Shown one piece after another: positions 1-37,606 of a stretch of 37,606 nucleotides of DNA (positions are counted from its first letter, which is position 1; each line of letters begins with the position of its first letter). The DNA is taken from assembly GCA_945874455.1 (NCBI GenBank), contig CAMCHO010000024.1, forward strand, positions 1 to 37,606, read 5' to 3'. The DNA is from Opitutus sp. GAS368. Its GTDB lineage: Bacteria; Verrucomicrobiota; Verrucomicrobiia; Opitutales; Opitutaceae. The notes beneath the pieces are model-generated. The model saw only the letters and a list, made by a program, of their open reading frames with translations, did no database searches and was not told where the DNA came from. Position numbers and translations under genes: made by a program.

Positions 1-1623
1 CGCCCCGAGCGTGGACAACTTCGCGCGCAACGTCGCGTAGTCCACGCGTTGCACGGCGAGTTCGCCGGTGATCGCCATCGAGGCGGCGACGCCGGCGGCT
101 TCGGCGAGGGTCATCCACACGGGCTCCATCCGGATCGAAGTCATCGCGATGTGGCTCGCGGAGCAGCACACCGGAACGAACACGTTGCGGCACTCGCGCT
201 CATGGGGCGTGATTGCCCGGTAGGGAATCTTGTAGATGCCGCGGTGCGTTTCTTCGAGGTAGAGCATCGAGTAGTCGCCGCCTTGCAGCGCGACTTTGCC
301 AGCGAGCGGATGCATCGCGTAAGGCCAGTCATCAACGCCGTAGGAGGCGAGGCCGACGGAGTCGCTGGGGTCCGTCGTTCCCTCCATGTCTTTTTGCGTC
401 ACGACGTAGCTCGACACCATGCGGCGCGCCTCGCGGACGTAAAGCTGGTGTGGCCAGCCGGCCGTGTCGTCGAACTGGCCGGGCGCGAAGCCGACCGCGG
501 CCGCTCTGGTTTTCAGTTTCTCCGGCACGGAGGGATCGGTGCGGAGAAAATGCGTCATGCCGCGCATAAAATCCTGATGGAATTTCCAGATGCGCGCGCG
601 CGTCCGCCAGTCGCCATCGGGATAGGCGGCATTGCAGCCATAGACCGTGGGTGCGACGAGGCTACGGGTGAGGTTGCCGGTCTCCGGGGTGTGGACGCCG
701 CCGGCGGCCTCCTCGTAAACGCCGAGTTTCCTCATGCGGCGTCCCTCGATCTTGATTTTTTGCGTGAAGGCGCGGCGGTAGATTTCGAACGTAAACGGGT
801 CGTAGTCGGCGGGCGGCTCGATGGGGATTTGGTTTTTATCGAGCGTAAATTTCCAGCGGAAGCCGTAACCCATGGTGAGTTTATCGGCGCTGCCGATGGG
901 GCCGGGGGTGTGGTCCTGGAGCAGCGGCAGGAGCCCACTGCGCGGATCGCCAGGTTTCACGTAGGGATCGAGGTCGTAGACGGCGAGCGGGGGCCGGACG
1001 CCGGCGAGGGATTCGCCGTAGTGATCGCGCGACTCGCGGCCGTAGGTGTAGCTCACGCCGGCCTTGGCCATGAGGTCGCCCTCGTAGGAGCAGTCGATGA
1101 ACATCCGCGCGCTCACGGTGACGGCGCCGGCGATTTTCGGTTGAGCGATGGGACAGCCGAAGCGATCGGGCGGAGCGTGATCGAGGACAAGAGACTTGAG
1201 CGTAGCGCCGTCTTTCGTGACGGAGGCAAGCCGATGTTCGTAGAGGATTTCGACGCCGTGCTCCTTCGCGAGGTCGGCGAACATGTGGCGGTATTGCGGA
1301 TCGTTGAGCCCGTCTTTCAGGATTTTTTTCGCGGAGCCGCCCGCCGCCTCGGAGCGGCCCCAGTCGATATGAACGAGTCCGCTGCCGGTCATCCCGCCGA
1401 GCCAACGGCTGGGCTCGATCACGAGGACACGGCGGCCCTCGCGCGCGGCGGCGACGGCAGCGGCGATCCCCGCGGCGTTGCCGGCGTAAACGCAGACATC
1501 GGCGGTGAGGGCGCGAGGTTCGGCAGCACGAAGCGGCAGCAGCGCACCCACGGCGACCACGCCGCCGAGGCGGATGAACGCTCGCCGGTTAGATGGCGTG
1601 GTCAGATGCGCGGAGGGGCCCAT
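1..1623 (-). CDS. FAD-dependent oxidoreductase (FAD_oxidored family), Tat-exported, 3' end outside window
   Basis: Conceptual translation of the minus strand from the ATG at 1623 is open to the window edge (541 codons, no stop seen). The N-terminus has a twin-arginine signal (NRRAFIRLGG, then a hydrophobic stretch ending LPLRAAEP). The mature protein begins with a Rossmann-type FAD-binding segment (DVCVYAGNAAGIAAAVAAA, then EPSRWLGGMTGSGL), with Ala-Gly-Asn replacing the more usual Gly-Gly-Thr in the dinucleotide loop. Further conserved-looking segments are FIDCSYEGDLMAKAGV and YVREARRM, which are typical of the PF12831 FAD-dependent dehydrogenase family. Function is inferred as a periplasmic flavoprotein; the substrate is unknown. 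The start overlaps the upstream TBDR stop (TGATG), which suggests translational coupling and membership of the TBDR operon. Prefolded Tat export fits a protein that loads FAD in the cytoplasm. Confidence 0.88.
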   Translation of the reverse strand, partial: MGPSAHLTTPSNRRAFIRLGGVVAVGALLPLRAAEPRALTADVCVYAGNAAGIAAAVAAAREGRRVLVIEPSRWLGGMTGSGLVHIDWGRSEAAGGSAKKILKDGLNDPQYRHMFADLAKEHGVEILYEHRLASVTKDGATLKSLVLDHAPPDRFGCPIAQPKIAGAVTVSARMFIDCSYEGDLMAKAGVSYTYGRESRDHYGESLAGVRPPLAVYDLDPYVKPGDPRSGLLPLLQDHTPGPIGSADKLTMGYGFRWKFTLDKNQIPIEPPADYDPFTFEIYRRAFTQKIKIEGRRMRKLGVYEEAAGGVHTPETGNLTRSLVAPTVYGCNAAYPDGDWRTRARIWKFHQDFMRGMTHFLRTDPSVPEKLKTRAAAVGFAPGQFDDTAGWPHQLYVREARRMVSSYVVTQKDMEGTTDPSDSVGLASYGVDDWPYAMHPLAGKVALQGGDYSMLYLEETHRGIYKIPYRAITPHERECRNVFVPVCCSASHIAMTSIRMEPVWMTLAEAAGVAASMAITGELAVQRVDYATLRAKLSTLGA

Positions 1624-4600
1624 CAGAACGTCCTCGTGGCCGAGAGGCGGAAGCTGCGCGGCGTGGTGTAGCTGAAGTAGCGCGGGTAACTCACGCGCGC
1701 CGGCGAGGTGAGGTCGCCGTTGGCAGCGCGCAAGCCGATCGTATTGTAGAGCGGGGTGTCGTAGTTGAAGAGATTCGTGATCGAGAGATTCAGATCGACC
1801 TTCTGGCGGCCGAAGAGCTTGACGGGATAGCCGATGGTGGCGGTGCCGAGGAAGTAAGCTTTTTGCCAGACGACCGTGTAAGCATCGACTTTCGGATCGT
1901 CGATGGCGACGAGCGGGTTGGTCGCACTCACGATGGTATCGGCACCGCGGTAGCCGATCACTTGCGGGCCGCGGAATTGCATGCCGTAGCCGAGGCGGAG
2001 GCCGGTGAGTTTGCCGCGGCTGAAGCGGTAGTCGGAGTAGGCATTGGCGGTGTATTTGGTCAGGCGGTTGAGGAGCTGCGTGCCGCTGACCCAATTCGCG
2101 CGACTGGCTTGAAGACTGTTCCACGCATTGACGGTGCTGTTGAGGTCGAGCGAGTTTGCGGTGGTGACGCCGGGCTTCGCGGAGGCGAGGCCGCCGGCAT
2201 CAAGCTGAACGCCGGAATCATCGAGGATCTGTTTGAAGGCAGGCGTCTGGGCGTCGACCCACGCGCGTGTCTGGCGGTAGGCGTCGGTCTGCGAAGCGTT
2301 AGCGAGGCCGACGTTGAGGGTGAGGCGCCAGTTAGCAGCGAGATTGGCGACCGTCTCGAGTTCGTAGCCGCGGCTCTTGCGGTCGAGCGTGTCGTTCCAC
2401 GCGATGGGCACATCGCCGAGGCCGCGGCGGTTGCGGCCGTCGGAGCTGAGATCGCCGACGACGTTGGCGTTGATGATTGCCTGCAGATTACTGAAACCGG
2501 AGGGCTGCGAGATGGAGGCGTCGTTCTCCTTCGACTCGTAGCGGCTGAGGGTGACGTAGAGCTTTGGACCGAAGGAGACGCGGAGGCCATAGTCCTTCCC
2601 CTCGGAGACCGAGGGCGGTGGCGTGCCGTAGTCGATCGTCGTTTTGGTGAAATCGGTGGGGTTGAAGGTCTGCGCGAAATTCGCCCAGACGGAAACGCCG
2701 CGGCCGAGGTTGAAGATGCCGCCGACGGATTTGGTGGGTTTTTTCGTCTGCGTGGGCGGCGGGTTGAAATCGTCTTGGAAACGGTCGCGGGCGTATTGCG
2801 GGAGGGCGACGCCCGTCGTCGCGTCGCGCGGGCGCGTGGCGGGCGCGAGTTGCGAAGGGCCGGTCGCGACACCGGCGGTGTTTTTCGGGACGTAGGTAAG
2901 TTTGAAATAATCGGCGGGCGCGTCTGGGCGGTAGATGAAGTGGTCGCGCGTGAGCACGCCGTAGGTCGCCGGATGATCGAGCGGGCGGAGGAAGAGGCGC
3001 TGGCTGCGGTCGACTTGGTCGGCGCGGAAGGCGCCGAGGACGATGAGGCGTTTTTGCCAGAAGGAAACGTTGGCGGAGGCTTGGTAATATTTCGTGGTGG
3101 CGTCGCTGAAGACCGTGGCGTCGTTGCGGTCGGAGCCGAGAACCCAGAGCGGATTGTAGGTGCGGGAAGTGCCGGCGCTGGGATCGACGAGCGTGATGGA
3201 CTTCATCTCGGTGAGTTCGCGCTCGCGCTGGTTCCAATAGTAACGGTAACGCAGCGTCTGCGTGCGCGTGCTGCTGACGAGGCCCCAAGCGCGGGGATCG
3301 GCGTCGAAGGGAATCATGTAATATTCGCGGGAGCGGAAGAGCTGCTGGTTTTCGTGAGCGCCGATGAGATTGGCGCGAACATCGAACCAGCGAGTGCTCT
3401 TGGCGTAGGCGGCGGCGAAACGCAGAGCCTTGTTGGTGGTGTCGACTTTCTGGCGCTCGGGGCGGCTGAATTCGTTGTAGGGCTGGAGGAAGTTCGGGTT
3501 CGCGGCGCCGTCGGGGAGGAGACGGTTGATGTCGATGAACGTGTTTTGGTAGCCCTGATTGGTGTAGTAATCGATGAGGCCGTAGCTGAAGAGCTTGTTA
3601 ACGCCGCCGGAGAGCTGGACGTTGAGTGATTCGCCGAGGCGCTGGTCGATGAACATCGTGGCGTCGCGGAAGCGGTTAATCGCGGTGGGATTCGGCCCGA
3701 TGTTGGTGAACGAGCGGCTCGGCACGCGGAACGCGGAACCGGCAATCGCCGCGTCGTAGATGCCGGGCGTGATCATGGGCGTGTCGATGAGCGGTCCGCC
3801 GTTAAAGCCGAGGTTGCCGCCGCTGGCCGCGGTGAGGCCGTTGACGGAGCGGTTGCCGCCGAAAAACGTGGTCTGCATCATGCCCGTGTAGCTGAGCGCG
3901 GTGTCGAAGCCGCGGCCGGAGGCGGGCGAGACGATCCAGCTATTGGTGCCGACGCGCGAGGCACCGAAGGCGGACTGGCTGGGGAGCGTGGCGGCCTGGA
4001 GACCCGAGTAAACGGTCCGGCCGTCCCAGCCGGTGAAGGAGTCGTTGAGGGTGTTCATACCCGCGGTGACTTTCTGTTCGTAATAGTCGCCGATGAGCGA
4101 GACGCGGGTGGTGCGCGTGGGCTCGACGGTGAGCGAGGGCGAGACGCCGCGGCGCTGCGTGCGTTCCCAATCGCGAAACGTGTGGGTGTCCTGCCAGGTG
4201 GTGACGACGCGCGCGGCGATCTTGTTTTTCAGCGCGTAGTTGGCATCGACGGTGGCGCGGAGGGAATCCCACGAACCATACTCAGCGCGGACCTCGGTGG
4301 CGTTACGGCCAAGACGGGCGCTTTTCACGACGGCGTTGGACGTGCCACTGATGGTGCCTGTGCCGAAGAGGATCGAGTTGGGGCCGCGCGCGTAGTCCAT
4401 GCGCTCGAGGTTGTAGGTCGAGGGATTGGAACCGCCGGTGAAGAAGTTGCGGTTGACGGCATTGGAGCCGACGCCGCGGATCGTGCTGCTGCCGGTGCCG
4501 CCGAAGAGCTGGCCACCGCCATCGTCGGGCGTCGTTGTCGCGCTGACGGTCCAGTTGATGGCCTCGTTGAGATCGCTCAGGTTGAGCGCGTCGAGGAATT

Positions 4601-4838
4601 CGCGGGTCTGCACGGAGTAGGCGACGGGCGTGTCGACGAGATCGGTCGCGAGCCGTCCGCCGGCGAGCGAGCTGGCGGCGACGAAGCCGACGTCCTTCGA
4701 CGTGTTCACCTCGAAGGGCGAGAGCGTGACGAGGGGCTGAGTCGAGGCGGCCGACGCGGGCGCGGTTTGAGCGAAGGTCGCGGTCGAGTAGCCGAGCAGG
4801 CCGACGAAGAGGAGAGCAATCAGACGAAGGTGGTTCAC
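1623..4838 (-). CDS. TonB-dependent receptor, second of tandem pair
   Basis: An outer-membrane TBDR of 1071 aa. It has a Sec signal peptide (hydrophobic core about residues 5-20, cleavage near TFAQ), then the LSPFEVNTSKDVGF motif that serves as the TonB-box region in these receptors. A plug domain follows (about 50-200; DTPVAYSVQTREFLD, IRGVGSNAVNRNFF, YARGPNSILFG), then a long beta-barrel ending in an aromatic residue (RLSATRTF), as expected for outer-membrane barrels. The ligand is unknown. The start is GTG, 18 nt after the stop of the upstream paralogue, with a pyrimidine-rich leader and no Shine-Dalgarno sequence. The two receptors are strikingly alike in the plug N-terminus, so a tandem duplication is likely. 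The downstream oxidoreductase overlaps its stop codon by one base, so these form one operon. Confidence 0.93.
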   Translation of the reverse strand: MNHLRLIALLFVGLLGYSTATFAQTAPASAASTQPLVTLSPFEVNTSKDVGFVAASSLAGGRLATDLVDTPVAYSVQTREFLDALNLSDLNEAINWTVSATTTPDDGGGQLFGGTGSSTIRGVGSNAVNRNFFTGGSNPSTYNLERMDYARGPNSILFGTGTISGTSNAVVKSARLGRNATEVRAEYGSWDSLRATVDANYALKNKIAARVVTTWQDTHTFRDWERTQRRGVSPSLTVEPTRTTRVSLIGDYYEQKVTAGMNTLNDSFTGWDGRTVYSGLQAATLPSQSAFGASRVGTNSWIVSPASGRGFDTALSYTGMMQTTFFGGNRSVNGLTAASGGNLGFNGGPLIDTPMITPGIYDAAIAGSAFRVPSRSFTNIGPNPTAINRFRDATMFIDQRLGESLNVQLSGGVNKLFSYGLIDYYTNQGYQNTFIDINRLLPDGAANPNFLQPYNEFSRPERQKVDTTNKALRFAAAYAKSTRWFDVRANLIGAHENQQLFRSREYYMIPFDADPRAWGLVSSTRTQTLRYRYYWNQRERELTEMKSITLVDPSAGTSRTYNPLWVLGSDRNDATVFSDATTKYYQASANVSFWQKRLIVLGAFRADQVDRSQRLFLRPLDHPATYGVLTRDHFIYRPDAPADYFKLTYVPKNTAGVATGPSQLAPATRPRDATTGVALPQYARDRFQDDFNPPPTQTKKPTKSVGGIFNLGRGVSVWANFAQTFNPTDFTKTTIDYGTPPPSVSEGKDYGLRVSFGPKLYVTLSRYESKENDASISQPSGFSNLQAIINANVVGDLSSDGRNRRGLGDVPIAWNDTLDRKSRGYELETVANLAANWRLTLNVGLANASQTDAYRQTRAWVDAQTPAFKQILDDSGVQLDAGGLASAKPGVTTANSLDLNSTVNAWNSLQASRANWVSGTQLLNRLTKYTANAYSDYRFSRGKLTGLRLGYGMQFRGPQVIGYRGADTIVSATNPLVAIDDPKVDAYTVVWQKAYFLGTATIGYPVKLFGRQKVDLNLSITNLFNYDTPLYNTIGLRAANGDLTSPARVSYPRYFSYTTPRSFRLSATRTF

Positions 4839-4856
4839 GAGGGGGAGTAATGATTA

Positions 4857-7800
4857 TTAAAAGTCGAGGCGCGCGGTCAGTGTCCAGTTGATCGGCGTGC
4901 GATAAGAGAAGCCCGCGGGCACAGTGTAAACCGCGGGCGAGGTGACATCGGCGTTGCGGTTGCGCAGGATCGTGTTGCTCGTCTGGCCGCCGGGGAGATT
5001 CACAAAATACATCGGGGTCGTGTTATTGAGCACGTTTTGGATGTTGAGGTTGAAGCTCACGGTGCGGCGATCGCGCAGCTTCCAGTTGTAGCCGAAGCGC
5101 ACATCGGCGGTCGTGTGCGGACGCGAATAAACCGGCGTGTAGGCATCCACCGAGGGATCGTCGATCGCGGCGGCGGGGTTGGCGGGATTCACGATGGTGT
5201 CGGCGCCGCGGTAGCCGACGACCATCTTGCCGCGATAGCGGACGCCGAAGCCGGCGGAGAGCCCCTTGAGCAGGCCCTCGCGAAACGAATAGTCGGTGCC
5301 GAGGTTCGAGGTGTAGTCGGTGGCGCCCGCGAGTGTCTGCGCGCCGGTGACGAGGTTGGGAATCGTGGTCGTTTGGAGGGTGTTCCAAGCATTCACGGCG
5401 TTGTTGACGGCGCCTTGGTTGATGCGGGTCGGGTCGTTCACGGCGGGATTGATCGTCGCGACGTTGGTCGAGCTAATGAGCACGCCGGCATCGGCGAGGA
5501 TCTGGCGCGCGACGGCGTCCTTCGCGACGATAAACGCGCGACTGTCGGGGGCGATTTCCTTTTGGGTGCCGCGGGTGTGGGCCATATTAAAGAGCAGGCG
5601 CCAAGACGATGTGAGGTTGGCGGTGATCTCGAGTTCGAGACCCTTGGATTCCTGGGTCTGCGTGTCGCGGACGACCACGGGGAGGAGGCCTTCGTTGCGC
5701 GCGTTGCGCCCGCCGGGGCTGAGGTCTCCAATGACGGGCGTGCTGGAGATCGTGTTGAAGCTGCCGATGAGGCCGCCGGGCGCGTTGACCGGGGAGAGGT
5801 TCTGATTCGAAGTGAACCAACCGAGGCTCATCGAGACGCGGCCGCCCAGCGGAGTCAGACGGATGCCGGCGTCGATGCCTCGCGAAGCGGAAGGCGGGAG
5901 CAGCGAACTGTCGAGGCGCTGCACGAGGAGATTCGGGTTAAACGTGGTCGCGAGATTGCTGTAGAAGCCGAGCCATTTCGTGGCGTTGAACGTGGCGCCC
6001 ACCGAGAAGGTGTTGGAGGCAACGTTGAGCGCGGGCGGGTTGTAGTCGTCGCGGAAACGGTCGCTGGCGTATTGCGGCTGCGGAAGAATGTTGCCGGCGG
6101 CGACCGTGGCGGTGGCGGGCACGGTGAGACGCGGCCGGTTGTCGGCTGGCTGCGCGGGACCGGTCGCGACCCCGGCGGCGTTTTTCGGGATGAACGTGAG
6201 TGTGGCCCAATCCTTCGGCGCGGCAGGTTTGAAGATGATGTTGCTGCCCGTCCAGCCGGCAGCGTAGTCGCCGGGGAGGAGCGTGTTCTTCGTCTCGAGA
6301 TTGGTGATGTCGCGGCGCGCGGCGCCGATGAGCACGAGCCGGTTTTTGAAGAGGCTGAAATTGACCGCGGCCATCACGTGTTTGAATTTCGTGATGTTAT
6401 CCGCGCTGTTGTCCTTACGCGTGGCGTCGAGGATGTGCTGCGGAGTCACCGTCGTCGTGGTGCCGTCCGGATTGCGCAACGTGAGCGGACCCTGTTCGGT
6501 ATTATAGAAATCGCGGCCGCCCTGATTGAGGTAGAGGCGGTGCCAGAGCGCGGTGCTGGCCTGCGATTGCGACCAATAGCGCGCGTCGGGTCCGATGCTT
6601 TGCAGCGGCAACAGGTAGAGAAAGCTGCGTTTCGACTGGAGCTGATAGTTGGCGCCGCCACCGAGGGCGAACTGCAGTTTGCCGATCCCGGTCTCCTTGA
6701 TGTAGGCGGCCGAGGCGCGCGCGCTGCTCAGTTCGTAGCCGCGCAGGTTCTGGTAACTCCAGAATTCGGTGTAGGGCTGGCGGAAGTTCGGGTTCGGGGC
6801 GCCGTTGGGGAGCGTCTGCGAGATGTCGATGTAAACGGTGTTGGCGCCGCGGTTGATCGCGTTGTTGCCGTCGATGGTCACCTTGTTGGTGTCGCCGGCG
6901 ATTTCGAAAAAGAGGGCGCTGCCGATACGGTGGTTCAGCGTGAGGGACACGTCGCGGGCGACCTGCGCCTGCGTCGGTTTTTTACTCGTCCAGAGATTCG
7001 TGGTTTCCTGCGTGGGGATGCGGAATCCTGGCGAGCCGGCCAGGACGGCGTCGTAACGTCCGGCGGGCACTTCGAAGCCATCGATCATGGGCTGCCCGCT
7101 GAAGTTGACGCTGGCGCTGGTGATCGCGCGGCCGCCGATGAGATTGCGGTTGGCGGCGGTGCCGTTGCCGGTCGCGCCTTTCGTGCGGAGGACGTTCGCG
7201 AAATTCATGACTTGGCCGGTGCCGAACGCCGTGGGATCGAACACCCAGAGCGGGGCGAAGAGCGGGTTCGCGTTATTGGTGCCATAGGCGACGCCGGCGG
7301 CGGCCTGCTGCGCGGCGGTCGGCACTTCGGGCGAGCCCGGCAGGACCGCACCGGCGTAGGTTGTCCGGCCATCCCACGCGGAAACCTGATCGGTGAGAAA
7401 CGTCGGAAACGTCTTCTGCTGCGTCTCGGCGTATTCGCCCTCGGCGCGAAGGGTGGTGTTCTGGGTAAGGTGATACGTGCTGGCGATGAAGACGGCCTTC
7501 TTCCGGCGCCACTCGTTCTCGCGGTACGTGTCGCCACGCTCCCACATGCCGGCGACACGCACGGCCGCCTTGTCATTGATGGGCTGGTTCACGTCGACCG
7601 TCGCGCGGAACTTGTTCCACGACCCGAGCTGCAGCTGTGTCTGGCGAATCGTTTTTCCGGTGAGCGCCTGCTTCGTGACCGAGACCGGCGTGCCGCCGAA
7701 CTGCGCGGCGCCAAAGAGAATGGCGTTGGGCCCGCGCGCGAAATCGAAGCGGTCGAGCGCGTAGCTGTCGGTGTTGTGGTTGAACGGGAAAAAATTCCGC

Positions 7801-8216
7801 ATCGGGTAGTTCGATTCGCCGGGCGCGGCGCCGCGGATCGTGATGTTAATGGCGGGCGAAAAACCGAAGCCTTGGTCCACGTTGTTGCCGGGGTTGTAGG
7901 TGGTGTTAACCGACCACTCCATCGCCTGCGTGAGATCGGTGATGTTGAAGGCGTCGAGAAATTCCTTCGTGAGCACCGAGTAGGCGACGGGCGTGTCCTT
8001 GAGCTCGGTGTTGAGCCGTCCGCCGGCGAGCGCGCTCGTGGCGACGAAGCCCTCGTCGCGGCTCGTGTTCACCTCGAAGGGCGAGAGCGTGATGGTCGAG
8101 TCTTTCCCGGCAGAACTCGAGGCGGGAGCCGGCGCGGTCTGCGCCGAGGCAACGGCAACGGCAGCGGCGAACGTGGCGAGCGCGACGGTGAGGCGCGCAG
8201 TGAGGGATTGCTTCAT
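4857..8216 (-). CDS. TonB-dependent receptor, first of tandem pair
   Basis: A TBDR of 1119 aa, the first gene of the operon. Signal peptide at residues 1-25 (cleavage after AVASA), then TLSPFEVNTSRDEGF as the TonB-box-like segment. The plug domain includes KDTPVAYSVLTKEFLDAF, ITIRGAAPGESNYPMRNFF and FARGPNAILFGAAQFGG; the barrel ends WTLTARLDF. The plug N-terminus is closely related to the next receptor, while the barrel loops differ, as expected if the two take up related but distinct ligands. The ligand cannot be read from the sequence. It lies directly downstream of a two-component system and behind a palindromic site identical in type to the one before the regulator gene, so control by that regulator is inferred. 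Confidence 0.94.
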   Translation of the reverse strand: MKQSLTARLTVALATFAAAVAVASAQTAPAPASSSAGKDSTITLSPFEVNTSRDEGFVATSALAGGRLNTELKDTPVAYSVLTKEFLDAFNITDLTQAMEWSVNTTYNPGNNVDQGFGFSPAINITIRGAAPGESNYPMRNFFPFNHNTDSYALDRFDFARGPNAILFGAAQFGGTPVSVTKQALTGKTIRQTQLQLGSWNKFRATVDVNQPINDKAAVRVAGMWERGDTYRENEWRRKKAVFIASTYHLTQNTTLRAEGEYAETQQKTFPTFLTDQVSAWDGRTTYAGAVLPGSPEVPTAAQQAAAGVAYGTNNANPLFAPLWVFDPTAFGTGQVMNFANVLRTKGATGNGTAANRNLIGGRAITSASVNFSGQPMIDGFEVPAGRYDAVLAGSPGFRIPTQETTNLWTSKKPTQAQVARDVSLTLNHRIGSALFFEIAGDTNKVTIDGNNAINRGANTVYIDISQTLPNGAPNPNFRQPYTEFWSYQNLRGYELSSARASAAYIKETGIGKLQFALGGGANYQLQSKRSFLYLLPLQSIGPDARYWSQSQASTALWHRLYLNQGGRDFYNTEQGPLTLRNPDGTTTTVTPQHILDATRKDNSADNITKFKHVMAAVNFSLFKNRLVLIGAARRDITNLETKNTLLPGDYAAGWTGSNIIFKPAAPKDWATLTFIPKNAAGVATGPAQPADNRPRLTVPATATVAAGNILPQPQYASDRFRDDYNPPALNVASNTFSVGATFNATKWLGFYSNLATTFNPNLLVQRLDSSLLPPSASRGIDAGIRLTPLGGRVSMSLGWFTSNQNLSPVNAPGGLIGSFNTISSTPVIGDLSPGGRNARNEGLLPVVVRDTQTQESKGLELEITANLTSSWRLLFNMAHTRGTQKEIAPDSRAFIVAKDAVARQILADAGVLISSTNVATINPAVNDPTRINQGAVNNAVNAWNTLQTTTIPNLVTGAQTLAGATDYTSNLGTDYSFREGLLKGLSAGFGVRYRGKMVVGYRGADTIVNPANPAAAIDDPSVDAYTPVYSRPHTTADVRFGYNWKLRDRRTVSFNLNIQNVLNNTTPMYFVNLPGGQTSNTILRNRNADVTSPAVYTVPAGFSYRTPINWTLTARLDF

Positions 8217-8286
8217 GGTGGTAGGGTGTGAGTGGGGCGCTTCCCGTGGTCGTCAGCGACAGGCCGCGATGCCATAGGATGAGCAG

Positions 8287-8335
8287 AGAGTACAGCCACG
8301 CCGCAAGCGCGCGCTATTGTCCGATCGGCCAATAG
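8287..8335 (-). promoter_or_regulatory. Putative response-regulator operator and -10 element of the TBDR operon
   Basis: A 22-bp near-perfect palindrome (CTATTG, 10 bp, CAATAG; one mismatch between the halves) at 8314-8335 begins 10 bp after the regulator stop codon. On the minus strand a -10-like TACTCT lies at 8287-8292, separated by 21 bp. The same palindrome and spacing occur before the regulator gene (9001-9050). With the -10 placed here, the palindrome centres near -45, where an activator overlapping the -35 region would bind. Operator identity is inferred. Confidence 0.65.
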
Positions 8336-8344
8336 ACCCCACGT

Positions 8345-8974
8345 TCAGACCTTCAGCAAACCACGTTCAAAACCGCGGGCGACGGCCTCGGCGCGGTCGG
8401 CCGCCTGCAATTTGCAGAGCAACGCGCCGACGTGCGCCTTGGCGGTGCGCTCGGAGATACCGAGCAACCGGCCGATGTCGGCATTGGTGAAACCCTGCCG
8501 CACCAAGCCCAATACCTCCAGCTCACGTCGGGAAACGGCTCCGCTCTCCTCGCCCGCCGCGAGTTGCCGGGCCACCGATTCGCCGATGACGCGCGCGCCG
8601 GCGCATACCTCGCGGATCGCCGCGACCAGTTCCGCGCGGCGCACATTCTTGGTCACGTAGCCGCCGGCTCCGGCCTTGAGCGCGTGCCGGACGTCCTCGG
8701 GAGCCTCGGAGGAGGTGAGCATGAGCACCCGCGCATCGGGAAACTCGGCGCGTAACCGTTCCAGCGTCTCGATCCCGTCCATGCCCGCCATGCTGAGATC
8801 CAGCAGCATCACGTCCGGACGGAGCGTGCGCCATAACGCGATGGCCGACGCACCATCATCGGCTTCGGCGACCACTGTGATCCCGGGTTCGTAGTTCAAC
8901 ACGTTGGCCAAACCAGCGCGCAGCACCGGGTGGTCATCGACCAGCAGGAGACGGATTTTCGGGACGTTCGGCAT
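8345..8974 (-). CDS. NarL/FixJ (LuxR-type) response regulator
   Basis: A 209-aa response regulator. The receiver domain occupies about residues 6-122: acidic pair D13/D14 (LLVDDHPVLR), phosphoacceptor D59 (VMLLDLSM), T87 and K109 (GYVTKN). The C-terminal LuxR/GerE helix-turn-helix spans about 146-190 (SRRELEVLGLVRQGFTN, then ERTAKAHVGALLCKL). All key residues are present, so it should be phosphorylatable and DNA-binding. It lies 82 bp downstream of the histidine kinase, its obvious partner, and upstream of the TBDR operon. A palindrome just before the gene and another before the TBDR operon suggest autoregulation and direct control of uptake. Confidence 0.96.
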   Translation of the reverse strand: MPNVPKIRLLLVDDHPVLRAGLANVLNYEPGITVVAEADDGASAIALWRTLRPDVMLLDLSMAGMDGIETLERLRAEFPDARVLMLTSSEAPEDVRHALKAGAGGYVTKNVRRAELVAAIREVCAGARVIGESVARQLAAGEESGAVSRRELEVLGLVRQGFTNADIGRLLGISERTAKAHVGALLCKLQAADRAEAVARGFERGLLKV

Positions 8975-9000
8975 GACTGGCGGGTGGGTGTTTATCGGCA

Positions 9001-9050
9001 GGAGTATGCGCGCGGCTCGCAGTGGACGCTATTGTCCGATCGACCAATAG
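9001..9050 (-). promoter_or_regulatory. Putative operator and -10 element of the response regulator gene
   Basis: A 22-bp palindrome at 9029-9050 differs at one base from the site at 8314-8335; the CTATTG and CAATAG hexamers are identical. A TACTCC -10-like element lies at 9001-9006 on the minus strand, 22 bp downstream. The site is in the 82-bp gap between the kinase and regulator genes, starting 6 bp after the kinase stop. It would allow the regulator gene to be transcribed separately from the kinase and to be autoregulated. Confidence 0.62.
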
Positions 9051-9056
9051 GGCACC

Positions 9057-11246
9057 TCAGGCCACATCCTCATCATAGGCGCGCAGCGGCACCTCGAGGT
9101 AAATCGTGGTCCCTCCGCCCGGCACGCTTGCGATGCGCAGGGTGCCGTCGAGCCGCTCCATGCGTTCGCGCATTCCTTCGAGGCCAAAGTGTCCTGCGGT
9201 CGGACCCGCCTGCGTGCCGGGCGTAAAGCCCACGCCGTCGTCGCGGATACTCAGGGCGATCCAGCCCGGTTTTTCCGCGGGCCGGGCCTCGAGGATGATG
9301 GTCCGGGGCTGGCCGTGTTTGAGCGCATTGTGCAGCGCTTCCTGCGTCGCCAGCAGCAGATTGCCGGCCACAAAATCCGGCACGCGGGACAGGTCACCTT
9401 CGGTGCGCACCTCGATGCGCGCCTCGTGGCCCGAGCCGGCGCGTTCGGCGAGCGACGCCAACACTTGCGGCAGCGTCAAACCCCGCATCGGCAGACTGCG
9501 CAACGTCCAGACCGAGCCGCGCAACTCACCTGCCGCGTGATCCAACATTCGTCGCGCCACTTCCAGATGGGAGGCCAGCTTTCCGCCCTGACTCGGGACA
9601 GCGGCCTCCGCATCGCAGGCTTCGAGCTGGAAACCGATACCCCCGATCGTCTGCAGTAGCGTGTCGTGCAGGTTTGCCGCGAGGCGGTTGCGCTCGCGCA
9701 AGGTGGCTTGGAACTCAATGGCCGCATCGCGGCGCGCGCCCATTTCCTTCGCGAGATCGTGCGTCTTGCGGTGCACCTGCCGGCGCAATTGCCAGGCCCA
9801 AAGCAAAGCCCCGCCGAGCATCAACGCCCCGATCGCAATCACGCCCCCCAGTCGCGCCGTCGTCCACCACGAGGGCGCGCGCACCACCGTCACGTCCGCC
9901 GCGTTTCGCAACACGACGTCGAGCTGCACCGGGCGCAGAAACGCCCGCGCCCCTTCGACCACGGCGTATTCGAGCTGCACGATACCAGCCACCTCCAGCT
10001 CGCTGTCCGGCTGCATGGCATCCAGCGCCGCCGCGTCGCCTTGGTGAAGGATGGCTCCGAGGATCATGCTGCCCTGTTTCAACGTGAGTCGGCGCCAGGG
10101 CAGCTTTCCGTCCGGCGCGGACTGCACGGCGAGCAACTGCGCGCGAAAGCGGATGAGATGTCCGTCGAAATCGTGAGGTTGCGCGGCCTGCCCGTTGTTC
10201 ACAGCGGCGCTATTCAGCGCCATGATTTCCTCGGGGGTGATCACCACCGCCGCGGGCAAATCGCCCACACCGATCTTGCGCACGTCCGCTCCGCCGAGCC
10301 CGCCGACGCGCCGCGTCATATCGACGAAGCCCGCCGCCTCCACCCGATCCCCTGCGCCGAGGGCGACGTCCGACCGCGACTCCACCCGCACTGCGCGAGT
10401 GTTTTCCTGCAGATAGAAAAATTGGCCCGGCAACGCAAACGTCACGGTGCCCTCGACGCGCAGCCGCTGCGGTTTTTCCGGCTCGGGGTGGAAGGCACGC
10501 AGTCGATCCAGCGGCAGGAGTGGCGCGCCGAAGGGCGACGGCGCGGCGGGTTTTTCCACCACGAAATCCCCCGGAATGCTCACCAAGATTCGCGCATTCA
10601 GAAATTCGCCGCGCGTATTGAAGCCTGAGCCCGCAACGCCGCGCACCCTCACCTCCGCGTCCAAAATGGCTTGGGGATCCGGGACCACGTCCTTGGACAC
10701 GATCACCCACACAATGTCGGCGCCCGCCTGCATCCGCAGTTTCCAACCAACATCCAGAGGGAGGAAACCGAGGACCACGCCGTGAGCCTCGATCCGCTGG
10801 CCAGCCTCTGCTCCACTGAGAAAGCCGATGCGCTCCAAGGGTCGCGCTGCTGGCAGCGGTTTCGTGCCCAAGATGCGGATGGCTTGAGGCGCGATCACCG
10901 GGGCAAAGCCAGCGGCACGGGCGACACCGTCGATCTCCAACTCCATGCCTTCGGTGATTTCGGCGAGGACGGCCTCCTCTCCATTCCACAGTTGCTGCTG
11001 ACGGGCCACGAACACGTGCACCCACGTGCCGCCCGATGCATCTTGGATGGCAAATTCGTCGCGGCCGGATCGCCACGTCACCACCCCACGCACCGTGACC
11101 GGCAGCGAATTCGCTGCCGCTTCCCGCGACAGCGCGCGGACCTCGGCGATGCGGATGATCGGTTCCGCAGCTCGCGCCACGTCGCCATAAAAACCCGCGC
11201 ACAGCCAAGCCGACATGAGGAGCAGGCCACGAAGAAACGGTTTCAT
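9057..11246 (-). CDS. Membrane-bound sensor histidine kinase with beta-rich (OB-like) periplasmic repeats
   Basis: About 729 aa from the ATG at 11246; a GTG nine bases upstream is possible, but AAGG sits at a better distance from the ATG. A signal peptide or N-terminal anchor is followed by about 420 periplasmic residues. These contain roughly four tandem beta-rich units with the recurring pattern V-x-G-V-V-T...F-x-I-Q-D (for example VTVRGVVTWRSGRDEFAIQD, RIEAHGVVLGF and RLRVEGTVTFALPGQFFYLQ). One transmembrane helix follows (LGGVIAIGALMLGGALLWAW), then a HisKA_3 dimerisation domain with the phospho-His near residue 527 (ANLHDTLLQTIGGIG). The HATPase domain has an N box (ATQEALHNALKHG) and G boxes (RDDGVGF; GHFGLEGMRERM). 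It is the NarL-type partner of the adjacent regulator. The ligand is unknown. Confidence 0.93.
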   Translation of the reverse strand: MKPFLRGLLLMSAWLCAGFYGDVARAAEPIIRIAEVRALSREAAANSLPVTVRGVVTWRSGRDEFAIQDASGGTWVHVFVARQQQLWNGEEAVLAEITEGMELEIDGVARAAGFAPVIAPQAIRILGTKPLPAARPLERIGFLSGAEAGQRIEAHGVVLGFLPLDVGWKLRMQAGADIVWVIVSKDVVPDPQAILDAEVRVRGVAGSGFNTRGEFLNARILVSIPGDFVVEKPAAPSPFGAPLLPLDRLRAFHPEPEKPQRLRVEGTVTFALPGQFFYLQENTRAVRVESRSDVALGAGDRVEAAGFVDMTRRVGGLGGADVRKIGVGDLPAAVVITPEEIMALNSAAVNNGQAAQPHDFDGHLIRFRAQLLAVQSAPDGKLPWRRLTLKQGSMILGAILHQGDAAALDAMQPDSELEVAGIVQLEYAVVEGARAFLRPVQLDVVLRNAADVTVVRAPSWWTTARLGGVIAIGALMLGGALLWAWQLRRQVHRKTHDLAKEMGARRDAAIEFQATLRERNRLAANLHDTLLQTIGGIGFQLEACDAEAAVPSQGGKLASHLEVARRMLDHAAGELRGSVWTLRSLPMRGLTLPQVLASLAERAGSGHEARIEVRTEGDLSRVPDFVAGNLLLATQEALHNALKHGQPRTIILEARPAEKPGWIALSIRDDGVGFTPGTQAGPTAGHFGLEGMRERMERLDGTLRIASVPGGGTTIYLEVPLRAYDEDVA

Positions 11247-11736
11247 CCGTCGCACCTTGCCGCCGAGACGCCCGGAAATGAAACGTCCTCCGCGTCGTTC
11301 CCCCGATCAGCTCGCGCACCCACCCGCACCCGAAAATCGTTTCGCCCCATCGACTCGTCGCATGACACGTCCTCGGTAAAGCAGGCGAGGGAAACAGGCT
11401 GGGGCGCATCCACGAAGCGGATTTACACGGCGCGTCGCGGGTGAATCAAGACTGAGGCGGCGAGAGTATTCATTTTCATGGTGAACGGAGCCCGGTGACC
11501 CGGCCCAGCTCCACGTTTCGGACACAACAACGGCACGGATTTCTCCGCTCCGCCGTGTTCCAAATCGAAAGTAAAACCATTCTCCTCCCCACCTCCTCGA
11601 TCCTCTTCATGACGTTGGCTTAGTATGGCCATCTGAAGTTCAAGTTTCTTGAGGGCACATCACTCCTCATGGTGATCTTCGTATCGTGGGGCATCGCGTT
11701 TTTTTGGGTCTGCCCGAATCCGTTTCTAAGATCTAC

Positions 11737-11828
11737 GGAGCCCTAAATCTGAGGGCATCTTTCGCGTGATCGTCGGGCGATGCGAAGCAGGCAACGATCA
11801 CCGAGTTTCCTCGTAGATTTAGGACTCC
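11737..11828. repeat. 92-bp nested inverted repeat (possible structured RNA or small non-autonomous element)
   Basis: The outer arms GGAGCCCTAAATCT (11737-11750) and AGATTTAGGACTCC (11815-11828) are complementary except at one position. GAGG/CCTC pairs (11751-11754 with 11809-11812) extend the stem after a 2-nt bulge. An inner perfect 8-bp stem, GTGATCGT/ACGATCAC, lies at 11766-11773 and 11794-11801. The nesting predicts a long branched hairpin on either strand. No T-run follows, so it is not a simple terminator. Confidence 0.6.
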
Positions 11829-12005
11829 ACGGAGAATGAGCGCGTCGGCCAGGCCTCAATCAAAGGATGCACACGAGTGTCGGGCCGTCGCTGGCCGTCG
11901 CGCCGCTGCGCGACGGAAAAATGCGGCGTGGCGACAAGCGACGGCCCTCGACCCATCGGGGTCCGGCTGTTCATTCGTAAAATATGCCTCAACTCTATGG
12001 ATACA

Positions 12006-12048
12006 GCGTGGGCCCACGCGCGGGCGCGCGACCGAGCGCCCGGGGCGC
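12006..12048 (-). terminator. GC-rich palindromes downstream of the helicase operon
   Basis: Two perfect GC-rich palindromes, GCGTGGGCCCACGC (12006-12019) and GCGCCCGGGGCGC (12036-12048), lie just past the stop codon of the minus-strand gene ending at 12063. Their position suits transcription termination or 3'-end protection, but there is no T-tract. Confidence 0.3.
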
Positions 12049-12062
12049 CTGCGGGGCGGAAA

Positions 12063-13067
12063 TTATCCCGTCAGCACCCACCGGCGCGCGCGCGGCACAT
12101 AGCGGGCGACGGGGGTTTCCGGGGCGCGATGGGCCCGCTCGACGTGGAGCGGGGCGCACCACGCCGGCTCGGCCACCAACAGCAAAGCGTCGAGGTGCGG
12201 GTGCACCGTGATTTCGTGTCGGGCGACTTGGTCCGCACGGTGCCGGGCGTGCTCCGCTCTCGTCGCCGCGAGGCGGTCGGCCGTTTTGGCAGCAACGGTG
12301 GCGCTGCGGCTCGCGCGGGCGCTCAGCTCGGCCACGTAAGTTTCGAAATACGCGTCGATGCGGTCCAGCTCGCGGCGCAGGCGTTGCTCCTGGCGTGCGC
12401 GGATGCCCGCGAGTTCGTCGGCGAGATCGCCGAGCAGAGCGCCTTGCAGGAGAGCGCTCCAGGACGCGAGATCGGGCGTCGGCCACGACAGCGGCGGCGG
12501 CTCAGGCGCGGCGCGGGCGAAACCGATTTCGCGGGCGAGACCTTCGTCGAGGAAGCCGTCGGGGAGCGAGATCGCGACGCGGCGCAGCGCCCAATGCTGG
12601 TCGATCGCTTGGATTTCGCAGCGCGCCAAGGCCACGAGCGAGACATGAAAATCGGCCGTGAACGGTCCGGTGAGCCGCCAGCGCTTCGTATCCTCAAACT
12701 GGACGCGCCAGAGTTTTTCCGCCACGGCCACGTCGGGCGGGTGGGCGGGCCCGGTGGCGGCGAGCACGACGCGTTCGAGCGCCAATGCGGTCGGCCGCAG
12801 CGCTTCAGCGAGGCGAAAGGTGAGCGGGCTGCCGGGAAACACCTCGCGCGCCGCGTCGCGCATCCCAGCCGCATCCGGCGCGGTAAACTGCAGCTCGGCA
12901 GCGTGCAGCGCGCCGGCGGCATTCCAGAGTGTAGCCGCGCGGCCTTCGGCGACGACGTCGAGCCGGTCGTGCCACGGACGGGCGCACAGGGCGCCGAGCG
13001 CGGTGAGCCCGTCTTCGTAGAAATCGAGGACAGCACCAGTTTCGTAGGGCAGACGCGGGAGTTTCAT
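12063..13067 (-). CDS. Helicase-associated coiled-coil protein of unknown function
   Basis: A 334-aa soluble protein with no signal peptide or membrane segment. The N-terminal two-thirds is mixed alpha/beta (LPYETGAVLDFYEDGLTALG; VQFEDTKRWRLTGPFTADFH). A strongly charged helical region (about 215-290; RQEQRLRRELDRIDAYFE, then many Arg/Glu) probably forms a coiled coil. The C-terminus is again strand-rich (HPHLDALLLVAEPAWCAPLH). It starts 34 bp after the SNF2 helicase stop on the same strand, so the two are very likely co-transcribed. The arrangement recalls the Bacillus yqhH-yqhG pair, an SNF2-like helicase next to a small partner; that is an analogy from context, not a similarity I can demonstrate. 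It may be an accessory subunit of the helicase. Confidence 0.82.
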   Translation of the reverse strand: MKLPRLPYETGAVLDFYEDGLTALGALCARPWHDRLDVVAEGRAATLWNAAGALHAAELQFTAPDAAGMRDAAREVFPGSPLTFRLAEALRPTALALERVVLAATGPAHPPDVAVAEKLWRVQFEDTKRWRLTGPFTADFHVSLVALARCEIQAIDQHWALRRVAISLPDGFLDEGLAREIGFARAAPEPPPLSWPTPDLASWSALLQGALLGDLADELAGIRARQEQRLRRELDRIDAYFETYVAELSARASRSATVAAKTADRLAATRAEHARHRADQVARHEITVHPHLDALLLVAEPAWCAPLHVERAHRAPETPVARYVPRARRWVLTG

Positions 13068-13101
13068 CGCAGCAAATTAGGCGTGCGGGGCGGCCGACGG
13101 T

Positions 13102-16035
13102 TCACAGCGATTCATAGTCTTTGGCGAAGAGCGTTTCATCGAGTTGCTTCACCTCGGCATACTGGTCGCGCGCCGCCGCGAGTTCTTCGCCCAGCCCAGC
13201 CAGCGCCTCGGCCACGCGGCCCTCGCTCTCGCGCCAGCGGCGGAAAATCTCCTCCTCAAACTCGTCGCCACTGAACCGTTCGCCGAGCACGAGGCCGGTC
13301 TCGCCCACGACGAGTTCGAAGAGGTTGAGTTTATCCTGGAGAATCTGGAGGAGGTGCTCTTGGAGCGTGCCGGCCTGCACGAAATTGTAGATTCGCACGG
13401 GGTGTTGCTGGCCGAGACGGTGCAAGCGACCGATGCGCTGTTCGATTTCCATCGGATTCCACGGCAGGTCGAAATTGGCGAGACAGTGGCAGAACTGCAG
13501 GTTCCGCCCCTCGGTGCCGCTATGCGTGAGCACGAGCGCGCCGCCGTGCGCGCGAAATTCCTCCGTGATCGGTTGGCGCGTCGCTGCGGGCGTCGCACCG
13601 TTGATGACGAAGACGGGTCCGCCGGCGCCGCGCAAAAATTCCGCGAGGGCCGCCTGCGTTTCCAGAAATTCGGTGAACACCACTACGCCGCCGGCACCGC
13701 GGGCGAGCGGCACGATGGCCGCACACTTGCGCCGCCAGCTGTCCGTGAGCGGCGATTGGTCGCGCCACGCGCGCGCGGCAGCGGCGTCGGGAAACTTCGC
13801 GAGCGCCGAGCGCCAGGCGGCCGGGCTGCTGCCGGCGGCGCGCAGGAGCAGCCGACCCCAGAGGCTCGACTGGCTGGCGTTGAGCCGCGTGAGGGCGACG
13901 CGAAATTCAAATTCCCACTGCTGCCAAAAGGTGCGCTCGGGTTCGTCGGGCGCGAAAACCACGGTCTCGGCGTGGCGCGGAGGCAGATCGACGCCGGCGT
14001 TGGCGCGGGTGTTGCGGATCATTACCTGGCCGAGCAGGCGGCGCAGTTCCTCCGGTTCGCGCGGCTGGCGGGGGCGCTTCGGATCGAGGAAACGCGCGCG
14101 GAATTCGCGCGGTGTCGGGAGCTGGCCGGGCATCAGCAACGTGACGAGGTTGTAGAGTTCCTCGAGGGAGTTTTGCACGGGCGTGGCCGTGAGCAGGAGG
14201 AGAAATTGGCGTGGAAGAACGTTCACGGCCTGCCACGCCTGCGAGTCGCGGTTGCGAAGATAGTGCGCCTCATCGACGATCAGCAGATCCCAGTGGACCT
14301 CGCGCGCGACCGCGAGGTGCGCGGGTTGCTTGAGCGTATGGAGACTCGCGACGATGCCGGGGTTTTCCCGCCAGAGGCGCGCAGGTTCTTCGCGCACGCC
14401 GGGCTGGTTCGTGGTGACGGTCGCGACCCCAAACTTGTCGTTCAATTCCTCGGCCCACTGATCGACGAGCGACGGCAGCGTGAGCACGAGAAATTTTTTT
14501 ACCATGCCGCGCGTGAGCAGTTCTTTGAGGACAAGCCCGGCCTCGATGGTTTTGCCGAGGCCGACTTCATCGGAGAGCAGTGCGCGGCCCCGCAACGGAC
14601 CGAGCACCCGGAGCGCCGTGCGCACCTGATATTCGAGCCGCCGAATACGGCAGTGAGGCAAACAGAGGAGATCGTCGGACTGGTTGGACACCCACCACAA
14701 GGCCGCGCGCTCGCGCAGCGCAAAATCCCGGAGATCAGCGAGGGGTAACGCCGTTTCCTGAAACGCGAGCGGCGGGAGCTTGATCGCGACCGAAACCGGC
14801 GGCAGAGGGGCGGAGAGGCGCGGCGGTTTCGGGACCTGGGGAGCGCGGGGTGCGGGCGCCGCTGGCGGGGCGCGGCGGACCTCGGTGGTGGTCTCGCGGG
14901 CTTCGCGCAATCGACGTTCTTCGGCGAAGCGCGCGACCACGGCCTGTCGGCGCACGGCCTCTTCGGCGCGTTTCTCCTCCTTGCGGGCGAGACGGCGCTC
15001 GTAGCGCTCAGCGTCGGCCGCCGATTCGAACGCATACGGATCGGGTGGGTGTCGCCCGCGTAGACGTCGTTCTTCAGCCATCGCCAGCAGGTTGCCCTCG
15101 ATCCAATCGTAAATGTTAACCTCGGGGGGGAGCGGCCGCGGCGTCCAGTGTGCTTCGGCGCTGCCGAGCTGCGGTTTGACAAAACCGCTGACAAACGTGC
15201 CGGGGTTCGTGGCGAAGCGCTTGAACCACCGGCTCAGCATATCGTGGATGGCATTGCGGTGTTGCTGGGTCGACTCCTCTTCGGCGCGCCCGCCCGTCTC
15301 CAACGTCCAGTGAAACTGGCCTCCTTCCGCGCACCGCACCGCTCCCGTAGCGACGGGCGTGGCGGCGCTGGGCGCAGTCCAGCGAAACGTCACGGCGGCT
15401 TTGAGCGGGTAGAACTCCACGCGAAGATCCAGCAGCGGGTCTGGGGCCGGGGGCGGGGGCGGCGCGCGCAGCGTGCCGAGCAAGGCGCCGACGATCACCG
15501 TCATGGCGTATCGCCCGCGCTCCGCCGCGTCGCGCCCCGCGAGGGGTCCATGGGACCCGAGGGCAAACTGGGCGACCTCGCGCCCGAGCCATTTCCAAAC
15601 ATCGCCGCCCGGAGCGAGGCGCAACGCCAGCCGCTCTCCCGCCTTGGCCGCGCCTTGCGTAATCGCGGACCGAAGCCCGAGGTGGAGCCCGTCTTTCACG
15701 AGCGGGAAGCGCTCACGCAACCGTTTCAACAAGGCGCGCACGGAGGTCGCGTGGCTGCTGCACCCATCGACCAGCAGTTCTGCGCCCGGCGCGAAGCGTG
15801 CATCTGGAGAGATCCAGCACTCGAGACCACTTTGCACGGATTCACCCAAGGTCTGCGGCACGATCCGCCCAGTCGCTACGTGCCGTTTGGTGCCCGCCTC
15901 TAACCATTCGAAGTGAACGCAGCCCGCCGCGACATCGAGCGTCACCGCCACCGTGCACCAATCGGCGGAGGGAAATAGCTTCCCTCCGTTTCCCGCTCCG
16001 GCGCCATCGCTTCGTGGCTTGCTAGCATCGCGCAT
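13102..16035 (-). CDS. SNF2-family DEAD/DEAH helicase-like ATPase (RapA/YqhH-like) with long N-terminal extension
   Basis: About 977 aa from the ATG at 16035; a GTG at 16104 would lie at the edge of an upstream palindrome and is less likely. The N-terminal 430 residues are not a recognised domain. They include a Pro-rich stretch (APPPPPAPDP) and a charged coiled-coil-like segment (about 330-385; many Arg/Glu). The SNF2 ATPase core has Walker A at D489-T496 (DEVGLGKT), DEAH at D588-H591, ATPVQN, and motif VI near 866-876 (QRIGRLHRLGQ). The sequence RALLSDEVGLGKTIEAGLVL resembles the RapA/YqhH branch, whose members remodel protein-nucleic-acid complexes and need not unwind DNA. It is first in a two-gene operon with the coiled-coil protein. 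A perfect palindrome stands 70 bp upstream of the start. Confidence 0.92.
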   Translation of the reverse strand: MRDASKPRSDGAGAGNGGKLFPSADWCTVAVTLDVAAGCVHFEWLEAGTKRHVATGRIVPQTLGESVQSGLECWISPDARFAPGAELLVDGCSSHATSVRALLKRLRERFPLVKDGLHLGLRSAITQGAAKAGERLALRLAPGGDVWKWLGREVAQFALGSHGPLAGRDAAERGRYAMTVIVGALLGTLRAPPPPPAPDPLLDLRVEFYPLKAAVTFRWTAPSAATPVATGAVRCAEGGQFHWTLETGGRAEEESTQQHRNAIHDMLSRWFKRFATNPGTFVSGFVKPQLGSAEAHWTPRPLPPEVNIYDWIEGNLLAMAEERRLRGRHPPDPYAFESAADAERYERRLARKEEKRAEEAVRRQAVVARFAEERRLREARETTTEVRRAPPAAPAPRAPQVPKPPRLSAPLPPVSVAIKLPPLAFQETALPLADLRDFALRERAALWWVSNQSDDLLCLPHCRIRRLEYQVRTALRVLGPLRGRALLSDEVGLGKTIEAGLVLKELLTRGMVKKFLVLTLPSLVDQWAEELNDKFGVATVTTNQPGVREEPARLWRENPGIVASLHTLKQPAHLAVAREVHWDLLIVDEAHYLRNRDSQAWQAVNVLPRQFLLLLTATPVQNSLEELYNLVTLLMPGQLPTPREFRARFLDPKRPRQPREPEELRRLLGQVMIRNTRANAGVDLPPRHAETVVFAPDEPERTFWQQWEFEFRVALTRLNASQSSLWGRLLLRAAGSSPAAWRSALAKFPDAAAARAWRDQSPLTDSWRRKCAAIVPLARGAGGVVVFTEFLETQAALAEFLRGAGGPVFVINGATPAATRQPITEEFRAHGGALVLTHSGTEGRNLQFCHCLANFDLPWNPMEIEQRIGRLHRLGQQHPVRIYNFVQAGTLQEHLLQILQDKLNLFELVVGETGLVLGERFSGDEFEEEIFRRWRESEGRVAEALAGLGEELAAARDQYAEVKQLDETLFAKDYESL

Positions 16036-16104
16036 TGCGGGGATCGCAGAAGAGTGACGCGGGCCCGTCAAGCGCGCCGACGTGAATTTTCGGGCGGGGA
16101 TCAC

Positions 16105-16125
16105 TTGTCACGTAATACGTGACAA
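16105..16125. promoter_or_regulatory. Perfect palindromic operator-like site, copy 1
   Basis: A 21-bp perfect palindrome with a single central base, containing TGTCACGTAATACGTGACA. It lies upstream of the SNF2 helicase start and 124 bp past the end of the TBDR at 16250. The 19-bp core recurs at 23180-23198 with only the self-complementary centre base changed. No T-tract or loop is present, so a terminator is unlikely. The binding factor is unknown. Confidence 0.65.
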
Positions 16126-16249
16126 ACCCTCTGGAGAGGACGGTGTTTCCGGCCGGCAAAGTAGCCGAGCAATCCTCGCCCCCGGTGGTTGGGCTCCGTG
16201 TCCTCGGTGGCTCGGGCCTTGGGCTATATTCGAGGCCGCGTTCGCGTGC

Positions 16250-19237
16250 CTAGAGCCGTGTGTTCACCCCGAAGAAAAATCCTGGCGTCAGGATTCGCCG
16301 AGCGGAGGCGCGGGCTCCGATGTCGGTGCCGGTTTCGTATTCCTGCAGGATATTATTCACGTCGAGATAGACGCTGAGGCGCCGCGAGAACTGATAGAGC
16401 GTCTTCAAATCGACGGTGTCGCGCCGGATGGTGTAGGCCTGCTGAGATTCGTTGACGCTGTAGGTCGACAGAAAGCGCGTGCGGTGGTTGTATTGGAGGC
16501 GCACGGTCACGCGGCTGTGGAAATAGGAGAGGCCGAGGTTCGAGGTTTCGGGGTTGAAGCCGGCGACCTTGCCTTTGGGATTCGGCGCGAGCGCGATGCT
16601 GTTGCCGGCACCGTAATTTCCCTCGGTCTCCATCTTCGTATAGTTGGCATAGGCCGCGAGGCCCTTGAAGATTCCGGGAAGAAACCGGAGCTGCTGGCTG
16701 TAGTTGAGCTCGAGACCGCGCACCTTCGCCGAGCCGCCGTTGAACTGGGTCGTCAACGCGTAGCCGGCGTAGTCGCCGTTAAAGCCGTTGTCGGCTCCGC
16801 CCGGTACCACCACCCCGCCCGAGGTGTAGATGAAATTCTTGATTTGCTTTTGGAAGAGCCCGATCGAGAGCGTGCCGGCCGGCTCGAAATAATATTCAAG
16901 CGCCAGATCGAAGTTGTCGGCGGTCTGGGGCTTCAGGCTCGGGTTGCTGCTGGAGATCGTCTGGGTGTCGAAGTTGACGTTGGTGCGGGGAATCAATTGG
17001 CCGATGCCCGGCCGGCCGACGTTGGTCGCGTAGCTAACCCGGGTCACAATATTCGGCGTGGGCGAGAATTTGAAATGCACACCGGGCAGCACATTTTGGT
17101 AATCGCCGCTGCGGACCTGCCGGCCGCCGTATTCCGCGCGCGTGCGCCGCGCCGTCTCGGCATTGGTGACGGTGCCGACGTACGCCGCACGGAGGGCCCG
17201 CTCCGCCGGCGTAATCACTTGCAGCGCACCCGTGCCTACCGTCTCCGTGCGCTCCACCCGCACACCGGCGAGCACGGAGAGGCGACCAAGCTCCATATTT
17301 CCCATGAGGTAGGCCGCGGAAACTTTTTCCGTGAATTTCTGGTTGCCGGTCAACTGCGCAATGAGGTTCGCGGCGACTTCGGGCGCGAAGAGTCCGGGAT
17401 TCGTCTCCAGCGCGGCGTCGATCAGTTTGCTGGTGTGACCGGGGAAGGCGGGCGCAGGGACGTGGGGAAACACGACGTAGTTATTGTCCAGCTGACCGCG
17501 CTCGATCAGGCCGAACTGCGCGAGGTTGTCGTCGTTCCGGCCCGTCGTCGCGTTGAGGCCCATCACTCCGTCAGCACCGACATAGGGGCCGCTCCACTGC
17601 GTCGCCTCGAGCGTGCGCTGCTGCTCGCGCGAGCGCACGCCGAACTTAATGGTCGACGGCACGGGCGCCGTGAATTTTTTCTGCGCGTTGAGGGAGACGC
17701 CCGTGTAGCCGTCCCACCCCGCGCGCCGATCGATGCGGTAGCGGTTATCGTTGTAGCTGGCGATGTCGGCGAGACTGGGCCCGGCGGTTTGGGTGACGGT
17801 GGGGAAATTCGTATTGATGCGGCGGTCGATGGTGTAGCCGATGTTGCGGGCGGTGAACCCGAGGTTGCGCTGGCCAGAGTAGTTCGACTTGGAGTCCGAC
17901 TGGTAGAGGTTCCAGTCAAGGTTCCACGTATCGAGTTTGTGGACTCCGCCGAATTGGTGGTAGAGCGTCTTCGCGTCCTTGTAGGCGTTGTCGGCCTGGA
18001 CGTTGACCGTGCTGTTGGGCACGGGGCGCACGGTCGTAAACTCGTCGGTGAATCCCGGCTGGATGCCTCCGGCGTTGGTGGGATTGCCCGCCGCATCGAA
18101 GGTCGCGACCAGCTGCGGCGTAGTGAAAATAACAATACGATCCGTGTCGTGGTCGACGAGGCGGTTCACGGTCGAACTCGTGTAGAGACGGTGGCGATCG
18201 CTGAGCTTGTAGTCGAGGCGCAGGCCGCCGCCCCAGCGCGACGTGAGGAGCCGTTCATCGGTGAAGGTGGTTTGGAACGTGTAGGCCGGGCCGGGCACGC
18301 CATTCGCCAGCGTCTGGTGAGACTGGTTGATCGTGTCCTGCGGGGTGAACAGTGTCCGGTACCCAACGTTGGCGGCGACGGCGAGCTTGCCACCGAAAAC
18401 CTCCGAGTAGGACACGGCGTAATTGTAGGGCAGACCCTCGTTGCGCTTGTCGAGGGGCCGCGACGTCAGGCCAAACGATCCGCGCAGCATCCGCTCCTTG
18501 CTGTCAAAACCGGTCTTCGAAACCATGTTCACCGCGCCACCGATCGAGTCGCCGTCCATGTCGGGCGTCGGGGATTTGACGACTTCCATGCGCTCGACGG
18601 TGTCGGCGCTCACTGTTTGAAACTGATACTCGCGCGTGGAGCCGGCCGAGGCCGCGTCCGCCAGCCGGTTGCCGTCCATCGTGATCGTCGTGAGATTCTG
18701 ACTGAGACCGCGGATGCGAACGTAGCGCACCGTGCCATCGACGGTCGCGCCCTCGACGCCCGGCAGCCGCACGAGGAGATCGGCGGGATTACCGACGAGG
18801 TTTCCAAACGCGTCGGTGGAGACGATGTTCTTAACCCCCGACGACAACCGCTGGAGCGTCACCGCCTGCGCGTTGCCCTCGCGCTCGCCGGCGACCACGA
18901 ACTGGCCCATCGCGTAGATCTGCGAGGTCAGCTTGAAGTCGAGCCGGGTGGCCTGATTGGGCTGCATGGTCGCGGGCGTCGTGATCGTGTCCAATCCGGA
19001 ATAGGACACCTCGGCGATCACCGCGCCGGGCGCGACGCCTTCAAATGAATAGCTGCCTTGGCGGTCGGATAATGTCTCGCGATTGGTGCCGGTCAGGGCA
19101 ACCCGCGCACCTTCGAGGGCGCGGCCGGTCGCGGCGTTGGTGACCGTGCCGCTCAATGTGGCTTGAGCCCACGCGACGGGAGCGAGCACGGCGGAAAATA
19201 TTCCAAACAGGGCAACGAAGCGACGAATGATGTTCAT
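16250..19237 (-). CDS. TonB-dependent receptor with N-terminal carboxypeptidase-regulatory-like domain
   Basis: About 995 aa from the ATG at 19237; an in-frame ATG/GTG-type start 21 nt upstream is possible. Signal peptide (IIRRFVALFGIFSAVLAPVAWA), then a CarboxypepD_reg-like domain (about 25-105; ATLSGTVTNAATGRALEGAR, GSYSFEGVAPG). The plug domain (about 115-260) has VRIRGLSQNLTTITMDGNRL, ERMEVVKSPTPDMDGDSIGG and AVNMVSKT, the pattern of the TIGR01782-like TonB receptor group often linked to carbohydrate uptake. The barrel ends in FFFGVNTRL. The ligand is not readable from the sequence. It is closely related in architecture to the broken receptor upstream on the same strand and shares the pyrimidine-rich leader (CATCTCCCCC directly before ATG). 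Confidence 0.92.
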   Translation of the reverse strand: MNIIRRFVALFGIFSAVLAPVAWAQATLSGTVTNAATGRALEGARVALTGTNRETLSDRQGSYSFEGVAPGAVIAEVSYSGLDTITTPATMQPNQATRLDFKLTSQIYAMGQFVVAGEREGNAQAVTLQRLSSGVKNIVSTDAFGNLVGNPADLLVRLPGVEGATVDGTVRYVRIRGLSQNLTTITMDGNRLADAASAGSTREYQFQTVSADTVERMEVVKSPTPDMDGDSIGGAVNMVSKTGFDSKERMLRGSFGLTSRPLDKRNEGLPYNYAVSYSEVFGGKLAVAANVGYRTLFTPQDTINQSHQTLANGVPGPAYTFQTTFTDERLLTSRWGGGLRLDYKLSDRHRLYTSSTVNRLVDHDTDRIVIFTTPQLVATFDAAGNPTNAGGIQPGFTDEFTTVRPVPNSTVNVQADNAYKDAKTLYHQFGGVHKLDTWNLDWNLYQSDSKSNYSGQRNLGFTARNIGYTIDRRINTNFPTVTQTAGPSLADIASYNDNRYRIDRRAGWDGYTGVSLNAQKKFTAPVPSTIKFGVRSREQQRTLEATQWSGPYVGADGVMGLNATTGRNDDNLAQFGLIERGQLDNNYVVFPHVPAPAFPGHTSKLIDAALETNPGLFAPEVAANLIAQLTGNQKFTEKVSAAYLMGNMELGRLSVLAGVRVERTETVGTGALQVITPAERALRAAYVGTVTNAETARRTRAEYGGRQVRSGDYQNVLPGVHFKFSPTPNIVTRVSYATNVGRPGIGQLIPRTNVNFDTQTISSSNPSLKPQTADNFDLALEYYFEPAGTLSIGLFQKQIKNFIYTSGGVVVPGGADNGFNGDYAGYALTTQFNGGSAKVRGLELNYSQQLRFLPGIFKGLAAYANYTKMETEGNYGAGNSIALAPNPKGKVAGFNPETSNLGLSYFHSRVTVRLQYNHRTRFLSTYSVNESQQAYTIRRDTVDLKTLYQFSRRLSVYLDVNNILQEYETGTDIGARASARRILTPGFFFGVNTRL

Positions 19238-19957
19238 GGGGGAGATGATCGGACTCACGACCTTGGGCTACTTACGATGAGAGACCGGTGCGAGACCGGA
19301 CGGGTTATGGGTTACTGCTGAGGAAGTGGTTGGGCCTCGGAACGAAGGCAAGCCACCAACGGAAGAAAGCCCCGGCTGAATAGGGCCGAATTTTTCTAAT
19401 GGGGGAGCCGCGCGGAAGGGGTCGTCGCGGTCACCATCGCGAAGGCGCACGCGAAGCCGCGCGGTGAGGTCTGTACGCGCGGTGAAGTGGTCTTGAAAAT
19501 CGCGCATGGTCTTACGGCAATTTTTCTTAGTGCCTTTCGCGGTGCGCAGCCACGCACACGCTAACCCCACGACGAGTCGTCGACACCTGCTGATGATCTG
19601 CGCGGCACTTCCACAGCGAACCCGGCTCTGCGCGGCCCCGGCGACGCTCACTTCCTCTGGCGTCAGAGGCAACGTACGCCAGGCCCGCACTTCGCACCGA
19701 CGCTGCGGTTATTGCCATTTTTGATCCAAAATCGGTCAACCCTGCCAGCGGGCCAGCCACTCTGAACAAGGGGTTCCAGCCGGATTCCCAAAAGCGGATT
19801 CTTGGGACAAGGTCTCGCCCGCGTCGCACACCACTCAGCAAGAAAACTCTGGGGGTTTGCTAAGCGCCATTCGGCTCTGATCCTTTTTTCCTCGCTCGGT
19901 ACTATGCGGGCCGGGCAACGCGGCGGGAAGCCTCGTCCACACTGCGCGCGCGACGGC
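19238..19957. other. Intergenic region between two TBDR genes
   Basis: About 720 bp. No open frame here looks like a protein. Visible structures are a small hairpin CCTCTG-GCGT-CAGAGG at 19654-19669 and a scattered inverted pair TCCCAA/TTGGGA near 19790-19807. It presumably holds the promoter of the TBDR ending at 16250 and the terminator of the broken TBDR, neither of which I can locate with confidence. Confidence 0.5.
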
Positions 19958-22900
19958 TCAGAATGTTCCGCGCAGGCCGAGGGATAGCTGGATACCGTAT
20001 TCCGTCTCTTGGAATTGGCGCGCGTAGGCCGGAGTTTCGGGGCCGTAGCGAAGGAGGGTCTGCGGCTCGTTGAGGAGGTTGTTCACGCTGGCGGCGAGGG
20101 AGAGGCGGCGTGTGAGCTGGTAGGTGGCGTTCACGTCGAGCGTGATGCGCTCCTTATAATACCCATAGCCCTCCGGGCCAAACACGGCCTGCGGCGCGCG
20201 GCGATCCATGCCGCGGTAGTTCCAGCGGGCGGTCACGCTCACGCGCTGGTTGGAAAATGTCGCGCCCCAGTTGCCGCTCTTCGGGACGAAGCTCGTGAAC
20301 GCCGCGCGCGGGCCACCGTCGAGATCGAGGTAGGTGGCGTTGGCAAAGACCGTAAACGGCGCGCCGAATCGGCCGAGGATCCGCAGCGAGTGGCGCGCAT
20401 TGAACTCCGCGCCAGTGATGCGGGCGTCGCCAGCATTGAATTTCGTGAGGACGTTCCAGCCGAGGTAGCGCGGGTCGAGGCCGAGTTCGTTGAGCAGCGC
20501 GCTGTCGGCGATGCGCGCGGAGTCGCCGAAAAAGTTGGCGATGTCCTTGCGGAAAACTCCCGCGCTGAGGAGGCCGCCCTGCGGCGTGTAATACTCGAAC
20601 GAGAGATCGAAGTTGTCGGCAGTCCAGGGGCGCAGCGTGGGGTTGCGGATGTTGAGCGTACCGCGGCCGGTGACGGGATCGGGATCGTCGTCGTCGAGGT
20701 CGGCGGCGGTGGCCACGGTGCGGGGGATGATGTCGGTGAAGTTGGGACGACCATAGGTTTTCGCCCACGCGGCGCGGGCCACGAAGTTTTCAGTGACGTT
20801 AAACGTGAGGTGCGCGCTCGGGTAGTAGCCGCTGTAGGTGCGGTCGGAAAAGGAGGCGCGCAGCTTCCGCGTAAGGAGGAACTGCGCGTAGGAGTTGGCC
20901 GCACCAGCCTCGGGCTTGCGCACGCGGAGGCCGGCGGCGTTGCGAATGTAGGAGCCGTCGGCGGCACGCTGCCAGACGGCGTCGGCGTCGTTGAGGCCGC
21001 CTTGGCCCTCGTCGTGCGTGTGCTCGAAACGCACACCGCTGAGGAAGCGGAGGCGGTTGTGGAAAAAAGCGGCGTCGGCTTGCACGTAGGCGGAGCGGAC
21101 GGTCTCGCGCACGAACTCGGAGCCATCGACGCGGGCGTTGCCCTCGGCGAAGCGCTGCGCCTCCGTCTTGGTGTAGAGCGTGGGATCGGCCTGATAGGCC
21201 TGAAAGACGCGGACGGGCGACATCCACTCGATGCCGAAGTAGCCGTAATGGGAATCCATGTCGCGATAGACCTGCATCCCCTAAGGCTCCGCGGTGGCGT
21301 TGGCCGGGCCGTTGAACGTCAAGTTGATCGCCTGCGGATTCGTGTCGAGGCGCTGGATACGCTGGGCTCCGCCGATTTGGAGCGCGGCGGGGAACGGAAG
21401 AACATCGAGACGGCGGCGGACGTTCACGTAGCCATTGCCCGCGAGGTTGATGGTGTTGGTGTCGGCCACGTTCGTCGTGGTCGGGCGGTAGTTCGAGAGA
21501 TCGCGCCAGTCGAAGGGCTGGTTGGTGGCGTCGAACACCTCGATGCGGCTGGGCTGGTCGCCCGCGATGTCGAGGAAGTTGATCCGGATCGGACGGCTGT
21601 TGGTGGCGATGGTCTGGTAGAAAAAACCGCCGTCCCAGTAGCGGCGCTTAAAACGCGATTCGGAACGGCTGAGACCGGACTCGAGCCGCCAGCGGCCATC
21701 GTCGTAGCGGAACGTGAGGTTGGTGTTATCACTCTTCTGATTCGCCAGCTGCGCGGTGCCGTTGTTGGTGATCGTGGCGCGACCGAGGGAGCCGCGGAAA
21801 AATGTGGAATCCCACGTGGCGTTGGGCGAGGCGTTGGCGAGTGTCGGCGTGCCGTTGGCACCGGCGTTGAACGTGAGCTGGAGCGCGCCGATGCGCGTGG
21901 TGGAGCGGTTGAGGACGTGGCCAAGGGAGAGCACGCCGTGGCGCATCACGCGCCAGTCGGCCTTCGCGCTGAAGGAATTGCGGGAGATGTTGCGCGGGCC
22001 GTCGATCAGCAAAAAAGACTGGAGGTAGGGATTTGTCTGCGAGGCGGCGGCAAGGGCGCCGCCCGTGCCCGTCGTCGCCCAAGTCGTGCGCGCGAAGTGC
22101 TGCTCGTTGTAGATTTCCGTGGTGGTGCCGGCGATCACGACGCCGAAGTCGCGCGTAACGGGCCACGTGAAATCGAAATTCGCGCCGGGAAGAATCGTGT
22201 GCTCGAGCTGATCGCGCTGCGAGTGCGGCATGCGACCGAACGTGAGAGCCTCGTGGTTGCCGACGACATTGACGCCCCAACGGAGCTGCCGACCGCTGCG
22301 CTCGAAGGCGCTCTTGCTAACAAGATTCACGGAGCCGCCGAGCGAGTCTGCGGGGTTCGCGGGCGTGGGGACTTTGGAGAGCTCGATGCGGGAAATGTCG
22401 TTGAGCGCCATCGAGCGCACATCGACGGTGCGCGTGGCACCGGTCCAGATGTTGGTCGCGGGCGCGCCGTCGGAGGTGATGGCGGTCATCGCCCCGCCGA
22501 GGCCGCGGACCGAGACGCCCGCGATGTCGGCGTTGTCAAAATCGGCGGTGAGGCCCGGCATGAATTTCAAGAACTCGCCGACGCTGCCGCCGAGCACATC
22601 GCCGAGCGCGTCGGTCGAGAGCACGTTTTTCAAATTGGGCGCAAAGCGCTGCTCGTTGGTCGCAATCGCCTGCGCATCGGTCTCTTTATCGGAGGCGACG
22701 ACGAACGCGTTGAGCTTCACCGCCGTCGCGTCGCGCCCGTAGCGCTGGGCACTCGTGAGATCGACGTGGCGCTCGATCACGCCGCCGGCTGGCACGATGA
22801 GATTCACGACGACCGGATCGAGATCAGTGTAAAAAAACTCGACGACTGCGGGGCCGGCGGGGACGCCGACGAGCCGGTAAGTGCCGAAGTTGTCGGTAAA

Positions 22901-23071
22901 CGTGACGTGATCGCCGCCGCGCAGCGTGACGCGGGCCTGGTTGAGATATTGACCCGTGACGACATTTTGCACGCGCCCCGTGATGGAGCCGGTGGCGGCG
23001 GCAGCGACGGACTCCGCTGCAAACACGATGATCGAAGCAAGCGACATCAGCCGAAGGAACGAGGTAATCAT
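19958..23071 (-). pseudogene. TonB-dependent receptor interrupted by one in-frame TAG codon
   Basis: From the ATG at 23071, 596 codons run to TAG at 21281-21283. The frame then continues GGG-ATG and stays open for 439 more codons to a normal barrel end (LSLGLRGTF) at 19958. The first part has a signal peptide (ITSFLRLMSLASIIVFAAES), a CarboxypepD_reg-like domain (SITGRVQNVVTGQYLNQARV), a plug domain (VSVRGLGGAMTAITSDG, ISRIELSKVPTPANPADSLG, SVNLVSKSAF) and the start of the barrel. The second part has only barrel strands (RFLSGVRFEHTHDEGQGG, TADNFDLSFEYYTPQGGL). Total length, about 1037 codons, fits an intact TBDR. A CAG-to-TAG transition is the simplest origin. The second half has an ATG two codons after the stop but no signal peptide, so it is not an independent outer-membrane gene. 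This is a recent pseudogene, an assembly error or a readthrough case. Confidence 0.88.
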
Positions 23072-23136
23072 GGGGACGGGGATTGGCCGGACATCACGCC
23101 ATAGCCCGCGCAGAGGCCAGCGCAATTGTCCGCCCT

Positions 23137-23250
23137 AGTATTACTCTGTTATTTTCCTCTGAAAAACGTCTCTTAAAAGTGTCACGTATTACGTGACACT
23201 TTCCATGGGAATTCGGTTTTTTTTGGCAATGAACTTAACAGAGTAATACT
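23137..23250. promoter_or_regulatory. Symmetric divergent promoter with central palindrome (copy 2)
   Basis: The gap between the broken TBDR (minus) and the SWIM-SNF2 gene (plus) carries a 27-bp perfect palindrome at 23176-23202 with the core TGTCACGTATTACGTGACA. It is flanked by a perfect 15-bp inverted repeat, AGTATTACTCTGTTA (23137-23151) and TAACAGAGTAATACT (23236-23250). Read outward, both arms are identical and contain the -10-like TAATAC (23138-23143 minus, 23244-23249 plus). A TTGGCA -35-like box at 23223-23228 fits the plus promoter with a 15-bp spacer. A further 12-bp palindrome, TTTGCATGCAAA, lies in the helicase leader at 23284-23295. Confidence 0.65.
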
Positions 23251-23451
23251 CGCCGAAGCTCGCCAACACGTGGTCGAATTTCATTTGCATGCAAACCGGT
23301 GACGCTGCCGCCAACGCGGCCGGCGCCTTCGCGGACGGTCTCAATCATGGCCCGGCGCTCGCCGGCGCGCCGTATTTTGGCTTCCGCACATTTTTTATTC
23401 CCCGCCCACTTCAGCCGTGACGCCCCCGCGCTCCCCTGTTTCGTTGCCCGC

Positions 23452-26400
23452 ATGTCCGGCCTACCGCCCCCACCATCCCAACTCCGGATCGATCTCGCGG
23501 GCTGGCTGAATGAGTTCGCGATGGCCGACCGCACCAAGGGCCGCGATTACTATTCTCGGGGAAACGTCGGCTCCCTCGAACAAATCATTGATTCCCTCAC
23601 CACGACCGTCTTCGCCGCCGTTCGGGGCGGCGAAATCTACGAATGCTCGCTCACGCATACCCCCAGCGAGGGGTGGTCCGGCGATTGCTCCTGCCCTGTC
23701 GGCTACGAATGCAAACACCTCTACGCCGCCGGCACCGCCTTCCTCAATCAACTCGCCGCTGAAACCATCCAACCCTTCGAACGACCCATCCCGCTCGCCC
23801 TCTCCCCGCCGCCAAAATCCACCCCGCCGATCGACGAATCCTCCCTCGTCGCCACGTTCACCACCGCCACCGGTGCCGACCCCGACCGCAAGCAACTCAC
23901 GTTTCTCCGCAGCCTTCTCGAGCTCCACCGCAGCCTCCGCGCCGGTCACTACTTCGACTATCGGGCCCTCCAAAACCTCCTGCCCGCCACCCATCGGCAT
24001 CTATTTTCCAACTACTACCAGAATCCCTTCGACCACCGCTGGGCCCGCCACCCCGCCACCCCGCTCGAACTCTGGTCGCACCTCGCCCTCATCCTCACGG
24101 AGAAAAATACCCCGCTCCCCGCCTTCATGGCGAAGCTCACCGACCTCGCCTGGGCCCGCGCCGCCGTCGCCACCTACCTCCACGAACGTCAGCTCGCCGA
24201 ATGGCGCGCGCGTTTCGCCTCGCTGGAAAATACGTTCGTAGCCCACCCCGCCACCGACTCCCCGCCGCCACCCCTCCGCTCCCTCCGCCTCCACCTCGGC
24301 CGCAAAAAAACCTTCTGGGAAATCTCCGCCCTCGCTCCCGTTTTTCCCCCTCCTCCTCCGTCGCCCGCGTCTTCCCCGCCTCTGCCGCCTCGCTTCGAGC
24401 CCCTCACTGCCACCGAACTCCGCGAATTACTCGGCGCCGCCGAACACTTCGCCCTCACCTTGGAGCCCGCCTCCGCCAGCTTCGCCGCCATCCTGCGCGC
24501 CCACCAAGCCACCTCCGGCCGCACCACTCTGAAACTCACCGACGCCTACGACCTCACCTTTCTCGCCCGGCTCTTCAACCACCCGCTCGCCCGCACTTGT
24601 ATCGTCGACGAAGCTGGCCGCCCCATCACCCGCGACCCCCGCCGCCTCGTCTGGCAATTCCACGATCACCCCACCGATCCCACGCTCACCTGCGCCCAAC
24701 TCGGCTTTGCCGACGGCACGCCCGCGCCCGCCCCGCTGCTCCATCTCCCCGCGCAACCGGACCTCTACCTCCACGACGCCACCCTCTTCACGGGCCTGCC
24801 CCCGCCCAGTGCCCACGCCTCCCCCGCCGATGTCGCCGCGCCCGTCCCCGTCCCCCGCGCCGCCCTCGCCCTCCCCGAGGCCGGTCGCTTCGCCTCCCGC
24901 GCCGGCGTCATTCTGCCGAATGACACCTCCGGCCGTTTCCGCCACGAAACCCTCCGCCCACGCCTCCGCGCGAGACTCGGCCCGCGCCGCCCCGCCGGCA
25001 CCGACACCCACTCCGCGGGCGATGACGTTATTCTGGTTGAACTCGCCGCCCTCGCCCCCGACAGCACCCCCCGCGCCCTCCTCGACGGCGACACCTGGCG
25101 TCGCACCGGTCCCGGCCTCCCGCCCCCGCCACCCGACGCGGCTTTCCTGATCCTCGACTTCGAGCCCACCCGCACCGCCACCCAGCAGTTTCATCAACTC
25201 GTCCAAACCGCCGACGCCTGGCACCCCGACGGCCCGCGCTCCCACGTGGAAGTCACCGGCATCCATTTTCCGGAGACGTTCTCCACTTGGCTCGCCGGTT
25301 TCCCGCCCAACACCCTAATCGAACTCGCCCCCGAGCTCGCCGCCTTCGCTTCAGCCCCGACCCGCGCCCACTTCGCCATCGATCTCACGCCGGGCGACGA
25401 AACCGGCATCGATTGGTTCGACGTCCGCGTGACCCTCCGCGCCGAAGACACCACCCTCACGCCCGCCGATCTGGCGATTCTCCACGGCGCCCGCGGCCGC
25501 TTCGTCCGCCTCGCCGGCCACGGCTGGCGCCGCCTCATCCTCGACGATTCCACCGCCACGCAGGAAAAACTCGCCCGCCTCGGCCTCGACCCCGCGACCG
25601 CCGCCAGCGAGACCGCCCGCGAGCCCCTCCGCTTCCACGCCCTCCAGCTCGCCGACGAATCCCTCCGCGACGCCCTCCCCGAAAAACTCTGGGCCCAAGT
25701 CCGCGAACGCTCCGCCGCCCTCCGCGCCTCGCCGGCACCGGCCCTCCCGCCCGGCCTCGTCGCCGACCTCCGCCCCTACCAAAAAGAAGGTTTTCACTTC
25801 CTCGCCTTTCTCTCGGAAAACAATTTCGGCGGTGTCCTCGCCGACGACATGGGCCTCGGTAAAACCCTCCAAACCCTCGCTTGGCTCCTCCACCTCTCCG
25901 CCCTTAAACGTAAACGCCCCACTTCATCTCGCGCCTCCGCCGCGAAATCCTTCCGCGTCCTCGTCGTCTGCCCCAAATCCGTCATGGTCAACTGGCAGCT
26001 CGAGACCGCCCGCTTCGCCCCGAGCCTCACCACCACCGCCTTCACCTCGGCCCTCATCACCCCCAAACCTGAGACCCCGAACCCCAAACCCTCCGCGCGC
26101 TCCTCCGGCTCCCCGCTCTCAGCCCTGGGCACTCACCTCCTGATCGCCAACTACGCTCAGCTCCGCCTCTACGCCGACGCCTTCGCGGCCGAGAGCTGGG
26201 ACGCCGTCATCCTCGACGAAGGCCAGAACATCAAGAACCCCGCCAGCGCCACCGCGGCCGCCGCTCGCGCCCTCCGCACCGCCCACCGCCTCGTCCTCAC
26301 CGGCACGCCCGTCGAAAACCGTCTCCTCGACCTCTGGAGCCTCTTCTCCTTCGCCCAACCCGGCCTCCTCGGCGGCCAGACCGCGTTCAAACGCCTCTAC

Positions 26401-27396
26401 AACGACAAGTCCGACCCCGCCGCCCGTACGCGCCTCGCCCAGCGCGTCAAACATTTCCTGATACGCCGCACTAAATCTCAAGTCGCGCGCGATCTCCCCG
26501 CCCGGATCGAGGAAGAAATCGTCGTCGACCTCGAAGGTCCGCAACGCGCCCTCTACGACGCCGAACTCAAACGCACCCGCGCCCTCCTCCTCGGCGTGAA
26601 GAACAACCGCGAGTTTGATTCCCAGCGCTTCAACATCCTCCAATCCCTCCTCCGCCTCCGCCAAATCTGCTGCGACCCCCGCCTCGTCGGCGCCGGCGAA
26701 CTCCCCCCATCGCCGCCTAAAAAATCCGCCGCCAAATCCGCCGCCAAGTCCGCTCCGGCCGATGCTGTAATCTCACACTCCAAATCAAAGAAGGCCTCTG
26801 CCTCCTCCAAGTCCGCCGCCGCTGCCGACGCTCAGCTCTCAGCTCCTGACGCTCAGCTTGCTTCCGCCTCCCCCAACTCCCTCCCGCTCCCCTCCGCGAA
26901 ACTCGAAGCCCTCCTCGACACCCTCGAACCCCTCATGGCCGAGGGGCACAAAGTTTTGGTCTTCTCCCAATTCGTCACGATGTTGGAACTCATCCGCGTC
27001 GAGCTCACCGCCCGCGGCATCGCGCACCTCCTGCTCACCGGCCAGACAGAAAACCGCCAGGCCCTCGTCGATAAATTCCAAACCGACCCGGCGATTCCCG
27101 TTTTCCTGCTCTCGCTCAAAGCCGCCGGCTCCGGCCTCAACCTCACCGCCGCGAGCTACGTCGTCCTCTTCGACCCGTGGTGGAATCCCGCCGTCGAAGC
27201 GCAGGCCATCGACCGCACGCACCGCATCGGCCAAAAAAACCAGGTGATGGCCTACCGCCTGATCGCGCGAAACACCGTGGAGGAAAAAATTCGCGCCCTC
27301 CAAAAAGAAAAAGCCGCCCTCGCCGCCGCCGTGGTGCAGGAAGAGTCCCTCGCCACCGTCCTCGACCTCGCCAGCCTCCGCGCGATCTTGGCGTAG
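23452..27396 (+). CDS. SWIM zinc-finger SNF2-family helicase-like ATPase
   Basis: 1314 aa from the ATG at 23452; in-frame starts at 23347 and 23299 exist, but the sequence before 23452 lacks domain character. A SWIM zinc finger has C79-x-C81-x5-C87-x-H89 (CSCPVGYECKH). A long Pro/Ala/Arg-rich middle region follows. The SNF2 ATPase has Walker A near 798-805 (DDMGLGKT), D922-EGQ in place of the usual DEAQ/DEAH box, LTGTPVENRLLDLWSLF, and a C-terminal helicase lobe with motif VI near 1245-1255 (QAIDRTHRIGQ). A low-complexity Lys/Ser/Ala linker (about 1086-1147; KKSAAKSAAKSA) lies between the lobes. SWIM-SNF2 ATPases are taken to be chromatin- or nucleic-acid-remodelling enzymes; the role here is unknown. 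It is divergent from the broken TBDR and shares its palindrome with the other SNF2 gene. Confidence 0.92.
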   Translation: MSGLPPPPSQLRIDLAGWLNEFAMADRTKGRDYYSRGNVGSLEQIIDSLTTTVFAAVRGGEIYECSLTHTPSEGWSGDCSCPVGYECKHLYAAGTAFLNQLAAETIQPFERPIPLALSPPPKSTPPIDESSLVATFTTATGADPDRKQLTFLRSLLELHRSLRAGHYFDYRALQNLLPATHRHLFSNYYQNPFDHRWARHPATPLELWSHLALILTEKNTPLPAFMAKLTDLAWARAAVATYLHERQLAEWRARFASLENTFVAHPATDSPPPPLRSLRLHLGRKKTFWEISALAPVFPPPPPSPASSPPLPPRFEPLTATELRELLGAAEHFALTLEPASASFAAILRAHQATSGRTTLKLTDAYDLTFLARLFNHPLARTCIVDEAGRPITRDPRRLVWQFHDHPTDPTLTCAQLGFADGTPAPAPLLHLPAQPDLYLHDATLFTGLPPPSAHASPADVAAPVPVPRAALALPEAGRFASRAGVILPNDTSGRFRHETLRPRLRARLGPRRPAGTDTHSAGDDVILVELAALAPDSTPRALLDGDTWRRTGPGLPPPPPDAAFLILDFEPTRTATQQFHQLVQTADAWHPDGPRSHVEVTGIHFPETFSTWLAGFPPNTLIELAPELAAFASAPTRAHFAIDLTPGDETGIDWFDVRVTLRAEDTTLTPADLAILHGARGRFVRLAGHGWRRLILDDSTATQEKLARLGLDPATAASETAREPLRFHALQLADESLRDALPEKLWAQVRERSAALRASPAPALPPGLVADLRPYQKEGFHFLAFLSENNFGGVLADDMGLGKTLQTLAWLLHLSALKRKRPTSSRASAAKSFRVLVVCPKSVMVNWQLETARFAPSLTTTAFTSALITPKPETPNPKPSARSSGSPLSALGTHLLIANYAQLRLYADAFAAESWDAVILDEGQNIKNPASATAAAARALRTAHRLVLTGTPVENRLLDLWSLFSFAQPGLLGGQTAFKRLYNDKSDPAARTRLAQRVKHFLIRRTKSQVARDLPARIEEEIVVDLEGPQRALYDAELKRTRALLLGVKNNREFDSQRFNILQSLLRLRQICCDPRLVGAGELPPSPPKKSAAKSAAKSAPADAVISHSKSKKASASSKSAAAADAQLSAPDAQLASASPNSLPLPSAKLEALLDTLEPLMAEGHKVLVFSQFVTMLELIRVELTARGIAHLLLTGQTENRQALVDKFQTDPAIPVFLLSLKAAGSGLNLTAASYVVLFDPWWNPAVEAQAIDRTHRIGQKNQVMAYRLIARNTVEEKIRALQKEKAALAAAVVQEESLATVLDLASLRAILA

Positions 27397-27413
27397 GGCG
27401 CGGTGTCCGCCCG

Positions 27414-27435
27414 CCCTCCTTCAAATGAGGGAGGG
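27414..27435 (+). terminator. Possible terminator hairpin after the SWIM-SNF2 gene
   Basis: CCCTCC (27414-27419) pairs with GGAGGG (27430-27435) around a 10-nt loop, 18 bp after the helicase stop, followed by GCTTT. The stem is short and the T-run weak. Its position argues that the next gene starts after it. Confidence 0.4.
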
Positions 27436-27507
27436 GCTTTACGCACCTCGATTTCGAGCGTGCCTCCCCTCTCCTCCGCGACTTTTCTTCCCTTCGCTTT
27501 TCCCCGC

Positions 27508-28701
27508 GTGCCCTCCCGTCGCTCACCCCGCCGCTTTCCGTTTCGCGCGTCCGCCCTCGCCCCCTGCGCGTTGCTCGTCCTCCTCTTCGCCGGCTGCGCC
27601 ACGAAGTCCGCCACCGACAAGCCCTACTCGACCCACGGCTGGGAAGATCACCGCCTCGCCAACTCGCCCGCGCCCTACCAGCGCCTCCTCGTTGAAATCG
27701 ATTCCGTCGCCGGCTGCGAACCCACCCCCGCCGAACTCGCCGCGCTGCGCGCATTCCTCGCCACGCACATCGACAAACCCGCGGGCATCGAGCTGCGCGT
27801 CGACCCGCCCATTCCCCGCGCCGAGGCCGCCGGCCGCAGCGTCGAAGCCCTCACGCTCGCCCACCTCTCCGGCCCGGCCGACGACCATACCGCTTTCATC
27901 TACATCCTGTTTTTCCGCAGCAGCCGCCTCGGCCTCTTCCCGCGCCCCAAGAATCCCTACTTCACGAACTACCCCTTCCCGAGCGCCATCTACATCGACC
28001 GCGCTTACCCCCGCTTCAAACTCATCTACCCCGCCGCACTCCAAGAGACGATTCTCCTCCACGAAGCCGGCCTCGCCCTCGGCCTCGCCCGCAACCCGGA
28101 GCACTCCGCCCGCGGCCACTGCATCCGCGAAGGCTGCCTCATGCGGGAGACCGTCGCTTTCAACGTCCGCCGCTTCTACAACTTCCGCCCGTCGATCGAA
28201 AACACCACGCTCTGCACCGACTGCCGCGCCGATCTCGCCCGCTTTCGCACCACCGAGCCGTCGGCCACCGAACGCCACTGGCGCGGCTACCACCGCCGCG
28301 ATGGCACCGGCTACACCGTGCTCACGCTCCCCCGTTTCTTCTACGTGCATTTCGGGGCCTTCGCAGACCTCGACCCGGACCACCTCGCCAGAAAACGCCG
28401 CGACTCCCTCGCCGCCCAACTCTCCGGCGATACCCAAACGGACCTCCACACCAGCTCCTTCAGCCCCGCCGACCACACCGCCACCTTCGCCCACTTTTGG
28501 CGCGAACAGACCACCGACGATTTACATTCCTTCGTCGAATCCTTGCTCGTCCGCTTCCTCGACCTCGCGGAGGAACGCCTCACCGCCGATCCCGCCGAAG
28601 CCCCCGCCATCCTGAGCGACGACCTCCTCCCGCTACTCGTCGACCTCCCGTCGCATCTCCCTCGCTTCGACGCCCTCCGCGCCAAACTCCCGCCTCCCTG
28701 A
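27508..28701 (+). CDS. Lipoprotein with degenerate archaemetzincin-like zinc site
   Basis: 397 aa from the GTG at 27508. The frame is open from 27403, but that start would precede the signal peptide by 35 residues and overlap the hairpin. An Arg-rich n-region, hydrophobic core and lipobox (LLFAGC, C30) predict a lipoprotein. The interesting part is H185-E186-A-G-L189-A-L-G192, then H204-C205-x4-C210-x-M212, then C236-x2-C239. This matches the archaemetzincin pattern HExxHxxG...HCx4CxM...CxxC, with a second zinc held by four Cys, except that the second His of HExxH is Leu (CTC; His would be CAC) and about nine residues are inserted before HC. Known archaemetzincins are cytosolic metallopeptidases, so a lipoprotein version is unusual. 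Catalysis by the usual mechanism is doubtful; it may bind metal or act on nothing. The family assignment is from motifs alone. Confidence 0.8.
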   Translation: MPSRRSPRRFPFRASALAPCALLVLLFAGCATKSATDKPYSTHGWEDHRLANSPAPYQRLLVEIDSVAGCEPTPAELAALRAFLATHIDKPAGIELRVDPPIPRAEAAGRSVEALTLAHLSGPADDHTAFIYILFFRSSRLGLFPRPKNPYFTNYPFPSAIYIDRAYPRFKLIYPAALQETILLHEAGLALGLARNPEHSARGHCIREGCLMRETVAFNVRRFYNFRPSIENTTLCTDCRADLARFRTTEPSATERHWRGYHRRDGTGYTVLTLPRFFYVHFGAFADLDPDHLARKRRDSLAAQLSGDTQTDLHTSSFSPADHTATFAHFWREQTTDDLHSFVESLLVRFLDLAEERLTADPAEAPAILSDDLLPLLVDLPSHLPRFDALRAKLPPP

Positions 28702-28730
28702 GCGCGCGCCCTCGTCCCGGGGCTCCTCCC

Positions 28731-28800
28731 GTAGCTGCGAGCGCCAGCGTAGTGGCCCGGCTTTTTCGCTCCTTGTTTTGTGCCGTAGCAGGGCCGGCGT
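28731..28800 (+). repeat. GTAG-headed REP-like sequence
   Basis: Three GTAG tetranucleotides (28731, 28749, 28785) each precede a GC-rich, partly self-complementary stretch; for example GCTG (28734-28737) pairs with CAGC (28745-28748). The stretch is non-coding, between the lipoprotein stop and the Fic promoter region. It resembles the better-formed REP hairpins further right in the window. Confidence 0.35.
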
Positions 28801-28823
28801 TCGCCTCCCCGTTTCGACTCCGC

Positions 28824-28917
28824 TTAACTATGGATTTCTATAATTAAGCCAAACGAGATTCCCTTAATTAAGACTTTCCATAATTAAGCTAACCTCGTTT
28901 CGTTTAATTATGGAAAG
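28824..28917 (+). promoter_or_regulatory. AT-rich promoter and operator array of the fic gene
   Basis: A sharply AT-rich island in GC-rich surroundings. A perfect TATAAT lies at 28839-28844. Variants of ATAATTAAG/TTAATTATGG occur about five times in both orientations. The best pair, CTTTCCATAATTAA (28874-28887) and TTAATTATGGAAAG (28904-28917), is a perfect 14-bp inverted repeat whose right arm contains the fic start codon. An AAACGAG/CTCGTTT pair (28851-28857, 28894-28900) lies inside. The layout suggests repression by a protein binding over the start, possibly Fic itself through its winged-helix domain. Confidence 0.6.
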
Positions 28918-30061
28918 AGGTCCCACCGGCACAAAAAATCCCGTCTCCTTTGTCGACGAACCCTGTTTCGCCTTCGTGCCCCATGCTTTGCCGCCCAAAC
29001 CACCCCTCCAGTGGGATGGTTCCCTGCATCGCATGGTCCAGCGTGCCGGCGTCGCGCTCGGCCGCCTCTCTGGTGTCACCGGGTTGCTCCCCGATCCCCA
29101 ACTCTTCCTCTACTCCTACGTGCGCAAGGAAGCCGTCCTCTCATCCCAAATCGAGGGCACGCAATCCTCCCTTTCTGAACTCCTCCTCTTCGAAAACGAT
29201 GCAGCCACCGGCGCACCGCTCGACGACGTCACCGAGGTCTCCAACTACGTCGCCGCCATGGAGCATGGCACGAAACGCCTCGCCGAAGGATTCCCCCTTT
29301 CCCTCCGCCTCATCAAAGAAGTCCATGGCGTCCTCCTCGCGAAAGGCCGCGGCAGCGAGAAACAGCCCGGCGAGTTCCGCGCTTCGCAAAACTGGATCGG
29401 CGGCTCGCGCCCCGGCAATGCCCTCTTCGTGCCGCCCCCGCCCGATCAAGTCCTCGCTTGCATGGGTTCGCTCGAACTCTTTCTCCACAACCACGACGTG
29501 CCCTCCCTCGTCCGCGCCGGCCTCGCCCACGCGCAATTCGAGACCATCCACCCCTTCCTCGATGGCAACGGCCGCACCGGCCGACTCCTCGTCACGCTGC
29601 TGCTCTGCCACGACGGCGTCCTCCCCCAACCGCTGCTCTACCTCAGCCTGTTTCTAAAAAAACACCGCAGCACTTACTACGAACTCCTCCAGAGCGTCCG
29701 CACCCACGGCACTTGGGAAGAGTGGCTCGATTTTTTCCTCCAAGGTGTCGAAGAAACCGCCAACCAAGCCGCCGACACCGCCAGCCGCCTGCTCCAAGTT
29801 TTCCAGCAAGACCGCGCGCGCCTCCACCGTCTCGGCCGTAAAGGCACCTCGGCGATCAAGCTCCATGATGTCCTGCAAAAACAACCCGTAATCACCGTCA
29901 CACGCCTAGTGGCCAAATTCGGTTTCACTGCACCCACCGCCAACACCGCCCTCGTCGTGTTGGTCGAACAAGGCATCGTCCGCGAAATCACCGGCCACCG
30001 CCGCAACCGCGTCTTCAGCTACACCGAATACCTCCGCACGCTCAATGAGGGCACGGAGTAA
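28910..30061 (+). CDS. Fic/DOC family protein, class II, with C-terminal winged helix
   Basis: 383 aa. The Fic catalytic motif is complete: H214-PFLDGNGRTG-R225 (HPFxxGNGRxxR), predicting AMP transfer from ATP to a hydroxyl group of a target protein. An N-terminal inhibitory motif, S78-x3-E82-G83 (SSQIEG), marks a class II Fic, in which an internal helix blocks the ATP site. QNWIGGSRPGNALFVPPPP is the usual flap/substrate region. Residues about 318-378 look like a winged helix-turn-helix (VITVTRLVAKFGFTAPTANTAL), common in Fic proteins of this architecture and a candidate for autoregulation at the repeats spanning its own start codon. No antitoxin gene is adjacent. The target is unknown. Confidence 0.94.
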   Translation: MERGPTGTKNPVSFVDEPCFAFVPHALPPKPPLQWDGSLHRMVQRAGVALGRLSGVTGLLPDPQLFLYSYVRKEAVLSSQIEGTQSSLSELLLFENDAATGAPLDDVTEVSNYVAAMEHGTKRLAEGFPLSLRLIKEVHGVLLAKGRGSEKQPGEFRASQNWIGGSRPGNALFVPPPPDQVLACMGSLELFLHNHDVPSLVRAGLAHAQFETIHPFLDGNGRTGRLLVTLLLCHDGVLPQPLLYLSLFLKKHRSTYYELLQSVRTHGTWEEWLDFFLQGVEETANQAADTASRLLQVFQQDRARLHRLGRKGTSAIKLHDVLQKQPVITVTRLVAKFGFTAPTANTALVVLVEQGIVREITGHRRNRVFSYTEYLRTLNEGTE

Positions 30062-30085
30062 ACTTAACACACCTCGTAGCAGCCT

Positions 30086-30268
30086 ATGCGTGATTTTCAC
30101 CGTTTCGGAGTCTGGTTCAGCATTATCTTTGGCCTATTCATGTTGGCTGTCGGCCTCTACGCGCTCGGAGATCGCGATACTCCGGCGCTCGGCTCACTCG
30201 CAATCGCAGCACTCTCCTTCTACGTGGCCTTCTTAAGTCACTGGCAATCCCACAAATCAGACAAATAA
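30086..30268 (+). CDS. Small membrane protein, two predicted transmembrane segments
   Basis: 60 aa with two hydrophobic stretches (VWFSIIFGLFMLAVGLYALG, about 9-28, and SLAIAALSFYVAFLSHW, about 37-53) separated by a short polar turn with Arg/Asp. It starts 25 bp after fic and ends 11 bp before the reductase gene, so it fits the spacing of a run of co-oriented genes. Base composition is less GC-rich than its neighbours. No family recognised and no visible ribosome-binding site. The clean two-helix pattern is the main argument that it is real. Confidence 0.55.
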   Translation: MRDFHRFGVWFSIIFGLFMLAVGLYALGDRDTPALGSLAIAALSFYVAFLSHWQSHKSDK

Positions 30269-30278
30269 CGCTGCATCC

Positions 30279-30947
30279 ATGCCCGCCTGCCGCCCCCACC
30301 TGCTCCTCCTCAACGCCTCCCTCGCCGGCGACACCGGCAACACCGCCATCCTCCTCACCCGCGCCCGCCGGCACCTCGCCCGCCGCGCCACCGTCGAAAG
30401 TCTCACCCTCGCCGATCTTGCTAGTTCCGGCTCTGAGCTTCCTTCAGATCGCGTGGCGAAGCCTATACGCGACTCCGCTCTCAGCTCTGAGCTTCTTTCC
30501 GCCCTCTCCCGCGCAGACGGCTTCCTGATCGGCACCGGCACCCATTGGGATTCGTGGAGCAGCGTCCTCCAAAAATTCCTCGAAGACGCCACGCCCCACG
30601 AGGGCACCACCCTCTGGCTCGGCAAACCCGCCGGCGTCGTCGTCAGCGAACACAGCACCGGCGGCAAGGGCGTGCTCTCCCGCCTCCAAGGCGTCCTCGT
30701 GACGCTAGGCTGCACCCTCCCCCCGATGAGTGGCCTCGTCCTCTCCCGCGCCGCGCTCCTCGCCACTCACCACACACCCGATCCCGCCACCACCGCCGAC
30801 TTCTGGTGCGCAGCCGATCTGCGCGTCGTCTGTCACAACCTCGCCGAAGCCGCCCGCGTGTCTCTCCCCGGCGCGAACCCCCCGCTCCCTCGCTGGCGCG
30901 CGTGGCCCGTCGACCGCCACGATTTCCATGCGCGTTGGATCACCTGA
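30279..30947 (+). CDS. NADPH-dependent FMN reductase / flavodoxin-like NAD(P)H oxidoreductase
   Basis: 222 aa, cytosolic flavodoxin fold. The N-terminal strand and loop LLLNASLAGDTGNTAIL form the FMN-phosphate-binding segment. ADGFLIGTGTHWDSWSSVL and HSTGGKGVLSRLQGVLVTLG are the isoalloxazine-contacting segments typical of NADPH-dependent FMN reductases. It should transfer electrons from NAD(P)H to bound flavin; the acceptor is unknown. Between the ADL strand end and ADGF there is an unusual segment of about 20 residues bounded by the similar peptides SELPS and SELLS. At DNA level it is flanked by direct repeats and contains CGCGT/ACGCG complementary ends, so it looks like an in-frame insertion. 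Confidence 0.88.
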   Translation: MPACRPHLLLLNASLAGDTGNTAILLTRARRHLARRATVESLTLADLASSGSELPSDRVAKPIRDSALSSELLSALSRADGFLIGTGTHWDSWSSVLQKFLEDATPHEGTTLWLGKPAGVVVSEHSTGGKGVLSRLQGVLVTLGCTLPPMSGLVLSRAALLATHHTPDPATTADFWCAADLRVVCHNLAEAARVSLPGANPPLPRWRAWPVDRHDFHARWIT

Positions 30948-31021
30948 GCACACCTCACTCCCGCGCCGCCCGCCCTCCGAGGGACCGGCGGTTTCCCCGC
31001 CGCCTTCCGCCGCCTTGACCC

Positions 31022-31050
31022 TGATATCGCCCCACCCACAGTGATATCAC
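31022..31050 (+). promoter_or_regulatory. Putative VapB operator
   Basis: Two TGATATC elements (31022-31028 and 31042-31048), the right one inside the perfect palindrome GTGATATCAC (31041-31050), lie directly before the antitoxin ATG. The position, spaced half-sites and neighbouring ribbon-helix-helix gene fit toxin-antitoxin autoregulation. Confidence 0.55.
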
Positions 31051-31051
31051 C

Positions 31052-31300
31052 ATGGTCCGCCTCCTCGTCCAATTCACCGAAGCCCAAGCCAAGACGCTGC
31101 GCACCGAATCGCGCCGCCGCAAGCAACCCATGGCCGCGCTCGTCCGCGAAAGCGTCGACCTCCACCTCGCCCCCTCCGGAAAAAAAGCGGCGCTCGACAA
31201 ATGGCAGCGCGCCAAGCTCGCCGTCGGCGGATTTCGCTCCGGCGTGAAAGATCTCGCGTTGAACCACGACAAGTATCTCGGCGAACTCAAGTCGTGGTAG
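31052..31300 (+). CDS. vapB: Ribbon-helix-helix antitoxin (VapB-like)
   Basis: 82 aa. The N-terminal strand VRLLVQF, followed by TEAQAKTLRTESRRRKQPMA and ALVRESVDLHL, is a ribbon-helix-helix DNA-binding domain. The C-terminal tail (about 50-82) would wrap the toxin. It overlaps the toxin start by 7 nt, the usual tight coupling of VapBC-type operons, and has an operator-like palindrome at the start codon. The symbol is by family and context. Confidence 0.87.
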   Translation: MVRLLVQFTEAQAKTLRTESRRRKQPMAALVRESVDLHLAPSGKKAALDKWQRAKLAVGGFRSGVKDLALNHDKYLGELKSW

Positions 31301-31689
31301 TTTTCGTCGATACGTCCGCGTTGATTTGCCTCCTCGACGAGGAACAAGACGAACACGTGCGCGCCACGCGGATTTGGGCCGAGCTCATGGATGGTCGCGC
31401 CACCCTTGCCTCGACGGACTACGTGCGTCTCGAAGCGTGGGCCCTGCTCCAAAATCGCCTCGGCCTCGCCGCCGTCCAAAAATTCACCGAAAATTATCTG
31501 CCCGTGATCGACCTCCACCACGTCACCGAGCACCAGTTCGCCGTCGCTAAAACCCACGTGCTCGGTTCCGGTCGCAAAGCCCTGAGCCTCGTCGACGCCA
31601 CCAGCTTCGTCGTCATGCGTGAAGAAGCCATCACCCACGCCTTCGCCTTCGACCGCCACTTCCGCGAGCACGGTTTTAAGCTGCTCTGA
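31294..31689 (+). CDS. vapC: PIN-domain toxin (VapC-like ribonuclease)
   Basis: 131 aa from a GTG start that overlaps the antitoxin's last codons. The PIN domain is complete, with the four acidic Mg2+-binding residues in place: D6 (VFVDTSA), E47 (VRLEAW), D101 (LSLVDATS) and D120 (AFDRHF). VapC toxins cleave tRNA or rRNA when free of antitoxin; the exact RNA target cannot be read here. An ATG at 31201 in the same frame would extend the protein far into the antitoxin gene and is rejected. Confidence 0.9.
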   Translation: MVVFVDTSALICLLDEEQDEHVRATRIWAELMDGRATLASTDYVRLEAWALLQNRLGLAAVQKFTENYLPVIDLHHVTEHQFAVAKTHVLGSGRKALSLVDATSFVVMREEAITHAFAFDRHFREHGFKLL

Positions 31690-31750
31690 CCTCGGTGCCT
31701 TGGTGGGGAAACTCGGCGATCCGGCCGACTCCGCGTCAGTCCTCGCGACC

Positions 31751-31811
31751 CCGCCCGGCCACCGGCCGGGCCTACAAAACCCGCCAGGCCACCGGGCCGG
31801 GCCTACAAAAT
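31751..31811 (-). repeat. Two tandem GTAG-type REP units
   Basis: Two direct copies (31751-31780 and 31781-31811) differ by one substitution and one inserted base. On the minus strand each reads GTAGG followed by a GC-rich hairpin; copy 1 has stem CCCGGCC/GGCCGGG with a GGT loop. They lie between the convergent vapC gene and the gene ending at 31832. The GTAG foot beside a hairpin is the hallmark of REPs mobilised by RAYT (TnpA-REP) HUH enzymes; no such gene is in the window. Confidence 0.6.
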
Positions 31812-31831
31812 CGGGCGCACCTTCGCGTTCC

Positions 31832-33067
31832 TCAATCGTACCCACGCTCCAGCTTCGCGCGCAGCTCAGCAATCAACCCGTCACACTCCTGCGCGATTTG
31901 CGCCAGTTCCGCACACACGGCCGCGAGCCACGCCGCGTCACCCCAACCTTCTTCCGCGCACGCCTCAGCGGCCCCGAGCGCATCGTCCAAAAATTCGCGC
32001 GCGCGCTTCAGCCGGACAATCACACCACCGCACAAATCGACGGTCGGCGGCCACTCGCGGCCATTGAGCCCACCCGCCAACTTAGCCCCGGCCTTCGCGG
32101 CCGAAGCCCCCAACTCGATCAGCGGATGCTCTTCGCCCGTGTCGGCCGGCACCCAACCCCGCGCCTCGGGTTCCTTCATCAAACGCAGTGACAGTGCAAA
32201 CAGCTGTTCAGCGAGCGGATGCTTCTGTCGGATCTCCGCGTCGATCCCCGGATCGGGATTGGCCAGCGCCGCCGCCGCGTTCATCTCAGCGACCCACTCC
32301 GCGCGCTGCGCTGCCTCCTCCGGCGTGAGTGGCTTCTCACCGCGCTCCCGTGCGCGATGCTCAAGTTCTTCCTCGAGGATTTTTTCGTAGTCCGCGTCCG
32401 GACCCTCTCGCTGCAGCCGCGCGTTGATGCGATCCGCAAGCCGGTCGCTGTCGTTCTGCATTTTCTCCGCCTCCGCTTCGCTCTGCGGCGCACCCTCGTT
32501 CCACCCCTTGTCCTCGCCCAGCGACCCGCCCTCTTCGCTCGCCACCGCCTCGCCGAGTTGCTGGATGAATCCGCCCATCGCCCCGGCATTCGTGCGTTGC
32601 TGCGCCGCTTCCTCGTCCGCCGTCATGTCCCACGTCATGTCCGGCGACACCGTGAGCAAGTAGCTCGCCGACTCGATCACGACCCGCCCGTTCGTCTCGC
32701 TGAACCACTCCAGATAGAGACTGTTGCCCCAATGCCAGGGAAACGGTTTCCGCTGCTTAAACAGCTCCATCAACTCGTCCATCGTCACCTCCGGCACCTT
32801 CACTTTGCGCGACGCCGTGCAATCGCCGATCGTACCGGTCTGTCGCGTCGCAAAACCGCCGATGTCATCCGCCGACACTGGTTTTTTCACCGCCACCGGG
32901 TTCACAAACTCCAAGCGCCGCCCCGCGAGATCACGCCACGCGTTGCCCGTGAGGTTAAGTTCCACCGGCTCTGCGCGACCCTCAAACCAAATGCGCCCCG
33001 TCACGCGGTCGCGCGTGCGATTGTCGATTTCACCCCGGATTACGCTCTCGTCGATGCGCCATGCCAT
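31832..33067 (-). CDS. Acidic protein of unknown function
   Basis: 411 aa, no signal peptide or membrane segment, so probably cytosolic. The N-terminus (about 1-60) is strand-rich (VTGRIWFEGRAEPVELNLTG, then RRLEFVNP) and could be a small beta domain. Residues about 100-150 contain PFPWHWGNSLYLEWFSETNG. The rest is largely helical and strongly acidic, with Glu-rich segments (EKILEEELEHRARERGE) and a C-terminal helical part (AREFLDDALGAAEACAEEGW). I do not recognise the family. It stands alone between REP sequences, convergent with the toxin-antitoxin pair. Coding character is supported by the length, clean start and opposite-strand neighbours. Confidence 0.8.
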   Translation of the reverse strand: MAWRIDESVIRGEIDNRTRDRVTGRIWFEGRAEPVELNLTGNAWRDLAGRRLEFVNPVAVKKPVSADDIGGFATRQTGTIGDCTASRKVKVPEVTMDELMELFKQRKPFPWHWGNSLYLEWFSETNGRVVIESASYLLTVSPDMTWDMTADEEAAQQRTNAGAMGGFIQQLGEAVASEEGGSLGEDKGWNEGAPQSEAEAEKMQNDSDRLADRINARLQREGPDADYEKILEEELEHRARERGEKPLTPEEAAQRAEWVAEMNAAAALANPDPGIDAEIRQKHPLAEQLFALSLRLMKEPEARGWVPADTGEEHPLIELGASAAKAGAKLAGGLNGREWPPTVDLCGGVIVRLKRAREFLDDALGAAEACAEEGWGDAAWLAAVCAELAQIAQECDGLIAELRAKLERGYD

Positions 33068-33188
33068 GGCGCGGAAACGTAAACCGCCCGTCCTCTCTGG
33101 CGAGCGCGGAAAATGTCAGGGGAAATCACACCCACGGTTTGTCACTCATTTCACGTTGCGTTCAAGCTGAGCCAAATGACGGGTTTTA

Positions 33189-33246
33189 GTAGGAGCCCGC
33201 TTACGGGCGATTTCGGGGCCTGAATCGCCCGCCAGCGGGCTCCTAC
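33189..33246. repeat. Inverted REP pair (BIME-like)
   Basis: Two 24-nt arms (33189-33212 and 33223-33246) are complementary at 22 of 24 positions around a 10-nt centre. The left arm begins GTAGGAGCCCGC and the right arm ends GCGGGCTCCTAC, so two GTAG-headed units face each other. It lies between the YkgJ gene stop and the start of the acidic-protein gene on the same strand, and may act as a processing or termination structure. Confidence 0.7.
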
Positions 33247-33255
33247 CCCAGCCGG

Positions 33256-33588
33256 TCACGCCAACTTCGGACCTTTGAGCTCGAGCTCCGCTTCGCACTC
33301 CGGCGAGCCGCGGCCGAGGTCGCGGCAGATTTCCGGTCGCCGCTCGTAGATCGTGCAAAAAAACTCCTTCGCGCCGTCAGTCGTCGTCCGCACATCGAGC
33401 GCCGCGCAGTGACCGTCCCGCATCCGCATGAACGCGCGGTTTCCAATGAAGTGCGCGAGGCGGTCCGCGTCGTCGCCCAGGCGCGACCAATCGTCACCAC
33501 GGATCCAGACGTATTCCGCCGATTCGGAAAAACAGCACACTCCGCAGCGCAGGCAGTTGGCGGGGATCGTCGGATTCATCGGTTTCAT
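33256..33588 (-). CDS. YkgJ-family cysteine-cluster protein
   Basis: 110 aa. The N-terminal CLRCGVCC (C12, C15, C18, C19) is the diagnostic Cys cluster of the YkgJ / Fe-S oxidoreductase-like CxxCxxCC family. A later Cys (DGHCAALD) and the segment FFCTIYERRPEICRDLG, with conserved Cys and Arg-Pro, complete the metal site. The family is thought to bind zinc or iron; the biochemical role is unclear. The start codon overlaps the stop of a 24-codon upstream ORF (ATGA). That ORF's first residues (MKPTVPTIP) copy this protein's MKPMNPTIP through a local DNA duplication. Confidence 0.9.
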   Translation of the reverse strand: MKPMNPTIPANCLRCGVCCFSESAEYVWIRGDDWSRLGDDADRLAHFIGNRAFMRMRDGHCAALDVRTTTDGAKEFFCTIYERRPEICRDLGRGSPECEAELELKGPKLA

Positions 33589-33673
33589 TCAGTGCGACTG
33601 GCGTAGCCCTGCTCGTGAGAGCAGGGAATTCTGGGGATCGTCGGAACCGTCGGTTTCATTCAGTGCGACGGCG
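33562..33673. repeat. Direct duplication of the YkgJ start region around a REP hairpin
   Basis: About 41 bp is present twice (33562-33603 and 33633-33673), identical except for a few bases in the middle and at the end. The copies flank a hairpin at 33603-33626: GTAG followed by CCCTGCTC-GTGA-GAGCAGGG, a perfect 8-bp stem with a tetraloop. The arrangement looks like a REP-associated tandem duplication. Confidence 0.65.
33585..33659 (-). CDS. Upstream ORF of 24 codons overlapping the YkgJ start
   Basis: ATG at 33659, stop TGA at 33585-33587, overlapping the YkgJ ATG as ATGA. The peptide begins MKPTVPTIPRIP and contains one Cys; most of it is encoded by the REP hairpin. It arose from the duplicated start region. 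Whether it is translated is unknown. If it is, terminating ribosomes could reinitiate at the YkgJ gene. Confidence 0.35.
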   Translation of the reverse strand: MKPTVPTIPRIPCSHEQGYASRTE

Positions 33674-33683
33674 CGGGTTCCGC

Positions 33684-36569
33684 TCAAAAATCTAACGTCG
33701 TCGTCAGACGGAAGCTGCGCGGCTCGTTCAGATACACGCGGCGGACGCCCGTGTAGTTGTCGTTGTAGCGGCCGACGTTCGCGAGGTAGTGATTGCCGAC
33801 GTTCTTCACGTTGAGCTGCACGGTCGCGGGGATCTTCACCCACGGCAGACGGAAACGATAGCCGGCAAACGCGTCGCCCAGCAGCGACTCGTTCCCCCAG
33901 TAGATATAGCCGGTCGCCTTGTCCCAGCTCATAAAATTCTTGCCGTTGTAGCGCACAGAACCTCCGACGAACGCCCCGCGCAGCGCGCCTTCGCGGAAGG
34001 CATAGCGGGCGGTGCCGTTAAGCTTGTGCGGGCGCGATCCGAAGGGGGAATTCTGCCGGTCCACTTGGTAATCCAGCTCGCTGTAGAGTTCGCTCACCGC
34101 GGTTTCAAACGCGGCGAGTTCCGTCGGATTATTCTTCAGCAGCGCGCGCCACTGCGGCACCCGGGTACCGAAAAAGTCGAAGACCTCGGTAAAGAAATTC
34201 TCCCGGCGGCGCTCCGAGTGCGAGTAGCTGGCGCGGAGCGTAAGGCTCTTCGTGGGGTTGGCCACCACCTCGACTTCGAGGCCCTTGGTAAAAATGTCGA
34301 TGGACGCAGAGGTCCAGGTGACGGCCTGGCGGTCGTAGTCGGCTTGCGAGATTTTCCCGGTGTTGCGGAGCTGCGTGAGCATCGTCGTGAGGTTATCCAC
34401 GCCGAGCGCGTTGCTCCCGGGGAGAATCGGCGAGTCGTTGAGCTGCTGCGTATCGAACCACGTCGTGCGGATGAAGAGGCGGTCGTCGCCGAGCACATCA
34501 AACATGACGCCGAAGTCGCGGCCGCGGCCTTCGGTGGGCTCGGGCACTTCACCGTTCGGGAGCACCGTGCGGTCGAAGCGTGGCTGGCCGTTATTGCGCG
34601 ACATATTATAGAACAGCGAGAGGCGCTTGGTCGCGTGGAGCACGCCGCCAGCGGTGAACGTCGTGGGCTCGTAGCGGTGGCGCACGTAGTTCCCGTCGAA
34701 ATACCACTCGCCGGCGGCGATGAGCTTCGAGGTCACGCGAGGGTCATTGGGATCGGTAACGCGCTCCTCTTGCGCGTTCTTGAACTTGATGGTGTCGCGG
34801 CGCGCACCGACCGTGGTGACGAGGCGGTCTTTCAGAAAGAAACTCTGCGCGGCGAACATGAAGCTCGTGATGTCCTTCACCGTTTGCGTGTTCGCCCGCG
34901 CGCGGGAGGCATAGGTGCTCGTGTAGGTGCGGCCGTTGTAAACGAAGGGCGCGACGGGCAACGTGGGGTCGGCACCGTAGTAGGTGGTGTAGTCGCCTTC
35001 GGTGATGTAATTGCGGCGCGTGAGTTGATTCTGCGCGTTTTCAGCCGTCGTGGCATTGACGATCGGGATATTCCGCTCATCCACGAGGATCTCGTCGCGC
35101 CAGCGGCGGAGGCGATCCTGCATGGAGGCCTCGGCGAGCACGGCGACGCGATGGCGGCCGAACCAGCGGCGGGACTGGCCGAAATCGCCGGCGACGCTGA
35201 GGCGGAAGATTTCGTTGGTCGTTTTGATGCGGTCCTTGAACCACACGGATTCGAAGTAGAGGCGGCCGACGAAGGAATTCGGAATCGTGCCCGTAGCACC
35301 GTCGGGGCGCGGCAGCGTGGGGTTGGGATCGGCGCGGAGATTGGCGCCCGCGATCGCCATGCCGTGGGCCTCGACGTCGGCGGTATTGCGGAAATAGGCG
35401 AGCTCGGCGACGAGGCTCAACGGGAGGCGCTGTTGCACGGTGATCTGCCGAGTATCGAAGGTCTGGTGACGCGTGCCCCCGGGCCCTGTGAGATCGTAGC
35501 CATAAGGCGAGACGGAGGGCGGCAGCAGCGTCTCGACGCCATAGCGGTTCACGGTCTGGAACTCCCCGCGGTAGTTGTAGATTGTGCGATTTTGATCGGC
35601 GAAGGTGAAGCGCTGGTTCGTGGAGCTGAGGCGGTTGAGGCCGGGGAGCGCGACGGTGCCGTCGGTGAGCGGCTGGCCGGCGTCCTGCCACGCGGTGATT
35701 TGGTCTTGGCCGTTCCAGCCGAGGGTGAGGTTGTTGTCCATGCGCCCCTTCTCGTAGGAGACGTGGACGGTGGTGAACTTGAACGGCTGATACGCCGCCG
35801 CGACGGTCCAACGCGCCTGGTCGTTAAAGTCCCAGTGACGCCAGCCCTGGGAATTCTGATAGAGGCCGAGCAGCCGCACCGAGAGTGTCTTCGGAATGAG
35901 CACCCGATTGTAGTCGGCCTCGTAACGCTCGTAGCTCCACGAGCCGAACATCGACTTGAGCGTGGTGCGGGTGCGCGAGAGGTTGGCCTTCTTGCCGCTG
36001 AGGGAGACGAGGCCGCCGGCCTGGCCGAGGCCGAAGAGGATGGAGTTGGGCCCACTCGCAACCTCGGCACGCTCGACGTTGTAGAGATCGACGGGGACGC
36101 TCGACTCGACGAAATCGCGCGAGGCACCGGCGGGCGAGCCGCGCATGCGGAAATTGAAATCGTTGCCATCGGCCCCGCGGCCGGAGGGGTTGTTGAAGCC
36201 CGCGTTGGAGTCCTCGACGTCGACCTCAATATTGGTCGCGTGCGCAAGCATCTCCTCGAGGTTGGTCGCGGCGATGTCGGCGAGAAATTCGGGCGTGAAC
36301 GCGGAGACGGCGGCGGGCGTATCCTTGAGCCGGGAGTTGAGGCGTGAACCGCTCGTGGTGTTGCCGGCTTGGTAACCGGAGTCGTCCTCGGCGCGCACTT
36401 CGAAGAGCGAGAGCTCGACGGGCGTGGAGTTTTCCGCGCGCGGCGCGGGAGCAGGCGCCGCGGGAATAGGCGCGGTTTGCGCCCGAGAGGTGACAGAAAA
36501 AACAGCGAGCACACTCGCGATTACGGCGAGGCACGCTCGGGGCAACAAACCGAATGCTGGCTGGATCAT
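33684..36569 (-). CDS. TonB-dependent receptor
   Basis: A TBDR of 961 aa. Signal peptide (about 1-30; LAVIASVLAVFSVTSRAQ), a Pro/Ala linker, then ELSLFEVRAEDDSGY as the TonB-box-like segment. The plug domain (about 60-200) contains KDTPAAVSAFTPEFLADIAA, FRMRGSPAGASRDFVES and VASGPNSILFGLGQAGGLVS; the barrel ends SFRLTTTLDF with the terminal Phe. It is related to the tandem pair at 1623-8216 rather than to the CarboxypepD_reg-type pair. The ligand is unknown. It stands alone, divergent from the DUF4202 gene across 218 bp. The leader before ATG is pyrimidine-rich (CTCCTCCTACC) with no Shine-Dalgarno sequence. Confidence 0.93.
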   Translation of the reverse strand: MIQPAFGLLPRACLAVIASVLAVFSVTSRAQTAPIPAAPAPAPRAENSTPVELSLFEVRAEDDSGYQAGNTTSGSRLNSRLKDTPAAVSAFTPEFLADIAATNLEEMLAHATNIEVDVEDSNAGFNNPSGRGADGNDFNFRMRGSPAGASRDFVESSVPVDLYNVERAEVASGPNSILFGLGQAGGLVSLSGKKANLSRTRTTLKSMFGSWSYERYEADYNRVLIPKTLSVRLLGLYQNSQGWRHWDFNDQARWTVAAAYQPFKFTTVHVSYEKGRMDNNLTLGWNGQDQITAWQDAGQPLTDGTVALPGLNRLSSTNQRFTFADQNRTIYNYRGEFQTVNRYGVETLLPPSVSPYGYDLTGPGGTRHQTFDTRQITVQQRLPLSLVAELAYFRNTADVEAHGMAIAGANLRADPNPTLPRPDGATGTIPNSFVGRLYFESVWFKDRIKTTNEIFRLSVAGDFGQSRRWFGRHRVAVLAEASMQDRLRRWRDEILVDERNIPIVNATTAENAQNQLTRRNYITEGDYTTYYGADPTLPVAPFVYNGRTYTSTYASRARANTQTVKDITSFMFAAQSFFLKDRLVTTVGARRDTIKFKNAQEERVTDPNDPRVTSKLIAAGEWYFDGNYVRHRYEPTTFTAGGVLHATKRLSLFYNMSRNNGQPRFDRTVLPNGEVPEPTEGRGRDFGVMFDVLGDDRLFIRTTWFDTQQLNDSPILPGSNALGVDNLTTMLTQLRNTGKISQADYDRQAVTWTSASIDIFTKGLEVEVVANPTKSLTLRASYSHSERRRENFFTEVFDFFGTRVPQWRALLKNNPTELAAFETAVSELYSELDYQVDRQNSPFGSRPHKLNGTARYAFREGALRGAFVGGSVRYNGKNFMSWDKATGYIYWGNESLLGDAFAGYRFRLPWVKIPATVQLNVKNVGNHYLANVGRYNDNYTGVRRVYLNEPRSFRLTTTLDF

Positions 36570-36787
36570 GGTAGGAGGAGATGGTGGTGCGAACGCGAAA
36601 GGTCGGGCGGAGACACTCCACCAAGGGGAACAAGACCCAAGGGCCGCGTCCCGCGCAAGACTCCAGGCCGAGCTTTCGCGTTCTCGAAATCGGTGCGTTG
36701 CGCTCCGTCGTCGCCAGCGCGATCGCGAGCCGGAGCCACCACGCGCCTTGCCGCGTACACCACAACCCTGTCCACTCCGGGCTACAC

Positions 36788-37372
36788 ATGGATGCCCACG
36801 CCCGAGCCCGCGAACTCATCGATGCCGCCCACGCCGCCGACCCGGCCCGCGCCCCCGACGGCCGCGCCGCCGAGCTCGTTTACGGCGAACGCGTCGAGGC
36901 ATGGGTCGCGCGCCTGGTCCCCGACGCGTCGCCCGCGTTGCGCCTCGCCGCGCGCAGCCAACACCTCGAACGCTGGCTCACCCCGCGCGCCACCTTTCCC
37001 GAGGGCAAAGTCGGCTACCTCACCTGGCGCCGCTCGCTCTATGTCAAACAGGCCGCCCGCGCCCGCGCCCTCCTGCTCGAGGCCGGCGTCGCCTCCTTCG
37101 AAGCGGACGACGTCGCCACCTGGGTTTCGAAAACCGGTCTAAAAACCAACCCCGGCACGCAAGCCCTCGAAGACGCGGCCGTGCTCGTATTCTTGGAAAA
37201 CGAGATCTCCTCCTTCGCCGCCCAACACGCCGATTACCCGCGCGAAAAATTCGTCGATATTCTCCGGAAGACTTGGCGCAAACTCAGCCCCGCCGCGCAA
37301 CAGGTCGCACTCACGCTCGAACTCCCGCCCGCCATCGCCGCCCTCGTGCGCGATGCGCTCGCGAGTTCCTGA
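36788..37372 (+). CDS. DUF4202 family protein
   Basis: 194 aa from the ATG at 36788; the frame is open upstream, but the earlier part has no domain character. It matches the DUF4202 pattern throughout: an N-terminal ARELIDAAHAADP, ELVYGERVEAWVARLVPDAS, LAARSQHLERWLTPRATFPE, GYLTWRRSLY, LEDAAVLVFLENEI and FVDILRKTWRKLSP. It is all-helical and cytosolic. His and acidic residues in the RSQHLERW and LEDAAVLVFLE segments recall an HD-like metal site, which would suggest phosphohydrolase activity; this is an inference. Confidence 0.9.
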   Translation: MDAHARARELIDAAHAADPARAPDGRAAELVYGERVEAWVARLVPDASPALRLAARSQHLERWLTPRATFPEGKVGYLTWRRSLYVKQAARARALLLEAGVASFEADDVATWVSKTGLKTNPGTQALEDAAVLVFLENEISSFAAQHADYPREKFVDILRKTWRKLSPAAQQVALTLELPPAIAALVRDALASS

Positions 37373-37475
37373 GCTCCCTTTCAGTTCATCCCTCGCCAGT
37401 ACGAGCGCGGCCCACTTGACCATGCCGTGCCCGCGCACGAGCGTGCGCTCGGTTTTCGATCAGGGCTCCTCATTC

Positions 37476-37606
37476 CTACCGCGTAAGTGGTTGAGAAAGT
37501 TCACGCAGGGCGGTGGGGAGATGGCGTTGATTGCGCAAGACGAAGGCCGGGGCGCATTTTTGCGGGTGGCGCCGGCGCCACCAGATGAGGACGAGGCCGC
37601 GCAGCA
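37476..37606 (-). CDS. C-terminal end of an unidentified gene
   Basis: On the minus strand a frame enters from the right edge and runs 42 codons to TAG at 37476-37478. The peptide (LIWWRRRHPQKCAPAFVL, then RHLPTALRELSQPL) has the look of a coding C-terminus but is too short to assign. The preceding 37373-37475 shows nothing I can call. Confidence 0.35.
   Translation of the reverse strand, partial: LRGLVLIWWRRRHPQKCAPAFVLRNQRHLPTALRELSQPLTR

Follow-up and report, generated by a model that had tools for sequence, protein, structure and literature searches.

Two nearly identical palindromes, one ahead of a response regulator (RR) gene and the other ahead of an operon of TonB-dependent receptors (TBDRs), raise the question of which protein would read them and what it would do to the genes behind. 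They lie in the window, as we call the whole 37,606-nucleotide stretch of Opitutus sp. GAS368 DNA that was analysed. In the literature searched, no paper dealt with the window operator or with how TBDRs are controlled in Opitutaceae. The best reading of the sequence would be a NarL-type, self-activating two-component switch, and the genome comparisons described here indicate that this predicted switch-and-site pair recurs before different uptake genes across the bacterial family.

Along the minus strand the histidine kinase is followed by operator 1, the RR, operator 2, TBDR1, TBDR2 and the FAD-dependent oxidoreductase. The sensor histidine kinase (732 aa; 9057..11255, minus) carries the Pfam domains HisKA_3 and HATPase_c and, as read from its sequence, one hydrophobic segment near residue 470; its closest solved relatives are VraS and DesK, both of the HisKA_3 type. 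The periplasmic half is without Pfam match. An AlphaFold2 model of residues 30-455 (pLDDT 81) resembled OB folds of the PDB in a structure search, and the periplasmic part is predicted to be formed by tandem OB folds; on this model, the kinase has an unusual sensor. The model also resembles the anticodon-binding OB domains of aminoacyl-tRNA synthetases, with Z up to 12.8. A sugar-sensor fold was absent among the structure matches listed, which excludes nothing.

The RR (209 aa; 8345..8974, minus) consists of a receiver (Response_reg PF00072, 1.1e-31) followed by a LuxR/NarL-type helix-turn-helix domain (GerE PF00196, 4.6e-14). Its best solved relative in the PDB is NarL (3.3e-38), with VraR also among the best, and this domain order, together with the adjacent HisKA_3-type kinase, is that of the NarL/FixJ regulators. 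Behind operator 2 follow TBDR1 (1119 aa; 4857..8216, minus; Plug PF07715) and TBDR2 (1071 aa; 1623..4838, minus; Plug), about 37% identical when each was compared by tblastn with the G008 locus. The third gene of the operon encodes the FAD-dependent oxidoreductase (PF12831 FAD_oxidored, E=2.6e-79), which is truncated by the contig edge, 1..1620 (minus) being the in-frame stretch searched. Of the operon genes searched, none was recognised as SusD-like. Elsewhere in the window, at 19958-23125 (minus), a TBDR gene is apparently split by one in-frame TAG (21283-21281), with the Plug half before and the barrel half after it, either as a pseudogene or through an assembly error. At 23299-30061 (plus) an SNF2-type helicase, a protein without assignment and a Fic-domain protein are encoded side by side.

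The two palindromes stand where the first-pass annotation had put them, and the single consensus CTATTGGYCGATCGGACAATAG covers both on the minus strand, at 8335-8314 and 9050-9029. Predicted operator 1 (9029..9050; minus CTATTGGTCGATCGGACAATAG, plus CTATTGTCCGATCGACCAATAG) is upstream of the RR gene and predicted operator 2 (8314..8335; minus CTATTGGCCGATCGGACAATAG, plus CTATTGTCCGATCGGCCAATAG) upstream of the TBDR operon; each is 22 bp long, and they differ at a single base. By chance 0.25 such palindromes (22 bp, up to two mismatches) are expected per window. In the 5.07 Mb source genome a search allowing one mismatch returned operators 1 and 2 only. A 52-position model of site plus promoter found them at E 1.3e-5 and 3.3e-5, both having been in its training set; the next-best match had E=0.41 and nothing else fell below 0.4. 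Further sites, which the annotation had proposed to seek in this genome, were not found within these limits, and the pair is thus not a dispersed repeat.

The annotation had also assigned -10 elements of the form TACTC(T/C) at 21-22 bp, and both are present on the minus strand, TACTCT 21 bp after operator 2 and TACTCC 22 bp after operator 1. The spacing among relatives, described below, keeps one of them and shifts the other. YANNNT stands exactly 20 bp after the 22-mer in 19 of 23 non-redundant RR promoters, and 19-21 bp after it in all 23 (shuffled mean 1.5), in 14/14 promoters downstream of the RR (shuffled mean 0.7) and at 12/14 sites outside the training set (shuffled 0.7), a few of these last having been picked with weak E-values. 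By this family register the predicted RR -10 is CATACT (9003..9008, minus), 20 bp after operator 1, where the fixed-gap pattern matches, and two bases upstream of TACTCC. For the TBDR operon TACTCT (8287..8292, minus) is compatible with the register and would be the best choice, with TGTACT at gap 19 as an alternative. Transcription would be expected to start near 8996 for the RR and near 8280 for the TBDR operon.

With the standard position of a -10 assumed, the site would span about -54 to -33. The earlier proposal of an activator site near -45 is supported by the fixed spacing to the -10 across the clade, with the centre recalculated to near -43.5. Between 8150 and 9150 of the window no sigma-70-type -35/-10 pair was found, as is expected of an activator-dependent promoter. 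On the predicted starts, a site adjoining the -35 position, a fixed gap to the -10 and the missing sigma-70 pair correspond to class II activation.

Relatives of the RR were sought in 252 genomes of the family. Its clade (52-99% identity) occurs in 22 of them, from seven genera, and comprises 24 loci, since two genomes carry two copies. A related site lies within 150 bp before the RR gene at all 24. Scored with a leave-one-locus-out position weight matrix against dinucleotide shuffles, 23 of the 24 RR-side sites reached p<=0.03, and that of G103 (p=0.12) was not significant by sequence alone. A second high-scoring site is found just downstream of the RR gene at 15 loci; in the nine other downstream regions none lies within 300 bp, and several of these have one further away. 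No such site was seen at the ten nearest paralogous RRs (41-47% identity), whose regions and best palindromes were read through.

The association also appears when the RR is ignored. An operator-only pattern, built from the sites of the source genome, G008 and G003, was run against about 85,000 genomes and matched nine stretches. Six of them belong to RR-clade loci; these come from four genomes, and two of the four had no part in building the pattern. The matches in L071, L078 and L079 lie outside RR-clade loci and were rejected as looking like chance palindromes. In L079 (5543-7988, from the planctomycete TBK1r) there is a perfect CTATTGGCCGATCGGCCAATAG palindrome and, 1.6 kb away, a protein 32% identical to the OB-fold sensor region of the kinase; no RR match was found there. 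Within the family, a fixed pattern of core, gap and -10 matched in 11/22 RR-bearing genomes versus 5/230 others (Fisher 5e-10), and a reversed control pattern gave one match. Among the five others, G156 has a partial clade RR beside the site, which is followed by a TBDR; in two more of the five the pattern precedes apparent housekeeping genes.

Which bases are kept is a separate matter from the palindrome as first described. When 51 sites are compared, the positions of the 22-mer that vary least are C9, T12, C13, G14, G15, A19, T20 and G22, that is, the CCGATCGG core and the promoter-proximal arm, and the promoter-proximal half holds 13.9 bits versus 8.9 for the far arm. The outer CTATTG/CAATAG arms, offered by the annotation as the searchable operator, are instead the more variable part. 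In some relatives symmetry drops to 4/11 pairs. Relatives that retain the core and lose the symmetry indicate that it is the DNA sequence, not base pairing, that is conserved.

Four subtypes of recognition helix (SERTAKAHVG, SEWTAKSHVQ, SENTAKAHVR and SEHTVKAHVK) go with differing arm bases and a constant CGG core. G137 and G150 each carry RRs of two subtypes, and there the site on the RR side follows the subtype and not the genome. The sites diverge in step with the receiver domain (Mantel r=0.64) no less closely than with the DNA-binding domain (0.53), and much of the correlation is therefore accounted for by common descent. Co-variation of DNA-binding domain and operator was therefore set aside as a decisive proof of binding; the subtypes support, and do not prove, binding by the RR. 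Operator-like sites of more than one subtype also occur together: L129 (756-18009, G137:C350) has four within about 18 kb, ahead of three TBDR genes and a protein with MBG/fn3 domains, and no clade RR was reported on that contig. L132 (G005:C518) has two sites of SEHTVKAHVK-subtype likeness, and the clade RR found in G005 is of the SEWTAKSHVQ type only; the matching RR may be absent from the assembly.

As regards the genes behind the sites, the strongest hits of the genome-wide search had built the model, and only held-out sites are independent. There were 13 such matches at E<0.01 and outside the model training. Nine precede TBDR-type genes, counting one weak Plug match below the cut-off and one TBDR fragment at a contig end, and one precedes a GH3 gene, which agrees with the expectation of the annotation that sites in relatives would lie before TBDR or glycan genes. 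With an assumed TBDR background of 4%, a hand calculation gives a binomial p of about 2e-10 for the nine. The remaining three were rejected as support for a TBDR rule: G147:C8 precedes a protein without Pfam match, and two precede no recognisable gene (G067:C2, a short partial match with no start-site ORF behind, and G005:C77, with no long ORF). Sites held out of the training and close to the two-component genes stand before TBDR, sulfatase or GH3 genes in G014, G005, G147, G231, G198 and G140, some of them weak (G231, E 0.15; G147, E 0.29). Genes of GH2 (G183, G191, G196) and sulfatases (G003, G231) also follow sites in relatives. The cargo thus differs between relatives, and the regulator and the site persist. 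In the source genome the regulon for TBDR uptake, which the annotation had defined by the palindromes, holds in that RR gene and TBDR operon share the site, and shrinks to these two promoters. A genome-wide TBDR regulon is rejected for this genome, with two sites against at least 150 TBDR Plug matches; one marked TBDR operon among so many Plug domains points to local control.

It is very probable, on these comparisons of sequence, that the palindromes are binding sites of the RR, and that the kinase-driven RR activates its own gene and the TBDR operon in the class II manner. In the mechanism that we propose, the membrane kinase would detect a signal with its tandem OB-fold periplasmic sensor and phosphorylate the NarL-type RR. 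A dimer of the RR would then bind CTATTGGYCGATCGGACAATAG beside the usual place of the -35, where no -35 box is present, and recruit RNA polymerase. The RR would in this way turn on its own gene, in a positive feedback, and the TBDR1-TBDR2-flavoprotein operon. We infer that the RR is the binding protein, that it needs phosphorylation and that it activates, and likewise that a glycan or some similar nutrient is what the operon takes up. A wider proposal is more tentative and somewhat likelier to fail than to hold: tandem-OB-fold kinase, NarL-type RR and matching operator would form a self-contained control cassette found throughout the family, re-used before unrelated TBDR or glycan cargo, answering one common signal, with its subtypes insulated by co-varying helices and arms.

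Palindromic sites are used by many regulators, and the RR is the predicted reader of these two; a different transcription factor (CRP/FNR-like, LacI-like or of some other kind), with its gene at another place, might use them at both promoters. We consider this unlikely, given that presence of the site tracks the RR clade across the family, that the paralogous RRs are without it, that it differs between the two RR subtypes within one genome, and that a global factor should show more than two sites in a genome of 5 Mb. Autorepression being common, the RR might instead be a repressor that keeps the uptake genes and the RR gene itself off until the signal releases it. The position of the site makes this quite improbable, for it lies upstream of the core promoter, which has no -35 box for unaided transcription; stronger conservation of the promoter-proximal half is, besides, what is expected of a site where the bound protein meets RNA polymerase.

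That the palindromes might act as RNA, as terminator or attenuator hairpins, or be mobile repeats such as REP elements, is suggested by near-perfect inverted repeats between genes, and operator 2 does come after the RR stop codon. Such an origin has next to no chance of being right. An intrinsic terminator, with its GC-rich hairpin and the T run after it, was not found between 8150 and 9150 of the window, the T run being absent, and there was no Rfam match. Relatives lose symmetry with the core bases kept, the genome has two copies only, and a hairpin leaves the constant gap to the -10 unexplained. Terminator, attenuator and REP element were rejected on these grounds, in line with the annotation, which had held terminators or random repeats to be unlikely.

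If the palindromes are operators of the RR, a sequence-defined site tied to one RR clade would connect individual uptake operons with one given sensor in genomes that, in this family, can hold very many TBDRs. It would predict regulated genes in uncultured genomes, and the operator set would provide a short list of DNA probes.

Among known systems, DevR/DosR of M. tuberculosis and OsdR of Streptomyces pair a NarL-type RR with a histidine kinase, as here. Sensor kinases of the DevS/DosT type carry a GAF domain; Pfam found none in the window kinase, whose modelled sensor is of tandem OB folds. The OsdR consensus box AGGGCCGATCGGCCCT, reported to conform to the DevR box, has a centre, CCGATCGG, identical to the core of the window operator (PMC5069765). 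As with the window RR, the genes for DevR and OsdR are themselves preceded by a site, and so are target operons nearby (PMC5069765). The shared CCGATCGG is in keeping with a reader of the NarL type and with self-regulation. The outer arms differ, TTGG..ACAA in the window operator against AGGG..CCCT in the OsdR box; OsdR has 43 predicted sites and the source genome two; and dormancy genes are the targets of DevR and OsdR, whereas TBDR uptake genes are those predicted here. With an OB-fold sensor and uptake-gene targets, both predicted, the window system is not the DevR system. NarL, VraR and other NarL/FixJ regulators have the domain layout of the window RR, and the operator and targets of NarL and VraR differ from those predicted in the window. 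In the polysaccharide-utilisation loci of Bacteroidetes the local regulators are hybrid two-component systems, SusR, or pairs of ECF sigma and anti-sigma factors. There, as in the window, a local regulator adjoins TonB-dependent uptake genes, to which relatives of the window locus add GH2, GH3 and sulfatase genes; unlike those loci, the window employs a separate kinase and a NarL-type RR with a predicted activator box.
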